Assembly: GCA_903847285.1 (NCBI GenBank)
Contig: CAINDH010000128.1
Location: 5,011-69,010 of the forward strand
Direction: 5' to 3'
DNA: 64,000 bases
DNA from: an uncultured Verrucomicrobia subdivision 3 bacterium
GTDB lineage: Bacteria > Verrucomicrobiota > Verrucomicrobiae > Limisphaerales > UBA11358
Part shown: piece by piece, positions 1 to 64,000 of the stretch
How positions within the stretch are numbered: position 1 is the stretch's first letter
Layout: every line of letters starts with the position of its first letter
The notes under the pieces: generated by a model
What the model saw: only the letters and a program-made list of their open reading frames with translations
Database searches by the model: none
Told to the model about the DNA's origin: nothing
Translations under genes and position numbers: made by a program

Positions 1-71
1 CGACGACCACAGTAATAAACGCAAATCAACACCCCTGTTGTTCCCTTAAACTCCATCCTTGAATCCCAATC

Positions 72-3000
72 ATGAAATCTAAAACTCAACGTATGCTGGC
101 CATCATGGCTGGTGTTGCTGCAATGATGGTCCTTGGCACGCGTCCAGCCGATGCCCAGAGCGGCGTGTGGACTCTCAACAATCTTGGCAACTGGAACGAC
201 ATCGCCAACTGGAACTCCGGTTCCGGTCCGATAGCCACTGGCGCGGGCAACACGGCCGATTTCAGCACCATCGACATCACGGCGGCGCGCACGGTGACGC
301 TCGACGCCAACTTTACCATTGGCAGCCTTTTGTTCTCGGATAAAAACACGCTCTTTGCCTGGACGCTGACAACCTCCGGTGGCTCGGTGTTGACCCTTAA
401 CAATGGCGGCAACTCGCCCATCATTGCCGTAACCAACCAGACGACCGTGATCAGCGCTCCGATCGGCGGCACGCAAGGATTCACCAAGGTCGGGCCGGCG
501 CAGCTGACGTTGAGCGGCACCAACACTTTTACAGGCGGGCTGACCATCAATGGCGGCACCGTGTTGGATAACTTTCCTGGCGGCGGACTGAACACGCTGA
601 TTCTCCCGGCCAATTCGCTCACTCTCAGCGGCGGTATTTTCAACCTCAACTGTCCGGCGAACGTCACCGTTCAACAAGAGTTGGCCAATTTGACCATCAA
701 TGCCGGCCAGTCCTCCATCTTTTTTGCTCGTGGTTCCAATGGCCGTAATACCAACGTTTACACCGGCACATTCAGCCGCACCGCCGGCGGCACGCTGGAT
801 ATTCCGACCTATGACACAACGCGCACCATGGTTCAATCCACGTCCGGAACCTTGGGCGCCGGCCTCGTCACCAGCGGCGGCGTCGCCTATATCACACAAG
901 CTGGCTTTACGGATTGGAGCGGCAAATTTTCCGCCGGCACCGCTTATTTGCGCCCCGTGACCTATACTGCCAGCACGGCGACGACGCTCGCTGCGAATGC
1001 TAATGTGGCCGTGGCGACGACGACGCTCGCCGCCAACACGGGCATTGCTTCCTTGCGTGACGCCGTTGCGCAAGTCACAACCATAAATCTCGGTGGGTTT
1101 AATCTAACTAACGGTGGCACGCTTGTTTCGAGCGCTGTCCTCGCCGCCAATGGGCTCGTCATTACCAACGGAACGCTGCTCCCGCCGCCGAACCAAGACG
1201 TGGTCTTCGTTCAAAACGGGGCCGGCCCGCTGACGGTCGCGGCCTTGATCGCGGACAACGGAACCGCGGCGGCCCTGACCAAGAGCGCTGGCGGCGTTCT
1301 GATTCTGGCCAGCAACAATACCTTCAGTGGCACGACCTATGTCAACGCCGGCACCGTTCAAGTCGGTAACGGCGGCACGTCCGGCAGCCTCGGTAGTTCG
1401 GCTTTAGTTCAAGGTCAGGGCGGCACCCTCGCCTTTAATCGTTCGGACAATATTTCATTCTCCGGCTCCATCATCGGCGCGGTTGGCTTGACCCAGGCGG
1501 GGAGCGGCACTCTTTCGATCACCGCGGATGATGCTTTTTCCGGCAATACCACCATTAGCGCCGGCACCCTGCAGCTTGGTAACGGCGGCGCGGCGGGCAG
1601 CATCAGCAACTCTCCCACCGTCTTTAACAGCAGCACGCTGGCTTTCAACACCTCCGGTGCTAAAACCTTCACTGGCAGCATTAGCGGTAATGGCGCTATT
1701 TTGAACCAAGGCTCCGGCTCGATCACGCTGACGGCCCCCATCAATGGCGCAACGGCCAGCGTTGCCAACACGGGTGGTGGCAGCCTGGTGCTGACCAGCA
1801 CCAATAACTACGGCGGCAATACCACGATCAGCGGCGGGTCTCTGGTCCTGGGACCGAATGCCGGTATCACCAACAGCCCCTTTATTATTATTGGCGGCGG
1901 GGCGAAGCTGGATGTTTCGTCGCTGGCAGTTGGCAGTCTTTACTTAAATGGCTCTCCCAGCGTCAAGCAGGCTATCGTCGGCACCGGCGTGGTGACGGGG
2001 AGTGTGGTCACCGCTGGGAGTGCGGTTCTTAGCCCGGCGACGAATGGCGTGGTCGGCACCCTTTCTTTCAGCAACAACCTGACTTTGGGTGGCGGCAATT
2101 TTTATATGGATATCACCAGCAGCGCCGTGCTGGACCAGATCGCTGTCGGCGGCCCCCTGGCTCTTAATTCCGGCACCTTCGTCGTCAATGTGACCGGCAG
2201 CCCCTTGCCCAATGGTTCTTACACGTTGATCAAATATCCGGCGGGTTCGTTGACCGGTTCGGCTAACAACATGACGGTTACCTTCTCCCAGGTGGGTAGC
2301 GTGGCCGACTTGGACGATTCGACCCCGGGTCTGATTCGCCTGATTGTTTCACCTGCCACGCCCAATAATCTGATCTGGGGCGGCGGCGTTTCCGGTGATT
2401 GGGATCTCACCACGCTCAACTGGACCAATGGGGTTACGACGTCGAGTTATTCCTCGCATGACAATGTGACCTTTGACGATACGGCTGTGGCCACGGCGGT
2501 GAATTTAACCGGCGTGTTGAAGCCTGGTGTGGTGCTGGTGACCAACTCAGCCTTGAATTATTCATTCGCGCCCAGCGCCGCCGGCAATCGTTTATCGGGC
2601 GGTGCTTCGCTCACAAAGGATGGCAGCGGAACCTTGACGCTCACGGAACTGAACGACTACAGCGGATCGACGTTCATCAAGGCGGGCACGATCGTCTTGG
2701 GCGACAACGGCGGGAATTCCGGTAACATTGGTCTGGGCGGCTGCACGAATAATGGTTCCCTGGTTTTTAATAACTCCGATTCTCAAATCATTAACCCCGC
2801 AATTAGTGGCTCGGGCAGTCTGACCAATGACGGTAGTGGCACCACCATTCTCAATGGCAACAACACCTATACCGGCGACACGATGATCAACGCCGGCACC
2901 TTGCAGGTTGGCAGCGGTTCCACATCGGGCGCCCTAGGCACCGGCGCGGTAACTAACAATGCCACCCTGATCTTCAATCGGGCCGGCAGCTTGGCCGTGA

Positions 3001-4814
3001 ACAATGCCATCGCCGGCACCGGCACCTTGATCAACAACGGTCCTGGAATCGTGACGCTGGGCGCCGCGAGTTCCTATTTGAACAACACCTACATTAACAA
3101 TGGCACGGTCAAACTCGGCGTGGCGGATGCCCTCCCTAGTGGCGGCGCCACCACCGGCTGGCTGGTTCTGGACGGCGGTGCCATCGCGGCCGGTAAACTG
3201 GATCTCAGCGGCGTCAATCAAACGGTCAACGCCCTTTCCGGCCTTGGCGGGACCGTGAACGGTGTCGTCACCAACAGCTTGGCGTCCGCAACGGTGACGA
3301 ATACGCTGACGGTGCTTGGGACTGCGGTTACTGCTTACAACGGCGCCATCAATGACAGCGCCTCTACTGCAAAAATCGGCCTGACCTTGTTGGGCACGGC
3401 TGAACTGCGGTTGAACGGTAATTGTAATTACAGCGGCCCGACGCTGGTCGGTCAGGGTGCCATCTTGGGCGTCGGTCCGGGTTATGGGACGAGCCCTGGC
3501 ATCATGGTTTTAAGCAACAGCACTACCTTCTCCCTGCATGCCAATGGCAGCACCTCGGTATTCCCGGGTAATGCTATTTCTATCGCGGATAATTCGGCGG
3601 CCTCCATCATCTCGTCGTCCGCAGCCAACGGATTTGGCGGGACCGTCAGTGGCGGTGCCACGGCCACGAATATCATCGGGGCAAACGTCTCCTTCAGCAC
3701 AGGAAACGTTAAACAATTCCAAGGCATGAGCGGCACGGTTCAGGTGGCGGCCACGGGCGGCTTGCGCTTCGCCAGCACCAGCTTGACCGTCAACGGCGGC
3801 GACATCACCACTTTTGAAGTGCTTGGTGGCATCAACACCCGTAACGGCACCGCCACGGGCGCGGGTATCTCGCTCGGGGCCCTCACCGGCACCGGCAGTC
3901 TAAACGGCGCGGGCAACGCCGACGGCAACGGGGTTTATGTGATCGGTGCCAAGGGCATTGATACAACCTTCTCTGGCAACATTAATGGTCTCGCCCCGCG
4001 CGCAACCTCCATCGTGAAAACCGGTGCCGGCACGCAGACCCTGGATGGCACCCTGAGCTACGACGGCAGCACGACGGTCAATGCCGGTGTGTTGAAGATC
4101 GCTAGCATTGGCAATCCGGCCACCTCGCTGGATACCAGCGCCAACATCACCGTTACTTCCAACGCTGTGTTGGATGTTTCCGATCGGAGCGACGCCACCT
4201 TGAACCTCGGTAATAGCATTGCCCAGAACCTCACCGGTTACGGCACCATTCGCGGCAGCCTGAACGAGGGTTCGACGAGCACGGTGAACGTCGGCCTTGG
4301 AACCCTTAACGTGACCAATGTGGCCACCTTGAGCGGCGCCATCAACATGCAGTTGAATCGCACAAACGGCGTCGTGACCAATTCAACGATTGCGGCGACC
4401 AGCTTCGCCATCAGCGGTCCGTTGACGGTGACGAACCTCGGACCGGCCCTCCAGGGCGGCGATACCTTCAAGTTGTTCAGCACGGGTGTTGCCGGCTTTA
4501 CCGCCACTAACCTGCCCGCGTTGACCGGCTCGTTGTATTGGACCAATAAATTGGCCGTGAACGGAACCATCGCGGTCGTCAACCCCATCGCCACCTATCC
4601 GACCAACCTCACCGCCGTCGTGAACGGCAGCAACCTTGAGTTGAGCTGGCCGGCGGATCACACCGGCTGGCGCTTGCAGGCGCAGACTAACGCGCTCTCG
4701 GCCGGCTTGAGCGGTAATTGGGTTGATGTCGTCGGCACTGCGGCTGGCAACCACTACACGAACACGGTCAATGCCGCCAACGGCTCCGTGTTCTACCGCA
4801 TGGTGTATCCTTAA
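72..4814 (+). CDS. Giant secreted protein with autotransporter-associated beta-strand repeats
   Basis: A 1580-residue protein that starts with a signal peptide (basic MKSK, hydrophobic core, Ala-Asp-Ala-Gln at about residue 29). The rest is Gly/Thr/Asn/Ser-rich and carries at least seven copies of the autotransporter-associated beta-strand repeat (pattern L-T-K-x-G-x-G-x-L-T-L ... N-x-Y-x-G-x-T-x-I-x-x-G-T-L), for example near residues 135-165, 405-430, 470-495 and 860-890. Such repeats form a parallel beta-helix. No C-terminal translocator barrel is visible. The last 60 residues instead form the module LELSWP...LQAQTN...W...FYRM, which is shared with other secreted proteins in this window. 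Likely exported through the inner membrane by Sec and displayed at the cell surface or released. Its binding partner is unknown. Monocistronic, followed by a hairpin terminator. Confidence 0.9.
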   Translation: MKSKTQRMLAIMAGVAAMMVLGTRPADAQSGVWTLNNLGNWNDIANWNSGSGPIATGAGNTADFSTIDITAARTVTLDANFTIGSLLFSDKNTLFAWTLTTSGGSVLTLNNGGNSPIIAVTNQTTVISAPIGGTQGFTKVGPAQLTLSGTNTFTGGLTINGGTVLDNFPGGGLNTLILPANSLTLSGGIFNLNCPANVTVQQELANLTINAGQSSIFFARGSNGRNTNVYTGTFSRTAGGTLDIPTYDTTRTMVQSTSGTLGAGLVTSGGVAYITQAGFTDWSGKFSAGTAYLRPVTYTASTATTLAANANVAVATTTLAANTGIASLRDAVAQVTTINLGGFNLTNGGTLVSSAVLAANGLVITNGTLLPPPNQDVVFVQNGAGPLTVAALIADNGTAAALTKSAGGVLILASNNTFSGTTYVNAGTVQVGNGGTSGSLGSSALVQGQGGTLAFNRSDNISFSGSIIGAVGLTQAGSGTLSITADDAFSGNTTISAGTLQLGNGGAAGSISNSPTVFNSSTLAFNTSGAKTFTGSISGNGAILNQGSGSITLTAPINGATASVANTGGGSLVLTSTNNYGGNTTISGGSLVLGPNAGITNSPFIIIGGGAKLDVSSLAVGSLYLNGSPSVKQAIVGTGVVTGSVVTAGSAVLSPATNGVVGTLSFSNNLTLGGGNFYMDITSSAVLDQIAVGGPLALNSGTFVVNVTGSPLPNGSYTLIKYPAGSLTGSANNMTVTFSQVGSVADLDDSTPGLIRLIVSPATPNNLIWGGGVSGDWDLTTLNWTNGVTTSSYSSHDNVTFDDTAVATAVNLTGVLKPGVVLVTNSALNYSFAPSAAGNRLSGGASLTKDGSGTLTLTELNDYSGSTFIKAGTIVLGDNGGNSGNIGLGGCTNNGSLVFNNSDSQIINPAISGSGSLTNDGSGTTILNGNNTYTGDTMINAGTLQVGSGSTSGALGTGAVTNNATLIFNRAGSLAVNNAIAGTGTLINNGPGIVTLGAASSYLNNTYINNGTVKLGVADALPSGGATTGWLVLDGGAIAAGKLDLSGVNQTVNALSGLGGTVNGVVTNSLASATVTNTLTVLGTAVTAYNGAINDSASTAKIGLTLLGTAELRLNGNCNYSGPTLVGQGAILGVGPGYGTSPGIMVLSNSTTFSLHANGSTSVFPGNAISIADNSAASIISSSAANGFGGTVSGGATATNIIGANVSFSTGNVKQFQGMSGTVQVAATGGLRFASTSLTVNGGDITTFEVLGGINTRNGTATGAGISLGALTGTGSLNGAGNADGNGVYVIGAKGIDTTFSGNINGLAPRATSIVKTGAGTQTLDGTLSYDGSTTVNAGVLKIASIGNPATSLDTSANITVTSNAVLDVSDRSDATLNLGNSIAQNLTGYGTIRGSLNEGSTSTVNVGLGTLNVTNVATLSGAINMQLNRTNGVVTNSTIAATSFAISGPLTVTNLGPALQGGDTFKLFSTGVAGFTATNLPALTGSLYWTNKLAVNGTIAVVNPIATYPTNLTAVVNGSNLELSWPADHTGWRLQAQTNALSAGLSGNWVDVVGTAAGNHYTNTVNAANGSVFYRMVYP

Positions 4815-4843
4815 GGTCCAAACATTCTTGAACGAAATCATCC

Positions 4844-4878
4844 ACCCGGCTTGCAAGTGCAGGCCGGGTATTTTGTTT
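4844..4878 (+). terminator. Rho-independent terminator after the beta-repeat gene
   Basis: An inverted repeat ACCCGGC / GCCGGGT with an inner TGCA/TGCA pair is followed by ATTTTGTTT. It lies 30 bases after the stop codon of the upstream gene. Confidence 0.7.
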
Positions 4879-5021
4879 ACGAACCGGTTCTTATCGAAGA
4901 AGGGATTGGGAATTGAAGGGTCGCCATAACTGGCGATACCCGCAGCCTCGAAACGGTGTATATTTCAGCCGACGCCCGAATAGTTAAAAAAGATAGCAGC
5001 CACCTTTTAAATTTAAATCTC

Positions 5022-5861
5022 ATGATCAGAACAAATTTAACCAGATCAAAATTATCTCAAAGCGGGTTCACTTTGATTGAGCTTTTGGTCGTCATTGCGA
5101 TCATTGCGATTTTAGCCGCGATGCTTTTACCCGCACTTGCAAGCGCCAAGGAGCGTGCCAAGCGAATCCATTGCACCAACAGTCACCGCCAGTTGTTTCT
5201 GGGTTGCACCATCTACGCGACTGACAACGGTGACAAGCTGCCGCCTTGGGGCAACAACTCTATCAACGGCCGCACGGAAAACGTCATCGATCTTTCCAAC
5301 TATATTCGCTGGGTGATTTTTGGTGGGCCGGTTGGAGGCGGGAAAATTGCGCAGGATGAGGGGAAAATAAACGCCCAGGGTGCACATTCGGAAAACCTTG
5401 GCTATCTTTACACTGCCAAGCTGGCGGGTGATGGCCGGATTTTTTTTGACCCAAGCTATTCAGATACTTCACCGCTTTCAATCAACCCATATTCTTCGGC
5501 GGGTAATTTAAGTTATGGAAGCGTCAATGGTTCTGGTGGTGTGCGTTGTAGCTACACTTACAATCCAGTAGTGAATACCAATGCCGCTACCGGCACGCGG
5601 CTCTATACCAAATCTGGCCAGATCAAGCAGCGCTCACCGTTTATCATCGATTATTTTGATACTCAGATGACCAGCCCAGATTACTTTGCACATTTTCGCG
5701 CCAAGGGCTGGAATATTTCATACACGGATGGCTCTGCATTTTTTGCAAAAGCCCCTCCATCGGTTTTCGCAGAAATTTTGAAAGGTGGCGGTGCTACGCC
5801 CGCCATAACCATCACCTCACTTACTCAGTATTATTTACCAGCCATCACTGGTGGCCAATAA
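5022..5861 (+). CDS. Type II secretion/pilin-like protein with prepilin N-terminal cleavage domain
   Basis: A pseudopilin of about 279 residues. The N-terminus has a short basic leader, then Gly-Phe-Thr-Leu-Ile-Glu-Leu-Leu, the PilD-type cleavage site with the +5 glutamate, and a hydrophobic helix ending in [14 protein letters not shown]. This is the DUF1559-like class, greatly expanded in Verrucomicrobia and Planctomycetes. The C-terminal [11 protein letters not shown] resembles the usual FADGH motif. ATG 5022 is preferred over GTG 4956, because it leaves the normal short leader before the cleavage site. Probably a minor pseudopilin or a surface-filament subunit; the partner secretion machinery is not in this window. 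Confidence 0.88.
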
Positions 5862-5912
5862 GTCGTTTTGGCCATAAATAATTAATAATTAGTTTTTCCC
5901 AGCCACCCAAAA

Positions 5913-5947
5913 CCTCGCCTGTGCAAGCAGGCGGGGTTTTTCTTTTT
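5913..5947 (+). terminator. Rho-independent terminator after the prepilin gene
   Basis: CCTCGCCTG, a six-base loop, then CAGGCGGGG (nine pairs with one G-T), followed immediately by a run of T broken by one C. Confidence 0.9.
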
Positions 5948-6076
5948 TCAAAATGTTTGTAATTGAGAGCGGAAGCGAGTTTTTCGACGTCAGCTTTATC
6001 CGTGTCTATCTACACTCGAATCCCAGCTTCAAGACTCCTTGCACAGTCAGTCGAAATGATGCGTCTGCATCGGGGC

Positions 6077-6108
6077 AAAAAAAAGCCGGAGCTGGACGCT
6101 CCGGCTTT
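6077..6108 (-). terminator. Rho-independent terminator of rpsT
   Basis: Read on the minus strand, an 11-bp perfect stem AAAGCCGGAGC / GCTCCGGCTTT with a five-base loop ends in eight T residues. It lies 19 bases beyond the rpsT stop. Confidence 0.92.
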
Positions 6109-6126
6109 GATTTTGAAATCAAAAAA

Positions 6127-6405
6127 TTATTTCTTTGCGGCCACCGGTTTGGCGGCCAAGGCCAAGGCCAAACGGGATTTCTTGCGGTTGGCGGTCGGGC
6201 GTTTGACAACGCCAGTCTTCACGGCTTTGTCGTAGGCTGAATGCACGCCGGGCAGCAGCTTGACGGCTTCGTCTTTTTTACCAGCAGCTACGACGGCGCG
6301 GAATTCTTTTTCCACGCGGCGGAGGTTGGAGGTGATGCTGCGGTTGTGCTGCTGCTTGCGAGCGCTGTTGCGCATCCGGCGTTCGGCTGACTTCGTGTTC
6401 GGCAT
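6127..6405 (-). CDS. rpsT: 30S ribosomal protein S20
   Basis: A 92-residue basic protein starting MPNTKSAERRMRNSARKQQ, with the S20 signatures NRSITSNLRR, HSAYDKAVKTGVVKR and NRKKSRL. It is the primary 16S rRNA-binding protein of the 30S body, and family members are usually 85-90 residues long. A single-gene unit with its own promoter upstream (6435-6462) and a strong terminator downstream. The reading frames on the opposite strand are antisense shadows. Confidence 0.97.
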   Translation of the reverse strand: MPNTKSAERRMRNSARKQQHNRSITSNLRRVEKEFRAVVAAGKKDEAVKLLPGVHSAYDKAVKTGVVKRPTANRKKSRLALALAAKPVAAKK

Positions 6406-6434
6406 AAATTATTTCGTTGCTTAAAAGGCCGCAA

Positions 6435-6462
6435 ACTCTAGCCAACATGCGCTGAAAGTCAA
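6435..6462 (-). promoter_or_regulatory. Sigma-70-type promoter of rpsT
   Basis: On the minus strand TTGACT, 16 bases, TAGAGT, about 30 bases before the rpsT ATG. The same arrangement (TTGACT-N16-TAGCGT) precedes the YihY gene. Confidence 0.65.
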
Positions 6463-6632
6463 CGTCTAAAAACTTTTGAATTTGTCCTGATTTAGAGCGT
6501 AATGCTGGGTTTGGATTCGCGGGAAGGATTGGAAATGTCGTCGGTTCTTTACATTATCCGTGCGGGCTGTTCATTTATGCTGTCTGGAACCAAGCGGCTT
6601 GAAAGCTGCTGGTTCTACAGAGCTTTTTCAGA

Positions 6633-9600
6633 ATGAGTCAAATTCTCCGCATATTGCACTTGGAGGACAACCCGGCAGACGCGCTGCTGGTGCGCGATCT
6701 TTTGGAGCATGACGGGCTGGCGGTGGATATCTGCCACGTCAGCTTGCGCGATGAGTTTTTGCAAGTGTTGCCGACGGTGAAGTGGGATGTGTTTATCTCG
6801 GACTACAAGCTGCCAGATTTCACTGGGTTGGATGCGCTCAAGATTGTCCGCGAAAAATATCCGCTGCTGCCGTTCATCCTCGTGTCTGGCACGATTGGCG
6901 AACTGGCGGCGATTGAAAGTCTCAAGTCTGGCGCGACGGACTACGTGCTCAAGCAAAACCGCGAACGGTTGCCTTCCGCTGTGCGGCGCGCGGTGGCAGA
7001 GGCGACGGAGCGGGCGTTGCGGTATGAGACACAAGAGGAGCTCAAGCGGAGTGAAAAACAATACCGCCTGCTGTTCCAGGGCAATCCGCATCCGATGTGG
7101 GTCTTTGATCTGGAGACACAAAAAATTCTGGAGGTGAATGAGGCGGCGGTGCAGCACTACGGTTATTCGCGGGATGAATTTCTAGAAATGAGCCTCGCGG
7201 ATTTACGCACGACTGACCAGTCGGGCTTGCCGCATCATGACGGAAATGCCAGCGGCCTCGTCTGGCGGCATCGCCGCAAGGATGGCATGACGATGGACAT
7301 GGAGGTGGTCTGGTCCGCACTGGCTTTCCACGGAAAATTGGCAGCACTCACGATGGCCACGGATGTGACGGTGCGCCGCCGCGCCGCGCAGCACAACGCG
7401 CTGTTTGGAAAGTTAAGCCACCAGTTGAGTGCGGCGACGACGTCGTCCGAGGCGGCGATGTTCATCTGTGAGGCGGCGGATGAATTGTTTCGATGGGATG
7501 ACTTTGCGCTGGATTTGTATTCCGAGGAAAAAGACGAGGTGGTTTCACTGTTATCTATCACGACGGTGGACGGCAAGCGCGTAGAAATTCCGGCCTCGCC
7601 CCAACCGCAGCACGCGAATGCCATCGTGCGCCGTGTCATTTCGCGTGGTGCAGAATTGATTTCTGCGCGGGAGACCGGGGAGAAATCCGGGACGACAATG
7701 ATTGCGCCTATTCGCAAAGGTATGCGGGTCATCGGCGTGCTGTTTGTGCAGGGGCGGCGCTCGCATAGTTATTCTGAAAAAGATCTGACGACGCTGCAAA
7801 CTCTGGCCGATCAGTGCGGCGGCGCTATGGAGCGCGTGCGTGCAGAAGACGAATTACGCCAGAGCCAACGTCGCTTTCACGATCTGTTTGAGAACTCGCC
7901 CGACGCCGTTTTTGTCGAGGACTTGCACGGTAATGTTTTGGATGTCAACGCCGCTGCGTGCGCCTTGCACGGTTATTCGCGTGCGGGGCTGCTCGGTAAA
8001 AATGCCATTGATGAACTCGTGCCACCCGCACGCCGAGACGGTGCGCGCGAAAATTTGGTTAAAATTGCGGCCGGCGAAGTGAAGTGGTTTGAGAGCGAAA
8101 GCATCACCGCCAACGGTCGCGTGGTGCCGGTGGAGGGGCGCGTGGTCCGCGTGGAATTTGAGGGGCAACCGGCATTGCTCTTTCACGTCCGCGATGTCAG
8201 TGAACGGCACGCAGCAGAGCTGGCGCGGCGTAGTTCCGAGGCGTTGTTCCGTTCGGTCTGGGAAAATTCCGCCGATGGTATGAGGCTTACGGATGAAGCG
8301 GGGAATATCGTAGCAGTGAACAGTGCGTATGGTCGGCTGGTCGGCATGACGCAAAATCAGCTCGAAGGCAAACCGCTTACCGTGGTGCATGCTTTGAGCA
8401 CAGATACGTCCGCCATGCTGCACGCCCATCGTTTGAATTTCCGCTCTGGCTACGTTGAGCAGAAGAGCGAGAAACAATTCACCCTCCACGATGACCGTCA
8501 GGTAGTTTATGAAATCAGCGATTCCTACGTTGAGTCCGGCGGCAAGCCGCGCCTGCTGTTGAGTCTGTTCCGCGACGTCACGTTGCAAAAACGTCTGGAA
8601 GAGCAACTCCGCCAATCACAAAAAATGGAAGCTATCGGCCAGCTTGCTGGCGGCGTGGCGCATGATTTCAATAACATCCTCACCATCATCCTTGGTCACG
8701 CGTCGTTGCTGACAATGACTCCGCTTGAGCCACGGGCGCTCGCTTCCGCCAACCAAATCAAGCAGGCCTCCGAACGAGCTGCCGGCCTCACGCGCCAGTT
8801 ACTTGCGTTTGGCCGCAAACAAATCGTCAATCCGCGCCCGCTTGACCTTAACCGCGTCGTTGGCGGCATGACGCAAATGCTAGGACGACTGCTTGGTGAG
8901 GACATTTCCTTGCAGCTAAATTTTAGCAACGAGCCCGCGATCATCGATGCCGATCCGACGATGATGGAACAGATTTTATTGAACCTCTCGGTGAATTCGC
9001 GCGATGCCATGCCCCGGGGAGGACGTCTAGCGATTCGCATCTCCATGCGCGAAGTGGACACCGCACACATCCGCAAATCCATCGAAGCCTCGCCCGGCCG
9101 ATATTTTTGCTTGAGCCACACCGACACCGGCGATGGTATTCCGCCGGAAAATTTGCAACGCATCTTCGAGCCGTTTTTTACCACCAAGGAACTCGGCAAA
9201 GGCACCGGCCTAGGCCTTGCCACGGTCTATGGCATCGTCAAGCAGCACAAAGGTTGGATCGAAATCGAAAGTGAAATGGGCAAGGGCACCACGTTCCACA
9301 TTTTTCTTCCCGCCAGCGCGGTTACCGCCTTGGATGTGGATGCCGCCGTCGAGACTCAGTTTCGCACCCTTGGCGGCACCGAGACTGTGCTTGTCGTCGA
9401 GGATGAACGTGACCTTCGCGAGATTATCACCCGCACCCTGAATCGCCACGGCTACCGCGTTTTTCAAGCCGTAGATGGCAATAACGCCTTGCAAATCTGG
9501 AACGATTACAAACACGACATCCAGCTCCTGTTTACCGATGTCATCATGCCCGGCGGCATGAACGGCCGCGAACTTGCCGACAAGCTGTTAATCGAGAAGC

Positions 9601-9755
9601 CAAAGCTAAAGGTAATTTTCTCCACCGGTTACGGCGCCGATGCGCTTGGAAAAAACTTCAAGCTCGATCCCGAGTTGAATTATTTGCAAAAGCCCTACCT
9701 CCCGCACGCCCTCGCCCGACTCGTCCGCAAGAGTCTCGATGCCAAATCAAATTGA
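6633..9755 (+). CDS. Soluble multi-PAS/GAF hybrid histidine kinase with receivers at both ends
   Basis: A 1040-residue protein with no membrane segment. In order: receiver (1-125, phospho-acceptor Asp57 in FISDYKLP), PAS (about 145-250), GAF (about 255-405), PAS (about 415-530), PAS (about 540-655), HisKA with His677 in GGVAHDFNN, HATPase (N box [12 protein letters not shown] boxes DTGDGIPP and [10 protein letters not shown]), and a C-terminal receiver (Asp969 in [11 protein letters not shown]). The N-terminal receiver suggests that it is itself a phosphorelay target; the C-terminal receiver probably passes phosphate on or resets the kinase. No cognate output regulator lies next to it, and the signal is unknown. 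Flanked by the rpsT promoter region and rpe. Confidence 0.93.
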
Positions 9756-9772
9756 GCCAGTTTCGTCGGCGT

Positions 9773-9815
9773 TTGATTTTCCATTTCCATTTTCCATCCT
9801 CCATCCTCTATCCTC
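9773..9815 (+). repeat. Short pyrimidine-rich repeat (TTTTCCAT/CCTCCATCCT)
   Basis: A low-complexity run of TTCCATTTCCATTTTCCATCC-like units just before rpe. It resembles dispersed short tracts that, from general knowledge, occur in many copies in some bacterial genomes. It is transcribed as the rpe leader if transcription enters from upstream. Confidence 0.5.
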
Positions 9816-9820
9816 GCGCC

Positions 9821-10522
9821 ATGATAATTGCGCCGTCACTTCTGGCCGCCGACTTCACCCGTCTGGGACAGCAAGTCGAGCGCGCTGAAACAGCCGGGGC
9901 CGACTGGCTGCACCTCGACATCATGGACGGCCAATTCGTCCCCAATATTTCCTTCGGACCCGACGTCGTCGCCGCTGTCCGTCAGCACGCCAAAAAGCTT
10001 TTCTTCGACGTGCACCTCATGTGCGGCAAGCCGGAAATTTTATTGGAGCCGTTTGTCAAAGCTGGCGCCGATCAAATCATTGTCCACGTTGAACTTGGTG
10101 ATCGCGTCGCGCCGCTGCTATGGAAAATCCGTTCACTCGGAAAAAAAGTCGGCCTCGCCATCAACCCGCCCACCGCCATCAGCGCCGTTCAGCCCTATCT
10201 CGACAAGATTGATCTGCTCCTGGTGATGACCGTCAACCCTGGCTTCGGCGGGCAAAGCTTTATCCACGAATGTCTCCCTAAAATCCAGCAAGCCGACGCG
10301 TGGCGGCGTGAGCGTAAATTAAATTACCGCCTCGAAGTGGACGGCGGCATCAACAACCAGACTGTGGCCGAATGTGCCCGCGCCGGGGCGGACACCTTCG
10401 TTGCCGGAACCGCTTTGTTCCGCCAGCACAACATGGCCGCCGCTATCAAAAAAATGCGAAAGATCGCCTACGACAACGATCCCGCACTGGCGGATTTAAA
10501 AGTTCCCGCGCTTCCGCTATGA
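9821..10522 (+). CDS. rpe: Ribulose-phosphate 3-epimerase
   Basis: Interconverts ribulose 5-phosphate and xylulose 5-phosphate in the pentose phosphate pathway. A 233-residue TIM barrel with the family motifs IAPSLLAADF, HLDIMDGQFVPN (catalytic Asp, metal ligands), FFDVHLM, VNPGFGGQSF (phosphate loop) and EVDGGIN. The upstream reading frame is longer (TTG 9752), but ATG 9821 gives the canonical N-terminus MIIAPSLL. The stop overlaps the next start (ATGA), so the phosphohexomutase is translationally coupled. Confidence 0.96.
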   Translation: MIIAPSLLAADFTRLGQQVERAETAGADWLHLDIMDGQFVPNISFGPDVVAAVRQHAKKLFFDVHLMCGKPEILLEPFVKAGADQIIVHVELGDRVAPLLWKIRSLGKKVGLAINPPTAISAVQPYLDKIDLLLVMTVNPGFGGQSFIHECLPKIQQADAWRRERKLNYRLEVDGGINNQTVAECARAGADTFVAGTALFRQHNMAAAIKKMRKIAYDNDPALADLKVPALPL

Positions 10523-11940
10523 GCAAAATCAAATTCGGCACGGACGGCTGGCGCGCGGTCATCGCCGAGGACTTCACGTTTGCCAACGTCGCACGTGTGG
10601 CGCAGGCCACGGCGGATTTTTGGAAGTCAGAAGTCAAAAGCCAGAAGCCAGAAATTTACCGGCGCGCACTGAAAGTCATTATCGGCTACGACCGGCGTTT
10701 TTTATCCGACCATTTTGCCCGGGTCGCTGCCGAAGTTTTTGCGGCGAATGAATTTCAAGTCATCCTCTCACCGGAACCCGTGCCGACGCCGTGTGTGTCC
10801 TACGCGGTGAAAAATTTGGGCGCGGTCGGTGGCGTGATGATCACGGCCAGTCACAATCCGCCAATCTTTAACGGCTTCAAACTCAAATCCCATTTCGGCG
10901 GCAGCAGCGGGCCGGAGGATTGCAAGGCCGTGGAAAGCTTTTTGGATGCGAACACGCCAAGGCAAATCCAAAATCAAAAATCTAAGATTCAAAATCACGA
11001 CTTTCGCCCGGCTCATTTCGCCGCGATCAAGCGGCTGGTGGATTTCAAACTCATCGCCAAATCAAAATTGCGCGTGGCGCATGACGCTTTATTTGGTGTC
11101 GGCGCGGGTTGTTTTGAAACACTGTTAGCCAAGACAAGTTGTCAGGTCACGACGCTGAACGCGCGGCATGACATTCTGTTTGGTGGCATCTGCCCGGAGC
11201 CGTTGCCGAAAAATTATGTGCTCGGCGGCGCGCAGTTAAAAAAGAATCCGCATGACATTTGCCTCGTAACGGACGGCGATTCTGATCGCATCGGCGCGAT
11301 GGATGGGCGCGGCAATCCCATGACGAACCAGCAAGTCATCGCGTTGCTGCTGCATCATCTGGTGCGCAATCGCGGTGAGCGCGGCACGGTCACGAAGACT
11401 TACAACACCACGGCGATGGTGGACAAAATGTGCGCCGCGTGGAATCTGCCGCTCACGGAAGTCGGCATCGGCTTCCGCTTCATCGCTCCGGAACTGATGA
11501 AGCCCGGCGCGCTCTTCGGCGCGGAAGAAAGCGGCTCGGTCGGTTTCGTGAATCACATTCCCGAACGCGATGGCCTTGCCGCCGGCCTATTTCTGCTGGA
11601 AATGCTGGCCATGGAACAAATCTCCGTCGGCAAAATCTGGGCGCAGCTGGAAAAAGAATTTGGTCCGCACCGCTACGGTCGTTACGACGCGCACTATCCG
11701 CTGGAGAAACGCGCGGAGTTGATGGAGTCGCTCAAGCGTAATCCCCCCCAAAAACTGCTGCGCTCGCCGCTGGCCGCAGTCGATGCACGCGACGGTGTGA
11801 AATTCGTGGCCAATGATTCAACGTGGCTGATGTTGCGCGGCTCCGGCACCGAGCCGGTGTTGCGGATTTACGCCGAGGCAAAGTCGGATGCGGATATGGA
11901 AAAACTTCTCAAGTTGGGCCGGTCGCTTTTGCGGGGCTGA
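10519..11940 (+). CDS. Phosphoglucomutase/phosphomannomutase family protein
   Basis: A 473-residue alpha-D-phosphohexomutase. Motifs: KFGTDGWRAVI at the N-terminus, the phospho-serine loop TASHNP (Ser111), the metal loop DGDSDR (from residue 252), the sugar-specificity loop GAEESGS, and the phosphate-binding RGSGTEPVLRIYAE. Substrate (glucose- or mannose-phosphate) cannot be decided by eye. ATG 10519 overlaps the rpe stop by 4 bases. Odd: two short insertions, SEVKSQKPE near residue 38 and QIQNQKSKIQNH near residue 153, are encoded by AT-rich repetitive tracts and look like in-frame repeat insertions in loops. Confidence 0.93.
   Translation: MSKIKFGTDGWRAVIAEDFTFANVARVAQATADFWKSEVKSQKPEIYRRALKVIIGYDRRFLSDHFARVAAEVFAANEFQVILSPEPVPTPCVSYAVKNLGAVGGVMITASHNPPIFNGFKLKSHFGGSSGPEDCKAVESFLDANTPRQIQNQKSKIQNHDFRPAHFAAIKRLVDFKLIAKSKLRVAHDALFGVGAGCFETLLAKTSCQVTTLNARHDILFGGICPEPLPKNYVLGGAQLKKNPHDICLVTDGDSDRIGAMDGRGNPMTNQQVIALLLHHLVRNRGERGTVTKTYNTTAMVDKMCAAWNLPLTEVGIGFRFIAPELMKPGALFGAEESGSVGFVNHIPERDGLAAGLFLLEMLAMEQISVGKIWAQLEKEFGPHRYGRYDAHYPLEKRAELMESLKRNPPQKLLRSPLAAVDARDGVKFVANDSTWLMLRGSGTEPVLRIYAEAKSDADMEKLLKLGRSLLRG
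10623..10653 (+). repeat. In-frame repeat tract inside the phosphohexomutase gene (1)
   Basis: A run of GAAGTCAGAAGTCAAAAGCC-like units, encoding SEVKSQKPE, with purine-rich composition unlike the flanking codons. See the finding on in-frame repeats. Confidence 0.55.
10973..10996 (+). repeat. In-frame repeat tract inside the phosphohexomutase gene (2)
   Basis: AAATC/AAAATC units (CAAATCCAAAATCAAAAATC and on) encoding QIQNQKSKIQN, between the conserved phospho-serine and metal-binding domains. Confidence 0.6.
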
Positions 11941-11944
11941 AACT

Positions 11945-12688
11945 TCAAACAGTGGCCTGATTTTTCAACTCCAAAACTGCTTCCCGCAGTTGTCCGGCCA
12001 CCTCTTTGCGGTCGTCTGTGGTGCGAAAAAACTTCCCAAAGCGCAGTGTGGCGCGGACTGATTTCTTTCCTAACAGGTTGATCAGGTGTGGGAAAAAAGT
12101 GTGGTTGCCCCAGTAACACACGTCTTGTCGTGCATCGCCGCCGGGCAATTCGTAATGAATGCACGCAGTAGCGATTGGATGTCCACCGCGCAGCGCTGGT
12201 TCCAGCAACGACGAGCGGAAGGGCAGAACATCAGAGCCATCCGAACTTGTGCCTTCTGGGAAAATCACAACCAAAATGCCCTGGTCGAGTGCGTCCTGAA
12301 TTTCTTTGTTCACCGCGCCGACGTGTGAGCGACGTTCGCGTTCAATAAAAACAGTTCCGGCGAGCATTGCGAGCCAGCCAAATAACGGCCAGCGGCGGAC
12401 GTCAGCCTTGGACACAAACACGGATGGAGTGTTGGCGCAGATGACGAGGATATCGAGGTAGCTCAAATGATTTGAGACGAGTAATCCACTGCGGGGAATT
12501 TCACCCTCGAGCACGGTGTTGCAGCCGAAAATTTTCAGGTGGCGGCGGCAACAGAGGTTCAACCAAACCGAACGGGCTTTTCGTTTGGATTTGGCCGGAA
12601 CGAAGGCGGTAGTGAAAACATAGTTGCCGACGTTGGCGGCAACTTGCAGCAGGAACCAGCCAAGTTTGCCGGCGGCGCGAAAGGTCAT
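11945..12688 (-). CDS. Lysophospholipid-type acyltransferase (PlsC/OlsA family)
   Basis: About 247 residues. PlsC fold motifs: NHLSYLD (variant of the HX4D catalytic box), VFIERERR and FPEGTSS, with a hydrophobic N-terminal membrane-anchoring segment. Transfers an acyl chain to the hydroxyl of a lyso-lipid. Because it directly follows an OlsB-like N-acyltransferase, the likely acceptor is lyso-ornithine (amino-acid) lipid rather than lysophosphatidate; this is inferred from context. ATG 12688 (MTFRAAGKLG) is chosen; upstream codons overlap the olsB-like gene. Last gene of a five-gene minus-strand unit headed by the ECF sigma factor. Confidence 0.85.
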   Translation of the reverse strand: MTFRAAGKLGWFLLQVAANVGNYVFTTAFVPAKSKRKARSVWLNLCCRRHLKIFGCNTVLEGEIPRSGLLVSNHLSYLDILVICANTPSVFVSKADVRRWPLFGWLAMLAGTVFIERERRSHVGAVNKEIQDALDQGILVVIFPEGTSSDGSDVLPFRSSLLEPALRGGHPIATACIHYELPGGDARQDVCYWGNHTFFPHLINLLGKKSVRATLRFGKFFRTTDDRKEVAGQLREAVLELKNQATV

Positions 12689-12719
12689 GCGCGGATTTGA
12701 GACGCGAAAGGCGCAGCGG

Positions 12720-13490
12720 TCAACCGAGAAATCGTTCCTTGGCCGCTGGCGGCATGGCTTCCAGATCGAGCAACGTAAGAAAATCAATCGTCTGAAACTG
12801 GCGGTCTAACGCGGGTGCGCCACAGATTTTTGCGCCGAGGGCGAGATACGCGCGGAGGAGCTTGGGAATTTTCACTGGTTCGTCCAACAGCCGGTCGAGC
12901 GGGCAATTAAATTGTGGCTGCGGGTGGGTTTGCCACGGCTGGTCGGCGAGATTATTTTTGCGGCAAAATTCCGTGTAGGCCGAAGCTCCCACTGCCGCGT
13001 CCTGCGAGGTCAGTGAGCTGCAGCCGATAAGATAGCGTGCACCGCGCTCTTGCGCGTAGTCAGCGATGCCTTTCCAGAGCAAGCCCAACACAATCAGGTT
13101 GCGATGCTGCTGGTGAACGCAGGCGCGCCCCAGTTCAACTAGCTCGCCGCGCAGCGATTCAAAGACGCTGAAATCAAATTCCTGCGCACAGTAGTAACCG
13201 AGGTTTTTTGCCGCCCGGTCGCCGGTTTGCAGCCGGTAAGTGCCAACGATTTGTTGTGTGGGTAGATGTTCGACGACGAGGTGGTCGCAAACGGCATCAA
13301 ACGGATCTTCATCAAAACCCGTGACGTAGGATTGTGCGAGGCCTTCGTTGAGTTCGAGGTTGAACACCTCAAAGCGTAAGGTTTGGGCCGCACGAATTTC
13401 AGCGGGCTGGACTGCGAGGCGCGCGGTGTAGTCCGTCGAGCCGCTGACAATCAGGCGAGCAGATTGAATGGTAGCGTTCACGAGATTCAT
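12720..13490 (-). CDS. GNAT-fold N-acyltransferase, OlsB/hemolysin-like
   Basis: 256 residues of the OlsB/PlsC-partner family: RLAVQPAEIRAAQTLRFEVF at the N-terminus, then FDEDPFDAVCDHLVV, VGTYRL, ELGRACVHQQHR and LIGCSSL. Family members transfer a 3-hydroxyacyl chain to the alpha-amino group of ornithine, the first step of ornithine-lipid synthesis. Start ATG 13490 matches the family N-terminus. It lies 37 bases after the ZAS-thioredoxin gene and 31 bases before the PlsC-like gene, so the pair could rebuild membrane lipids as part of the envelope stress response. Family assignment is firm; the amino-acid substrate is inferred. Confidence 0.82.
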   Translation of the reverse strand: MNLVNATIQSARLIVSGSTDYTARLAVQPAEIRAAQTLRFEVFNLELNEGLAQSYVTGFDEDPFDAVCDHLVVEHLPTQQIVGTYRLQTGDRAAKNLGYYCAQEFDFSVFESLRGELVELGRACVHQQHRNLIVLGLLWKGIADYAQERGARYLIGCSSLTSQDAAVGASAYTEFCRKNNLADQPWQTHPQPQFNCPLDRLLDEPVKIPKLLRAYLALGAKICGAPALDRQFQTIDFLTLLDLEAMPPAAKERFLG

Positions 13491-13527
13491 GGTGTCAAAG
13501 GGATGTGACAACTTCGTGGCGGCGGTG

Positions 13528-14319
13528 TTAATTTTTGGTGGCGTGTGACAACTCTTCCAGCTTGGCGGAAAAAAGTTCGTAGGAATAGCGGTCCGCATTG
13601 CTTTTGCCTACATATCGAAAGACTTCTTGGCCACGACCATCCAATATAATAAGCGCCGGATAATGCACGACTTGGCCGTGAAATTTGTAGCCATCAGGAA
13701 TTCCAAACGCATTCGCCAGCGTCGCATCCGGGTCGCGATAAATTGTCAGTTTGGACGCTTCGCCGCCGAGATCCGCCGTCCATTGTTTGATCGCTGCCTC
13801 AGAATCCGGCTTAATGAAAACGTGAATCACCCGCGCATCGCCCGTCGCTTTTTCGGAATAGGTGCGCGTGTATTTCAAGCAGTAGGGACATTCTGTTTTC
13901 AGCAGAAAGTGTAGCGCCACAAATTTTCCTTTGGCGGCTGAAATCTTAAACGTGTTGGTATCGGTGGCGCTTTGCAGGCTGAAATCAGCGGGAGCAGAAG
14001 CGGCGATTTGCGCCGATAGCGTAGCGGCGGCGATGAATAATTTAATCCGCAGCCGAGCCTCGCCTGAAAAAGTCTGCGTCATGGATTCGGCCACTTTGTC
14101 CGAATGCGTCTGCACGGCCTGTTGCACAAAAGTTACCTGCTGCGTATAGCGGCGGCACCACTTGCACAGCAGTAAATGTAGCCGCAGCCCGAATCGCTGG
14201 TGCCAAGGTAGTTCGCGGTCAAGCGAGGCGGAATGCAAACGCGTGGCGGTTTTGCAGTCTGGTGAAAGATTCGCCAGGACACCACCCAAGGCCTTAATAA
14301 ACGTCGTCAGCTGATTCAT
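13528..14319 (-). CDS. ZAS anti-sigma-like domain fused to a thioredoxin-fold domain
   Basis: 263 residues. Residues 1-90 form a zinc-binding anti-sigma (ZAS) domain with Cys22, His48, Cys52 and Cys55. This Cys-X25-His-X3-Cys-X2-Cys spacing matches the neighbouring anti-sigma factor, which also shares the L-H-x3-C-x-W-C-x-R-Y core. A hydrophobic stretch at 93-111 (IKLFIAAATLSAQIAASAPA) looks like a membrane anchor or uncleaved signal. Residues 113-263 are a thioredoxin/AhpC-like domain with TECPYC (Cys144, Cys147) and FRYVGKSNAD. The likely topology is cytoplasmic ZAS and periplasmic thioredoxin, which could couple periplasmic redox state to sigma release. Own promoter at 14386-14411. The reading frame is continuous. 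Alternative: the ZAS part is vestigial and only a thioredoxin works. Confidence 0.82.
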   Translation of the reverse strand: MNQLTTFIKALGGVLANLSPDCKTATRLHSASLDRELPWHQRFGLRLHLLLCKWCRRYTQQVTFVQQAVQTHSDKVAESMTQTFSGEARLRIKLFIAAATLSAQIAASAPADFSLQSATDTNTFKISAAKGKFVALHFLLKTECPYCLKYTRTYSEKATGDARVIHVFIKPDSEAAIKQWTADLGGEASKLTIYRDPDATLANAFGIPDGYKFHGQVVHYPALIILDGRGQEVFRYVGKSNADRYSYELFSAKLEELSHATKN

Positions 14320-14385
14320 AGTGTTTTTTGGTTAGCCGCGCTGGCTGGATTAGTCAAGCAGCTGGGCCGATTCCATCCCCAGTTC

Positions 14386-14411
14386 GTCGGTTAAGAACGA
14401 GAATCCTTACA
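14386..14411 (-). promoter_or_regulatory. ECF-type promoter (TGTAAGG-N15-CGAC) before the ZAS-thioredoxin gene
   Basis: On the minus strand TGTAAGG, 15 bases, CGAC. The -35 element overlaps the stop codon of the anti-sigma gene. Identical elements and spacing occur at five other sites in this island. Confidence 0.75.
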
Positions 14412-14721
14412 ACTTTTTTTGGGCCTCAGATTTGAGGTGCAACACGATGCGATGTTTAGCTTCGGGTGACAATCCTCGGGCGGGAAGTTCTGCCGTGTGT
14501 TCATCCAGGTGGGGCGAGGCTTTATGCATCCACTCCAAGTGCTGACAATAGCGTTTGCACCAGACGCAGATCAGAAAATGCAGACGCATCTTCAGTCGCG
14601 CCCGCCAGCCCAGCGGCTGTTCTTGCGCGCGCGAGGCCAGTCGGGAAATTTCCATACACGTTGGCGTGTGGTTCCAAATCCAGATGGCCAGCCGCGCTTT
14701 TAATCCAGCGACCATTTTCAT
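14407..14721 (-). CDS. ZAS-family anti-sigma factor
   Basis: 104 residues with no membrane segment, so probably cytoplasmic. Zinc ligands Cys22, His48, Cys52 and Cys55 have the exact C-X25-H-X3-C-X2-C spacing of ZAS anti-sigma factors such as RsrA, which release their sigma factor on thiol oxidation or metal loss. The ATG overlaps the sigma stop (ATGA), so the pair is translationally coupled, as usual for sigma/anti-sigma partners. The N-terminal half is clearly paralogous to that of the downstream thioredoxin fusion. An extra Cys59 close to the motif could take part in a disulfide. Confidence 0.85.
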   Translation of the reverse strand: MKMVAGLKARLAIWIWNHTPTCMEISRLASRAQEQPLGWRARLKMRLHFLICVWCKRYCQHLEWMHKASPHLDEHTAELPARGLSPEAKHRIVLHLKSEAQKKL

Positions 14722-15356
14722 TCGGCCACGCCCTCGTTACCAAACCAGTTCGTTTCCAGACAGCGGCGCAGCGCCATCCGTGCGCGATGCAGCATCACCC
14801 AGAGATTGCTTTCGGAGATGTTCAGCAACCCGCAAATCTCTTTGCTATCCACGCCATCTACTTCGCGCAAATTGAAAACGGCGGCGACATTTTTCGGCAA
14901 CTTGTTCGAGCAATCATGAAAAGTTTTCCAGAACACTTCGCTGTCTAAACTCGCGCCAGGGCTCGTCCATTCCTGCGGGCCAAGCTCATGAATCCACCCG
15001 TCCTTGAACATGCCGTCCGGCACAAAGCGGTCGCTCTCCTCGTCCGAATAAAATTCCATGTCCGTGAACGATGTTTCGCGGCTGGCTTTGCGGTAGTAAT
15101 CGTAAATTTTATTTTTCAGCACGCCGACCAGCCAACTTTTTTCTGCCGACCGACCTTGAAATTTCTGGCCACCTTTGAGGGCGGCGAGAAAAGTTTCCTG
15201 AACGGCGTCCTCTGCTTTCGCCGGATCACGCAGGCGAATCAGCGCATACTTGAAGAGGTAATCGCCATGCAAATCCACCCAGCGTTCCGGGTCTGAAAGA
15301 CCGGGTGAGGGCGGCAAGCCATCCACAGGCTGGAGCGAACTTGAATCCTTATCCAT
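14718..15356 (-). CDS. ECF-type RNA polymerase sigma factor
   Basis: 212 residues. Region 2 has YLFKYALIRLRDPAKAEDAVQ and ETFLAALK, followed by SWLVGVLKNKIYDYYRK (region 2.4). Region 4 has LPKNVAAVFNLREVDGVDSK and NISESNLWVMLHRARMALRR. ATG 15356 (MDKDSS) is preferred over the longer frame beginning at 15416. It heads a five-gene unit: anti-sigma, ZAS-thioredoxin, OlsB-like, PlsC-like. Inference: it reads the TGTAAGG-N15-CGAC promoters nearby. No good copy of that motif lies before its own gene (only AAATGT-N15-CGAC), so strict autoregulation is not evident. Confidence 0.93.
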   Translation of the reverse strand: MDKDSSSLQPVDGLPPSPGLSDPERWVDLHGDYLFKYALIRLRDPAKAEDAVQETFLAALKGGQKFQGRSAEKSWLVGVLKNKIYDYYRKASRETSFTDMEFYSDEESDRFVPDGMFKDGWIHELGPQEWTSPGASLDSEVFWKTFHDCSNKLPKNVAAVFNLREVDGVDSKEICGLLNISESNLWVMLHRARMALRRCLETNWFGNEGVAE

Positions 15357-15424
15357 CCGAAAATACTGGCGATTTGTCCGAAAAAAGCAAACTTCGTCGG
15401 AATTCAATTGGAGCACATTTCTTC

Positions 15425-15450
15425 TGTAAGGTTTTGCCGGGCCGGGCGAC
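15425..15450 (+). promoter_or_regulatory. ECF-type promoter (TGTAAGG-N15-CGAC) of the FMN reductase operon
   Basis: TGTAAGG, 15 bases, CGAC, ending 10 bases before the ATG at 15461. Transcription would start within a few bases of the start codon. Confidence 0.78.
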
Positions 15451-15460
15451 CAATTGCTGA

Positions 15461-16015
15461 ATGATTGTCATTATCAGCGGAACCAATCGGCCTGGGAGCA
15501 ACACTCTCAAGGTTGCCAGCCAACTCGCCGCAACTTATGAATCACTTGGCGTCCAAACGCAATTACTCAATCTGGCCGAGTTGCTGCCGGAAGTTTTTCT
15601 GCCCACGGCCTATGCCGAAAAACCGGCGAGTTTTGAAAAATTTAGCGCCGCCATTCTTGCCGCCGATGGCTTGGTCGTGGTCACGCCCGATTACAACGGC
15701 GGCGTGCCCGGCGTCTTGAAATATTTCATTGATCTCCTGCCGTTCCCGGCGAGCTTCGAGCTACGGCCCGTTTGTTTCGTCGGACTGGCGGCGGGTGTTT
15801 GGGGCGCGCTGCGTTCCGTTGAACAGTTGCAGGCGATCTTCGGCTATCGCAATGCCTACATTTTTCCCGAACGCGTATTCATGCCCGGCATCGGAAAATT
15901 GCTCAATGAATCCGGCCAATTCACGAATCCTGAAATGGTGAAACGCCTGGGCAAACAAGCAGAAGGCTTCGTCGGCTTCGTGGAAAGCCTGCGCGAAAAA
16001 AAACTGCGCCCATGA
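15461..16015 (+). CDS. NAD(P)H-dependent FMN reductase
   Basis: 184 residues, flavodoxin-like fold. The N-terminal phosphate loop SGTNRPGSNT and the central TPDYNGGVPGVLKYFID are diagnostic of the NADPH-dependent FMN reductase (SsuE/ArsH-like) family. Reduces FMN with NAD(P)H in the cytoplasm. First of four genes joined by ATGA overlaps or a 4-base gap; the last is an MsrQ-like haem membrane protein. In E. coli MsrQ can be fed by a flavin reductase, so this enzyme is a plausible cytoplasmic electron donor (inference). Confidence 0.9.
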   Translation: MIVIISGTNRPGSNTLKVASQLAATYESLGVQTQLLNLAELLPEVFLPTAYAEKPASFEKFSAAILAADGLVVVTPDYNGGVPGVLKYFIDLLPFPASFELRPVCFVGLAAGVWGALRSVEQLQAIFGYRNAYIFPERVFMPGIGKLLNESGQFTNPEMVKRLGKQAEGFVGFVESLREKKLRP

Positions 16016-16266
16016 TCGCCGTAGTATTTTTAATCCTAATTGGAGTATATCTGGCCGGCGGATTTCTCTTCGCCATTCCATTTGTTTTAATGGGCGTTAA
16101 AAAAATTGATCCGCACGCCACTCATGGCTCGTGGGGATTTCGCATGCTGATTTTTCCCGGTGTCGTTGCCTTCTGGCCGCTGCTGCTGCGCCGCTGGATG
16201 AAGGGAATTCAAGCGCCACCGGAAGAAAATACAGCGCACCGCTCGCTGGCGAACAACGCATCATGA
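16012..16266 (+). CDS. Small two-helix membrane protein
   Basis: 84 residues, not assigned to a named family. It has two hydrophobic helices, VVFLILIGVYLAGGFLFAIP and LIFPGVVAFWPLLL, joined by a short loop with DPHATHGSWGFR. The second helix ends in RRWMKG, indicating a cytoplasmic C-terminus. The start overlaps the FMN reductase stop and the stop overlaps the next start. Likely a subunit or assembly factor of the membrane redox complex encoded with it (inference from strict coupling). Confidence 0.75.
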   Translation: MIAVVFLILIGVYLAGGFLFAIPFVLMGVKKIDPHATHGSWGFRMLIFPGVVAFWPLLLRRWMKGIQAPPEENTAHRSLANNAS

Positions 16267-16757
16267 TCCGCCCGTTGCGTCAACGTCACCGCGGCATTTT
16301 TCTCGCGTTGGGAATTGCGCTGCCGGTAGCATTCGCCGTGGCCATTGCCGCGCGCAAGCCAGTGGCGGAAACCAATTCGGTGCCCAAAGAATTTTCCCCA
16401 ACCACTGTTTCGTTCACTGCCGACATCTGGAGCCGCGCGGATTTGTTCCCGAAGATGCCGGTGCAAGTGCGCCTGCGGCGAGAACAGTCTGGCACGGGAA
16501 ATTTTGCCGTGACGCTCGTCGCCGCCAAAGATTTTATGAAGCCAGACTTGCTGGTGTATTGGTCGCCGGGACATCAAAGCATCACAAACACCTTGCCTTC
16601 CAATGTGATTTTGCTGGGTGCGTTCGACTCGCCGCTACTACCGCTGCCCGTCGTCGCCAAAAATTCTGACGGCCTGCTCGTGCTTTACAGTCTGGCCGAC
16701 AACGAAATCGTGGACGTGTCGATACCTATCCGATTCAACCAAGCAGCGATTCCATAA
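16263..16757 (+). CDS. Membrane-anchored or secreted protein of unknown function in the redox operon
   Basis: 164 residues, family not recognised. A basic N-terminus (MIRPLRQRHR) and a hydrophobic helix at about 11-29 (GIFLALGIALPVAFAVAIAA) form a signal anchor; the rest is predicted to be periplasmic. It contains the strand-rich segments TTVSFTADIW, PVQVRLRREQ and LLVYWSP, ending IVDVSIPIRF, which suggests a beta-sandwich. No cysteines or obvious cofactor motifs. ATG 16263 overlaps the previous stop (ATGA). It could be a periplasmic partner of the haem protein that follows. Confidence 0.7.
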   Translation: MIRPLRQRHRGIFLALGIALPVAFAVAIAARKPVAETNSVPKEFSPTTVSFTADIWSRADLFPKMPVQVRLRREQSGTGNFAVTLVAAKDFMKPDLLVYWSPGHQSITNTLPSNVILLGAFDSPLLPLPVVAKNSDGLLVLYSLADNEIVDVSIPIRFNQAAIP

Positions 16758-16761
16758 ACTC

Positions 16762-17412
16762 ATGTCCGTCAATTACACCGCCGTTCAATGGAATCGCCAA
16801 AAGAAGTTTTATGACTTCGCACTGGTTGGCGGCGTGGCGGCATTTCTATTCTCGTTTGCGGCGGCGACAAAAAATCTTTTCCCACTCATCACGGATGAAA
16901 TTCTAATCATCCGCACATTCGGAGTGGCGGCGTTCGTGTTACTCCACGTCATCCTTTGCATCGGGCCGCTTTGTCGGATGAATTCAAAATTTCTCCCGCT
17001 GCTCTACAATCGCCGGCACGCGGGCGTCACTTGTTTCCTTCTCGCACTTGTTCACGCCGTGTTTGTCGTCGCGACATATCACGCGGGCAGTGATACGAAT
17101 CCGCTCTTGAGCATATTCGTTTCCAGCCCGCTCACCGGCTCGGTGGCGGGCGTGCCGTTCCAGCCGTTCGGATTTTTTGCATTGGTGATTTTGTTTCTAC
17201 TCGCCGCGACTAGTCACGATTTCTGGCTGGCGAACTTGACCGCGCCAGTTTGGAAAGCGTTGCACATGGGTGTCTATTTCGCCTACGCGCTGCTGGTGCT
17301 GCACGTCGCCTTTGGCACGCTGCAAGGCGAGGTTAGTAGGGTTTATGTCGCAACGATGGCTTTCGGCTTTCGGCAACGCTTTGATCAAGCCGGCCTTCAT
17401 GAATGGCACTAG
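16762..17412 (+). CDS. Ferric reductase-like (MsrQ/YedZ-like) haem membrane protein
   Basis: 216 residues, about six hydrophobic helices. Histidine pairs 12-13 residues apart in two helices ([27 protein letters not shown]) fit the bis-haem pattern of the ferric-reductase transmembrane domain. MsrQ-type proteins pass electrons from quinol or flavin to a periplasmic methionine sulfoxide reductase. Here the gene converges on an MsrB-type reductase. ATG 16762 follows the upstream stop by 4 bases. Odd: the reading frame runs into the tail of msrB on the other strand (216-bp overlap). The last 25 or so residues (from [12 protein letters not shown]) look unlike a membrane protein, so the C-terminus may be eroded. 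Confidence 0.8.
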
Positions 17413-17949
17413 CTGGTAGCCGTAACCCGCCGCGGCCATTTGTGCGAGCGGAATAAATTTAAGCGACGCGGAGTTTATGCAGTATCGGAGGTGCGTCGGG
17501 CCTGGGCCGTCGTCAAATACGTGGCCCAAATGCGAATTCGCATCCGCTGAGCGCACTTCGGTTCGTTCCATGCCAAAAGCCGTGTCGGTCTTAGCGACTT
17601 TTTTTTTTTCGTCTACTGGCTTGGAGAAACTCGGCCAGCCACAGCCGGAATCAAATTTGTCAAGCGAGCTGAATAGGGCTTTGCCGGACACGACATCCAC
17701 ATAAATTCCCGGCGCGTGTTGGTCCCAGTATTCATTGGCAAAAGCTGGCTCGGTGGCGGCTTCCTGCGTGACCTTATATTGCATGGCGGTGAGCTTTTCT
17801 TTGCGCTCGGCGGGCGGGATGGGTTTGAAATTATTCATCGTAAAATCGATCGGGGCTAAACGTTCGCCGGCCGATTCACCGGGGCGGCAACCGGCCATCA
17901 GCAGCGTTAAAATCGCTGTGCCGAATAACCCGTAAATAAAACTTTTCAT
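17197..17949 (-). CDS. msrB: Peptide-methionine (R)-S-oxide reductase, lipoprotein
   Basis: MsrB domain with [21 protein letters not shown] and [11 protein letters not shown] (catalytic Cys). The N-terminus [21 protein letters not shown] is a lipoprotein signal with the lipobox cysteine, so it repairs oxidised methionine in envelope proteins. ATG 17949 is chosen: the earlier ATG 17955 lies only 2 bases from the promoter -10 element. The MsrB fold should end near GYGYQLVPF. The remaining roughly 65 residues are read antisense through the ferric-reductase-like gene and look like a lost stop codon. Probable reductant: the TlpA-like protein next door. Confidence 0.88.
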
Positions 17950-17957
17950 ACTCATGC

Positions 17958-17983
17958 GTCGGGTTGAGTGCGGTTTCCTTACA
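17958..17983 (-). promoter_or_regulatory. ECF-type promoter (TGTAAGG-N15-CGAC) of msrB
   Basis: Minus-strand TGTAAGG, 15 bases, CGAC, 8 bases before ATG 17949. Its -35 element forms an inverted repeat (CCTTACAC-N11-GTGTAAGG) with the -35 element of the divergent tlpA promoter. Confidence 0.78.
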
Positions 17984-17996
17984 CAAATTCACCGTG

Positions 17997-18022
17997 TGTA
18001 AGGATTACTGCTGGTCGCCGAC
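17997..18022 (+). promoter_or_regulatory. ECF-type promoter (TGTAAGG-N15-CGAC) of the TlpA-like gene
   Basis: TGTAAGG, 15 bases, CGAC, 8 bases before ATG 18031. Back-to-back with the msrB promoter. Confidence 0.78.
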
Positions 18023-18030
18023 AAACCGGT

Positions 18031-18561
18031 ATGAAAAAAATAAAAAAAGTTAGCACGGTCATATCACTCGCGTTGGTTTCACTCGCCACGCTTTTGTTTA
18101 ATTCAAGTGTTTCGATGGCGGGCGAGACCAACGAAGTTAAAAACGCCACGCTCGCGCCGAGTTGGGAGCTAACAGATTTGGACGGCAAGACCATTCACTC
18201 CACCGACTTCAAAGGCAAGGTGGTCGTCCTGAATTTTTGGGCGACCTGGTGCCCGCCGTGCCGCGCCGAAATCCCTGGTTTTATCGCTCTGCAGAAAAAA
18301 TACGCGACGCAGGGACTTACCGTCATCGGTGTTTCCGTGGATCAGGCAAGTTTGAAAACCATTAAGTCGTTCACGAAGAAGAACGACATCAATTATCTAG
18401 TCGTCCAGTCAGACAAGAAGATCGAGGATGCATTTGGTGGAATTGATGCTTTGCCGACGACATTCATCATTGACCGCAGCGGTCACATCGTGAAGCAACA
18501 TTTGGGATTCGCGAATGAATCCGAGTTTGAGGCAGAAATCAAATCGCTGTTGAAGCTGTAA
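18031..18561 (+). CDS. TlpA/ResA-family periplasmic thioredoxin
   Basis: 176 residues with a signal peptide (KKIKKVSTVISLALVSLATL, processed near SMAGE). The thioredoxin fold has FWATWCPPC (active site), VIGVSVD and ALPTTFIID (cis-Pro loop). A thiol-disulfide reductase of the periplasm. Because it is divergent from msrB under a mirrored promoter pair, it probably supplies reducing equivalents to MsrB or repairs disulfides (inference). ATG 18031 is chosen; the upstream extension overlaps the promoter. DUF1223 follows after 36 bases and is probably co-transcribed. Confidence 0.93.
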   Translation: MKKIKKVSTVISLALVSLATLLFNSSVSMAGETNEVKNATLAPSWELTDLDGKTIHSTDFKGKVVVLNFWATWCPPCRAEIPGFIALQKKYATQGLTVIGVSVDQASLKTIKSFTKKNDINYLVVQSDKKIEDAFGGIDALPTTFIIDRSGHIVKQHLGFANESEFEAEIKSLLKL

Positions 18562-18597
18562 TTCTTTGCCGCGCTGCTTGAACGTTCCTGACTATTT

Positions 18598-19377
18598 ATG
18601 TCATTCAAGAACCCCAGAAAAATTATCGCCACGATATTGTTCGCGGCGATGTCGGTGAGCGCTCAAACCAACCGCCTCCAATTCCAAAGCGCGTCGGAGC
18701 GAACGGCGTTGCTGGAGCTATACACCTCCGAAGTATGCAGCAGTTGTCCGCCCGCCGAAGCGTGGCTATCGGGGCTAAAAGAGTCGCCGCGTCTGTGGAA
18801 AGATTTCGCTCCCGTCGCGTTTCATGTGGATTACTGGGATTATCTCGGCTGGAAAGACTCGTGGTCCGATGCGGAATTTTCCGAACGCCAGCGCAGCTAC
18901 GCGCAACTTTGGCACGCCGAAAATATCTACACGCCAGAATACGTCCTCAATGGCCAGGAATGGCGCAATTGGTTCACTGGTAAAAACGGCCCTAAGTCCG
19001 ATAACGAACGCGTGGGCATTCTCGCGGTGACTTCTACCGACACGAATCGCTGGCAGGTGAGCTATGTCCCGGAGAAGATTTCCAACGCGCATTACGAAAT
19101 CCATGCGGCGTGGCTGGTGGGTGGAATTATTTCCGACGTGAAGGCCGGAGAAAATCGCGGGCGCAAACTGCCGCATGATTTCGCCGTGGCGAATCTGGTG
19201 CAAATCGGGCTGACGAACACGAACGGCTGGGCCAGGGGAAAATTTATTCTCGCACCACCGCGCACCAATGCCGGCAAAACTTCCGCGCTGGCCGTTTGGG
19301 TAACGCGTGCCGGCGAATTGCAACCGCTACAAAGCACCGGCGGCTGGATTATCGCGCCCAGCCAAAACAAATTGTAA
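18598..19377 (+). CDS. DUF1223 family secreted thioredoxin-like protein
   Basis: 259 residues with a signal peptide ending around SVSAQ. The motif ELYTSEVCSSCPPAEAWL (CxxC) with FHVDYWDYLGWKDSW and YTPEYVLNG is diagnostic of DUF1223, a thioredoxin-like family of the envelope with no established reaction. The neighbours (TlpA-like, MsrB, YHS) favour a thiol-redox or metal-related role. Its stop codon overlaps the -35 element of the next promoter, so the YHS gene is separately transcribed. Confidence 0.87.
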   Translation: MSFKNPRKIIATILFAAMSVSAQTNRLQFQSASERTALLELYTSEVCSSCPPAEAWLSGLKESPRLWKDFAPVAFHVDYWDYLGWKDSWSDAEFSERQRSYAQLWHAENIYTPEYVLNGQEWRNWFTGKNGPKSDNERVGILAVTSTDTNRWQVSYVPEKISNAHYEIHAAWLVGGIISDVKAGENRGRKLPHDFAVANLVQIGLTNTNGWARGKFILAPPRTNAGKTSALAVWVTRAGELQPLQSTGGWIIAPSQNKL

Positions 19378-19398
19378 GGTTCCCCCGTTTCCCGCGAC
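19373..19398 (+). promoter_or_regulatory. ECF-type promoter (TGTAAGG-N15-CGAC) of the YHS gene
   Basis: TGTAAGG, 15 bases, CGAC, 10 bases before ATG 19409. It overlaps the DUF1223 stop codon. Confidence 0.78.
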
Positions 19399-19408
19399 GA
19401 ATGAGGGT

Positions 19409-19861
19409 ATGAAAAAATTATCACTCATTCTCCTCGCGGTCGGACTGGCGCTCCCGGTTTTTGCCCAAACCAAAACCCTCCTCAATCTGGATAAAACCGG
19501 TGTGGCTATTCAAGGCTACGATCCCGTCGCTTTCTTCACAGACAAGAAGCCGGTGAAGGGCGATGCCAAATTTGTCGCCAAGCACGACGGTGCAATTTAT
19601 CAGTTCGCTTCCAAGGAACACAAAGATCTGTTCAAGGCCGACCCGGCGAAATACGAACCCGAATTCGGCGGCTACTGCGCCTACGGCGTTTCCCGAAACA
19701 AACTCGTGGAGATTGATGTGGACGCGTTTCAAATCGTTGACGGCAAGCTGTTGCTTCAATACAGCAAAGGCGTTCGCGACGATTTTAATGAAGATGCCAA
19801 AGGCAATCTCGCCAAGGCCAACGCCAACTGGACCGGCCTCGTAGCCAAGAAGGGAAAATAA
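19409..19861 (+). CDS. Secreted YHS-domain protein
   Basis: 150 residues with a signal peptide (MKKLSLILLAVGLALPVFAQ). The YHS core is GYDPVAFFTDKKPVKGDAKF, then IYQFASKEHKDLFKADPAKY and EFGGYCAYGVS, a family often associated with metal-handling proteins. ATG 19409 is supported by the signal peptide and by the promoter 10 bases upstream; an in-frame extension upstream has no such features. A member of the ECF island, expressed from its own promoter. Exact role unknown; stress-linked metal or haem handling is a guess. Confidence 0.88.
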   Translation: MKKLSLILLAVGLALPVFAQTKTLLNLDKTGVAIQGYDPVAFFTDKKPVKGDAKFVAKHDGAIYQFASKEHKDLFKADPAKYEPEFGGYCAYGVSRNKLVEIDVDAFQIVDGKLLLQYSKGVRDDFNEDAKGNLAKANANWTGLVAKKGK

Positions 19862-19863
19862 AC

Positions 19864-19889
19864 TGTAAGGACTCCCGCCTCGTCCCGAC
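19864..19889 (+). promoter_or_regulatory. ECF-type promoter (TGTAAGG-N15-CGAC) of the DoxX-like gene
   Basis: TGTAAGG starts 3 bases after the YHS stop, then 15 bases and CGAC, with 15 bases to ATG 19905. Confidence 0.76.
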
Positions 19890-19904
19890 CAACCCACGAC
19901 ATTT

Positions 19905-20321
19905 ATGTGTTCGCTCACCAAAAAACAGAAAATCGCCAGTTGGCTGGTCCGACTGCCGGCGGCAATCATTCTCTTGCAGACTTTGTTCTTCAAATTCACC
20001 GGCGCACCGGAGTCCGTTTACATCTTTACCACAGTTGGGCTGGAACCTTGGGGGCGCTACGGTTCCGGCGTGGTGGAACTCATCGCGGCGGCACTGCTTC
20101 TCTCAACTTGCCATTGCTGGTTGGGCGCGATGCTGGCGCTCGGCGTGATGGGCGGAGCGATCATGTCGCACCTGACCAAACTCGGCATCGTAGTGCAAGA
20201 TGATCACGGCTTACTCTTCGCACTCGCCATCACGGTGGCGATTTGCAGTCTTATCACGCTGGTGATTCATCGCCGACAAATTCCATTCCTCGCCAAATAT
20301 TTTCCCAACGCCAATCCATGA
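19905..20321 (+). CDS. DoxX-like four-helix membrane protein
   Basis: 138 residues with four hydrophobic helices (LPAAIILLQTLFFKF; YGSGVVELIAAALLL; AMLALGVMGGAIMSH; LLFALAITVAICSLITLVI). The pattern LLQTLFFKF ... GSGVVELIAA fits the DoxX/DoxX-like superfamily, which is recurrent in oxidative and thiol-stress clusters. It has its own ECF-type promoter. The stop overlaps the next start (ATGA), so the DinB-like protein is coupled. Confidence 0.82.
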   Translation: MCSLTKKQKIASWLVRLPAAIILLQTLFFKFTGAPESVYIFTTVGLEPWGRYGSGVVELIAAALLLSTCHCWLGAMLALGVMGGAIMSHLTKLGIVVQDDHGLLFALAITVAICSLITLVIHRRQIPFLAKYFPNANP

Positions 20322-20866
20322 ACTCAACTGTCACCAACGAACGTCAAGAACTCATTCAATCGGTCGTCGAAGTGTTGCGCCAAGGTGAATTGCTGCTGAC
20401 GGAAATTTCCGATGAAACCTATGTGCATAAAGTGGTCGTAGCCTTCGACGCCTCCATCGGCGGACATTATCGGCATTGCCTCGATCATTTTCGCGCCTTG
20501 CTGGAGGCGGCGGACGCGGGCGATTTGAATTACGATCATCGTGAACGCGGCACGTTGATTGAGAATGACCGATTCGCGGCGCTGAACGCCACCCGAGAAT
20601 TGCGTGAAGGTTATGAAAAATTTCAGGTAGCGCTACTCGCTCGCCCATTGAATGTGACGTGCAAAACCAGTTACGCCAGCAGCGGCTCACAAGCGTCGCC
20701 TTCCACGGTCGGTCGCGAAGTCATGTATGCCGTGGCGCACGCGGTGCACCACTACGCGCTCATCGGCGTGATTGCGGGTATCATGGAATTGTCGCTACCG
20801 GCCGGTTTTGGCGTGGCGCCGTCCACGCTGAAACATCAGGCGCAAACCGTTCCTGCTGCTGCCTGA
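20318..20866 (+). CDS. DinB-superfamily-like four-helix protein
   Basis: 182 residues, soluble, helical. Histidines spaced as in DinB/YfiT metal-binding bundles: GGHYRHCLDHF in the second helix and AHAVHHYALIG in the last. Such proteins are metal-dependent, and some are thiol (bacillithiol/mycothiol) transferases; the reaction here is unknown. ATG 20318 overlaps the DoxX-like stop. The DedA/ATP-grasp gene follows after 6 bases, so this run is probably one operon down to 23254. Confidence 0.72.
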   Translation: MNSTVTNERQELIQSVVEVLRQGELLLTEISDETYVHKVVVAFDASIGGHYRHCLDHFRALLEAADAGDLNYDHRERGTLIENDRFAALNATRELREGYEKFQVALLARPLNVTCKTSYASSGSQASPSTVGREVMYAVAHAVHHYALIGVIAGIMELSLPAGFGVAPSTLKHQAQTVPAAA

Positions 20867-20872
20867 GTCTCC

Positions 20873-22519
20873 ATGATCGAAGCGCTGCAAATCGCTCCCG
20901 CAACCGTCACTGAGTGGCTGCCTCTCTGGAAGGCTGGTGGATTTTTTCTCGCCACCTTTGTTTTGGAAGACGCCGCTGCCGTGGGCGCTGGCTTGTTGCT
21001 CGCCGCTGGGGAAATTTCCTGGCCCGCTGCATTCACCGCGTGTTTTCTCGGCATCTGGTTCGGCGATGTCGGCCTCTACGCGCTGGCCCGGTTCGCTGGT
21101 CGCGAATGGTTTGAGCGCTCCTCGTTTCGCAAACATTCCGCCAAAGTGATCCGCAGCGAACAATGGTTCGCCCAACGTGGCACGGCGATTTTAATTTTCA
21201 GCCGCCTCATCCCTGGAACCCGGTTGCCGACGTATCTCGCGGCCGGATTTCTCCGCGTGCCACTGCCGCGTTTTCTTTTAATCACCGGCGCAGCGGCGTT
21301 TGGGTGGACGTTTGCGATCCTTTATCTCGCACAATTATTTGGCAATCAAGTCACGCATTGGCTTAGCCAATACAAATCCGCGGGGCTGATTCTGCTCGTT
21401 GGCGGCATAGCCCTTTTGCTCGCGCTGCAACTGCTTCGCAAAGTCACTTTGGATTTTCATCCTAAAAAACTTTATACTGCCATCATGCGTTGGACACATT
21501 GGGAATTCTGGCCGATGTGGTTTTTCTATCCGCCCGTGGCGATTTACTATGTCTGGCTTTCGCTCAAGCACCGCAGTGCGCTGCTGCCCACGGCAGCGAA
21601 TCCCGGAATTTTTTCCGGCGGTGTCGTGGGCGAATCCAAAATCGCCACGCTGAAAGAATTATCTACCAACAGCCCGGAGTTCACGGCGGAAGCGGTGTTG
21701 GTGACGGGAAATACTTTTTTAGAACGTCGGGTGTCGTTGGAGGAAGTAGTGTCGCGGTTCGGATTTCCTCTCATCCTCAAACCTGACATGGGTCAACGCG
21801 GTGTGGGCATCAAGCTTATCCGCAACGGCGAGCAAGCGGAGCAGTATCTGCGTCAGACCAGCGCGCCGCTCATCGCGCAACGCTACGCGGCAGGCCCATT
21901 CGAGGCGGGAATTTTTTATTACCGCTTCCCCGGCATGCCGCGCGGGAAAATTTTTACCATCACCGAAAAAGTTTTTCCCACGCTCACAGGCGACGGACGC
22001 TCCACAATTTCCGAGCTGGTCTGGAATGATGACCGCGCCCGCTTCATGGCGGAAAAATATCTCGCCCGCTTCAACGACCGGCAGAACGGCATTCCCGCCG
22101 TCGGCGAAATCACTCCGCTCGTCGCCGCTGGCAATCACGCCCAGGGTTGTATTTTCCGCGATGGTATGAGGTGGAATTCACCCCCTCTGGAGCAGTGCAT
22201 TGACGACATTTCTCAGAAGCTCAACGGATTTTTCATTGGCCGCTATGACATTCGTTTTGCCAGCGAGGACGATTTACGTGCCGGAAAAAACTTCCAGATC
22301 ATCGAGTTGAACGGCGCGGCGGCGGAGGCCACCAGTATTTATGACGCGCGGAATTCGGTGTGGATGGCGTATCGCACGCTGTTCCGGCAATGGGACTTGA
22401 TCTTCGCCATCGGTGCAGAAAATCGGCGGCGCGGTTGCGCCACGACCAAACCCGGACTTCTCTGGCGAACGTGGCGCGACTATGCTGCGCTGGCGGCGAC
22501 CTATCCCGCCGCAGATTAA
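20873..22519 (+). CDS. Fusion of a DedA/VTT membrane domain with an ATP-grasp domain
   Basis: 548 residues. Residues 1-190 are a DedA (VTT/SNARE-associated) membrane domain: FFLATFVLEDAAAVGAGLLL, GDVGLYALARFAGREW, and the family loop FSRLIPGTRLPTYLAAGF with its arginine and proline. Residues 205-530 form an ATP-grasp-like ligase: PLILKPDMGQRGVGIKLI (nucleotide loop), APLIAQRYAAGPFEAGIFYY, GDGRSTISELVWND and FQIIELNGAAAE (metal-binding Glu/Asn). DedA proteins help recycle lipid carriers or flip lipids; ATP-grasp enzymes form amide or ester bonds. The fusion hints at ATP-dependent modification of a lipid-linked substrate (inference). Confidence 0.85.
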   Translation: MIEALQIAPATVTEWLPLWKAGGFFLATFVLEDAAAVGAGLLLAAGEISWPAAFTACFLGIWFGDVGLYALARFAGREWFERSSFRKHSAKVIRSEQWFAQRGTAILIFSRLIPGTRLPTYLAAGFLRVPLPRFLLITGAAAFGWTFAILYLAQLFGNQVTHWLSQYKSAGLILLVGGIALLLALQLLRKVTLDFHPKKLYTAIMRWTHWEFWPMWFFYPPVAIYYVWLSLKHRSALLPTAANPGIFSGGVVGESKIATLKELSTNSPEFTAEAVLVTGNTFLERRVSLEEVVSRFGFPLILKPDMGQRGVGIKLIRNGEQAEQYLRQTSAPLIAQRYAAGPFEAGIFYYRFPGMPRGKIFTITEKVFPTLTGDGRSTISELVWNDDRARFMAEKYLARFNDRQNGIPAVGEITPLVAAGNHAQGCIFRDGMRWNSPPLEQCIDDISQKLNGFFIGRYDIRFASEDDLRAGKNFQIIELNGAAAEATSIYDARNSVWMAYRTLFRQWDLIFAIGAENRRRGCATTKPGLLWRTWRDYAALAATYPAAD

Positions 22520-22522
22520 ACC

Positions 22523-23254
22523 ATGTGCACCGTTAGTTTTATCGCCCGTAAAAAAGGCTACGTGCTCGCGATGAACCGCGATGAAAAACTTGCGCGCGTC
22601 GCGGGCTTGCCGCCAAGCAAGAAAATGGTTTCTGGCCGCACGATCTTCGCGCCGTCCGAACCCAGCGGCGGAATGTGGATCGCGCTCAACGATCTCGGTG
22701 TGACGTTTGCGTTGATTAATTGGTATCGCATAGCTGCGCGCGTGCGGAGTCAGCCGGTGAGTCGCGGTGGCGTGGTGAATGCGGTCAGCACTATGCCCTC
22801 ACCGGAGTTAGCCGAACGCGCACTGAAGGAATTGCCGCTCGGGCGCATCAATCCTTTTCGCCTTATCGGTGTTTTTCCGGCGGCAAAAACAGTAATCGAG
22901 TGGCAATGGAATTTGAAAAATCTGACGGGTAAAAATCATCCGTGGCAGACGCAGCAGTGGATTTCTTCGGGCTATGACGAACCCACGGCACAACAGGCCC
23001 GTGGCAATACATTTCGCCAGGCAATGAAACAAAAATCAGCGGGTAGTCTAGCCTGGCTGCGGCGATTACATCGGAGTCATTCACCAAAGTCTGGCCCGTT
23101 TTCAACCTGTATGCACCGGGCAGACGCAGCGACGGTGAGTTACACGGAGGTAGTTTTTTTGGGACGGCGGGGCGGTGTGAAATATCACGGCAGCGCTCCG
23201 TGTTGCGCGGCCCCATGCGTTACTCAATGCTTGAAATTTTACTCCGACGCTTAG
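22523..23254 (+). CDS. NRDE family (TANGO2-like) protein
   Basis: 243 residues beginning Met-Cys-Thr-Val-Ser-Phe, followed by YVLAMNRDE, the NRDE signature. In this Ntn-hydrolase-like family the Cys at position 2 becomes the N-terminal nucleophile; the eukaryotic homologue TANGO2 has been linked to haem and lipid handling. Starts 3 bases after the DedA/ATP-grasp stop and ends overlapping the last 4 bases of the convergent riboflavin synthase gene. Cysteine-rich tail (APCCAAPCVTQC) is unusual. Confidence 0.85.
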   Translation: MCTVSFIARKKGYVLAMNRDEKLARVAGLPPSKKMVSGRTIFAPSEPSGGMWIALNDLGVTFALINWYRIAARVRSQPVSRGGVVNAVSTMPSPELAERALKELPLGRINPFRLIGVFPAAKTVIEWQWNLKNLTGKNHPWQTQQWISSGYDEPTAQQARGNTFRQAMKQKSAGSLAWLRRLHRSHSPKSGPFSTCMHRADAATVSYTEVVFLGRRGGVKYHGSAPCCAAPCVTQCLKFYSDA

Positions 23255-23862
23255 CGACGGCTTCGTTTGGCGAGAAATTTCTCCGCGTATTTGCCGAGCA
23301 AGTCTGCTTCCAGATTCACAGCGTCGCCCACCTTGCGTTCGCGCAGCGTGGTGACGGCGAAGGTGTGCGGAATAATCCAGAGCCGGAAACTTTTCTTCGT
23401 GACGCCGGCCACGGTGAGGCTAATGCCATCCACGGCGATGGAACCTTTGAAGACGACGTAGCGTATCACGTCCGGTGTCGCGGCAATTTCAAGCACGTGA
23501 TCGGCGCCGGATTTTTCCCAGCGAATAATTTTACCCATGCCATCCACATGGCCGGTGACAAAATGGCCGCCCAGTTCACCGTCGGCGCGGAGCGGGCGTT
23601 CCAGGTTCACCACCGAACCGGGTTGGACGAATTGCAGATTGGTGCGCTGCCAGGATTCTTGCAGCACGTCGAAGAGGAGCAATTTTGATTTCCCGCGCGT
23701 CGAAATTTTCACCACCGTCAGACAGCAGCCGTTCACCGCTACGCTCGCGCCCAGCTTCACGCCGCGTGCCAGGTCGCCCGCGCGCACTGCGAGTGCAATG
23801 GATTTCTTAGTCGGCGTAATTTTGTCAACCACGCCCGCTGCTTCGATAATGCCGGTGAACAT
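23251..23862 (-). CDS. ribE: Riboflavin synthase, alpha subunit
   Basis: 203 residues with two tandem lumazine-binding beta-barrel repeats. It starts MFTGIIEAAG; repeat 1 has VAVNGCCLTV and LGGHFVTGHVDG, repeat 2 has IAVDGISLTV and FRLWIIPHT. It dismutates two molecules of 6,7-dimethyl-8-ribityllumazine into riboflavin and a pyrimidine product, supplying FMN/FAD. Length is normal. Not coupled to other rib genes here. Divergent from the bioF-like gene across 130 bases. Confidence 0.95.
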   Translation of the reverse strand: MFTGIIEAAGVVDKITPTKKSIALAVRAGDLARGVKLGASVAVNGCCLTVVKISTRGKSKLLLFDVLQESWQRTNLQFVQPGSVVNLERPLRADGELGGHFVTGHVDGMGKIIRWEKSGADHVLEIAATPDVIRYVVFKGSIAVDGISLTVAGVTKKSFRLWIIPHTFAVTTLRERKVGDAVNLEADLLGKYAEKFLAKRSRR

Positions 23863-23992
23863 GGGCGAATTTTAAGCATCGGTTGCCGCGCCGTCGAGCC
23901 GCGTTTGGACAGCGGTGCGGGCGTCTGTGCCGTTCGTTCGCACTCGGGATTTTCGCGCGTGCAGTTTTGGTTTTCCAAATTATGCTTCCGCC

Positions 23993-25102
23993 ATGAATGA
24001 GCCGCTAGAACTGGTCGGCCTGAATGAGGTGCGTTGGCGCGGACGCACATTCGTCCAGTTTTCCGGCTGCGATTATTTCCGGCTGGCGCGCGATCCGCGC
24101 CTGGCCGCTGCCGCAAAAAAATGTCTCGCTGAAACCGGACTGAACGTCTCCGCCTCACGTCTGACCACGGGCGACCGCATGCTTTACCATCAGCTTGAAG
24201 CCGCGCTGATGAAATGTTTCTGTGCCGAGGCTGCGCTTGTTTTGTCCGATGGCTACCTTGCGCCGCTGGCGGTGGCGCAGGCAGTCGCGGGCGAATTCAG
24301 CCATGCCTTCATTGATGAACTAGCGCACGGTGCGCTCGTGGACGCGGCAAAAATGCTGGGCTGCCCGGTTAAAAAATTTCCGCATCGCAATGTCGCCGCA
24401 CTAAAAAAGTTGCTCGCCAGCGGCGGGAAAAACTTCCGGCCTGTCATTCTGACCGATGGAATGTTTTCAGCCGATGGCGCGGTCGCGCCGCTGCGCGCGT
24501 ATCTCAAAATCCTGGCGCGCACTGGAATGATTCTGGTCGATGATGCTCACGGTGTTGGCGTTCTGGGAGCTAACGGACGTGGGGCCTTGGAACTTGAGCG
24601 GGTTGGGCGCGAGCGTGTGATTCAGTGTGGCACGTTGAGCAAGGCGTTCGGCGCGTTCGGTGGCGTAGTGCTGGGTTCGCGCGCATTGCGGAAAAAAATT
24701 CTCTCTCGCAGCCGGTCTTTTGGTGGCTCAACGCCCTTGCCGCCGCCATTGGCAGGCGCGGCGCTGGCGGCGATCAAGATTTTGTCCGGCGACAAGGCAC
24801 GCCGTAAAAAAATCGTTGCGAACACCGTCTGGCTCCGCGCGCAACTACAGCTGGCTGGTTGGGTAATTCCCGAAACACCCGGCCCGATTGTGCGGCTGCC
24901 GGTTTTGAAAACGGCAGTAGAAGCGCGGTTGAAAAAGTCACTGCTGACGGCGGGAATTTATCCACCGTTTCTGAAATACGGCGCGGCCGCGCACGGCACG
25001 TTCCGGTTTGTTGTTTCGAGCGAACACACCAAATCACAGATGAGGCAGCTGGCAGATGTGTTGTTGGCGTTCGCTTTGGCTGATGGTGAACGAATTGTTT
25101 GA
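23993..25102 (+). CDS. bioF: 8-amino-7-oxononanoate synthase-like alpha-oxoamine synthase
   Basis: 369 residues, PLP-dependent fold type I. Motifs: GCDYFRLARDP at the N-terminus, SGL-like SASRLTTGDRMLYHQLE, DDAHGVGVLGANGRG (PLP ring Asp/His), and GTLSKAFGAFGG with the Schiff-base Lys217. It condenses an acyl-thioester with an amino acid, pimeloyl-CoA or -ACP with alanine in biotin synthesis if it is BioF. No other bio genes are nearby, so a different alpha-oxoamine synthase (for example KBL-like) cannot be excluded. ATG 23993 chosen over the frame extension at 23915. Confidence 0.85.
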   Translation: MNEPLELVGLNEVRWRGRTFVQFSGCDYFRLARDPRLAAAAKKCLAETGLNVSASRLTTGDRMLYHQLEAALMKCFCAEAALVLSDGYLAPLAVAQAVAGEFSHAFIDELAHGALVDAAKMLGCPVKKFPHRNVAALKKLLASGGKNFRPVILTDGMFSADGAVAPLRAYLKILARTGMILVDDAHGVGVLGANGRGALELERVGRERVIQCGTLSKAFGAFGGVVLGSRALRKKILSRSRSFGGSTPLPPPLAGAALAAIKILSGDKARRKKIVANTVWLRAQLQLAGWVIPETPGPIVRLPVLKTAVEARLKKSLLTAGIYPPFLKYGAAAHGTFRFVVSSEHTKSQMRQLADVLLAFALADGERIV

Positions 25103-25133
25103 GTCCATTCGCCGCCCCAATCCATCGGCCAAT

Positions 25134-25925
25134 TCATTTTAATTTCACGCTGAACGTGCTCGCGCTGGAAATTTTCCCGAAGTCGCCTTCGTAAAACAGA
25201 CCTTCAAATTCTGTTTTATCCAACAGGTGTTTCTTGGTGTCGCGGCGCAGTAAGTGTTTCAGCTCGTCAAGATTCTGCGACCAGCGGAAGCCGTTGAAGA
25301 ATTCCACGCCGTCAAACTGCGTTTTGTAGAGTGCGCGTTCCGAGTAGCAGGTGCCGAGGTAGAGGTGCGTGAACTTCTGTTCCTGAAAATAATTCACCGC
25401 CGTGGTCATCAGGAACAGCCCAAGGCTGCGGTTCGGATGGTTTAGATCAAAGAACGAGTAGCGGTAAAACGCCACGCGCGGTGCTTCGAGGTAGAGCAGC
25501 ACCACGCCGAGTTCCGCTCCAGTTGCGTCGTTGAAAACCATGAGGTGGGTGGCGAGGGGCGAATTGAACAGCAGTTCCAAGCGCTCCGGCGGCATCACGC
25601 CCGCACCATAGCGCGCCTCGGCGTATTTCAGGAAAAATTCTTTACGCGCGGGCGAGAAATTAAATTCCGCGCGTGGCACGAGCTTCATTGTGATACCTTC
25701 GCCTTTGCGGAGGATGCGGCGGTTTTCTGACGACGATTTAAACTGAGCTAAATCAACGCGCAGGTTGCGGACCAGATAAAACTGCTCAAGTCCGCGCGCG
25801 CCAGGCAGGAAGCCGGCGTTGAACAAATCTGCCGGGGCTTCGCCAGCTTCCGGTATCGCCAACACAACGTAGGGATATAGGTAGCGGCTGTAGTCCGCTT
25901 CGGATTCGGAGAAAAGCAGTTTCAT
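25134..25925 (-). CDS. GNAT-fold protein resembling arginyl/leucyl-tRNA-protein transferase
   Basis: 263 residues. The C-terminal half has a GNAT-like core (THLMVFNDATGAELGVVLLY, VAFYRYSFFDLNHPNRSLGL, THLYLGTCYSERALYKTQFD) that resembles the ATE/Bpt aminoacyl-tRNA-protein transferase C-domain, which attaches an amino acid to protein N-termini for degradation. The N-terminus SRYLYPYVVL lacks the usual Cys cluster of ATE-N, so assignment to that reaction is tentative; a plain acyltransferase is the alternative. Starts 3 bases after the YihY stop, in one operon. Confidence 0.65.
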   Translation of the reverse strand: MKLLFSESEADYSRYLYPYVVLAIPEAGEAPADLFNAGFLPGARGLEQFYLVRNLRVDLAQFKSSSENRRILRKGEGITMKLVPRAEFNFSPARKEFFLKYAEARYGAGVMPPERLELLFNSPLATHLMVFNDATGAELGVVLLYLEAPRVAFYRYSFFDLNHPNRSLGLFLMTTAVNYFQEQKFTHLYLGTCYSERALYKTQFDGVEFFNGFRWSQNLDELKHLLRRDTKKHLLDKTEFEGLFYEGDFGKISSASTFSVKLK

Positions 25926-25928
25926 TTT

Positions 25929-27686
25929 TCAGAGCGGAAAATCCCGTTCCTCAGGACGCACAACTTCGCGAGGCGCGGGCTTGGTTGGTGTGGCTTTCGC
26001 GTTGGAATTTTCGGGCTTTAAATCCTCCGCTGCAGCCTCGGCTTCGGCGCGCTCGGGCTCCAAATCCCGTTCGTGTGATGGTTCCTCGATGATGAGCTTG
26101 GCTTCGTGGGAGACCGCGGTATTTTTTTCAGACACCGGTGCGGCGATTTGTTTTTCTGTAGCGACGACCGGCGACGCATTCAATGCCGGACTCATTGGCG
26201 TGCGCAGCACGAGGTCGAGCATGGAAATATTTTCGGCGGCGTTGCGTTCGGCGGACTCGATACGGGCGAACTCGCCGTAAATTGCCGCGAGCGCGGGCGC
26301 TTCGGCGGCGGGCAAATCGCGCCCGGAGCCGGCACGCAGAGCCATGAGGATATGGTGGGCGTTGATGGTTTCCAGCGGCCGCGCGGGAACGTAGGCCGTC
26401 TCGGTGCCGCCGACTTCGGTGACAAGCCTGGCGGAGGCAAGCGTGCGGAGGATTTGTTGCGTGAGTCGCGTGGGCACGCCAAGTTCGGTGGCGAGTTGCA
26501 GCAGCGTGGCTGGTCGCATCCCATTTTGAAAGCGTTGGCCGAGCAAAGTCATGATGCGGAGGGCGACAAATTCACGTCCGCGCTGGTTCACGTTGTCCGC
26601 AAGTTTATCTTGGAGATAGGCGGCGCGATTTTGGAAGACATACGCAAACTGCGCGCCGAACAAAAGAATCGCCCACGAAAAATACAGGCCGAGCATGAAT
26701 ACCGGCACGAGAGCGAGCGTGCCGAAGACCTCGCTTTTCTGGACTACGCTGGCGACGTAGATAAAGCCGAAGACGTTGTTCAAATGCCACAGCGTGCCGG
26801 CCACGATGCCGCCGACGAGGGCGGCGGGAAATTTCACCTTGGCGTTGGGCATCATTTGATAGACCAGGCCGAACGTGAACCACAAGACGACAAGCGGCAA
26901 CAGTTTGAAAATTAAATTCCCTAGTCCGGGAACCTGCTGGAAATAGTCCTTCACCGCCTGAAAATGTTGACTGCCTGCGAGGCTGGCGGCCACCAACAAC
27001 AGCACTGGGCCGAGCGTGATGGCGATCCAGTAAAGTGGCACGCGCTTACGCCAGTCGCGTCCGTGCGCCACGCCCCAGATGTCATTGAACGTCTCCTCCA
27101 CGCGGCTCAACATCATGATGGCGATCACACCAAAGAAAAGCATCCCCGTCACACCCAGCGTGGTGCTCTGAGTTTTGCCGACAAATTCTTTCAGCCAGTG
27201 GACGAGTTCTTTTTGTGTCGTGGCGGGAGCTGCCGGAGCGGCGGGAGCCGGGATGGTGGTGGCCGGTCCCGGCGTGGCGATGGTGGCGGCATTAGTCTCA
27301 ACGCCATTGGTTGCGATGATCGCGAGGGGCGGCGGATTGTCGGACGGAGGCGTGGAATATATTTCTTCCTGCGCATTGGTTGGCCACGACGTGTGCGGCG
27401 CCAGGCTGGCGATGGCTTGGTAGATTTTTTCGTCGTCCACATTTTTCAGCAGGCTGTTGCTGATGCTGATGACGAAAGCGAGCAGGGGAATCAGCGCGAG
27501 CAATGTGGTGTAAGCGAGCGACGAGGCGCGCACCAGGCAGCGGTTGCGGACGTATTGCCGCCAGACGAGCGTGATGAAATGCGCGGCGCGTTCGAGCTTG
27601 CCTTCGAGTTGCAGAAGTTCCTCATCCTCGCCCGAATTGGTGCCGGTGAAGATTTTGACGAGACGTGAAAAACGGTTGCTGGCCAT
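25929..27686 (-). CDS. YihY/BrkB family inner-membrane protein with C-terminal winged helix-like region
   Basis: 585 residues. Family core: NRCLVRASSLAYTTLLALIP, VEETFNDIWGV, hydrophobic helices near residues 60-75, 180-205, 225-245, 260-280, 290-310 and 320-345. An Ala/Thr/Pro-rich loop of about 60 residues (near 115-160) interrupts the first periplasmic section. Residues 380-450 resemble a winged helix (RIMTLLGQRF, LATELGVPTRLTQQILRTL), as seen in the long YihY subtype. The last 100 residues are charged and low complexity (Glu/Ala/Pro). Once misnamed RNase BN; function is unknown. Confidence 0.88.
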   Translation of the reverse strand: MASNRFSRLVKIFTGTNSGEDEELLQLEGKLERAAHFITLVWRQYVRNRCLVRASSLAYTTLLALIPLLAFVISISNSLLKNVDDEKIYQAIASLAPHTSWPTNAQEEIYSTPPSDNPPPLAIIATNGVETNAATIATPGPATTIPAPAAPAAPATTQKELVHWLKEFVGKTQSTTLGVTGMLFFGVIAIMMLSRVEETFNDIWGVAHGRDWRKRVPLYWIAITLGPVLLLVAASLAGSQHFQAVKDYFQQVPGLGNLIFKLLPLVVLWFTFGLVYQMMPNAKVKFPAALVGGIVAGTLWHLNNVFGFIYVASVVQKSEVFGTLALVPVFMLGLYFSWAILLFGAQFAYVFQNRAAYLQDKLADNVNQRGREFVALRIMTLLGQRFQNGMRPATLLQLATELGVPTRLTQQILRTLASARLVTEVGGTETAYVPARPLETINAHHILMALRAGSGRDLPAAEAPALAAIYGEFARIESAERNAAENISMLDLVLRTPMSPALNASPVVATEKQIAAPVSEKNTAVSHEAKLIIEEPSHERDLEPERAEAEAAAEDLKPENSNAKATPTKPAPREVVRPEERDFPL

Positions 27687-27695
27687 GTCCGCGTC

Positions 27696-27723
27696 ACGCT
27701 AGCAAACACGCTGCGCAAGTCAA
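27696..27723 (-). promoter_or_regulatory. Sigma-70-type promoter of the YihY gene
   Basis: Minus-strand TTGACT, 16 bases, TAGCGT, ending 10 bases before the ATG at 27686. Same spacing as at rpsT. Confidence 0.55.
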
Positions 27724-27732
27724 CGCGGCGGC

Positions 27733-27770
27733 TGTTCCTGAAACGGAACGCGGGATGAAAAATTGTTCCG
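27733..27770 (+). promoter_or_regulatory. NtrC-type activator binding sites upstream of the first secreted-protein operon
   Basis: TGTTCCT-N4-CGGAACG at 27733-27750 and a half-site TGTTCCG at 27764-27770, about 95-130 bases before the sigma-54 promoter. They match the perfect palindromes TGTTCCG-N4-CGGAACA found before two other units. Confidence 0.62.
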
Positions 27771-27862
27771 TTGGCGAAGCGCTCAGCGATGAAGTTTTCT
27801 CCTGCTGTCAATGAATCTGCTGGAACCCCTGCAAATAAAGCGTTTTTTCTGATTAAAATCCG

Positions 27863-27882
27863 TTGGCATTGCCGCTGCTAAA
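27863..27882 (+). promoter_or_regulatory. Sigma-54 promoter (-24/-12)
   Basis: TTGGCATTGCCGCTGCTAAA: GG and GC are separated by exactly 10 bases. The same TTGGCA...TGCTAAA frame occurs at 37342 and 39319. Confidence 0.75.
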
Positions 27883-27956
27883 GGGAGCCAACGCGTGACG
27901 CGCCCGTGAGAAACACGGAACAGCTGATCGCAAAAAACAAACAACACATAAAAAAT

Positions 27957-28466
27957 ATGAAACTCAAATCAAACCTCCTCGCTGTCGCCGCCATCGCTCT
28001 CTTGTGCGGCTTGGTCTCCCAACAAAACGCTCACGCCAAAGCTGGCGCTACCGATCCCATTCCTGGCACCAGCAAAAGCGGTGTGAAGAGCGGCGGTGCG
28101 AAGAATACCACCCCAGCCCCAACTCCTGCGCCAGCACCCGCGGTCTCGAGCGGCACGCTGACCTTCGTGGCCAGCTCCAGCGGTTCTTGCACGGGCGACT
28201 ATAACATCCTCCCCTATTACCCGACGTTGCTCGACCTCGTGGTGAACGTGAATGTCAGTGCGCTCAACGTCCCGGACGGCACGGTGCTCTACGTCAACGC
28301 CGTCGGCTCCGCGGGTGGCGTGGTTTATCCCTACATCACCACCCCGATGGTTGTGTCCGGCGGCGCGTGCAGCAGCTCGCAACACTACTTCATCTACCCC
28401 GGCACTGCTGTAGCTGGCGTGACGATTTCGGACGCGAATGGAAACATTGTGTTCGCCGGTAACTAA
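27957..28466 (+). CDS. Secreted protein of unknown function, first of the sigma-54 operon
   Basis: 169 residues, family not recognised. Signal peptide MKLKSNLLAVAAIALLCGLVSQQNAHA. Then a Gly/Ser/Lys stretch, a proline-rich linker (TPAPTPAPAPA), and a compact domain with two cysteines (SCTGDY, GACSSS) ending GVTISDANGNIVFAGN. The ending resembles that of the next gene product (GVVNSAGVILLAGSF), suggesting distant paralogy. ATG 27957 chosen because it places the signal peptide at the N-terminus. Lies 75 bases downstream of a sigma-54 promoter. Confidence 0.78.
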   Translation: MKLKSNLLAVAAIALLCGLVSQQNAHAKAGATDPIPGTSKSGVKSGGAKNTTPAPTPAPAPAVSSGTLTFVASSSGSCTGDYNILPYYPTLLDLVVNVNVSALNVPDGTVLYVNAVGSAGGVVYPYITTPMVVSGGACSSSQHYFIYPGTAVAGVTISDANGNIVFAGN

Positions 28467-28476
28467 AAATTGGCCA

Positions 28477-28510
28477 GCTGGCGGTGGGCTGGCAACAGCC
28501 TGCCGCCAGC
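28477..28510 (+). other. Strong intercistronic hairpin
   Basis: GCTGGCGGTGGGCTG, four-base loop, CAGCCTGCCGCCAGC (15 positions, two imperfect pairs). No following T-run, so it is more likely an mRNA-stabilising or attenuating element than a terminator. Confidence 0.6.
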
Positions 28511-28544
28511 AATTAAATTTAAACAATTCAAAATAATCAAAATT

Positions 28545-28955
28545 ATGAAACGCAACTTCACCTTCGCTTTTTCGTTCCTCGCTTTGCTGACCCTACTGCT
28601 CCCGGCTAACCTCGCCAGCGCCAAGCAGGGCAGTAAAGTCGTGCCCGTGATCACCAAGATCACCCTCACCGCCGCCCCCGGCATCGCCAATGTAAAAGGC
28701 ACAGCCAAGCTTAAGGTCAAAGCCGCTGAGCAGGAGTTTGAAGTCGAGGCGCAGGTCTCCCGCAAACTCGCTGGCGCTGTCCTCGGCGTGACCGTCGGCG
28801 ACACCGTTGTCGGCACGATGACTGTCAACGCTCTCGGTAAAGCCAAGTTCTCGTTGAACACCGAGGCTGGGCAAACCGTCCCCGCCATCGCCCCCGGCAC
28901 ACTTGTTGGCGTAGTTAACAGTGCTGGCGTCATCCTGCTGGCCGGCTCGTTCTAA
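28545..28955 (+). CDS. Small secreted protein of unknown function
   Basis: 136 residues with a signal peptide (MKRNFTFAFSFLALLTLLLP, cleaved near NLASA). The mature part is an all-beta-looking domain: KITLTAAPGIANVKGTAKLK, FEVEAQVSRKLAG and VGVVNSAGVILLAGSF. No cysteines or catalytic motif. ATG 28545 sits after an AT-rich leader similar to that of the previous gene. Second gene of the sigma-54 unit, flanked on both sides by stable hairpins. It could be a binding or carrier module for the giant protein that follows (guess). Confidence 0.75.
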   Translation: MKRNFTFAFSFLALLTLLLPANLASAKQGSKVVPVITKITLTAAPGIANVKGTAKLKVKAAEQEFEVEAQVSRKLAGAVLGVTVGDTVVGTMTVNALGKAKFSLNTEAGQTVPAIAPGTLVGVVNSAGVILLAGSF

Positions 28956-28976
28956 AAATTTCCCGCGTTGGGAAAA

Positions 28977-29018
28977 CGGGTTCCGGTGTCGAAAATACGT
29001 GTGTCGCGCCGGAACCCG
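28977..29018 (+). other. Intercistronic hairpin with a 10-bp perfect stem
   Basis: CGGGTTCCGG and CCGGAACCCG separated by 22 bases. No T-run follows. The arms contain the GTTCC/GGAAC core of the activator sites, so a regulatory role is possible. Confidence 0.55.
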
Positions 29019-29037
29019 AAATCAAAAATCAACCGCC

Positions 29038-32000
29038 ATGAAAAACAAACTCTACTCAATTCTTCTGGCGGCTGGCTGTGCCACTGTCACCACGACAGTT
29101 TCGGCTCAAACCTACCGCATCATTGACCTCGGCACGAACGGCACAAACGCCAGCTTCGCCACCGGCATCAATGCCAGTGGGCAAGTGTCTGGCTACACCG
29201 CCGCCGGCACGAATTCAGCGCGGGCGTGGCGCTACACTCCGAACCTGGGGTTGATTGATCTCGGTGCCTTTGGAGGGGCGGATAATCGCGCGCTCGGTAT
29301 CAACAACGCGGGACTCGTCACCGGCTACTCCACGGACACGAATGGCGCGGTGCGAGGATTTGTTTCTAGCGGCGGCGCGCTAACGAATCTTGGCGGTGGT
29401 GGCAATGTTTTCCCGCAGCACATCAACAACACGGGTAAGGTCTCCGGGTTTTCCACGGACACCAACGGCGACGACCGCGCGTTTCTGTTCACGGCGCCCA
29501 ATACTTTTTCCAACCTCGGTTTGATTGCCAATGCCACGTTGCCGGCAGCTTCGGCGGCTTACGGCGTGAATGATTTCGGTGTCGTGGTCGGCATCGGCAC
29601 CAGCTCAAACGGCTTCAACCGCGCGTTCCGCTCCACCATCAATGGCACGTTCGAAGAGCTGGGCACGCTCGGCGGTGACGGAAGTTGGGCTTACGCGATC
29701 AACAACTCCAACCAGGTCGTCGGCACGGCGGATTTCGTCAGCGGCGACTCACACGCGTTTATGTTCGCTGACGGTGCGGGCATGACCGATCTCGGCACGC
29801 TCGGCGGCTATACCTCCACGGCGTTCGCGCTCGACAATTCCGGCAATGCGGTTGGCTCGGCAGAGATTGTGAATCGCGATTTGCGCGCGGTCCTCTGGCC
29901 GAACGGTGGCGCGCCGCGCGACTTGAGTGAATTCATCCCCGTGAATTCCGGCTGGGTGCTCACCGAGGCGCGCGGCGTGAACGACGCCGGCCAAATCGTC
30001 GGGAACGGTTTCCACAACGGCCAGCCCAGCGCTTTTCTGCTTACGCCAAATTCTGGCGCGGACACGAATCCTCCTGTCGCGCTGCTCGCGGCCAACGACA
30101 TCACGAATCTTCAATACAACGTGCAGTTTTTTCAGATCACGTTTTCCGACGACACCGCTGTGCTAGGAGCGAGCATCACAACGAACTGCATCCGTGTGAC
30201 CGGGCCGAACGGCTTCGACCAGATTGCTACGCTCTATCCTTATTCCATCGTGCCGCCCTACGGATTGCTGTCCACGACCAACGCCATAAAGCTCGCCGCA
30301 AATTTCTACATCACCAACACGACCTACCCATGGAACGGCACGAACAACGGTCTCTACTCCGTCAGCATCGAGCCGAACACCGTCAGCGACACGAATGGCA
30401 ATTTTATGCCCGCCACGAGCATCGGCACTTTCAGTGTCGCAGCTGAAACGAAACCGGTGGTTAGCATGAGTGTGGTCTTCAATCCCGTGATGAACGTGTC
30501 GGCGAACTACACGCTCAACGGATTGAGTTCGTTTCCTTACGACCCGGCGGACGTTTTCACCTTCACGATTGATTGGAACAACGACGGCAGCGACGTGCAA
30601 AATGTCAGCGGCACGAATGGAACGCGCGTCACGCACGCGTTCACGAGCATCGGCGCACACACCATACGCCTGAGTGCGACCGATACGCATGGTGGGACGA
30701 GTGCGAATTATTTCGCCGGCGTGTTCGTGGTGAATCCGGCGTTTCCGAACACCTGGTCCGCCGCGCCACTGCTCACGGGCAATCGCCGCCTCGCGGTTGG
30801 CGTGAACTCGAATGGCACATTGTTCTGTTTGGGCGGCCAGCCGCTCAAGAGCAGCAAACTGGCGGTGCAAAGTCTCGCGCCGGGCGCGGGCGCGTTCGTG
30901 GACACGGCGCGCATCTCCGCGCAGACCATCGGACTCGGCGCTGGGATGGACGCGTTGAACCGCATCGTCGTCTTCGGCGGCATCGAGCCAAACGCGGCGA
31001 CAGCGAATGTGAACGGCTACGTTTATCAGCCGGCAACCGGCGCGGGCGCGGCCATCGCGAACAAAACTTTCGCCACGCACGACTTCGCGTTCTGCGCAGA
31101 CAATGTGCATCGCCTCTACGCCATCAGCGGCGCAGTCGGCGCGGGCACGACGACCGGCACGAACGCCGTGGAACGCTACGACGCCAATTCAAACACCTGG
31201 ACCACGCTCGCGCCGATGCCAGTTGCCCGCGTCAACGCCACCGCCACTTATGACGGCCTCGGCCACATCCTCGTCATCGGCGGCGTTGATCCGGCCACGA
31301 CGTTTCCGACCACGACGGTTTATGCCTACGACATCGCGACGGATACGTGGTCGCAACTCGGCAACGCGCCGTCCAGCAGCATCAGCGCCAACGCCGGCCG
31401 GGTCGCGCAACTCGGTGCGGACGGCATGGTGTATCTGATTGGCGGCATGAATTCTTCGTTCGTGGTCAGTTCGGAAGTTTTCATGTTCGACCCCGCATTG
31501 AACGAGTGGTTCAGCAGTCCGAATCTCACGGTCGGGCGCGGCACGCCGGCGGTGGCGCTGGGCAACGACGGATTCATCTACGCGATGGGTGGCGACGACA
31601 CGTCCAATGGCGGCGGCAATAACAACGGCTTGACCACCGTGGACAAATTCAATACCGGCAGCCCGCACTCGCCGAGAATTATTTCCTCGCCCCTCTTTTC
31701 GACCTTGCAGGCCGAGACACAATTCTTCTATCAAATGCTGGCCACGGGAAATCCGCGTCCGACTTACTCGCTCGTCAGCGCGCCGAGCGGCATGACCATC
31801 AACACCACCAACGGCTTGGTGCTGTGGACGCCCACAACGAATCAAGCGGGCAACGCTTCCGTGACCGTGCGCGCGACGAGCGCGGCGGGCGTGGCCGAAC
31901 AAGTTTTCGCGCTCACCGTGACGCCGATTCCCGGCGACGTAACCCCGCCGACTACGCCAACAACTTTCAACCAAGTTTTCCGCAGCGCAAACAGCGTGAC

Positions 32001-33048
32001 CGTCACCTGGAGCGGGGCAACGGATAATGTCGGCGTCGTGAAATATAATTTTTACGTGCTCGTTGGTTCGCGCTCACGGCATTGGGGATTGTTCGGCAGC
32101 ACCACGAATCATTCCTTCATCGCGAACGGCTTCACGCCCGGCGCCATTGCCGCCGTGGACGCGGCAGGGAATATTTCGCCGCTGCACATCGGTTACAACA
32201 GCGTGCTGACGCTCCCTGCCATCACTCCGGCGGCGTCCACGGTTTTTCCGAGCGTGATTCAGGGCAATGCGTTTCTCACCACCATTAGCGTAAGCGGCAC
32301 GCCGAACGCGGCTTTCAGCTCGCTCACTGGACCGGCGGGCATGAGTTTCACGCACGTCGCGGGTGCCAATACGAACGCGGATTACGTCGTCGTGCAATGG
32401 CAACCGGGCGCGCAATTCGTTGGCACGAACACGTTCACCGCAAATGCAACCAACGCGAACACCACTGGCAGCAGCACGACCTTCAAAGTTGTCGTGCTGC
32501 CGAATGGAACGGACACGATTGCGCCCACGCCCGTCGCGCAAATGACCGCGAGCGGAATTTCTTTTGATCGCTGCAACTTGAATTGGACGCCCGCTGGCGA
32601 CAACATCGGTGTGGTAAATTATCACCTCGTTGCCACACATTTTGGCGCGATCTCGAATCACGTCATCACCCGCGATGTGCCCGGTGCGAACACGAACACC
32701 GTTTTGTCTGGTCTGCTCGCCAACGCGGGTTACACCGTCGTCATCACGCCTTCCGACGCTGCGAACAACGTCGGCAGTTCGACAAGCATCTTCCTCACTA
32801 CGCTGGTAACGCCAAATGTGACGCTGCATCTCACATCCGGCCAAACACCTGGCACGCTCGCGCTAAATTGGAACGGCTTCGGCGCGCAATGGAAATTCAC
32901 TTTGGAAAGTTGCGATTCCCTCGCCTCGACGAACTGGCAACCGGTCGCACCTACCAATCAATGGCCGAGTCTGGGCACCAATCTGATCGTGACGCCCAGC
33001 GGACCGGCACAATTTTTCCGGATCAAACCGACACCCACCCAACCCTGA
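29038..33048 (+). CDS. Giant secreted HAF-repeat/PKD/Kelch/FN3 protein
   Basis: 1336 residues with a signal peptide (MKNKLYSILLAAGCATVTTTVSAQ). Residues 25-350 are repeats of the HAF type (T-D-L-G-T-L-G-G ... A-x-x-I-N-N-x-x-Q-V-V-G). Then an Ig-like segment, a PKD domain (FTIDWNNDGSD, HAFTSIGAHTIRLSATD), a Kelch propeller at about 580-870 (YDANSNTWTTLAPMPVAR, YDIATDTWSQLG, MVYLIGG), a putative-Ig domain (GLVLWTPTTNQAG), and FN3 domains. It ends in the shared module LESCDSLASTNWQPV...FFRIK. Probably a surface adhesin or glycan-binding scaffold. Last gene of the sigma-54 unit starting at 27957. Confidence 0.88.
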   Translation: MKNKLYSILLAAGCATVTTTVSAQTYRIIDLGTNGTNASFATGINASGQVSGYTAAGTNSARAWRYTPNLGLIDLGAFGGADNRALGINNAGLVTGYSTDTNGAVRGFVSSGGALTNLGGGGNVFPQHINNTGKVSGFSTDTNGDDRAFLFTAPNTFSNLGLIANATLPAASAAYGVNDFGVVVGIGTSSNGFNRAFRSTINGTFEELGTLGGDGSWAYAINNSNQVVGTADFVSGDSHAFMFADGAGMTDLGTLGGYTSTAFALDNSGNAVGSAEIVNRDLRAVLWPNGGAPRDLSEFIPVNSGWVLTEARGVNDAGQIVGNGFHNGQPSAFLLTPNSGADTNPPVALLAANDITNLQYNVQFFQITFSDDTAVLGASITTNCIRVTGPNGFDQIATLYPYSIVPPYGLLSTTNAIKLAANFYITNTTYPWNGTNNGLYSVSIEPNTVSDTNGNFMPATSIGTFSVAAETKPVVSMSVVFNPVMNVSANYTLNGLSSFPYDPADVFTFTIDWNNDGSDVQNVSGTNGTRVTHAFTSIGAHTIRLSATDTHGGTSANYFAGVFVVNPAFPNTWSAAPLLTGNRRLAVGVNSNGTLFCLGGQPLKSSKLAVQSLAPGAGAFVDTARISAQTIGLGAGMDALNRIVVFGGIEPNAATANVNGYVYQPATGAGAAIANKTFATHDFAFCADNVHRLYAISGAVGAGTTTGTNAVERYDANSNTWTTLAPMPVARVNATATYDGLGHILVIGGVDPATTFPTTTVYAYDIATDTWSQLGNAPSSSISANAGRVAQLGADGMVYLIGGMNSSFVVSSEVFMFDPALNEWFSSPNLTVGRGTPAVALGNDGFIYAMGGDDTSNGGGNNNGLTTVDKFNTGSPHSPRIISSPLFSTLQAETQFFYQMLATGNPRPTYSLVSAPSGMTINTTNGLVLWTPTTNQAGNASVTVRATSAAGVAEQVFALTVTPIPGDVTPPTTPTTFNQVFRSANSVTVTWSGATDNVGVVKYNFYVLVGSRSRHWGLFGSTTNHSFIANGFTPGAIAAVDAAGNISPLHIGYNSVLTLPAITPAASTVFPSVIQGNAFLTTISVSGTPNAAFSSLTGPAGMSFTHVAGANTNADYVVVQWQPGAQFVGTNTFTANATNANTTGSSTTFKVVVLPNGTDTIAPTPVAQMTASGISFDRCNLNWTPAGDNIGVVNYHLVATHFGAISNHVITRDVPGANTNTVLSGLLANAGYTVVITPSDAANNVGSSTSIFLTTLVTPNVTLHLTSGQTPGTLALNWNGFGAQWKFTLESCDSLASTNWQPVAPTNQWPSLGTNLIVTPSGPAQFFRIKPTPTQP

Positions 33049-33124
33049 ACTCAGTTCAACTGAGGATTAGCCGTCCGCCTGACTTGGGCGCGCGGCATTT
33101 GGGAAATCACACTGCGCGCTCGCC

Positions 33125-35821
33125 ATGAGTTTCCTCCGTCAATATGCTCAACGGCAGATGGCATTTCCGCAGGTAACCAATTCCCGCGTGTTCGCCGCGC
33201 TTCTGCTTGCGGCGGGTGTGGCGCTGCTTGGCATTGCCTTGAAAAATCGGTTTGCTAACGACAGCTACGATTCCCTTCACTCATTGGCCGCTTACCACGG
33301 TAATTCCTTAGATGATACGAATGTCGTCATCGTCTATCTGGATATCGCGTCGTTTTTTCACGAGCACCAAGACCCTGCCAACCGCTGGCCACGCGACCTG
33401 CATTCGCGATTGTTAAATCGGCTGACGGCCGATGGTGCCCGCGCCGTGGTGTTTGACATCCTCTTCGACACGCCCAGCAAAAGCCATTCCGCCGATATAG
33501 CGTTTGCCACGGCCATCAAGGAAAACGGCCACGTCGTTTTGGCGGCCGGGCATAACAACAAAAGCACCCACGAAACTTCCGGCAACGAGAACCGGACGCG
33601 TTCCACCATGCTCATCCTGCCGGAGGAAAGTTTTGCCGGCGCAACCGCGGGCTGGGGTGTTGACTCTCTGTGGATTGATGATGATTTCGTCGTTCGCCAT
33701 CACTTGCCGCCATTTGGCAGCGAACAGATCCCCAGCTTGAGTCGCGCCACGGCGCGGCTGATCGGAGTCACCAACGGATTTCCCGGCGGCGAACTTTGGA
33801 TTCGCTACTATGGTCCGGCGTTAACCATTCCGCAGGTCAGTTATTATGAAGCGTTAGAGCCGGGCGCATTGCCGCTGGGATTTTTCCGCGACAAGATTGT
33901 TTTTATCGGCGGCCGTCCCATTGAAGGTTTGCCGAACTCGGAGCGGGACGAATTTCGCAGCCCTTTTCGCGGTGCGTGGAGTAGCAAGGAACTTTTCATT
34001 CCCGGCGTTGAAGTCCATGCCACCCAATTGCTCAATCTGCTGCGTCACGACGGGCTGCAGCGCCCGGCAAACTTCGGTGAAAATTTGATCTTACTGTTGA
34101 GCGCCCTGATTTTCGGCGGTGGTCTGCTCTGGCTCCGGCCGGTGCCGGCAACGGTCGTTGCCCTGGTCGGCATCGCCTTGGCACCCTTGATGGCTCTGGC
34201 TGGATTTGCGAACGGCATTTGGTTTCCGTGGCTGGTCGTCAGCGCCGTGCAGATTCCCGCGGCGCTCTTTGGCTCGTGGCTGTGGCAGTTTCAAGAATGG
34301 TTTTTCACCCGCCGCAAAATGGAAGCCGCCAAACGCATCGCCGATGCCAAAATACGCGAGCAGGCCGCACTGATTGACAAGGCGCATGACGCGATTTTAG
34401 TGCAGGACCTGACGGGGAAAATTATTTATGCCAATCCGAGCGCGGAAAAACTTTACGGCTGGAAGTTTTCCGAGATCAGGCCCGAGTCGGCTGCGGAAAT
34501 GTTTTCGCCCGCCGCCGCTAATGCTGACAAGGCGCGCAACATCGCTGTGAAGGAAGGCGAATGGAACGGCGAATTGCAACTACAGACGCAGGCTGGACAG
34601 GTCATCACCGTGGATAGCCGCTGGACGTTGATCCGGGATGATGCCGACCAACCGAGCGGTCTGCTGCTCATCAACAGCGACATCACCGAGAAGAAAAATC
34701 TCGAGCAACAATTTCTCCGCACGCAGCGCATGAACACCATCGGCACGCTCGCCGGCGGCATGGCGCACGACTTGAATAATGCGCTTTCGCCCGTATTGCT
34801 TGGCGCGCAGTTGCTTCGTCGTAAAACCAGCGACGAAAATGATCGCAAACTGCTTTCGCTCATCGAAACCAGCGCGCATCGCGGGGCGGACATGGTGCGG
34901 CAGGTGTTGCTTTTCGCGCGCGGGCGCGGCGGTGAATTTGAAAGGCTCGAACTGGGTCCGCTCGTGAAAGAGTTGGAGAAAATGGTGCGCGAAACTTTTC
35001 CGAAGAATATCGCCGTCGAGACATTCATTCCGCGCGATCTCTGGCCGGTGCAGGGGAATCTGACGCAGTTGCATCAGGTGTTGCTCAACCTCTGCGTCAA
35101 CGCCCGCGACGCGATGCCAGACGGCGGAAAACTTTCTTTTGTGGCGGACAATGTCACGCTGACGGAAGCGGAGGCGAAAGAAATTCCCGACGGTCAACCC
35201 GGAAAATTCATTTCGCTCGCCGTTTCTGACACAGGCACGGGCATGCCGCCGGAAGTGAAGGCAAAGATCTTTGAGCCGTTCTTTACGACGAAAGGCGAGG
35301 GCAAGGGCACGGGTATTGGACTGGCCACCGTCATTCGCATTTTGAAAAGTCACGGCGGATTTCTACGGGTCGAAAGCGAGGTCGGGCAGGGGACATCATT
35401 TGAAGTATTCATCCCATGTGCGCCGGAATTTTCCGTAGCAACCCAGATTAAGACTGAAGACGCCCTGCCGCGCGGCAATGGTGAATTGATTTTGGTGGCG
35501 GATGACGAGCAAGCGTTGTGCGAACTAATCGCGGCTGAGTTGACGGAATTCAATTATCGCGTCATCTCTGCAGCCAACGGTGCCGAAGCCGTAGCGCTTT
35601 TCAAACAGCACGCCGGCGAGGTGCGGTTGCTCATCACGGACAACTCCATGCCGGTGCTGACCGGACCGCAAGCCATCGCAGAAATTCGCAAGTTCAAGCC
35701 TGGTCTGCCGGTAATTCTTGCGAGCGGCGAAGGCGGCACGGGATTGGAAGGCGTGGCCGAATTGGAAAAGCCATTCGCACTCGCAGAATTGTTGAATGCC
35801 GTCAGCCGTAGCTTGAAGTGA
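33125..35821 (+). CDS. CHASE2-domain hybrid histidine kinase
   Basis: 898 residues. An N-terminal membrane helix (about 20-37) precedes a periplasmic CHASE2 domain (about 45-315; [34 protein letters not shown]). Three closely spaced helices follow (about 320-400), then PAS (about 420-530), HisKA with His548 in GGMAHDLNN, HATPase ([33 protein letters not shown]), and a receiver with Asp839 ([10 protein letters not shown]). CHASE2 senses an unknown extracellular or periplasmic cue. Followed after 33 bases by a sigma-54 activator, its probable phosphorylation partner. It lies between the target units with sigma-54 promoters. Confidence 0.92.
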
Positions 35822-35854
35822 CGTGGAGTTTCATTACACTGCCATCACTGAATT

Positions 35855-37261
35855 GTGAACGGCAAATCCGCAACTAATTTTTCCTGCTTCATCGTGGATG
35901 ACGACGTATCGTTCGCAACGATGTCAGCGAATGTTGTGCGCGAAGCAGGCGGCACGGTTACGCTGGCACATACACTTACGAGTGCGCGGGAAGTTGCTGC
36001 TGCAAAAACATTTGATCTGATTCTGCTCGATAACCACCTGCCGGATGGCAAGGGTTACGATTTTTTCAACCAGATTTCCCGCCGCAATCCCGATGCGCCA
36101 ATCATCATGATCACTGGCGCGCCGGATTTGAGTGAAGCAGTTTCGCTCACGCGCAACGGGCTTTTCGAATATCTCACCAAGCCGATTTCCGTAGATGCGC
36201 TCGCAGACGCGTTGGGTCGAGTGAAGCTCCGGATGCAAACGCCCCAAACGCCAGCGACTGCAATCGAGATGTTTGGTGAATCATCTGCGATGCGCGACGT
36301 GTTGCAGCAGCTTAAGCAGGCTTCGAAGCACGCAGCCAGCACGGTGTTGCTCACCGGCGAAACGGGTGCGGGCAAAGATCTTGCGGCGCGGGTGCTGCAT
36401 CAGTTGAGTTTTCCCGACGGCAAAGCGCCGTTCATCGCGGTGAATTGTGCGGCGTTGCCAGCGGAGATGTTTGAATCAGAATTGTTCGGCGCGGAACGCG
36501 GTGCGTTCACCGGTGCGGATAAAAAACGCGGCGGTCTCGTGGCAGCGGCGGCGAACGGCACTTTGTTCCTTGATGAAATTGGTGAAGTCCCGTTGGCGTT
36601 GCAGGCCAAACTGCTGCGGCTGCTGGAGGCTCGGGAATTTCGTTCGCTCGGCAGCACCGAGGCACAGCCGTTCACCGGACGCTTCGTTGCAGCAACGAAC
36701 AAGAATTTGATGGACGAAGTGAAGGCGGGTCGCTTCCGCGAAGATTTGTTGTATCGCTTCGATGTATTCAGCGTGGAGTTGCCACCTTTGCGTCGCCGCC
36801 GCGCGGACATTCCAGGACTTGCGGAATTACTGCTCACCCAACTCGCGCAAAAATATAGCCGCACCAAGCCGCTGCTGACGCCGGAAGATTTGCAAAAACT
36901 TTCAGCTCATGATTTTCCCGGCAACGTTCGCGAGTTGCGCAATGTGCTGGAGCGTTCGCTGCTGAAAACTGCAGATGGCGCGAAGTGGTTGGCGCTCGAT
37001 GTGAACTGGTTGAATCGTGGTTCTTCACCCACACCGGTTGCAATTCAAACTTTTGCAACCGCTACGACAATTTCTTCTGAGCCGTTGCCTGCAGACCGAA
37101 ATCTTTCGCCCATCGAGGCGCAGGAGTATCGGCTTATCCGTGACACTCTGCGGGAAGCGAACGGCGGCATTCGGCGGGCGGCGACCAAACTTGGCATGTC
37201 GCCACAGGCCTTGCTGCGCCGTTTAGAAAAGTGGCCGGAACTACGGGTCGATAAAGAATAG
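35855..37261 (+). CDS. NtrC-family sigma-54-dependent response regulator
   Basis: 468 residues, GTG start. Receiver 1-120 with Asp59 (LILLDNHLPDG). AAA+ domain from about 145: Walker A GETGAGKD, the sigma-54-contacting loop GAFTGA, Walker B GTLFLDEIGE, and LYRFDVFSVELPPLRRRRAD. C-terminal Fis-type helix-turn-helix at about 430-465 (GGIRRAATKLGMSPQALLRR). It activates -24/-12 promoters when phosphorylated. Three near-identical sigma-54 promoters with TGTTCCG-type palindromes lie within 12 kb; the middle palindrome starts 3 bases after this gene. Operon with the CHASE2 kinase. Confidence 0.94.
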   Translation: MNGKSATNFSCFIVDDDVSFATMSANVVREAGGTVTLAHTLTSAREVAAAKTFDLILLDNHLPDGKGYDFFNQISRRNPDAPIIMITGAPDLSEAVSLTRNGLFEYLTKPISVDALADALGRVKLRMQTPQTPATAIEMFGESSAMRDVLQQLKQASKHAASTVLLTGETGAGKDLAARVLHQLSFPDGKAPFIAVNCAALPAEMFESELFGAERGAFTGADKKRGGLVAAAANGTLFLDEIGEVPLALQAKLLRLLEAREFRSLGSTEAQPFTGRFVAATNKNLMDEVKAGRFREDLLYRFDVFSVELPPLRRRRADIPGLAELLLTQLAQKYSRTKPLLTPEDLQKLSAHDFPGNVRELRNVLERSLLKTADGAKWLALDVNWLNRGSSPTPVAIQTFATATTISSEPLPADRNLSPIEAQEYRLIRDTLREANGGIRRAATKLGMSPQALLRRLEKWPELRVDKE

Positions 37262-37263
37262 CT

Positions 37264-37281
37264 TGTTCCGCTTCCGGAACA
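37264..37281 (+). promoter_or_regulatory. Perfect activator palindrome TGTTCCG-N4-CGGAACA
   Basis: TGTTCCGCTTCCGGAACA, 60 bases before the sigma-54 promoter at 37342. Perfect 7-bp arms and a typical enhancer position for an NtrC-type activator. Confidence 0.72.
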
Positions 37282-37341
37282 TTAGTGGTCGTTGAAACCT
37301 CTTAGCTCCGCAATTCACCCAGAAACAAGCGGTGATTCACA

Positions 37342-37361
37342 TTGGCAACGGGATTGCTAAA
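37342..37361 (+). promoter_or_regulatory. Sigma-54 promoter (-24/-12)
   Basis: TTGGCAACGGGATTGCTAAA with GG and GC 10 bases apart. It rules out the in-frame TTG at 37342 as a start codon. Confidence 0.8.
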
Positions 37362-37413
37362 CATAAAATTTGCCGGATGCGTTCCGGTGTTTATGCGATA
37401 CTGTGCGCGGATC

Positions 37414-39216
37414 ATGAAGTGCGGCCTGAAACTCTGGCTAGGTAGTGGCGTCCTCCGAGGCGCGGCGATGGCTTTGGTGTTTTGCGTCTTCGCAGCGATG
37501 GCGGACGCACAGGCGGCAAACTTTCAAGATTACTTCACGAATCGCGAGACGATATTCGGAACGAACGGCACGCTCCTTGGAACCAACGTCACCGCAACGA
37601 TCGAAGCCGGCGAGCCGCGGCACGGCGGCAAGGCGCCGAGCCATTCGATCTGGATTTCCTGGGTAGCACCGACAAATGGCGTGGCAACTTTTGACACGCA
37701 CGGCAGCAGCTTTGACACGACGATGTCCGCCTATACGTTGAGCCCGACGAACGGGACCACAGTCACTCAGCTTCATGAGGAGGCGCGCAATGACGACGAT
37801 CCCGCCGCTGTGCCGACGAGTATCATTCAGATCGGTGCCATTGCTGGTCGCGCTTACGAAATTGCGGTGGACGGCTACCAAGGTGCTGCGGGTTCGGTGA
37901 CGTTGAACTGGAGTTTCATTCCCGCCACCGCACCGCCTCCGATCGTCGTAAGCACGCCGAATGATCGCGCGGCGAAACAGGGCGACCCGGTGAATCTCGC
38001 CGTCAATATGTCATCCGCTGGCGGCGCGCAGTTCCTCTGGTTTTTCAACGATGTTGAAGACACGAATCAGAGCGGCACGAATTTTTTTATCGCCAGCTTG
38101 CAGCCAACGAACGTGGGGCGTTACCAGTTGCGCGTGACGGTGGGCAACGGCAACAACCGCGTGCGCTTTTTCACGACGCCCGTGGAAGTCCAAATCAACT
38201 CGGATGGCTCAACGAACACGCTCGCCGAGGATAAGCTATTTGACGCATTGCTATTTCCGCTCATCGGCGATGACGGTAGCGGGACGAATGGGGGCAATGT
38301 TTTACTCGGTTCCAAAGTTGCCATCCGCCCCGGCGGGTTGGGTGGCGGCACGCTCGCGCCGAGGATAGGTGTGGTGCGCGGCTATAACGGTAGTCAGGTT
38401 TTTAATACCACCTTCGCCACGTCTGACCCAAGCGAGCCACCGCACTGCGGCGTGACCGGTGGCGCGTCTTACTGGTTGCAATACCAGCCGCCCACCAACG
38501 GCACGATCACGCTCGACACCGTGGGCAGTTCTTACGACACGGTGATGGAGGTCTATACCTACAACGGCGTGCTCACGAGCTACACGAATCTGATTTCGCT
38601 GGCGTGCGACAACGACGGCGTCGCAACGCAGGGCGCGGCGCGTGTGACGTTTCAGTGTGTGAAGACGCGGCAATACATCGTGGCTGTAGATGGTGTGAAC
38701 GCCGCTCGCGGCACGGCGTGGCTGAATTATTCGCTCAACACCAACCAGCCTGCCACTGCGCCGCTCACGTCCAGCCTGATCGTCACGCAAACTGTTTTTG
38801 TCGGTAGCACGGTGACGATTGCGCCCGCCATCACGGGTGAGCAACCGATGAATTATTCGTGGAAGAAAAACGGGACGAACATCGTGGGCGCGACCATTCC
38901 GTTCCTACAGCTTACGAACGTCACCACTGCAAACGCAGCGACCTACACGCTAAGAGTGACGAACGATCTGGGCACGATCACCATCAGCAACATCCTGCAT
39001 GTCGTCACACCGATGAGTTGCGCGGTCGGCAAAAGCGGCAACAATATCAACATCACGTTCCCAGCCTCCGCGAATCTGCTCTACACCATCCAACAGGCCA
39101 CGAACATCGCTGGTCCGTGGACGCAGTGGGCCGCCCCGTTTTACGGTGACGGCCAGAATTTTTCCACGAACATCGCTGGTCTCGGCACGAAATTTTTCCG
39201 CGTGCGCGTGGATTAA
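37414..39216 (+). CDS. Secreted PPC-like/Ig-domain protein
   Basis: About 600 residues with a signal peptide (KLWLGSGVLRGAAMALVFCV ... ADAQA). Two similar beta domains of the pre-peptidase C-terminal type: SIWISWVAPTNGVATFDTHG with FDTTMSAYT, and SYWLQYQPPTNGTITLDTVG with YDTVMEVYT. They alternate with two Ig-like domains (VNLAVNMSSAGGAQFLWFFN; VTIAPAITGEQPMNYSWKKN). It ends with the shared module INITFPASANLLYTIQQATN...FFRVRVD. A surface-exposed binding protein; no enzyme motif. ATG 37414 is preferred over ATG 37393 and the frame start in the promoter. The only gene between two sigma-54 promoters. Confidence 0.82.
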   Translation: MKCGLKLWLGSGVLRGAAMALVFCVFAAMADAQAANFQDYFTNRETIFGTNGTLLGTNVTATIEAGEPRHGGKAPSHSIWISWVAPTNGVATFDTHGSSFDTTMSAYTLSPTNGTTVTQLHEEARNDDDPAAVPTSIIQIGAIAGRAYEIAVDGYQGAAGSVTLNWSFIPATAPPPIVVSTPNDRAAKQGDPVNLAVNMSSAGGAQFLWFFNDVEDTNQSGTNFFIASLQPTNVGRYQLRVTVGNGNNRVRFFTTPVEVQINSDGSTNTLAEDKLFDALLFPLIGDDGSGTNGGNVLLGSKVAIRPGGLGGGTLAPRIGVVRGYNGSQVFNTTFATSDPSEPPHCGVTGGASYWLQYQPPTNGTITLDTVGSSYDTVMEVYTYNGVLTSYTNLISLACDNDGVATQGAARVTFQCVKTRQYIVAVDGVNAARGTAWLNYSLNTNQPATAPLTSSLIVTQTVFVGSTVTIAPAITGEQPMNYSWKKNGTNIVGATIPFLQLTNVTTANAATYTLRVTNDLGTITISNILHVVTPMSCAVGKSGNNINITFPASANLLYTIQQATNIAGPWTQWAAPFYGDGQNFSTNIAGLGTKFFRVRVD

Positions 39217-39249
39217 TTTCCCTCCGTTCTTCTCTGCGTGCGCCGTCAC

Positions 39250-39289
39250 CGGAACATTCTGTTCCGCCGCCGGAACAGCCATCGGTTCC
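39250..39289 (+). promoter_or_regulatory. Activator-site cluster upstream of the four-repeat/FecR operon
   Basis: Perfect TGTTCCG-CCGC-CGGAACA at 39260-39277, an extra half-site CGGAACA at 39250 and a degenerate GGTTCC at 39284. Ends about 40 bases before the -24 element. Confidence 0.7.
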
Positions 39290-39318
39290 AGTTCGCTGAA
39301 AACCCAATAAAATCAAGG

Positions 39319-39338
39319 TTGGCAAGGCTGCTGCTAAA
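39319..39338 (+). promoter_or_regulatory. Sigma-54 promoter (-24/-12)
   Basis: TTGGCAAGGCTGCTGCTAAA with GG and GC 10 bases apart; 56 bases before ATG 39395. Confidence 0.8.
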
Positions 39339-39394
39339 GAGTCCGCAACGGATTGCCGCAACACACGGCGCGCAGTTCAAATCAACATACAACC

Positions 39395-41236
39395 ATGAAA
39401 CGAATCCACGCAGCGCTCGTATTCGCAGCCACTCTGGCCGCGACGGGCATTCAACAGCTCCACGCGCAATCGCCCGCCTCGGTTGGCATCAACACCGCCA
39501 TCGAAGTCGAATATCAAACCGAACTCGGCAAAGCCTATACGCTCCAAGGTTCCACCAATTTTGTGAATTGGACCGATCTCGGCGAATACCTGCCCGGCAC
39601 TGGCCGCAATGTGAATCGCATTTACTCCACCAAAAACGGCGGCGAAGTAAAATTTAATTACTACCGCCTTGCCATCGTTCCCGGCCCGACGAACGGTTTT
39701 GCGCCCTGGACGCTCGGTGGCATCAGCGTCGAGATGGATGACCAGCCCGGCGGTGACGTGACGAAGTTCGTTACAAACACCAACGGCCAGGATTTGTCCG
39801 GCGTGGACACGGATAATTTCAGCTACCTCTACAGTCGCCTCGGCGATAATGCGGCGAAGGCCGAATTGACTTACGCCTCGAACCGCACCGCGACCATCAC
39901 GTTTGAATTCACCGGCCTCGGCGTCGGCACCTGGTCGAGCGATGAATTCCGCAACGGAAAATTGAAGCGCCACGATGCCGGCCCATTCCGCATCACGGGT
40001 GTGGCTCCCGTCGTCGGCAGCAACACGTTGGTGAATCCCAACGTCGTCGTTGCGCCGCCCGTCGCGCCGCCCGCACCGCCGACTACTCTTGCTGGTCTGA
40101 ACTATTTCTTCCAATCCTCTGGCGTGCCGGATCGTTATGAATTTACCAGCGGGATTGCTGGCCGTGAAATTCAGGGCACACCGCAGGAAGGCACGCCAAC
40201 GAACGCGTTCGGCTGTGTCTACACTGTCACGAGCGCGAGCACCGCCACGTTGCAGATCAACTTCGGCTACTACGGCGTCGGTGGCGATCGTTACGACTGC
40301 GACCTGACGTTCACGGATGGTTCCGCCGGACATTTCGTGCGCCGCACCTATCGTCGTGGCGTGTTGAAGCATACGGACAACGGCGCTTTCAGCCAGGACT
40401 CTTCACTTGGCGCTTCGGCTCCGACGGCTGGTGCTGGTAGCAGCACACCGCCGCCCGCCGTGACGAACATTCCACCGACATGGCCGCCAGTGGTCACTGC
40501 CACCGCCGCGCCGGCGCCGCTCGCGTCGCTGTCTGGAAAAACGTTCTACGTCTACACCTCGCCGTCGCCGGATCAATACCGTTTCGCCAGCACGTTCTAC
40601 GGTTACGCCACGCCGAACGCAGTGCGTTCCGGTGAAGTTGAAACCGTTCCCGGCGGCAACGTCTACATGTATACCTATAGCAACACCACCCCGAACAACG
40701 CGTCACTCGTCATCACCTACGGCTACTACAACCTTGGTGGCGATCGCGAGGAATACGACCTGACTTACGTTGACGGTTCTACGTGCACGTTCAACCGCCG
40801 CCTCTATCGCCTCGGCACGCTTTACACGAATCAGGCAGGCATCTTCAGCACGAACCCGGTTTTGCCCTACGCCTACAATGCCGGCAGCGGCAACGGCGGT
40901 GGCATCACGCCGACCAATCCGCCCGCGAACACGAATCCGCCGCCGAGCAGCGCCAACGGCTACACGTTCCACATGAACACTGGCGAGAACATCAGTTGCA
41001 CCAGCGCTACCGGCGGTGTGCAGGCGGACGCCACCGGCTCCTCCAACATGACCTATACCTATGGCTCAACCGGTAGCTACACCCGCACGTTTCATGTCCA
41101 GCTCAAGGCCGACAAATGGGATGACTACACACTGAACTTCAGCGACGGTAGCCACGGCTCGTTCACCCGTTTGCAATACCGCAAGGGCGTGTATTTCGAC
41201 ACCGACTCGAACACGTTCACCGTCACCAATCCGTGA
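39395..41236 (+). CDS. Secreted protein with four tandem repeats of about 100 residues
   Basis: 613 residues with a signal peptide (MKRIHAALVFAATLAATGIQ, cleaved near LHAQ). An N-terminal module (YQTELGKAYTLQGSTNFVNW...YYRLAI) is the one usually found at the C-terminus of other large proteins here. Then four repeats, each ending in a Y-D-L-T-F-x-D-G-S-x-G-x-F-x-R-x-x-Y-R-x-G-x-L pattern (near residues 180, 330, 470 and 600), with short Pro-rich linkers (APPVAPPAPPTT, TNPPANTNPPPSS) between them. Family not recognised. It is co-transcribed with the FecR-TPR-barrel protein that starts just after its stop, which may place or export it. Confidence 0.78.
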   Translation: MKRIHAALVFAATLAATGIQQLHAQSPASVGINTAIEVEYQTELGKAYTLQGSTNFVNWTDLGEYLPGTGRNVNRIYSTKNGGEVKFNYYRLAIVPGPTNGFAPWTLGGISVEMDDQPGGDVTKFVTNTNGQDLSGVDTDNFSYLYSRLGDNAAKAELTYASNRTATITFEFTGLGVGTWSSDEFRNGKLKRHDAGPFRITGVAPVVGSNTLVNPNVVVAPPVAPPAPPTTLAGLNYFFQSSGVPDRYEFTSGIAGREIQGTPQEGTPTNAFGCVYTVTSASTATLQINFGYYGVGGDRYDCDLTFTDGSAGHFVRRTYRRGVLKHTDNGAFSQDSSLGASAPTAGAGSSTPPPAVTNIPPTWPPVVTATAAPAPLASLSGKTFYVYTSPSPDQYRFASTFYGYATPNAVRSGEVETVPGGNVYMYTYSNTTPNNASLVITYGYYNLGGDREEYDLTYVDGSTCTFNRRLYRLGTLYTNQAGIFSTNPVLPYAYNAGSGNGGGITPTNPPANTNPPPSSANGYTFHMNTGENISCTSATGGVQADATGSSNMTYTYGSTGSYTRTFHVQLKADKWDDYTLNFSDGSHGSFTRLQYRKGVYFDTDSNTFTVTNP

Positions 41237-41272
41237 AATGAATTCCGCGCGAAACATTTCGCCACAACCGCA

Positions 41273-41298
41273 GCCGGGCGCCCAGTTGGGCGCCCGGC
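41273..41298 (+). other. Very stable intercistronic hairpin
   Basis: GCCGGGCGCCC, loop AGTT, GGGCGCCCGGC: an 11-bp perfect GC stem without a T-run, between the four-repeat gene and the likely start of the FecR-TPR gene. It could reduce expression of the downstream gene relative to the upstream one. Confidence 0.6.
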
Positions 41299-41330
41299 CT
41301 CGGCAGTTGTGCGGCCCGGTTCCGCGCAGA

Positions 41331-44300
41331 ATGCAAACGACCGTTTCAGCTAAAAAAATTCTCGTTCTATTTGTCTCGCCAATTCTGCAAACTCTCCGCG
41401 TGCGAATAATTCCAGCAATTTTGTTTCTCAGCTTGCTCGGAATCGCCATCGCCCGTGCCGAAGAAGGCAGCCGCCTCATCGAAGCTGCTGGCTCTATCGA
41501 ATTTTTCTCCGCCAGCGGCACCAACTGGCTCGCTGCCACCAATGGCCTCGCGCTGCATGATGGCGATAAAGTCCGCACCCGCACCCACAGCCGAGCTGCC
41601 GTCCAGCTTTCTGATCGCAGCGTCGTTCGTCTCGATGAATTGACCACGCTCGAAATTTTGCCGCCGCGCAACGCCGAGAAGAAACGCTTCGGCCTGCCGC
41701 GCGGCTCGGTTTATTTCTTCAATCGCGAAAAACCTGCTGATGTGGAATTCGATACGCCGCTTGCCGCCGGGGCGATTCGAGGAACAGAATTCTTGCTTGA
41801 AGCCAACGACGCCAGCGGCGTTCATCTGGCGCTGATCGATGGTTTGGTTTCGCTTAAGTCCGCTGCCGAGGAAGTGAACCTTCAGCGCGGTGAAGAAGTC
41901 CGTCTCGAATCCGGCAAGCCCGCGCAAAAATCTGCGCTCGTCAACGCCACTGCCAAAATCCAGTGGGCGCTTTACTATCCTGGCATCGTCGCGCCGGAAG
42001 AATTGACTCTCACCGCCAGCGAACAAACCACCCTCGCTGAAGTTCTGAAAAATTATCGCGCTGGCGATCTGCTCGTCGCGCTCGCCGCGTGGCCGGAATC
42101 GTTCAAACCGGAAACGGACAGCGCCAGAACTTTGCGCGCGCAGCTCGAACTCGCCGTCGGTCGTGTGAGCGAAGCCGAGGCGTTGCTGAACAATGTGAAC
42201 GCGACCCCCGCGTTGGCGTTGCGGGAATTGATCTCTGTGGTGCGCGGTGAAAAATCGGAGTCACCTGAAGCCGCCACATCAGCAAGTATTCAACTCGCTC
42301 GCAGCTACGCGCTTCAATCACAAGCCAATCTCCCCTCGGCTCGTGCAGCAGCCAAACGCGCGGCCGAACTCGCGCCGGAGTTTGGTTTCGCGCACGAGCG
42401 ACTTGCGGAACTGGAATTTGCATTTGGCAATCGCAAGGCGGCGCTCGCGGAACTTAAGCTTGCCTACCAATTTTCGCCGCGACTGGCCTCCGCTTACGCC
42501 TTGCAAGGTTTCACGCTGCTGGAACAAGGCGAGCCGAAGATTGCGCTCACGTATTTTGATCAGGCTCGCGAGATAGATGCCGCGCTCGGCTCCGCTTGGC
42601 TTGGACGCGGTCTCTGTCTGTTGAAGCTCGGAAAATTTTCAGAAGCCCGCGCCGCATTTCAGGCCGCCGCTGCGCTGGAACCGCAGCGTAGTTTGTTCCG
42701 CAGTTACCTCGGCAAGGCCGCGAGTGAAATGGGCGATGCCAAGCTGGCGGAAAAAGAATTTCGCCTAGCCAAGGAACTCGATGGCAATGATCCGACGCCT
42801 TGGCTCTACTCGGCGCTGCATCTCTGGCAGGAAAACAAACTGAACGCCGCCATCCGCGACCTCGAAACGTCCTACGACAAGAACGACAATCGCGCCGCAT
42901 TCCGTTCTCGTGAATTGCTGGACGACGACAAGTCCGTTCGTAGCGCGAATCTCGCGGTGATCTATGACGACGCTGGTTTGACCGAGGTTAGCCGTCACAT
43001 CGCCGCGCGGGCGGTGACGGAGAACTACGCCAATTTCTCCGGCCATCTCTTTCTCGCGAACAGCTACCAAGCCGAACAGGATTTGAATCGCTTCGACCTT
43101 CGCCTCGAAACGGCGCGCCAGAGTGAATTACTCACAGCGAATTTGCTCGCGCCGCCGGGCGCTGGAAACCTTTCGCAGGTGTTGTCGCAGTCGGATCGGT
43201 TGAGATTCTTCGACCAGAAACCGCTTGGTGTGAGTTCGCTCACCGGTTACGGCAGTCGCGGTGATTGGAGCGAAGCGGCAACGGTGTTTGGTTCAACTCG
43301 CGGTTTCAGTTATGCGTTCGACACCGTTTATCAAAGTCTTAACGGCCAGCGCGCGAATAACGCTAGCGAGCAACGCGACTTTGCGCTGACAATGAAACAA
43401 CGCGTGACGGCGGATGACGATTTGTATTTCCAGATTGGTGATTTCCATTCCGAGGCGGGCGACGTGGCTCAACATTACGATCCAAATTCCGCCGCCAAAG
43501 ATTTCAGGGTCCGCGAAAAACAGGAGCCGGACATATATCTGGGCTGGCATCACGCGTGGTCGCCGCGCAGCCACACGTTGTTCCTGTTCTCTCGTTTGCA
43601 GGACGATTTTATGCAGCACGACGGCAATTCGGACCTGCTGTATCTGCAAACGCCGTTTTTTGGCAGCGGTGTGCTGGCGGCGTCTAAAGGCTCGTTGCTG
43701 CCGCTACTCGGCGGCCCGCTGGCGACGGACTTGAATAGCCGCTTCACACTTTACTCGGCGGACGTTCAACAAATCTGGGAGACGGAAAAATTTTCGCTAA
43801 TTGCCGGCGGACGCTGGCAGTCGGGAACGGAAAACAACGATGCGCAATTGACCGAGGTGAACAACGGCTCGCCAAATACCGTCCTGACGCAAAACCAATC
43901 CGGCTACCTTGAACGCGGCGACATCTATGCCTATGGCTCGTGGCAGATGACGCACCAACTACGCGTCATCGGAGGCGTGGATTACAGCCACATCCGGTTC
44001 CCAAAAAATTTGGATCTGCCGCCGCTGGCTGCGGGCGAGGCGGAAAAGAATTTGGTCGCACCGAAACTTGGATTGATTTTCCAGCCGTGGGAACGAGGCG
44101 TGATTCGTGCGGCGTGGACACGTTCGCTCGGCGGCCTTTACTTCGACAACAGCGTGCGCTTGGAGCCGACGCAGGTGGGCGGTTTCAATCAAGCTTATCG
44201 CAGTCTGCTGCCGGAAAGCGTGGCGGGTCTCGTGCCCGGTTCGGAATTTGAAACCATCAGCCTTGGCTTTGACCAGTCGCTTAAGGGTGGAACATTTTTT

Positions 44301-44873
44301 GGCGTCGAGACGGAGCAGCTCACATCTAAAGGCGAACGCACGGCTGGCAGCTTCAGTTCGTTTGGCGCCCCGCTCCTTGGTCCGGGAACCGTCAGCCAGA
44401 CACGGCAACAGTTAGATTTCCGCGAGCGCAATCTCTCGCTCTACGCCGCGCAACTGCTGGGTGATTATTTCTCTGTGAGCACACGCTATCGCTTGAGCGA
44501 GGCCAAGCTGACCACAGAATTTCCTGGCATCCCGAACACTGCCGTCGGACTCGGCCAACTGGAGCAGCACGAACGCGGAGTGCTGCACGCAGTTTCATTC
44601 GCGCTGAATTTCAACCATCCGAGTGGCGTGTTTGCGCAGTGGGAGTCATCCTGGTATCACCAGAATAATTTTGGCTACACGCCAACTTTGTCTGGTGCAG
44701 ATTTTTGGCAGCACAATCTGACGGTCGGTTGGCGGTTTGCGCGTCGGCATGCAGAAATCCGCGCGGGCATTTTAAATCTCACAGACGAGGACTATCGATT
44801 GAACCCGTTGAACCTCTCGGCAGAATTGCCACGCGGGCGGACATTTGTGGCTAGTCTGCGGCTGAATTTTTAG
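41331..44873 (+). CDS. FecR-domain, TPR and outer-membrane beta-barrel protein
   Basis: About 1180 residues. A hydrophobic export signal (IIPAILFLSLLGIAIARA) precedes a FecR domain (GDKVRTRTHSRAAVQLSDRS, LPRGSVYFFNREKP, FDTPLAAGAIRGTEFLLE). Then come about ten TPR units (for example LPSARAAAKRAAELAPEFGF, AWLGRGLCLLKLGKFSEARA). The last roughly 500 residues are amphipathic strands ending in aromatic FVASLRLNF, a typical outer-membrane barrel terminus. Periplasmic TPR plus barrel is the layout of polymer exporters such as BcsC, PgaA and PelB; whether this one exports anything is unknown. Start uncertain: ATG 41238 lies before the hairpin, and GTG 41400 is a third option. Confidence 0.8.
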   Translation: MQTTVSAKKILVLFVSPILQTLRVRIIPAILFLSLLGIAIARAEEGSRLIEAAGSIEFFSASGTNWLAATNGLALHDGDKVRTRTHSRAAVQLSDRSVVRLDELTTLEILPPRNAEKKRFGLPRGSVYFFNREKPADVEFDTPLAAGAIRGTEFLLEANDASGVHLALIDGLVSLKSAAEEVNLQRGEEVRLESGKPAQKSALVNATAKIQWALYYPGIVAPEELTLTASEQTTLAEVLKNYRAGDLLVALAAWPESFKPETDSARTLRAQLELAVGRVSEAEALLNNVNATPALALRELISVVRGEKSESPEAATSASIQLARSYALQSQANLPSARAAAKRAAELAPEFGFAHERLAELEFAFGNRKAALAELKLAYQFSPRLASAYALQGFTLLEQGEPKIALTYFDQAREIDAALGSAWLGRGLCLLKLGKFSEARAAFQAAAALEPQRSLFRSYLGKAASEMGDAKLAEKEFRLAKELDGNDPTPWLYSALHLWQENKLNAAIRDLETSYDKNDNRAAFRSRELLDDDKSVRSANLAVIYDDAGLTEVSRHIAARAVTENYANFSGHLFLANSYQAEQDLNRFDLRLETARQSELLTANLLAPPGAGNLSQVLSQSDRLRFFDQKPLGVSSLTGYGSRGDWSEAATVFGSTRGFSYAFDTVYQSLNGQRANNASEQRDFALTMKQRVTADDDLYFQIGDFHSEAGDVAQHYDPNSAAKDFRVREKQEPDIYLGWHHAWSPRSHTLFLFSRLQDDFMQHDGNSDLLYLQTPFFGSGVLAASKGSLLPLLGGPLATDLNSRFTLYSADVQQIWETEKFSLIAGGRWQSGTENNDAQLTEVNNGSPNTVLTQNQSGYLERGDIYAYGSWQMTHQLRVIGGVDYSHIRFPKNLDLPPLAAGEAEKNLVAPKLGLIFQPWERGVIRAAWTRSLGGLYFDNSVRLEPTQVGGFNQAYRSLLPESVAGLVPGSEFETISLGFDQSLKGGTFFGVETEQLTSKGERTAGSFSSFGAPLLGPGTVSQTRQQLDFRERNLSLYAAQLLGDYFSVSTRYRLSEAKLTTEFPGIPNTAVGLGQLEQHERGVLHAVSFALNFNHPSGVFAQWESSWYHQNNFGYTPTLSGADFWQHNLTVGWRFARRHAEIRAGILNLTDEDYRLNPLNLSAELPRGRTFVASLRLNF

Positions 44874-44883
44874 AAGCCTTCAC

Positions 44884-45303
44884 CTACGCTGGCGACAGGA
44901 AAGAAAATTGCGGTAAGTTGCGCAGCAGGGTGAAGACGAGCGCAAAAACCAGCAGCGGCCAAAGAAATTTTACCGGGACGAATTCCCCATCCGTCCGTCC
45001 TCGACGATGATTTAATAGCCACCAACCGGTGCGCGCCGTCAGAAAAAAAATCCCGCCGATAAACAGTGCGTTGTCATGCAGCGCGGCAGAAAAATCCCCG
45101 TGTAGTAATGCGTAGAGCGCGCGGGTCATGCCACAACCGGGGCAGTTCAGGCCGGTGAGTTTGTGAAACTGGCAGACGGGATAAATACTGTGCGTGGCGG
45201 GGTTTAAAAAAAAGACGACGGCGGCGATGACCAGCGCGATGAGACCAAGGAGGCTGACGACCAGGAAATTTACGCGCGAAATTTTTGGCGGCGCGGAATC
45301 CAT
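44884..45303 (-). CDS. DUF2752 membrane protein
   Basis: 139 residues. The diagnostic motif CQFHKLTGLNCPGCGMTRAL is followed by three to four hydrophobic helices in all (LVVSLLGLIALVIAAVVFFL, ALFIGGIFFLTARTGWWLL, FLWPLLVFALVFTLL). A small inner-membrane family of unknown role, often beside GYF/DUF4190 genes. Starts 6 bases after the GYF gene stop and converges on the FecR-TPR gene. Confidence 0.88.
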   Translation of the reverse strand: MDSAPPKISRVNFLVVSLLGLIALVIAAVVFFLNPATHSIYPVCQFHKLTGLNCPGCGMTRALYALLHGDFSAALHDNALFIGGIFFLTARTGWWLLNHRRGRTDGEFVPVKFLWPLLVFALVFTLLRNLPQFSFLSPA

Positions 45304-45309
45304 TTTCGT

Positions 45310-45813
45310 TTAGTTCGCGATTTGCCACGGAACATGCGTGGCGTCATTGAGGAAGCCGAGCAACGTCCAGCCCAGGCTCCAAAGCAGGTTGGTGGCGGCG
45401 AGCACAATGCCAGCGATGGCAAATCCACGGCCTTCCTGCGTATTGCCGACGGCATTTAGTTGCACGAGGCCGATGATGGAGAGCGCCAGCCCGACGATGC
45501 CGAACGGCACGCAGCAGCCACAAAAACTCCACGCGAGCAGGCTGCAAATAAATCCCCAGAGCGCGAGCGGATTGGTTTTGCTCGGATGGGCGGGCGCAGG
45601 CTTCAGCCCGGTGATGACGGGCGGTGGGCTGGAAAATTCAGCAGCGAACTCCGGGAGCAGGCCGAGAAAAGTCCAATCAGTAGCCCCGGTCACGAAGATG
45701 GGTGTGCGGCTGTCCACGCGGCCTTGTTTGCGCCAGCCGCGAATCTCTTCCGCGCTGATCGGGCCGTATTGTTTACCGTCGTTGCCGACGATGGTGTAAC
45801 GCGCGTTATTCAT
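45310..45813 (-). CDS. GYF_2 and DUF4190 domain membrane protein
   Basis: 167 residues. The N-terminal GYF_2 domain (YTIVGNDGKQYGPISAEEIR, GWRKQGRVDSRTPI) is followed by a proline linker and a two-helix DUF4190 segment (SLLAWSFCGCCVPFGIVGLA, NTQEGRGFAIAGIVL). GYF_2 domains are thought to bind proline-rich peptides. Lies between lpxA and DUF2752 with 6-base gaps, so one three-gene unit. Confidence 0.87.
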   Translation of the reverse strand: MNNARYTIVGNDGKQYGPISAEEIRGWRKQGRVDSRTPIFVTGATDWTFLGLLPEFAAEFSSPPPVITGLKPAPAHPSKTNPLALWGFICSLLAWSFCGCCVPFGIVGLALSIIGLVQLNAVGNTQEGRGFAIAGIVLAATNLLWSLGWTLLGFLNDATHVPWQIAN

Positions 45814-45819
45814 TTTCTA

Positions 45820-46635
45820 TCACTCATTCTCGTCTTCGTGGCTGTGCTGGCCGATGTCCGAGCAAACGCTGCGTTTGGCATCGGCGATGAATTTCAAAAA
45901 GATCTTCGATGCTGGCTTGGTAAATTTTTCCTGCGCCTCAAGGATGGCGGGGCGAATATTTTTGCCGCCGCGAAAAATAAATTTGTAGAGTTGTTTTAAC
46001 TCGGTGCGTTCCTCCACAGCCAGCCCGGCGCGGCGCAGGCCAACGGAATTCAGGCCACAGAGGATATTCATCTCGTGCGCGACGGTGAAAGGCGGCAGGT
46101 CTTTGCTAATGACTGTTCCGCCCTGCATCAGGGACATCGTGCCCACGCGGCAGAACTGGTGGATGGCGCAATTGCCGGAGATGAACGCGCGGTCTTGCAC
46201 CTCGACATGGCCGGCGAGCAACGCGCCGTTAGCCATGATGACATGACTGCCGATGACGCAGTTGTGCGCCACATGCGAGTTAGCCATCAGAAAATTATGT
46301 GAGCCGATGATGGTGTCCTCGCCCAGCTTGGTCGGACGATGCACGGTTACGCCTTCGCGAAAGACATTGTGTTCGCCGATGCGCGTGCGGGTAGGCGTAT
46401 CCTTGTATTTTAAATCCTGCGGGGCATCGCCGATGACTGCGCCAGCGTGAAATTTGTTGCCTGCGCCGATTTTGGTGACGCCCGTGAGATAAACGTGTGG
46501 GCCGACAATGCAGCCTTCGCCGAGCTCTACGTCGGCATCAATCACCGCGCATGGGCCGATGCGCACGCCCGCGCCGATTTTCGCTTTGGGATCAACGATG
46601 GCCGCCGGATGGATGCTGGCTGTGGGATGAATCAT
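45820..46635 (-). CDS. lpxA: Acyl-ACP--UDP-N-acetylglucosamine O-acyltransferase
   Basis: 271 residues with left-handed beta-helix hexapeptide repeats (HPTASIHPAAIVDPKAKIG on). The catalytic region NFLMANSHVAHNCVIG has His124 in the place of E. coli His125. GGKNIRPAILEAQEKF closes with a helical C-terminus. It catalyses the first step of lipid A synthesis, so the cell has a true LPS-type outer membrane, which fits the barrel protein and lipoproteins in the window. Normal family length. Divergent from the U32 gene. Confidence 0.96.
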   Translation of the reverse strand: MIHPTASIHPAAIVDPKAKIGAGVRIGPCAVIDADVELGEGCIVGPHVYLTGVTKIGAGNKFHAGAVIGDAPQDLKYKDTPTRTRIGEHNVFREGVTVHRPTKLGEDTIIGSHNFLMANSHVAHNCVIGSHVIMANGALLAGHVEVQDRAFISGNCAIHQFCRVGTMSLMQGGTVISKDLPPFTVAHEMNILCGLNSVGLRRAGLAVEERTELKQLYKFIFRGGKNIRPAILEAQEKFTKPASKIFLKFIADAKRSVCSDIGQHSHEDENE

Positions 46636-46747
46636 TTTGACGGCACAGCTTCACAAAGTTAAATCTCGGATTCAACTGATTTTAATGCTGGCGTGCGCTG
46701 TTCTTTTTCGTGTGTTTCGGTCGTTTCGCGGTTAAATTCACTTTGCG

Positions 46748-49375
46748 ATGTCCGCCGCCGCCCCAGTCATTCCTGCTGAAAGCGATTTCAAATCTGAAGA
46801 GACAAATTTGAAATTGCCTGAGTTGCTTTCACCTGCTGGCGATTGGGAATGCGCCAAAGCCGCCGTGGAGAACGGTGCGGACGCCATCTACTTCGGCCTC
46901 GACAAGTTTAACGCCCGGATGCGCGCGCATAATTTCACCGAGGCGGATTTGCCCAAGTTGATGGAATTTCTCCATCGCCGAGGCGTTCGCGGTTATGTCA
47001 CTTTCAACACGCTTGTTTTTCAGAACGAGATAGCCGACGCGGAAAATTATTTGCGCGCGATCATCGCCGCCGGGGTGGATGCCGCCATCGTGCAGGACGT
47101 AGGCATCTGCCGGCTGATCCGTGAACTATCACCAAATTTTCCAATTCACGCCTCCACGCAGATGACCGTGACGAGTGCGGCGGGTGTGGAATTTGCCCGC
47201 GACCTTGGCTGCAACCTCGCAGTGCTCGCGCGGGAATGTTCGATTGCGGAAATAGAAAAAATAAACTCTGCACAGCGATCCGCCTATCAATTATCCACCA
47301 ACAGCCTCCAACTACCCTTAGAGGTTTTCGTCCACGGTGCGCTTTGCGTCGCCTATTCCGGTCAATGTCTGACGAGCGAATCGCTTGGCGGCCGAAGCGC
47401 CAATCGCGGCGAGTGCGCACAAGCCTGCCGGATGCCCTACGATTTAATTTCCGACGGCGTGCAAGTTCCGCTGGGCGACAAAAGATATTTGTTAAGTCCA
47501 CAAGATTTGGCTGGGTTGGAAGTTTTACCCGGCCTAGTTCGCGCCGGAGTGGCGTCACTGAAAATCGAAGGTCGACTCAAGGCGCCCGAATATGTCGCGA
47601 GCATTACGCGCGTCTATCGTGCTGCACTCGATAGAATTGGCCATAGAGGCATAGAGAAACAGAGCGGCGAACAAATAAAAACCTCTGAGCCTCTGCGTCT
47701 CGGTGGTCAATCTGAAAAATATGAACTGGAGATGACCTTCTCTCGCGGTCTCTTCACGGGCTGGTTCGGCGGCAATGATAACCAGAAGCTTGTCCACGCC
47801 CGCTTTGGGAAAAAACGCGGCGTCTACCTCGGCGAAATAAAAAAAATCGTGCGTGACGGCGTCATCGTGAATCTCGCCGCGCCAGTGAAGCTGGGCGACG
47901 GAATTGTTTTCGACGCTGGCAAGCCGGACGAAAAAGAAGAGGGCGGACGCATCTATGAAATTCAGGAGCTGCGTTTCACCATTCCCGGCGAGAAGGTGAC
48001 CGAGTTGCGTTTTGGCTACGGGAACATTGATTATAACCGCCTACGCATCGGCGACAAAATCTGGAAGACCAGCGACCCCGAGCTGGACAAACAACTACGC
48101 CAGACTTTTGACGGCGACAAAATCCGTTACCAGCGCCCCATCGAAATTGAAGTCCATGGTCTAGCCGACAAGCCACTGACGCTCATCGCGCGCGATGAAG
48201 AAGGTCATATCGTCAAAGTAGAATCCACCATGCTGCTGGCTAAGGCAGAAAAAGTTCCGCTGACCGAAGAAAAATTGCGCGACCAGCTGGGGCGCCTCGG
48301 TGGCACGCCTTTCAGGCTTGGCGGGTTGAAAAATTTTCTGAGCGGCGAAGTGCTGGTGCCCGTCAGCGAATTAAATCGCCTGCGCCGAGATGCCGTTGCC
48401 GGGTTGGAAAAACTCCGCGCGCAACCGAAGCGTTGGACGCTGAATGAATTCAGAAGTCAGAATTCAGAAGCCGGCCGCTCAAGCCGGCTAGCTTTGGCTG
48501 ACCCGCAGCTCATCGTCCTTGTCCGAAACGTTGCCCAACTTGACGCCGCGTTGCAATGTGGCGTTGAAACAGTCTATTGCGAGTTTGAAGACCCGAAAAA
48601 ATACCGGGAGGCCGTGACAACCTTCTACACTGCGCGCGGCTGCTCGGTTCCATCCTCTATTCTCAATCCGCTATCTGCACCCGGCATTTTCTTGGCTCCG
48701 CCACGCATTTTCAAGATGGGCGAAGATTGGATTTTGAATCTCGTCAAATCCGCCAACGCCGACGGCATCCTTGTTCGTAACTACGAGCATCTGAAGTTTT
48801 TTGCCGACACGCGGCGAGTCGGAGATTTTTCGCTCAACGTGGCGAACCGCATCACGGCGGACTACTTCAAAAATCGTTTCTGCCTCGAACGCGTCACCGC
48901 CAGCTATGACCTGAATGTTTTGCAACTCGACGCGCTGTTGCAATCGTCGCCGCCGGAATGGTTCGAGGTAACGATTCACCAGCACATGCCGATGTTTCAC
49001 ATGGAGCACTGTGTGTTCTGCGCGTTTCTTTCCAAGGGTAAGGATTACCACGACTGCGGCCGCCCCTGCGATAAGCATGAGGTGAGATTGCGCGACCGCA
49101 CCGGCGCGGAACATCCGCTCAAGGCCGACGCCGGCTGCCGCAACACCGTTTTCAATTCGCAAGCGCAGACCGGCGCGGAGTTCGTGGAACGGCTGCTTAC
49201 ACTCGGCGTCAAAAATTTCCGCGTGGAATTTCTGAATGAATCTCCTGATGAAGTTGTTCGCACCATCACCAAATACCGGCAGCTTCTGCGCGGTGAAATT
49301 TCCGGGACGACGCTGTGGCGTGAACTAAAACTTTTCAACCAACTCGGCGTCACGCGCGGCCAGATGGCTGGGTGA
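46748..49375 (+). CDS. U32-family (RlhA/YhbU-like) peptidase-type protein, long form
   Basis: 875 residues. Residues 20-320: LSPAGDWECAKAAVENGADA, IYFGLDKFNARM, VFVHGALCVAYSGQCLTSES, SANRGECAQACRMPY (Cys ligands). A DUF3656-like middle follows, then a C-terminal half with an Fe-S type Cys set (HMEHCVFCAFL, HDCGRPCDKH, DAGCRN). In E. coli the relative RlhA is needed for 23S rRNA C2501 hydroxylation, so a tRNA/rRNA modification role is more likely than proteolysis. Odd: two in-frame inserts from repetitive DNA, GHRGIEKQSGEQIKTSEPL near residue 300 and NEFRSQNSEAGRSSRLA near residue 567. Confidence 0.88.
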   Translation: MSAAAPVIPAESDFKSEETNLKLPELLSPAGDWECAKAAVENGADAIYFGLDKFNARMRAHNFTEADLPKLMEFLHRRGVRGYVTFNTLVFQNEIADAENYLRAIIAAGVDAAIVQDVGICRLIRELSPNFPIHASTQMTVTSAAGVEFARDLGCNLAVLARECSIAEIEKINSAQRSAYQLSTNSLQLPLEVFVHGALCVAYSGQCLTSESLGGRSANRGECAQACRMPYDLISDGVQVPLGDKRYLLSPQDLAGLEVLPGLVRAGVASLKIEGRLKAPEYVASITRVYRAALDRIGHRGIEKQSGEQIKTSEPLRLGGQSEKYELEMTFSRGLFTGWFGGNDNQKLVHARFGKKRGVYLGEIKKIVRDGVIVNLAAPVKLGDGIVFDAGKPDEKEEGGRIYEIQELRFTIPGEKVTELRFGYGNIDYNRLRIGDKIWKTSDPELDKQLRQTFDGDKIRYQRPIEIEVHGLADKPLTLIARDEEGHIVKVESTMLLAKAEKVPLTEEKLRDQLGRLGGTPFRLGGLKNFLSGEVLVPVSELNRLRRDAVAGLEKLRAQPKRWTLNEFRSQNSEAGRSSRLALADPQLIVLVRNVAQLDAALQCGVETVYCEFEDPKKYREAVTTFYTARGCSVPSSILNPLSAPGIFLAPPRIFKMGEDWILNLVKSANADGILVRNYEHLKFFADTRRVGDFSLNVANRITADYFKNRFCLERVTASYDLNVLQLDALLQSSPPEWFEVTIHQHMPMFHMEHCVFCAFLSKGKDYHDCGRPCDKHEVRLRDRTGAEHPLKADAGCRNTVFNSQAQTGAEFVERLLTLGVKNFRVEFLNESPDEVVRTITKYRQLLRGEISGTTLWRELKLFNQLGVTRGQMAG
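47640..47720 (+). repeat. In-frame repeat insertion in the U32 gene (1)
   Basis: Contains GGCATAGAGAAACAGAG and AAAACCTCTGAGCCTCTGCG followed by TCTCGGTGG, a tract that resembles a dispersed intergenic repeat. The encoded peptide replaces a short loop between conserved blocks. Confidence 0.55.
48446..48493 (+). repeat. In-frame repeat insertion in the U32 gene (2)
   Basis: GAATTCAGAAGTCAGAATTC-type units followed by a small palindrome GCCGGC-CGCTCAA-GCCGGC. Similar to the tract in the phosphohexomutase gene. Confidence 0.58.
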
Positions 49376-49387
49376 CTTTACGCGCGG

Positions 49388-51514
49388 CTAGACAATCTCC
49401 ACCGGACACTTCGGCAGCGCATCCAGAAACGCCTGGCCGTATTGCTTCGTCAAAATGCGGTTGTCCAAAACCACCACGATGCCAGTGTCCGTCTTCGTGC
49501 GGATCAATCGACCAACGCCCTGGCGAAATTTCAAAATCGCTTCCGGCAAGGAAAATTCGCCGAAGGAATTTCCGTCGCGCGCTTCAATCGCCTCAATACG
49601 CGCCTCGATCAGCGGATGATCTGGCACTGCAAATGGCAGCCGTGTGATGATGACGTTGCTTAATGCTTCGCCCGGCACATCCACGCCCTGCCAAAAACTG
49701 TCCGTGCCGAAGAGCACTGAGTCCACATCCGTCTTGAACTGTTCGAGCATCGTCGAGCGTGGTGTGCCCGTGCCTTGCACAATTAATTCCAAGCCGAGAT
49801 TGGTAAAGAATGGCTGCATCCGGTCGGCGACTTCCTGCATTAACTTGTAGCTGGTGAACAACACGAACGCTTTGCCGTGCGTCTGTTTAATGAAATGTTC
49901 CACCCAATGAATCAGCGCGTCGGCATAACCAGCCTCGCGGGGATCAGGCATTTTTTTTACGGTGAACAATTTCATCTGCCGCTCGTAATCGAACGGCGTG
50001 CCGACTTGCAACTGCGTGGCGGATTCGCAGCCGACGCGGCGGGCGAAGTAATTCAGGCCACTTTGCTTCGCGATGGATTTTGTTCTGGAATTCGGGTTTT
50101 CAGATTTGAGATTGACGGAGGTCGCTAGCGTTGCACTAGTCATAATGACGCTCGTGTCGCTCTCAAACAAGCGACGGCGCAGATACTCGGCCACATCCAC
50201 CGGCGCGGCGTTGAGCGACAGATTACGTTGTGATTTGCCGCCGCGTTCCACCCAGTAAACATGGTCGTCTGCCTGCTGGCTCAAAAACTCGGCTACCTCA
50301 ATTTTTAATTCGCCCAGCCGCCGGTTGCACTCCACGAGTTCCTGGCCGATTTCCTTGTCTTCACTCGTCTTCACCAGTTCGCTCACGGCTTCGCGCAGGC
50401 GCTGGATGGGCAACGTTACGTTGTCGTTCACTAGTTCCGCGCGCCGGATGCGCAACTCTTTCCATTCACGCTTGGTGGCGCGAGACTCCGTCGAGCCGAA
50501 GCTTTTTTTCGGGGTCGTTGTTTGAATTTCTTCGCAAGCCTTTTCAACGTTCTCAAAAAATTTGTCCGACTCGCTCAAGATTTCCGCGACGAGTTTCACC
50601 GCATTGCCCTGACGTAGCGTGGCCAGCAGACCTTTTTCTGTGCGCGGATTCCACAGCCGGTTCAGCGAATAGCGAACCTGTCCGCTCGATACGCTCAAGC
50701 CGATGTGCCGCGACGCGACACTTTCCATCGTGTGCGCCTCATCAAAAATGATGAAGTCATTTTTGAAAAGAATGCCGCCCTCCATTTCCTCATCAACGCC
50801 GCCGAGCAGCGTAAAAAAAAGCGTGTGATTCAGAATCACCACGTCCGCCGACAAAATCCGATTCCGCACGCGTTGGAAAAAACAGGCCTCATGGTCACGT
50901 GCGAAATCAGATTGATGCCCGCACGTTTTCGGAGAACAGAGTCCGCGCTCGGAGCAGACTTGCGCCCAGACCTTCTGGTCCGGCTCAATGGAGAAGTCTG
51001 ACAAGCTGCCGTCCTTGGTCGTCTTGGACCATTCGTAGATGCGTTGTAATTCCTCAGCCTCGGACGACGTGAATAAATTCCCGGACTGCTGCATCGCCTT
51101 TTGCAGGCGGCGTGTGCAGAGATAATTTGCGCGGCCTTTGAGCATGGCATAGCTGAACTTCACCTGCTCCGATAACGAACCGAGCACGCCCGTGAGCATG
51201 GGCAGATCTTTTTCCGTGAGCTGTTCCTGGAGATTGATGGTGTGCGTGGAGATGATGGCTTTCTTTTTCTGCGCCACGGCGAACAGGATAGAGGGAATCA
51301 GATACGCCAGAGATTTGCCGACGCCCGTGCCTGCTTCGACGGCAAGATGTTCGCGGTTTTGCAACGCCTGCGCCACGGCCATAGCCATTTCCTGCTGCTG
51401 CGGGCGGAACTCAAAATTGCTCGCCTTGGAAAGAACGCCCGTCGGCGAAAAGATTTCTTCGACTTGAGATACCAAATCGCTGCCACTCGGTTGAACTTCG
51501 GAAAGTGAAATCAT
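49388..51514 (-). CDS. dinG: DinG-family ATP-dependent DNA helicase
   Basis: 708 residues, XPD/DinG superfamily 2 helicase. Walker A EAGTGVGKSLAYLIPS, four cysteines between motifs I and II (CTRRL, CSERGLCSPKTC) for a 4Fe-4S cluster, DEAH in FIIFDEAHTME, and motifs V/VI TDSFWQGVDVPGEALSNVII, KFRQGVGRLIRTKTD. Unwinds DNA 5' to 3', with roles in R-loop and replication-conflict repair. Odd: a 15-20 residue insertion near residue 470 (NLKSENPNSRTKSIAKQSG) is encoded by repeat-like DNA. Convergent with the U32 gene. Confidence 0.93.
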   Translation of the reverse strand: MISLSEVQPSGSDLVSQVEEIFSPTGVLSKASNFEFRPQQQEMAMAVAQALQNREHLAVEAGTGVGKSLAYLIPSILFAVAQKKKAIISTHTINLQEQLTEKDLPMLTGVLGSLSEQVKFSYAMLKGRANYLCTRRLQKAMQQSGNLFTSSEAEELQRIYEWSKTTKDGSLSDFSIEPDQKVWAQVCSERGLCSPKTCGHQSDFARDHEACFFQRVRNRILSADVVILNHTLFFTLLGGVDEEMEGGILFKNDFIIFDEAHTMESVASRHIGLSVSSGQVRYSLNRLWNPRTEKGLLATLRQGNAVKLVAEILSESDKFFENVEKACEEIQTTTPKKSFGSTESRATKREWKELRIRRAELVNDNVTLPIQRLREAVSELVKTSEDKEIGQELVECNRRLGELKIEVAEFLSQQADDHVYWVERGGKSQRNLSLNAAPVDVAEYLRRRLFESDTSVIMTSATLATSVNLKSENPNSRTKSIAKQSGLNYFARRVGCESATQLQVGTPFDYERQMKLFTVKKMPDPREAGYADALIHWVEHFIKQTHGKAFVLFTSYKLMQEVADRMQPFFTNLGLELIVQGTGTPRSTMLEQFKTDVDSVLFGTDSFWQGVDVPGEALSNVIITRLPFAVPDHPLIEARIEAIEARDGNSFGEFSLPEAILKFRQGVGRLIRTKTDTGIVVVLDNRILTKQYGQAFLDALPKCPVEIV
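50069..50118 (-). repeat. In-frame repeat insertion in dinG
   Basis: Minus-strand AATCTCAAATCTGAAAACCC and AATTCCAGAACAAAATC encode LKSENPNSRTKS, inserted between TSATLATS and the conserved LNYFARRVG. Confidence 0.55.
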
Positions 51515-51686
51515 TTACTCAAGGACGCGGCGGCGTTGCTGGCGGCTGGCTTATTTTCCGTGCTGGTTTTGACACGGCCAGAGACTAGGCCAAAGCTCGC
51601 CAACGGAAAACTCATTTTGCCGAAATACCTGTGGAACTTGATCGCTGGTTTTGATAAAACGATGCAAATCAGTCAAGGGCATCGCT

Positions 51687-54600
51687 ATGAAATCCACAAA
51701 AATTTCTTTCAAACGCGGCGCGTTTTTTCTTCTGGCCGCCATGTTCACCACCGGGCTGTCGGCGGCGGTGGTCACCAACGGTTGGGACGGTGGCGCGACC
51801 ACCGGCTTCTGGACGAACTCGCTGAACTGGAGCAACAACGTTGCGCCGGCCAACGGCTCCGCTCTGTTTTTCCCCGCCGGCAAGCCGCGCCTGACCAGCA
51901 CCAACAACGCCGCCGCGCCGAATGCGTTCACACTGTTTTCATTCGGCGGCTCGAACTATGTCTTCTACGCATCGGCGGGGTTCACCATCACAAACGGCAT
52001 TTACAATTATCCAGTCAGCGGAACAAACAGCTTGAACGCACCGCTGACTCTGGGTGGCACTACGGTATTGCTGGACGATAATAATTCCAATGACGTGCTC
52101 ATCGTGAACAGCAACGTGACGTTGAATGGCCATACGTTGCAAGCCTCGCCAAAAGGGACGGTGATTGTGAACGACGACATCACCGGCAGTGGTTCGGTGA
52201 CGCTGACGGACGTGGGATCGCTCCTGCTAAACGGCAGCAACACATTCAGCACGCCGCTGACTTTGAGCAACGGCACGCTCGGCGGCACGGGCTTCGTTCC
52301 GGGCATCAACGGCACGGGCGGGCAGGTCAATCCGGCGGGCATTGGCAAGCGCGGAACGCTGCATTGCAACGGCGACTTGAAGTTGAACGGCGCGGACGTG
52401 TCGCTGGATTACAGCTCGGGGGTTGATCAAATCCAAGTCAGCGGCAATGTGACGCTGACCAACAGTTCACTCCTCTTCAATCAGATCACTCCGTTCAATG
52501 GCACTGTTGTGATTATCCAAAACAATGGAACCAATCCCGTGGGCGGCACATTTCTCGGCCTGCCAGAAGGCGCGGTTTTCACCAACGATTCCAGCATCAT
52601 ACAAATCTCCTATCGGGCCAACACCCAAACCAATGACGTGCAGCTCACAGCTGTCGGTTACGTCAACTATGTGTGGGATGGTGGCGGCACGGATAATTAC
52701 TGGGACACCGCTACCAACTGGGCCGGCAATCAGGCGGCATTCTCTCGTGGCTACCTGACGTTTCCCGGCGGCGCGGCGCGGCTTAACAACACCAACCGGA
52801 CCGGCAGCTTTGTGGCCGGGAGCATCCTGTTCACCGGCTCCAATTATGTGCTGACAACTTCGGTGACGCTGAGCGTTGACAATGGAATCACCAATGCCAT
52901 CAATGGCAAATCCAACACCATCGCCGGAAACGGAACTCTTTCCCTGCACACATCAGCCGTGAATCTCGTTACAACCAACGCGCAAGCCACGCTGCAATTC
53001 GAGAGTGGCGCATTGAGTCTCAATAATAATTCCGCCGTCGTTTCTGGTGCGGGCAAAACCGTCATCAATTCCACGTTGAGCAGCGCCGGCGGCATCATCG
53101 CCAACGGCAGCGGCCCGCTTTATCTGAATGGCAACAGCGCGGTCGCCATCGCTCTGGCCGCGACCAACAGCTCGCAGGTCTTCCTCAACGGCACTTGGTC
53201 GGGAGCCACCGCCCTCGCACAGGTATATTCCGGCTCGACGCTGGGCGGCACTGGCGAAGTCGCCAACCTGACCGTTCACAGCGGCGGAACTTTGGATCCG
53301 GGCACGGGCGGGCCGGGATTGTTTGCCGTGACGCCGGGTAATTTCATTTTGGAAAGTAATTCCATTTTCAGCGCCGACCTGAACGGCACCGCCGTCGGTG
53401 AAGCGGATCAGGTTTCTGTCTTCGGCAATCTTATCATCAGCAACGCGACCTTGAATTTGAATGAAGGTTTTGCCCCGTCACCCGGCGACGCCATCACGCT
53501 CATCCAGTTCCAAGGTGGCGGCACTGCGTCTGGAACCTTTGCTGGCCTGCCGCAAGGTGCGCTGTTCACCTTAGGCAGCGGCAGCATTTATTACATTACC
53601 TATCAGGACGGTTCCGGCAGCGATGTGGCGATTCATTACGTCACCGCCGTGTCCACCGGTGTGACGCGGCAGTGGTCTGGCGCGGTGAACGGCTACTGGA
53701 GCAACGGCGGCAACTGGGTCGGCGGCATCGCGCCGCAGCCGGGCGACAGCCTGAATTTTCCGCCCGGACTGGCCGCCGCAAAAATGGTCACCACGAATGA
53801 TTTTACCACGCCGGCGCTGATCAACTACCTGACCGTCGGTGGCACGAGCTATTCCTTTTACGGCATGTCCAACGCCGCTGCCGTCTTGGCGGGCGGCATG
53901 GCGGTCACCAACGAAGTGGGCAGCACCTGCAATTTTTTCCTGCCGGTGCACCTGACCGCTTCCCAGACATTCACCGCCTCAAATTCATGTTACGTCTATT
54001 TCCAGACCAAAGCCCCGGTCAGCTTGCACTCCTCGGATTTGCTGTTGTCCGGTCTTGGAGATTTTTATTTTGTAGCCCCCGTCAGCCGTGACAGTGGCGG
54101 AAGCGGAACCATCACCAAGAGCAGCGGTGGTTCCTTGAACTTTTATGGGGCAAACTCGTTCGGTAATTTGAACATCAACTCGGGATTCGCCTTCTATAGT
54201 GGCACCCACGTTGCAGGCTGTGTGTTAAATTTGCGCTCCAACTCTTTTCTGATTGTTGGGTCTGATTCTGTGGTGCCCGGCATCGCTGCCCAAAGCGGCA
54301 CAATCAGTTCTCTAGCTTCGGCTGGGGTGAATGGCAATTTTACCTTGAGCAGTAACACAATTTTAACAACCGCCATCAATAGCGGCTGCCGCTTGTCTGT
54401 CACCGGCAGCGTGAATCTGGCCAGCGCAATGCTTTCCATCTTCAGTGCGTTTTCAGGCGCTCCCGGCACGATTTACACAAACATCCTAAACGACGGCGCG
54501 GACGCAATCGTCGGCACGTTCACCAACCTGCCCGAAGGCAGCCTCCTCCAGTCGAATAACGTCCCGCTCCGCATCAGCTACATCGGCGGCAGCGGCAACG

Positions 54601-54839
54601 ACCTCACCTTCACCGTCCTCGCCAAACCTAGTTTCACCAACGCAACTGTCTTGAACAACAAGCGCATCCAACTCGCTGGCACGGGCGCGTCTAACCAGCC
54701 TATCATCATCCAAGCCTCCACGAATCTGAGCCAGTGGCTCGACCTCACCACCAACAGCGTCACCGGCGGCGTCTTTTCCTTCACGGACAGCAACGCGCCC
54801 AGCTTCACCCGCCGTTTCTATCGCGCCAAGTTCCAGTGA
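51687..54839 (+). CDS. Secreted beta-repeat protein with W-D-G/N-W modules
   Basis: 1050 residues with a signal peptide (FKRGAFFLLAAMFTTGLSAA). At least three modules start with the pattern W-x-G-G-x-x-x-x-x-W-x-x-x-x-N-W (WDGGATTGFWTNSLNW, WDGGGTDNYWDTATNW, WSGAVNGYWSNGGNW) followed by G/T/N-rich beta-helix-like repeats and a closing F-x-G-L-P-E/Q-G-A block. This is the same general class as the gene at 72, without a translocator barrel. C-terminal shared module IIIQASTNLSQWLDL...FYRAKFQ. ATG 51687 chosen over TTG 51651 by signal peptide. Function: probable surface structural or adhesive protein. Confidence 0.87.
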   Translation: MKSTKISFKRGAFFLLAAMFTTGLSAAVVTNGWDGGATTGFWTNSLNWSNNVAPANGSALFFPAGKPRLTSTNNAAAPNAFTLFSFGGSNYVFYASAGFTITNGIYNYPVSGTNSLNAPLTLGGTTVLLDDNNSNDVLIVNSNVTLNGHTLQASPKGTVIVNDDITGSGSVTLTDVGSLLLNGSNTFSTPLTLSNGTLGGTGFVPGINGTGGQVNPAGIGKRGTLHCNGDLKLNGADVSLDYSSGVDQIQVSGNVTLTNSSLLFNQITPFNGTVVIIQNNGTNPVGGTFLGLPEGAVFTNDSSIIQISYRANTQTNDVQLTAVGYVNYVWDGGGTDNYWDTATNWAGNQAAFSRGYLTFPGGAARLNNTNRTGSFVAGSILFTGSNYVLTTSVTLSVDNGITNAINGKSNTIAGNGTLSLHTSAVNLVTTNAQATLQFESGALSLNNNSAVVSGAGKTVINSTLSSAGGIIANGSGPLYLNGNSAVAIALAATNSSQVFLNGTWSGATALAQVYSGSTLGGTGEVANLTVHSGGTLDPGTGGPGLFAVTPGNFILESNSIFSADLNGTAVGEADQVSVFGNLIISNATLNLNEGFAPSPGDAITLIQFQGGGTASGTFAGLPQGALFTLGSGSIYYITYQDGSGSDVAIHYVTAVSTGVTRQWSGAVNGYWSNGGNWVGGIAPQPGDSLNFPPGLAAAKMVTTNDFTTPALINYLTVGGTSYSFYGMSNAAAVLAGGMAVTNEVGSTCNFFLPVHLTASQTFTASNSCYVYFQTKAPVSLHSSDLLLSGLGDFYFVAPVSRDSGGSGTITKSSGGSLNFYGANSFGNLNINSGFAFYSGTHVAGCVLNLRSNSFLIVGSDSVVPGIAAQSGTISSLASAGVNGNFTLSSNTILTTAINSGCRLSVTGSVNLASAMLSIFSAFSGAPGTIYTNILNDGADAIVGTFTNLPEGSLLQSNNVPLRISYIGGSGNDLTFTVLAKPSFTNATVLNNKRIQLAGTGASNQPIIIQASTNLSQWLDLTTNSVTGGVFSFTDSNAPSFTRRFYRAKFQ

Positions 54840-54910
54840 CCGCCTGAAGCGGTTGGGATGTGGAAAATTAAAGCCGCCAGACACAGCCAAACGTCGCGGC
54901 CAATATGTAA

Positions 54911-54929
54911 TTGCCTGAATCGCAGGCAA
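54911..54929 (+). terminator. Possible terminator after the second beta-repeat gene
   Basis: TTGCCTG, five-base loop, CAGGCAA, then GCGCTTTT. Short stem and a weak T-run, so low confidence. Confidence 0.4.
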
Positions 54930-55005
54930 GCGCTTTTCCCGGCGCCGACATTTTCCACCGCCCGCTTTCCGCTTTTCTTTTCCCGCCATTTTCATAATTT
55001 GCGCC

Positions 55006-55491
55006 ATGCCTTCATTCGACATTGTTTCGCAGGTCAACTCGATGGAAATCGAGAACGCCGTCAACCAGGCCAAAAAAGAGTTGGCCAACCGCTTCGACTT
55101 CAAGGGGAGCAAATGGGAAATCATTCTCGAGAAAACTGAAATTAAACTTACCGCCGACAACGAGTTCAAAGTCGCTACGCTGAACGAGATTGTCATCGGC
55201 AAACTCGCCAAGCGCGGCATCTCCATGAAAAGTGTGGAGCAGTGCGACCCCGATGTCTCGCCGCTGGGGCACGCGCGCCAGAGTATCAAAATCAAGAATG
55301 GCATCGAGAGTTCCGTCGCCAAGGAGATCGCCAGCTACATCCGCGAAAGCAAGCTCAAGGTCACGACGCAAATCCAGGGCGACGAAGTGCGCGTGCAAGG
55401 TAAGAGCCGGGATGATTTGCAAGCGGTCATCGCCGCTGTGCGCGTGTATGAATTTTCCGTGGCCGTGCAGTTTGTGAATTTCCGGGATTGA
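55006..55491 (+). CDS. yajQ: YajQ-family nucleotide-binding protein
   Basis: 161 residues starting MPSFDIVSQVNSMEIENAVN, with NRFDFKGSKWEI, GISMKSVEQCDPDVSPLGHA and the C-terminal VQFVNFRD, all diagnostic. In Xanthomonas a homologue binds cyclic di-GMP; in other bacteria the ligand is not settled. Cytoplasmic. Length is typical (about 160). Stands alone between a surface-protein gene and a DUF1593 gene. Confidence 0.96.
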   Translation: MPSFDIVSQVNSMEIENAVNQAKKELANRFDFKGSKWEIILEKTEIKLTADNEFKVATLNEIVIGKLAKRGISMKSVEQCDPDVSPLGHARQSIKIKNGIESSVAKEIASYIRESKLKVTTQIQGDEVRVQGKSRDDLQAVIAAVRVYEFSVAVQFVNFRD

Positions 55492-55649
55492 GCAGCTTGG
55501 CGTGGCCGTTGGTGTGTGGACATTGGCGTTCTTCATGGGAGCCGTGAATTTGTAACGCGATTCGAATCATTGATCGCAGCGAACTGACTGCTGGTGAATC
55601 ACCCGGTTGGCAAACGAATATCAGTCGCAGCACCGTGGCGGCTACCGAT

Positions 55650-56984
55650 ATGAAAAACATTTGTGTCATTTCGCTTTGTATCAGTGCCGCTGCGCTGCTC
55701 TTGACTGGTTGCGCCACCAGCGCTGCCGCACCAACCTCATTTGCTGACAAGCGCCCGCGCGTCATCGTCTCGACCGACATTGGTGGTACGGACTTTGATG
55801 ATTTTCAATCCATGGTCCACCTGTTCGTTAATGCAGACAGGTTTGACATCGAAGGCATCATTTCATCGCCCTACGGCCCAGGCCGCAAGGAGCATATTCT
55901 CAAAGTCATCGACGCCTACGAGCACGATTACCCGAACTTGAGATCGTATTCCGACAACTACCCCACGCCCGGTGCCTTGCGCGCGATCTCCAAGCAGGGC
56001 GCGATTGATTCCGCGCGGCTTGGTGGTTTTGGTCAGCCCAGCGAAGGTTCGCAGTGGATCATCCAATGTGCCAGGCGGAACGACCCGCGCCCGCTGTGGA
56101 TTCTGGTGTGGGGCGGAATTGACGATCTCGCGCAGGCGTTACACGACGATCCTTCCATCAAGTCCAAGATTCACGTTTATTTCATCGGCGGCCCGAACAA
56201 GAAATGGTCCGCTACTGCCTACGACTACATCGCGCAGGAACATCCCGACCTTTGGATTATCGAGGCGAACTCGACTTATTACGGCTGGTTTGTCGGCGGC
56301 AACCAGAGTGGCGAATGGGGCAATGACGCGTTCGTCGACAAGCACGTCATCGGTCGTGGCGCGCTGGGCGATTTCTTTGCGGGGTTGAGTTTCGGCGGTA
56401 AGGCCCGCCCCACCGTCAAGATGGGCGATACCCCGTCGCTCGTTTATCTGCTCGGCAAAACGCCGGACAATCCGTCGCAAGCTTCTTGGGGCGGACAATT
56501 CGTGCGTGCGTGGGATCGTCCGCGTTACGTCTTTGACAACGCGCAGACGAATCCGCCGACTGCTGCCGCGCAAGTGGAAACTTACGCGGTCGTGGACATC
56601 ATTTATCGTCCCACACAACCCGCGGCGGCGGATGCCCGAGCGGTCCTGGCGGTGGACAAACAAGATGTCTCCGGCTTCGTGGATGACGCCGGGGCCTGGC
56701 ATTTTGTCCTTTCGCCCAAGCAGGCGAAAACTTGGAGCTACACAATCAAGAGCACGATTGCCTCGCTGAATGGTCAGACGGGTAGCTATACATCCATCGG
56801 GCCAATCCCGCCGAAAATGGCTAAGCCCTCGCCGCGTTATCCGAACTGGTGGACCGATAATCTTGACCCGGCGCTAGCCGATGAAGGCCATCAAGGGGCC
56901 AAGACCGTGAACCGCTGGCGCGAAGAATACCTCCGCGATTTCGCCGCGCGCATGGAGCGCTGCCAAACGCCGGCGTCTAAATAA
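55650..56984 (+). CDS. DUF1593 (nucleoside-hydrolase-like) lipoprotein
   Basis: 444 residues. Lipoprotein signal with LLLTGC. The N-terminal domain has the nucleoside-hydrolase-like acidic motif [31 protein letters not shown] and [14 protein letters not shown]-terminal beta domain ends with [17 protein letters not shown]. Relatives occur in polysaccharide-degrading bacteria (Sde_0182-like, reported as cellulose-binding). Probably a periplasmic or surface glycosidase or sugar-binding protein; substrate unknown. Paired with a second DUF1593 gene 270 bases downstream. Confidence 0.85.
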
Positions 56985-56997
56985 TTCCGCAATACCT

Positions 56998-57240
56998 ATG
57001 AAATCCAAAACCAACAAGCTGGGCCTCACCGCATTGGCGCTGCCGCTTACCCTCGTCAACGCACAGCCAGTATCGTCCGTGAATGTGATGCCGGTTGCCG
57101 TATAGACAGCTCCGGATTGCGGGTTGATTGGTTATCAACTCGTCGCGGCCGCTGCCTTGGTGAATCACGTCGCCGAATTTTTAGGGGCAGGCAAGGGGCC
57201 GCTACAACGACACCTTGATGCATGTTCTTTTTGCTGTTAA
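56998..57240 (+). pseudogene. Remnant of a secreted-protein gene
   Basis: An ATG at 56998 opens a 35-residue frame, MKSKTNKLGLTALALPLTLV then NAQPVSS, which is a clear signal peptide, but it hits TAG at 57103. Beyond the stop the same frame continues open for about 44 codons (TAPDCGLIGYQLVAAAALVN). This looks like the start of a longer exported protein lost by deletion; no family recognised. Confidence 0.5.
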
Positions 57241-57255
57241 CTCATCTTCATAACT

Positions 57256-58680
57256 ATGAAACATCGCCTGTTTATTTTGCTGATTGCCGCCTTCGTCTTT
57301 GGCGTTTGCGCCCACTCCATGTCGGCGGACAAATCTCGCGTCTTCGTTCTCACCGACATCGAGAACGAACCGGATGACGCCATGTCCATGGTGCGGTTTC
57401 TCACCTACTGCAATCAGTGGAACGTGGAGGGACTCGTCGCCACGACCTCCATTCACCAGCAGAACAAAACCGCTTCGTGGCGCATCCGCGAAATCGTGGA
57501 CGCTTACGGTCAGGTGCGTGACAACTTGCTCATCCACGAACCCGGCTATCCTACCACCAACGATCTCGCCTCCATCATCAAGGACGGCCTGCCTGCCTAC
57601 GGCATGGCCGCCGTCGGCGTAGGTCATGATTCACCCGGTTCAGAATTGCTCATTCGCGCCGTGGATAAGGATGACGCGCGTCCGGTTTGGGTGACGGTTT
57701 GGGGTGGCCCAAATGTTTTAGCGCAGGCGCTGTGGAAAGTCCGAGCTTCACGCACGTCCGATCAGCTTGGGAAATTTGTCGCCAAGCTTCGTGTCTATAC
57801 CGTCTCCGATCAAGATGACAGCGGGCCGTGGATTCGTAAGAACTTTACGAATCTTTTCTACATCGCCAGTCCCGGATTCCATACGCTTGGCGGCTATCAC
57901 AATGCCACCTGGACCGGCATCAGCGGCGATAATTTTCACGGACGCTTTACCGGGGCGGATTCCAACATCGTGAGCAATCCCTGGCTTGATCAACATATCC
58001 GCAGCCAAGGCCCCCTTGGTAAACAATATCCCTTCATGAAATTCCTGATGGAAGGGGACACGCCAACGTTTCTGTATCTCATCAATAACGGCCTCGGCAG
58101 TCCCGAACATCCCGACTGGGGCAGTTGGGGCGGGCGTTACGAATTCGGCACGCCGTCGCTGCGAAAATGGCATCTGGAAGCTGAGACGCGCCCGTTATGG
58201 GCGGATGCGCAGGACGAAGTGCTCGGCGTGGACGGCCTGTGGCACACCGGCAACAAGGAAACCATCTGGCGTTGGCGCACGGCGTATCAAAACGATTTTG
58301 AGGCGCGCATGAACTGGAGCGTCACGACCAATTACTCGGGAGCGAATCATCCGCCCGTCGCCAAGCTCAAACACGCGAACGAACTGACGGCCAAGCCCGG
58401 CGACGTTGTTCAATTGAGCGCCGAAGGCTCGACCGACCCTGACGGCAACGCACTTTCTTACCGATGGTTTTACTACGGAGAAGCCGGCACGTTTACCGTG
58501 TCGAGCGGACGCACCGGCGAGCCGCTCCAGATTGAGCACGCTGACCAGATGAACGCTTCGTTCCCCGTGCCCGCCAAGTTCGGCAAAGCAGGCACGCTGC
58601 ACATCATCCTCGCTGTGACCGACAACGGCACGCCCGCGCTTACCCGTTATCAGCGCGTCATTGTCACCGTGAATCCCTAA
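57256..58680 (+). CDS. DUF1593 (nucleoside-hydrolase-like) secreted protein with C-terminal beta domain
   Basis: 474 residues with a signal peptide ([20 protein letters not shown], cleaved near SMSA). Motifs [19 protein letters not shown] (metal-binding acidic cluster), [35 protein letters not shown] and the closing [19 protein letters not shown]/cadherin-like domain follows ([20 protein letters not shown]). Paralogue of the upstream gene, but secreted rather than lipid-anchored and carrying the extra domain. Likely acts on plant or algal glycans, inferred only from the family's distribution. Confidence 0.87.
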
Positions 58681-58774
58681 AGTTGATTCGCCGCAATTCA
58701 TCTTGAAGATGGCAAAAATGATTTCACGCTCGCGCCGCCGATGGCGTGGGATACGCCGCGTCCTCGCGATGCGT

Positions 58775-58828
58775 GATGGCGATGGCGATGGCGATGGCGA
58801 TGGCGATGGCGATGGCGATGGCGATGGC
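58775..58828 (+). repeat. Hexanucleotide microsatellite (GATGGC)9
   Basis: Nine perfect GATGGC units, followed at once by GAAAAATTCGGGCTGGA, a sequence also found (with changes) at the end of the cupin gene and at 61750. It would read as Asp-Gly repeats in the small frame 58703-58942, for which there is no other evidence of coding. Confidence 0.9.
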
Positions 58829-58938
58829 GAAAAATTCGGGCTGGATTCCTCCCGCCGTAACGCGCGCATGTGTGAAATTACTGGCTTGCCAGTGAAGTCA
58901 GGGAAAAAGAGTATTGACCAAACGACGACTCAACTTTT

Positions 58939-59391
58939 ATGAAACCAATCCAAGTCCCCAATAACGGCGGCAAAGCCGTCAACATCCTTGGCATCCCCAT
59001 GTTCATCCGCGTGCATGGCCGCGACACGGACGGCATCGTGGCGGTTGTCGAATCGCACGACGTGCCGGGTGGTGGACCGCCCCCGCACATCCACCATCGC
59101 GAAGACGAGACGTTCCAGATTCTCGAAGGCGATTACGAGTTCACCATCGGTGGCCAGACCATCCTCGCCAAATCTGGCACGACTCTGTTTGCCCCGCGCG
59201 GCGTCGCCCACACCTACCGTTACCTCGGCCAGACTCCGGGCAAGCTCATGTGCACGATCACACCCTCGGGCTTCGAAGGTTTCTTCGAGGACATCGGTGC
59301 GCTTAGCCCGCAGCAACAGCAGGACATCCCGCGCCTGCTGGAGATCGCGAAAAAATTCGGGCTCGAGATCCTGCCGCCGCCAGGCGCGTGA
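58939..59391 (+). CDS. Cupin-domain protein
   Basis: 150 residues, a single conserved beta-barrel. Cupin motif 1 PPPHIHHREDETFQILEGDY (His/His/Glu ligands) and motif 2 FAPRGVAHTYR (third His). Domain length and Gly-rich lead-in (VPGGGPPPH) fit the cupin_2 class of small-molecule-binding or dioxygenase proteins; reaction unknown. The C-terminal tail ALSPQQQQDIPRLLEIAKKF is of interest because fragments of it recur at 61276-61320 and 61722-61794. Confidence 0.88.
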   Translation: MKPIQVPNNGGKAVNILGIPMFIRVHGRDTDGIVAVVESHDVPGGGPPPHIHHREDETFQILEGDYEFTIGGQTILAKSGTTLFAPRGVAHTYRYLGQTPGKLMCTITPSGFEGFFEDIGALSPQQQQDIPRLLEIAKKFGLEILPPPGA

Positions 59392-59412
59392 ACCATTACC
59401 CCGCATGCCGGG

Positions 59413-59634
59413 TCAATGGAGCAACAGAGCAAAGCCGCCGGTGACGGCCAGCAGATGCAGCCAGAGCACGATGACTTGAACCTTGTTCAAGCCGCGCGAC
59501 CCTTCGTTGTCGCCGGAGACCGACGGATCCGGCCCCAGCAACTTGTCAAAATTCTTGAACAGAAAATATCCACCGACCAGCGTGCCGATGAACAGCACCC
59601 CAAAACCAAGCCGGACGACGGACTCAACACTCAT
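59413..59634 (-). CDS. Small two-helix membrane protein
   Basis: 73 residues from ATG 59634 (89 from 59682). Two hydrophobic helices, VVRLGFGVLFIGTLVGGYFL and VIVLWLHLLAVTGGFALLL, are linked by a polar loop with GPDPSVSGDNEG. No family recognised. Convergent with the cupin gene, 21 bases apart. Confidence 0.6.
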   Translation of the reverse strand: MSVESVVRLGFGVLFIGTLVGGYFLFKNFDKLLGPDPSVSGDNEGSRGLNKVQVIVLWLHLLAVTGGFALLLH

Positions 59635-59842
59635 GCGGATAAAATAAAGATGATCCGGCGATAAATCCACACCGATGGTCATCGCGGTAGTCTCTCGAAT
59701 GTAACTCCAAAAAAGTTGACTCCGTATCGGGTTCGAGAAAAACTCCCCAAGTCAGTCCGGTCTCCATCGTTCATGGGGAATCAACAACGGGTCTTTTCAA
59801 TCGGTCACACCTTGTATCATCAACCATCTACACTCGAAAACT

Positions 59843-61123
59843 ATGCCTGAATACGACCAAAACTTTCTGGGGGTCGCTCTGCCGCTGCCCAATTTCACCC
59901 CCGCGCGCGTCGCCGACATCGTGCCGCCGTCTCCACAACTTCCCGGCGGTCTCGCCGCCTATCCGAACTACGCCGTCGTCACCGACAAGCGGTTTCGCGC
60001 GCCCGCGTTCGCCGTGCTCCACCTGGATCAGGCCAAGCTGATAACAACCACGCGCAGCAGCACATGGAAGATTGATTCGCGCGTCAGTGCCGAGTGGCAA
60101 CTCGACAATTCCTATTACGCGGACGTGAATGGCGTGGAGAACCCTTGGGACAAGGGCCACATGGCTGACCGTGAAACGGCAGCGTGGGGTGATACTCCGG
60201 CCATCGCGCAGGAATGTGCCGACCAGACCTTCTATTACGCCAACGCCTGCCTGCAGCATAAGAATCTGAATCGCGACGAATGGCTGGCGCTTGAAACCTG
60301 GATCTTGAAACTCGACATCGTGAAGAACGGACGGCTCACCATTTTTGCCGGGCCGATTTTTGGCGACCACCCGCGCACCGTCACGCCGGAAAAACGCCTC
60401 GCCGCGACCGTGCCCGCCGGTTTTTTCAAGATCGTCTGCTTCATCAATTCTACGACCAACCAGTTCGATGTCCGCGCGTTCATCATCTATCAGGATGCCG
60501 ACGCCATCTCGGAAAAACCGGGACGGAAGACTTTCAGCTACACCAAATACCAAGTCACCGTCACCGAGATCGAGCAACTGACCGAACTGCGTTTTCCCGA
60601 TGTGGTCCGCGAAAAAAACCCGCTACTGTTCCATCCCGACCGGACCGCCGGAAAAAAGCTGAACGTCAAAAGTTTCCCTGAGCGCGTGGACATCAACCAG
60701 CCCGAGGACATCATCCATCCCGGCGACCCGCGCACGCATGTGGCGGACGATAGCTCGGAAGTATATATCGCATCCGCGCTCGTCAGTCCGACCGGCGGCG
60801 GTGAGGAATGGGTCTCACTGGCCAATTACGAGAACAAGCCCGTGAGCCTCGCAGGTTGGAAACTTGTAGATCGCGCCAGCCACGAACTGAAATTGAGCGG
60901 CAGCATCCCCGCCGGCGGCAGCGTCGTGTTGCGTGGCGCAAAGCTGCGCCCGATCCGCCTGCCCGACACCGGCGGGCTGCTCACATTGTTCAACGCTCAG
61001 GGCGACCGCATTGACCGCGCAGATTATACCAAGGAGGAAGTCGCCGCGGTGCGGCGTGCCGCTGGAAAGAAAAACCAGCCGCTGAACTTCCAGAACTACC
61101 GCCTCGGCCTGAAGCCGAATTGA
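59843..61123 (+). CDS. DNA/RNA non-specific endonuclease with lamin-tail domain
   Basis: 426 residues. Nuclease domain at about 25-250 with NPWDKGHMADRE, where His106 matches the catalytic His of the DRGH motif (here DKGH), and downstream ANACLQHKNLNRDEWLALE with the metal-binding Asn. Residues 310-405 are a lamin-tail domain (ALVSPTGGGEEWVSLANYEN, VSLAGWKLVDRASHELKLSG). Such nucleases are usually exported, but no signal peptide is visible at MPEYDQNFLG. It may be released by another route, act inside, or have a missed upstream start. No immunity-like gene is adjacent. Confidence 0.88.
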   Translation: MPEYDQNFLGVALPLPNFTPARVADIVPPSPQLPGGLAAYPNYAVVTDKRFRAPAFAVLHLDQAKLITTTRSSTWKIDSRVSAEWQLDNSYYADVNGVENPWDKGHMADRETAAWGDTPAIAQECADQTFYYANACLQHKNLNRDEWLALETWILKLDIVKNGRLTIFAGPIFGDHPRTVTPEKRLAATVPAGFFKIVCFINSTTNQFDVRAFIIYQDADAISEKPGRKTFSYTKYQVTVTEIEQLTELRFPDVVREKNPLLFHPDRTAGKKLNVKSFPERVDINQPEDIIHPGDPRTHVADDSSEVYIASALVSPTGGGEEWVSLANYENKPVSLAGWKLVDRASHELKLSGSIPAGGSVVLRGAKLRPIRLPDTGGLLTLFNAQGDRIDRADYTKEEVAAVRRAAGKKNQPLNFQNYRLGLKPN

Positions 61124-61140
61124 TGGCAGCCCGATCCGCA

Positions 61141-61280
61141 GCCCCAGCGGGGCGACATATTTGTAGTTGGCAAAACGAAAATGAATTCAAGCTCCGTAAG
61201 GAGCGGCATATTTCGCCCCGACGGGGCTTGAGATTTATTTGGTGCGGAAGTTCTACAAAGATTTCGCTCCTGACGGAGCT
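61141..61280. repeat. Cluster of mini-palindromes (REP-like dispersed element)
   Basis: GCCCC-AGC-GGGGC (61141), GCTCC-GTAA-GGAGC (61191), GCCCCG-A-CGGGGC (61215) and GCTCC-TGAC-GGAGC (61266) are joined by CATATTTGTAG and TTCTACAAAGATTTC-like linkers. The 61191 and 61266 units are also inverted copies of each other. This type of GCTCC/GGAGC element occurs in many copies in Verrucomicrobia and related genomes (general knowledge). No gene is seen here. Confidence 0.7.
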
Positions 61281-61320
61281 TGGAGCGATGAGTCCGCAGC
61301 AACCGCAGGACATCTCGCGA
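61276..61320 (+). pseudogene. Cupin C-terminal fragment (part 1)
   Basis: Reads ELGAMSPQQPQDISR in frame, against DIGALSPQQQQDIPR in the intact cupin at 58939. No upstream cupin core is present. Confidence 0.55.
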
Positions 61321-61324
61321 CGCT

Positions 61325-61621
61325 TCTTTGTTTGCGGACAATGTTCGCTTACATGTTTGCAATGCGCGATTTTAATTCCCTGAAGCGAACATTTAATTCC
61401 GCGCCGTCCGCTTGAATGCGGACCATGCCTGCAAACGTGCGTTTGATACCGGATTTTAATTCCATCACGTCCGCATTGAATCCCATGCCGTCCGCATGTA
61501 ATCGGGTGACGCCCGCTTTGAATCCGGCGTTGTCCGCTTACGATTCCCCAACGGCAGCAAACAAGTAAACCTTGTCCGCAAGGAAGCGAAAGGTGTCCGC
61601 AGTCTTGAAAACTTCGTTTGT
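61325..61621 (-). repeat. 21-bp periodic array, possibly a decayed heptad-repeat gene
   Basis: About 14 units of 21 bases, most ending GTCCGC on the plus strand (GCGGAC leading on the minus strand). In one minus-strand frame the units read as heptads ADTFRFL, ADKVYLF, ADNAGFK, AGVTRLH, ADGMGFN, ADVMELK, AGMVRIQ, ADGAELN and others, with two in-frame stops. The array has no spacers of CRISPR type. Confidence 0.65.
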
Positions 61622-61648
61622 AACCTAGCGGACGAAGTTTGCAAGACT
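61601..61648. repeat. Inverted repeat at the end of the 21-bp array
   Basis: AGTCTTGAAAACTTCGT and ACGAAGTTTGCAAGACT, 17-base arms with one mismatch, 14-base loop. Confidence 0.7.
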
Positions 61649-61721
61649 GGAAACCCCGATAAAACCGTTGTTTTGGCGTTTTTCAGGATTCTTGGAGAAA
61701 ATCGGTTCTCTGGTGGCCGTC

Positions 61722-61794
61722 TGCAAAGACCATCCCGCGCGGGATGGAGATGGTGAAAAAATTCGGGCTGGAATTTCCGTCGCTCGAGATGTAA
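61722..61794 (+). pseudogene. Cupin C-terminal fragment (part 2)
   Basis: Reads AKTIPRGMEMVKKFGLEFPS then LEM and stop, against DIPRLLEIAKKFGLEILPPP in the intact cupin. Together with part 1 it brackets the 21-bp array, as if a cupin copy had been interrupted. Confidence 0.55.
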
Positions 61795-61823
61795 GAGTAA
61801 ATCTTTCGCGGCGAGGAAAATTT

Positions 61824-62309
61824 ATGATCAACAAAAAGGCAAAGAATACCATCTGCGTTTGGTTTAACAAAGATGCGGAAAAAGCAGCGCGCTTTTACTC
61901 CGCTACTTTCCCAAACAGTAAAGTCACAGCTATTCACAAAGCACCGGGCGACTTTCCCGGTGGCAAGAAGGGGCAAATTCTAACCGTGGAGTTCACCGTC
62001 TGCGGCATACCCTGCGTGGCTATCAATGGCGGGCCGCAATTCAAACAAACCGAGGCGTTCTCCTTCCAGATCGCGACGGATACGCAGGCGGAAACAGATC
62101 GCTACTGGAAGGCGATCGTCAGCAACGGCGGACAGGAAAGCCACTGCGGCTGGTGCAAGGACCGCTGGGGAATCTCCTGGCAAATCACGCCGCGCGTGTT
62201 GATGGATGCGCTGGCGGCCGGCGGCACTGAAGCCAAACGGGTCTTCGCCGCGATGATGGAAATGGACGAGATTGACATCGCCAAGATCGAGGCCGCCCGC
62301 CGCGGCTGA
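61824..62309 (+). CDS. VOC-superfamily (PhnB-like) protein
   Basis: 161 residues. KNTICVWFNKDAEKAARFYS then ATFPNSKVTAIHKAPGDFPG, VEFTVCGIPCVAINGGPQFK and the ending CGWCKDRWGISWQITPRVLM, the signature of the PhnB/3-demethylubiquinone-methyltransferase-like VOC family. A small metal-dependent beta-alpha-beta fold; substrate unknown. A Shine-Dalgarno-like GAGGA lies 8 bases before ATG 61824, which decides this start over the longer frame at 61668. Confidence 0.9.
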   Translation: MINKKAKNTICVWFNKDAEKAARFYSATFPNSKVTAIHKAPGDFPGGKKGQILTVEFTVCGIPCVAINGGPQFKQTEAFSFQIATDTQAETDRYWKAIVSNGGQESHCGWCKDRWGISWQITPRVLMDALAAGGTEAKRVFAAMMEMDEIDIAKIEAARRG

Positions 62310-62345
62310 TGGGAACGACGGCGTTTGGGTCAGATGCGCGGACCA

Positions 62346-63695
62346 TCATCGCCTCAGATTGGGTGGAAACCGTTCTTTCTCCTTCCGCCAATCGGCGCGA
62401 ATTCCTTCCTGTCCCACGGATAGCGCGACAATTCCGCCAACAATCGCGGCGTTTGTGTCGCAGTCTCCACCACCCGAAATTGTCAGCGAGAGAGATCCGA
62501 CGTAGTTGTCGAGATGATGGGCAGCACACCAAAGCGCGAACGGAACGGTGTCTGGTGCAGTAACGAGTGAACCATTGCCGAGAGCTTTTGCGACAGCTTC
62601 GACTGGAATTGTCACCGGTGTTTGCGATGCAATGAGAATACCACGACGGACTTTGCTCTCAGGCGTGGAGTCGAGAACAGCTTCGAATAATTTTGGAAAG
62701 CGCGCAGCCGAATCATCTTCTCGCAACCGCCAAGCCATCGCAGCGGCGATGGCCACGGCTATCGTGCCAGCAATGCCTTCGGTGTGAGTGTGAGTGACGA
62801 GCGCAGATGCTCGCGCTTCTTCAACAATGCGGGGTAAATCATCTGCGAAGTAAGCACCGAGCGGAGCGACCCGCATTGCGCCGCCGTTTCCCATCGAGCC
62901 TTGCCCTCCAAACGCAGAAGCTGCGCCCTGACGCCAATCGCCGCCACGAATGATTTCGTTCATCTGCATTCGCGTCATGCTCCCGTAACCTCGGTCGGGT
63001 TCGCGCTCGAATCGCCATGCAAATCGGCGGGCGAGTGCGTTCTGATGAATGTGACCGTAGAGCTTCAGCACTTCGACAATCGAAAGCGCCATCTCCGTGT
63101 CGTCGGTGTGAAACCACGGCCCGGAAGGCAATCCACGCTCAATGATTCGAGCCGAATCGGCATGACGATATGCGAGCATCTCGCCAATAGCGTCGCCGAT
63201 GGCGAGTCCTTCGAGTGAAAGCAGAGAGCGCTGCATCCGCTCTGAATGGTCCGGCGGTTGCCGAAAGACTTCGCGACGAGGCGAATGTGTCAGCATTTCG
63301 CGCGCTTTCGGCAGCCAAAGCTTGCGAACCCAATCGTCACCGATTGGTCCGACGCGATCCACATTCCAGCCCGCAAATCTCAACTCGTTGTGCATTGACC
63401 ATGCGCGGTCTGCGTTTGTGGAGTGGATGATGACGGGGCAAAACGCAAAATTGCTCGCAAGCAGTTTTGCCACATCGAGTCCTGTGCCCGGGTCGCATGT
63501 AGCGCCGGGCTGCGGATTCAAATCGTGGTCGAGCGAAACAAGATGAGTGCTGTCGAAGAACTCCTCACATTCGGTGAGCATCGTCGGTGCGTCGCGCCAG
63601 ACACGCATTTGCCATTCTTCGCCGAGTTCACGAAGGATGGATTCAAACGCGGCGATTCGCTCATCATTGTCTTCGAGCAGAAGAAGTGTTTTCAC
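62346..63695 (-). CDS. Receiver-like (cyclic-phosphate-processing type) domain fused to ADP-ribosylglycohydrolase
   Basis: 449 residues. Residues 1-125 are a receiver-like domain: LLLLEDNDERIAAFESILRE, VSLDHDLNPQPG, and PVIIHSTNADRAWSMHNELR with a His/Asn set unlike signalling receivers. It matches the class proposed to process cyclic phosphates in RNA repair. Residues 150-449 are a DraG/ARH hydrolase: GLAIGDAIGEML, WFHTDDTEMALS, GNGGAMRVAPLG, THTHTEGIAGTIAVAI, GGDCDTNAAIVGGIV (Mg-binding Asp). It would remove ADP-ribose from a protein or nucleic acid. Starts 8 bases after the ubiD stop, in one operon. Confidence 0.87.
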   Translation of the reverse strand: MKTLLLLEDNDERIAAFESILRELGEEWQMRVWRDAPTMLTECEEFFDSTHLVSLDHDLNPQPGATCDPGTGLDVAKLLASNFAFCPVIIHSTNADRAWSMHNELRFAGWNVDRVGPIGDDWVRKLWLPKAREMLTHSPRREVFRQPPDHSERMQRSLLSLEGLAIGDAIGEMLAYRHADSARIIERGLPSGPWFHTDDTEMALSIVEVLKLYGHIHQNALARRFAWRFEREPDRGYGSMTRMQMNEIIRGGDWRQGAASAFGGQGSMGNGGAMRVAPLGAYFADDLPRIVEEARASALVTHTHTEGIAGTIAVAIAAAMAWRLREDDSAARFPKLFEAVLDSTPESKVRRGILIASQTPVTIPVEAVAKALGNGSLVTAPDTVPFALWCAAHHLDNYVGSLSLTISGGGDCDTNAAIVGGIVALSVGQEGIRADWRKEKERFPPNLRR

Positions 63696-63703
63696 GTCGG
63701 CTG

Positions 63704-64000
63704 CTACGGGTTGAAAAGCTTTTCTACCTTCGCCTTCACGCTTTCATCCATCTTGATGAGCGGCGGCCAGGCGCGTTTAAAACCCTCGCCCGGAATTTTC
63801 TTCGTCGCGTCAAAACCCATTTTGCTGCCGCTGGCGATTTCGCTCGTCGCGTGGTCGAGCACGTCGGACGGGCCTTTGGTGAAGATGCTGTCGCGCTGCG
63901 GATCGGTGTTGGCCGTGAGATGGAACAGCACTTCGCTCGTGTTGTGGACGTTCACATCGGCGTCCACCACCACGATGTATTTCGTGAACATCATCTGCCC
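63704..64000 (-). CDS. ubiD: UbiD-family decarboxylase, C-terminal part (cut by window edge)
   Basis: The visible 99 codons include MMFTKYIVVVDADVNVHNTS, HLTANTDPQRDSIFTKGPSD, VLDHATSEIASGSKMGFDAT and EGFKRAWPPLIKMDE, the end of the prenylated-FMN-dependent UbiD decarboxylase that acts in ubiquinone or menaquinone synthesis. The start lies beyond the right edge. It appears to head the operon with the ADP-ribosylglycohydrolase fusion. Confidence 0.93.
   Translation of the reverse strand, partial: GQMMFTKYIVVVDADVNVHNTSEVLFHLTANTDPQRDSIFTKGPSDVLDHATSEIASGSKMGFDATKKIPGEGFKRAWPPLIKMDESVKAKVEKLFNP

Follow-up and report, generated by a model that had tools for sequence, protein, structure and literature searches.

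Among described regulators, Neisseria sigma-E and Haemophilus RpoE2, not Caulobacter SigF, constitute the closest known system to the locus analyzed here. The published promoter consensus of Neisseria sigma-E joins a -35 element, GTMAGBWTT, through a spacer of 12-13 nucleotides to a -10 element, CGTCTAAH (PMC2893595). In Haemophilus influenzae, RpoE2 (HrsE) has a ZAS anti-sigma factor, as our system appears to have, controls periplasmic MsrAB as well as a DoxX operon, and exerts very limited control over its own gene, and its targets are induced by HOCl (PMC7907618); its likeness to our system is drawn from this published description. Streptomyces SigR and RsrA likewise combine a thiol-oxidant response with a ZAS anti-sigma factor, as in the system proposed here (PMC2893595). 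Caulobacter SigF and the ECF16 group use promoters reported as GTAACC-N16-CGAA (PMC3511200) or (T/C)GTAAC-N17-CGAA, with an anti-sigma factor built on a six-helix DUF1109/NrsF domain (PMC8315932).

We analyzed a 64-kb stretch of DNA (the window) from an uncultured Verrucomicrobia subdivision 3 bacterium (Limisphaerales; UBA11358; GCA_903847285.1, contig CAINDH010000128.1, positions 5,011-69,010, forward strand). Six sites in this window are very probably promoters of an ECF sigma factor of the TIGR02943 family, encoded at 14718-15416, that would be controlled by the ZAS proteins ZAS1 and ZAS2 and would drive repair of envelope thiols and methionine sulfoxide. Judged by sequence, we class the system as a Neisseria sigma-E variant and not as a separate class, because the TIGR02943 family is shared and the -35 element and spacer agree, with a different third base in the -10 element.

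Six sites around one sigma gene

The heptamer TGTAAGG occurs six times in the window, counting both strands, and every copy is followed by 15 bases and then CGAC:

14386..14411, minus strand: putative promoter 1, for ZAS2-redoxin; shares bases with the end of ZAS1
15425..15450, plus strand: putative promoter 2, for the FMN reductase operon; in the interval that separates it from the divergently oriented sigma gene
17958..17983, minus strand: putative promoter 3, for msrB
17997..18022, plus strand: putative promoter 4, for the TlpA/ResA-like gene; opposite in strand to promoter 3 and separated from it by 13 bases
19373..19398, plus strand: putative promoter 5, for the YHS gene; shares bases with the stop codon of DUF1223
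19864..19889, plus strand: putative promoter 6, for the DoxX-like gene

The original prediction had named these six copies and no other, with about 0.03 copies expected by chance; all six proved exact, recalculation with equal or observed base frequencies gave the same expectation, and spacers of 10-14 and 16-21 bases between TGTAAGG and CGAC gave no copies on either strand of the window. The exact form alone stands out, because the signal at up to two mismatches was weak (19 matches in the window, where shuffled sequence averaged 11.5 and two of 100 shuffles reached at least 19). A matrix trained on 70 sites from relatives, with the window and loci L132, L098, and L133 excluded and the close loci L003 and L005 retained, scored the six sites at 24.9-32.5, the next window site at 14.2, and the best site in 20 simulated windows at 16.4. 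With this matrix, neither a seventh, weaker site in the window nor a motif-type promoter upstream of the window sigma gene rose above simulated background. No Rfam element reached its gathering score between positions 12000 and 23000.

Every copy also precedes a gene start, as had been claimed. The distance from CGAC to ATG is 66 bases for ZAS2-redoxin, 10 for FMN reductase, 8 for the TlpA-like gene, 10 for YHS, 15 for the DoxX-like gene, and 8 for msrB (ATG at 17949), or 2 if the upstream msrB ATG at 17955 is counted. Both half-sites of promoter 1 are conserved in a five-sequence alignment. A chance or repeat artefact, such as a promoter look-alike produced by duplication of upstream sequence or by coding constraint, would fit the near-background count of two-mismatch matches and the copies in L013, with one in L014, that lie inside sigma coding sequence and were set aside. 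Six exact copies nevertheless far exceed the expectation, the spacers and flanks of the six sites are only 32% identical to one another, and relatives keep copies in the same places although their spacers have diverged. We consider such an artefact practically negligible and rejected a repeat or chance origin because of the dissimilar flanks and diverged spacers.

The sigma gene and two candidate anti-sigma genes are arranged as follows:

14718..15416, minus strand: ECF sigma gene of the TIGR02943 family; start GTG at 15416 or ATG at 15356; Pfam Sigma70_r2 and r4_2
14407..14721, minus strand: ZAS1, candidate small zinc anti-sigma; start overlaps the sigma stop (ATGA)
13528..14319, minus strand: ZAS2 fused to redoxin; N-terminal ZAS, central helix, and thioredoxin-fold domain with CPYC

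The sigma factor matched TIGR02943 at 187 bits (cut-off 162.2), and a sigma profile found no second sigma gene among the window's 515 open frames, in keeping with the earlier view that the only one lies inside this island. Against NF052368 antisigmaE (cut-off 50), ZAS1 scored 46.6 bits, slightly below the cut-off, and ZAS2 62.6 bits. By eye, the ZAS1 translation contains C22-x25-H48-x3-C52-x2-C55.

The motif among relatives

Several lines of evidence tie the motif to this sigma group. First, a de novo dyad scan of 50 neighborhoods of related sigma genes (from 43 genomes, a few counted twice or three times), in which scoring was limited to the 400 commonest dyads for each gap, ranked dyads of the motif first and second, at 30 and 31 of the 50 loci against 0.73 and 0.88 expected. 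Second, these neighborhoods held 54 matches with N15, seven with N16, and one with N13, and none with any other spacer from 9 to 23. The fuller consensus is TGTAAGG-WTT-N12-CGAC-NMA: directly after TGTAAGG, W, T, and T were present at 94%, 58%, and 60% of 92 sites, and the second and third bases after CGAC were A in 34 and 50, respectively, of 54 sites from the 50 neighborhoods. Third, the nearest relative found (L001, on the same contig as L132) also has six copies, and the genes behind them correspond to the six in the window, the FMN reductase counterpart matching over 33 residues only. Finally, of 42 genomes that carry a TIGR02943-like sigma gene, 16 had at least two copies of the motif followed by NAA, whereas only one of 154 genomes lacking such a gene did (Fisher p 2e-11). 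This form had no copies in 22 of the 42 sigma-positive genomes, five of which have CGAC-NCA forms near the sigma gene.

Such a dyad might instead be the operator of a transcription factor encoded elsewhere, with the sigma gene a bystander; the sigma link consists of location and co-occurrence, and in relatives some copies are not on the sigma gene's contig. We judge this highly improbable: the dyad is asymmetric and favors a particular distance to the start codon that follows, its extended consensus closely resembles the published one of a sigma factor in the same family, and it tracks TIGR02943-like sigma genes over the 196 genomes, with no N15 copy in 20 neighborhoods of other ECF genes. Also quite improbable is that the sites serve another ECF sigma factor, with its gene at some other place in the genome, and that the island sigma has other targets. 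Genomes of the order do contain many ECF-like genes (up to 18 family-model matches per genome, mostly distant ones), our search for window sigma genes covered 64 kb, and in six relatives, though not in the window, the sigma gene itself stands behind a motif copy; its position in these relatives would also fit a cascade. The motif nonetheless follows closeness to the island sigma, with an N15 copy in 17 of 20 neighborhoods whose sigma scores at least 250 bits to the window sigma versus 13 of 29 lower-scoring ones, and the Neisseria member of the family is reported to have nearly the same promoter (PMC2893595). An N15 copy was missing in 20 of the 50 neighborhoods; their sigma factors show at most 51% identity in 16 cases and 69-72% in three.

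That the sites are promoters of the island sigma is also consistent with the position of start codons. An open ATG lay 8-10 nucleotides after CGAC at 28 of the 92 sites against 1.98 expected, in a range chosen after the histogram was seen, and at 50 of the 92 no open ATG lay within 20 bases of CGAC. Because of this excess, many transcripts may be leaderless. Taken together, the de novo scan, spacing, ATG distance, co-occurrence, and matrix support the prediction of an ECF-type -35/-10 marking a small regulon around the island sigma gene.

In relatives, which the original prediction had proposed to search at a fixed 15-nucleotide spacing, N15 is preferred and sigma-linked, but raw genome-wide counts do not beat those of the reversed pattern (46 versus 54 in 11 genomes, 72 versus 58 in 196 genomes). 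With N13, the reversed pattern had 26 matches and the motif itself four. We did not use raw counts as evidence, because the reversed pattern is about equally frequent; only its spacing, its position, and its link with sigma genes set the motif apart. Downstream of the 92 sites, three had no ORF, and 25 ORFs matched no window protein; of ten of these scanned with Pfam, eight had a family match. Since we always chose the longest frame, the downstream ORFs probably include some spurious ones. L014 contains further copies of the form [TC]GTAAGG-N15-CGTC, whose downstream ORFs have no assigned name, and L079 and L080 contain no clear motif copy.

Relation to Neisseria sigma-E and other systems

The window system resembles that of Neisseria in several respects. 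First, meningococcal sigma-E (paired with the anti-sigma MseR) and gonococcal Ecf belong to TIGR02943, as does the window sigma, with 40% identity across 84% of the query; the gonococcal protein scored 284 bits. Second, the Neisseria -35 element with its 12-13-nucleotide spacer corresponds to N15-16 after GTAAGG, in agreement with the window motif, and TGTCAGT-N15-CGTCTAA, 2.6 kb upstream of the gonococcal sigma gene on the same strand, fits the published consensus (PMC2893595). Third, a predicted ZAS anti-sigma, ZAS1, is encoded directly downstream of the window sigma, as in the Neisseria type, and its Cys/His spacing equals that of meningococcal NMB2145 (Cys4/His30/Cys34/Cys37; PMC2893595). 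Finally, Msr and DoxX targets are described in Neisseria (PMC2893595, PMC7907618), and an MsrB gene (strong match) and a DoxX-like gene (under cut-off) both stand behind the motif in the window.

By contrast, the third -10 base is A at all six window sites (CGAC rather than CGTC), and the second base after CGAC is not always A. The window differs from the Neisseria system in further ways: Pfam scans of 16 window proteins gave no match to DUF692 or DUF2282, there are two ZAS genes, the second fused to redoxin, the motif copy upstream of sigma that autoregulation of the Neisseria type would entail is absent, and targets of this type often have ATG at or near the predicted start. Mycobacterium tuberculosis SigH uses W81, I85, and N88 at the third -10 base (PMC6411747). 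By eye, from spacing, both window-type and Neisseria-type sigma factors have the same or similar counterparts, so the cause of the CGTC/CGAC difference may lie elsewhere. We found no residue that explains it; the counterpart of N88 is N in both groups and H in L007 and L010. With a conserved -35 element next to it, the change lends itself naturally to testing -10 recognition by ECF region 2.

The ECF16 group, which includes Brucella BcrS, resembles the window system in having Msr targets, a DoxX target in Caulobacter, and a -35 element with GTAA (PMC3511200, PMC8315932). The original prediction had pointed to Caulobacter SigF as the user of a similar element and to a possibly related but distinct class here, but TGTAAGG-N15-CGAC departs from GTAAC(C)-N16-17-CGAA, and neither candidate anti-sigma in the window matches DUF1109, both being of the ZAS type; promoter and anti-sigma thus exclude SigF/ECF16 as nearest relative. 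Streptomyces SigR differs from the window system in sigma family and promoter.

In the literature searched, we found no described target set for sigma factors of this order. The analysis pairs one sigma group with a predicted promoter, candidate anti-sigma genes, and a regulon from sequence alone, across a mostly uncultured order, and links this group to the system already described in Neisseria and Haemophilus; an envelope-repair response of the sigma-E type may be older or more mobile than the known cases.

Predicted regulon and proposed mechanism

The predicted targets are of the oxidative-damage repair type, as originally proposed:

15461..16015, plus strand: NADPH-dependent FMN reductase family gene (PF03358, 109.4 bits)
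16012..16266, plus strand: ORF in the FMN reductase operon, with overlapping start; small, probably membrane protein (by eye), no Pfam match
16263..16757, plus strand: ORF in the FMN reductase operon, no Pfam match
16768..17412, plus strand: MsrQ-like ferric-reductase-fold membrane protein at the operon end; start not certain, scanned from 16639 (PF01794, 50.4 bits; NF003831 MsrQ, 40.5 bits, below cut-off 130)
17197..17955, minus strand: MsrB methionine-R-sulfoxide reductase, likely start 17949 (TIGR00357, 192.3 bits, cut-off 113); lipoprotein-type signal LMAGC (by eye)
18031..18561, plus strand: TlpA/ResA-like thiol-disulfide oxidoreductase (WCPPC), probably secreted (AhpC-TSA, 101 bits; NF002854 ResA subfamily, 118.4 bits, below cut-off 170)
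18598..19377, plus strand: DUF1223 protein, probably cotranscribed (PF06764, 151.8 bits)
19409..19861, plus strand: YHS-domain (seleno)protein family gene (NF041384, 145.9 bits, cut-off 70)
19905..20321, plus strand: DoxX-like membrane protein, weak match (DoxX_2, 23.0 bits; DoxX, 22.3 bits; both under cut-offs)
20309..20866, plus strand: DinB-family gene, overlapping the DoxX-like end (PF05163, 27.2 bits, cut-off 23)

We propose that RNA polymerase carrying the island sigma reads the six sites as -35/-10 elements, with region 4 recognizing TGTAAGG(WTT) and region 2 recognizing CGAC(NMA), and that transcription would begin about nine bases after CGAC, which for many repair genes is at or beside the start codon. 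ZAS1, encoded directly behind the sigma factor, would hold it as long as the cell is unstressed, and oxidation of ZAS cysteines would free it. Thiol oxidation, of the HOCl type or another, is our best guess for the inducer; in the meningococcus, none of the oxidants tried is described as eliciting a response of sigma-E targets (PMC2893595), and family membership therefore does not reveal the inducer. Freed sigma would then direct a seemingly mostly exported repair kit, comprising lipoprotein MsrB, the TlpA-like reductase, FMN reductase with the MsrQ-like membrane protein, and the YHS, DoxX-like, and DUF1223 proteins, and would also induce the second anti-sigma, ZAS2, closing the loop.

ZAS2, predicted to be sigma-induced, could, speculatively and in our view with low probability, be a membrane-spanning redox sensor, with a cytoplasmic ZAS domain, a captured redoxin signal peptide that now serves as an internal membrane helix, and a redoxin domain that reads periplasmic thiol oxidation; if so, it would report envelope damage directly to the cytoplasmic sigma that orders repair. 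In an alignment with six stand-alone redoxins, the central helix aligns with signal peptides. The protein matches Pfam Redoxin and AhpC-TSA, and its AlphaFold2 model has a mean pLDDT of 80.9 and a pTM of 0.60. The fusion occurs in three clusters, the window's own included, among the 120 clusters listed. In relatives, an ORF resembling the 16263..16757 gene stands behind the motif at two sites and DinB-like ORFs at four.

Six promoter-like sites and one sigma gene in the window

Direct pattern matching found the candidate ECF −35/−10 motif TGTAAGG-N15-CGAC, in exact form, at all six positions originally predicted, and TGTAAGG had no seventh copy in the 64 kb. Each motif copy precedes a gene or operon:

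14386–14411 (−), ZAS2-redoxin
15425–15450 (+), FMN reductase operon, whose last gene encodes an MsrQ-like membrane protein
17958–17983 (−), lipoprotein-type MsrB
17997–18022 (+), TlpA/ResA-like gene, then DUF1223
19373–19398 (+), YHS gene
19864–19889 (+), DoxX-like gene, then a DinB-family gene

Recalculation returned the predicted chance expectation of ~0.03 exact copies, and the dyad had zero copies in the window at spacers of 10–14 and 16–21 bases. A dispersed-repeat origin was rejected because spacers and flanks were each only 32% identical on average among the six sites. A matrix built from 70 sites in relatives (window and loci L132, L098, and L133 excluded; L003 and L005, also close, retained) picked exactly these six window sites, with scores of 24.9–32.5; the next window site scored 14.2, and the maximum in 20 simulated windows was 16.4.

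The sigma gene and two candidate zinc anti-sigma (ZAS) genes are arranged as follows:

14718–15416 (−), ECF sigma gene with Sigma70 regions 2 and 4; TIGR02943, 187 bits (cut-off 162)
14407–14721 (−), ZAS1, overlapping the sigma stop; Cys/His pattern
13528–14319 (−), ZAS2-redoxin, whose own motif copy overlaps the ZAS1 end

By eye, translations of both ZAS1 and ZAS2 contain C22-x25-H48-x3-C52-x2-C55; the literature rule, as excerpted, is C/H-X23-26-H-X3-C-X2-C (PMC7907618). A profile of 16 sigma sequences found no second sigma gene among 515 window frames of at least 60 residues, as the original prediction held. The motif precedes sigma itself in six relatives, and no copy lies ahead of the sigma gene in the window.

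Association of motif and sigma factor in relatives

First, a de novo scan of 50 neighbourhoods of TIGR02943-like sigma genes from 43 genomes (6-mer/4-mer dyads, gaps of 10–22, scoring limited to the top 400 by frequency at each gap, motif not supplied) ranked TGTAAG-N16-CGAC highest (30/50 loci vs 0.73 expected) and GTAAGG-N15-CGAC second (31/50 vs 0.88). Several further high-ranking dyads were shifted versions of the same motif, and the remainder may be conserved coding sequence. Spacers of 15 bases accounted for 54 hits in 30 of these loci, N16 for seven hits in seven loci, and N13 for one hit; every other spacer between 9 and 23 gave zero. The N15 motif was absent from 20 neighbourhoods of other ECF genes, where N23 gave one hit.

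Second, the motif occurred in 17 of 20 neighbourhoods whose sigma scored at least 250 bits against the window sigma and in 13 of 29 scoring lower, and was absent from the one below 100 bits. In the 20 neighbourhoods without an N15 copy, sigma identity was at most 51% in 16 and 69–72% in three, and one held a 58-residue fragment.

Third, 196 genomes of the order were split into 42 that carry a TIGR02943-like sigma (best match at least 113 bits, next tier 88; genome lists hand-transcribed) and 154 others. At least two copies of the motif followed by NAA were present in 16/42 vs 1/154, and this exception has a 58-residue match to a TIGR02943-like gene at a contig end. At least one copy was present in 20/42 vs 8/154. 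The NAA form was absent from 22 of the 42 sigma-positive genomes, five of which have CGAC-NCA forms near sigma. Raw genome-wide counts are no help, as the reversed control pattern is equally common (motif 46, reversed 54 in 11 genomes; 72 and 58 in all 196). Split by class, the motif had 61 copies in sigma-positive and 11 in other genomes, and the reversed pattern 7 and 51, respectively. The N13 version gave 4 hits vs 26 for its reversed form in 11 genomes.

Putative target genes and the ZAS2-redoxin fusion

We assembled 92 sites from the window (6), six loci from a sigma-relative search, and L082–L141. An ORF resembling a window protein followed 64 of them, including the window's own six: ZAS2-redoxin 17 (ZAS part 13, redoxin part 4, judged by alignment length), YHS 11, DoxX 6, sigma 6, MsrB 5, TlpA 4, DinB 4, FMN reductase 3, acetyltransferase 3, DUF1223 2, and others 3. 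The downstream ORF had no window-protein match at 25 sites, and no ORF followed three; unmatched ORFs included MsrA, four short-chain dehydrogenases (one scanned), and a GMC oxidoreductase. In L132 (the contig of L001), copies precede counterparts of the same six genes, with the FMN reductase match covering 33 residues only. Spacers of orthologous sites were 45% identical (318/705 positions); their half-sites are identical because sites were selected by half-sites. The putative regulon resembles a kit for repairing thiols and methionine sulfoxide, and several members have signal peptides by eye. We infer a response to envelope oxidation.

In L129, two motif copies lie just downstream of a TIGR02943-like sigma gene on the same strand, each ahead of a small Cys-rich protein with CKG-repeat tails (6851–7099 and 7519–7788). 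By eye these resemble bufferin-type peptides; the one scanned had no Pfam match.

ZAS2-redoxin joins a ZAS anti-sigma domain in frame to a redoxin. Among the best 120 of 1472 matches, coverage reached at least 98% in three clusters, the window's included, and was 57–72% in the others listed; six of the latter, when aligned, were stand-alone redoxins. Residues 92–108, IKLFIAAATLSAQIAAS, align with signal-like N-terminal segments of stand-alone redoxins and are weakly hydrophobic (1.47 over 17 residues). An AlphaFold2 model (pLDDT 80.9, pTM 0.60) predicts that the N-terminal part is helical, with a helix also at 86–107 and a thioredoxin-like fold.

Consensus of the probable promoters and relation to Neisseria sigma-E

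Across the 92 sites, the bases directly 3′ of TGTAAGG were A/T (94%), T (58%), and T (60%), positions 4–6 upstream were 67–73% A/T, and the ninth base past CGAC was a purine in 86%. Because eight loci had been fetched with an NAA-demanding pattern, bases past CGAC were read in the 50 neighbourhoods instead (54 sites); the second was A in 34/54 and the third in 50/54. The purine peak suggests that transcription begins ~9 bases past CGAC. An ATG with at least 60 open codons lay 8–10 bases past CGAC (a range picked after the histogram: offset 8, 14; 9, 2; 10, 12) at 28 sites, where 7405 control CGACs from these loci give an expectation of 1.98, and within 0–20 bases at 42/92 sites vs 10.6% of controls. 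If transcription starts as predicted, messages with a near ATG would have no leader or almost none. The ZAS2 genes are an exception: in the window and in four relatives, CGAC and ATG are 66–83 bases apart, and their alignment shows both half-sites as conserved blocks.

The sigma-regulon reading is supported in kind, and Neisseria sigma-E is the closest relative identified, in place of Caulobacter SigF, the comparison originally drawn; it shares TIGR02943 membership, −35 element, and spacing. TIGR02943 takes in the gonococcal sigma (284 bits), the top-listed match in a plasmid collection (40% identity, 84% of query); nearer named relatives may exist because this collection holds few chromosomes. 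In excerpts of PMC2893595, the meningococcal consensus, from putative promoters of 24 genes, is −35 GTMAGBWTT, spacer 12–13, and −10 CGTCTAAH, with an adenine six bases past the −10 motif that agrees with a mapped gonococcal start. At the gonococcal locus, TGTCAGT-N15-CGTCTAA lies 2.6 kb upstream of the sigma gene and on its strand. The third −10 base is T in Neisseria and A in the verrucomicrobial promoter. The sigma factor described as most similar to Neisseria SigE is Haemophilus RpoE2, which is ZAS-held, targets MsrAB along with a DoxX operon, and has been linked to HOCl (PMC7907618, excerpts). Neither peroxide nor diamide nor singlet oxygen elicited a response from the meningococcal sigma-E targets, according to the excerpts of PMC2893595. 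We found no verrucomicrobial TIGR02943 regulon in the literature searched, outside which most subscription journals lie.

The Neisseria −10 form occurs as [TC]GTAAGG-N15-CGTC at 5873, 7835, and 9062 of a Planctomycetia sigma neighbourhood (L014). L081, from a Sphingopyxis plasmid that encodes a TIGR02943 sigma, carries TGTAAGG-N15-CGACCAA at 8502 and, at 4784, TGTAAGC-N15-CGACCAA ahead of a TVP38/FAD oxidoreductase gene. The window, too, has a TVP38-type (VTT) gene, at 20873–22519, encoding a VTT membrane domain and a long C-terminal part that has no Pfam match and appears ATP-grasp-like by eye.
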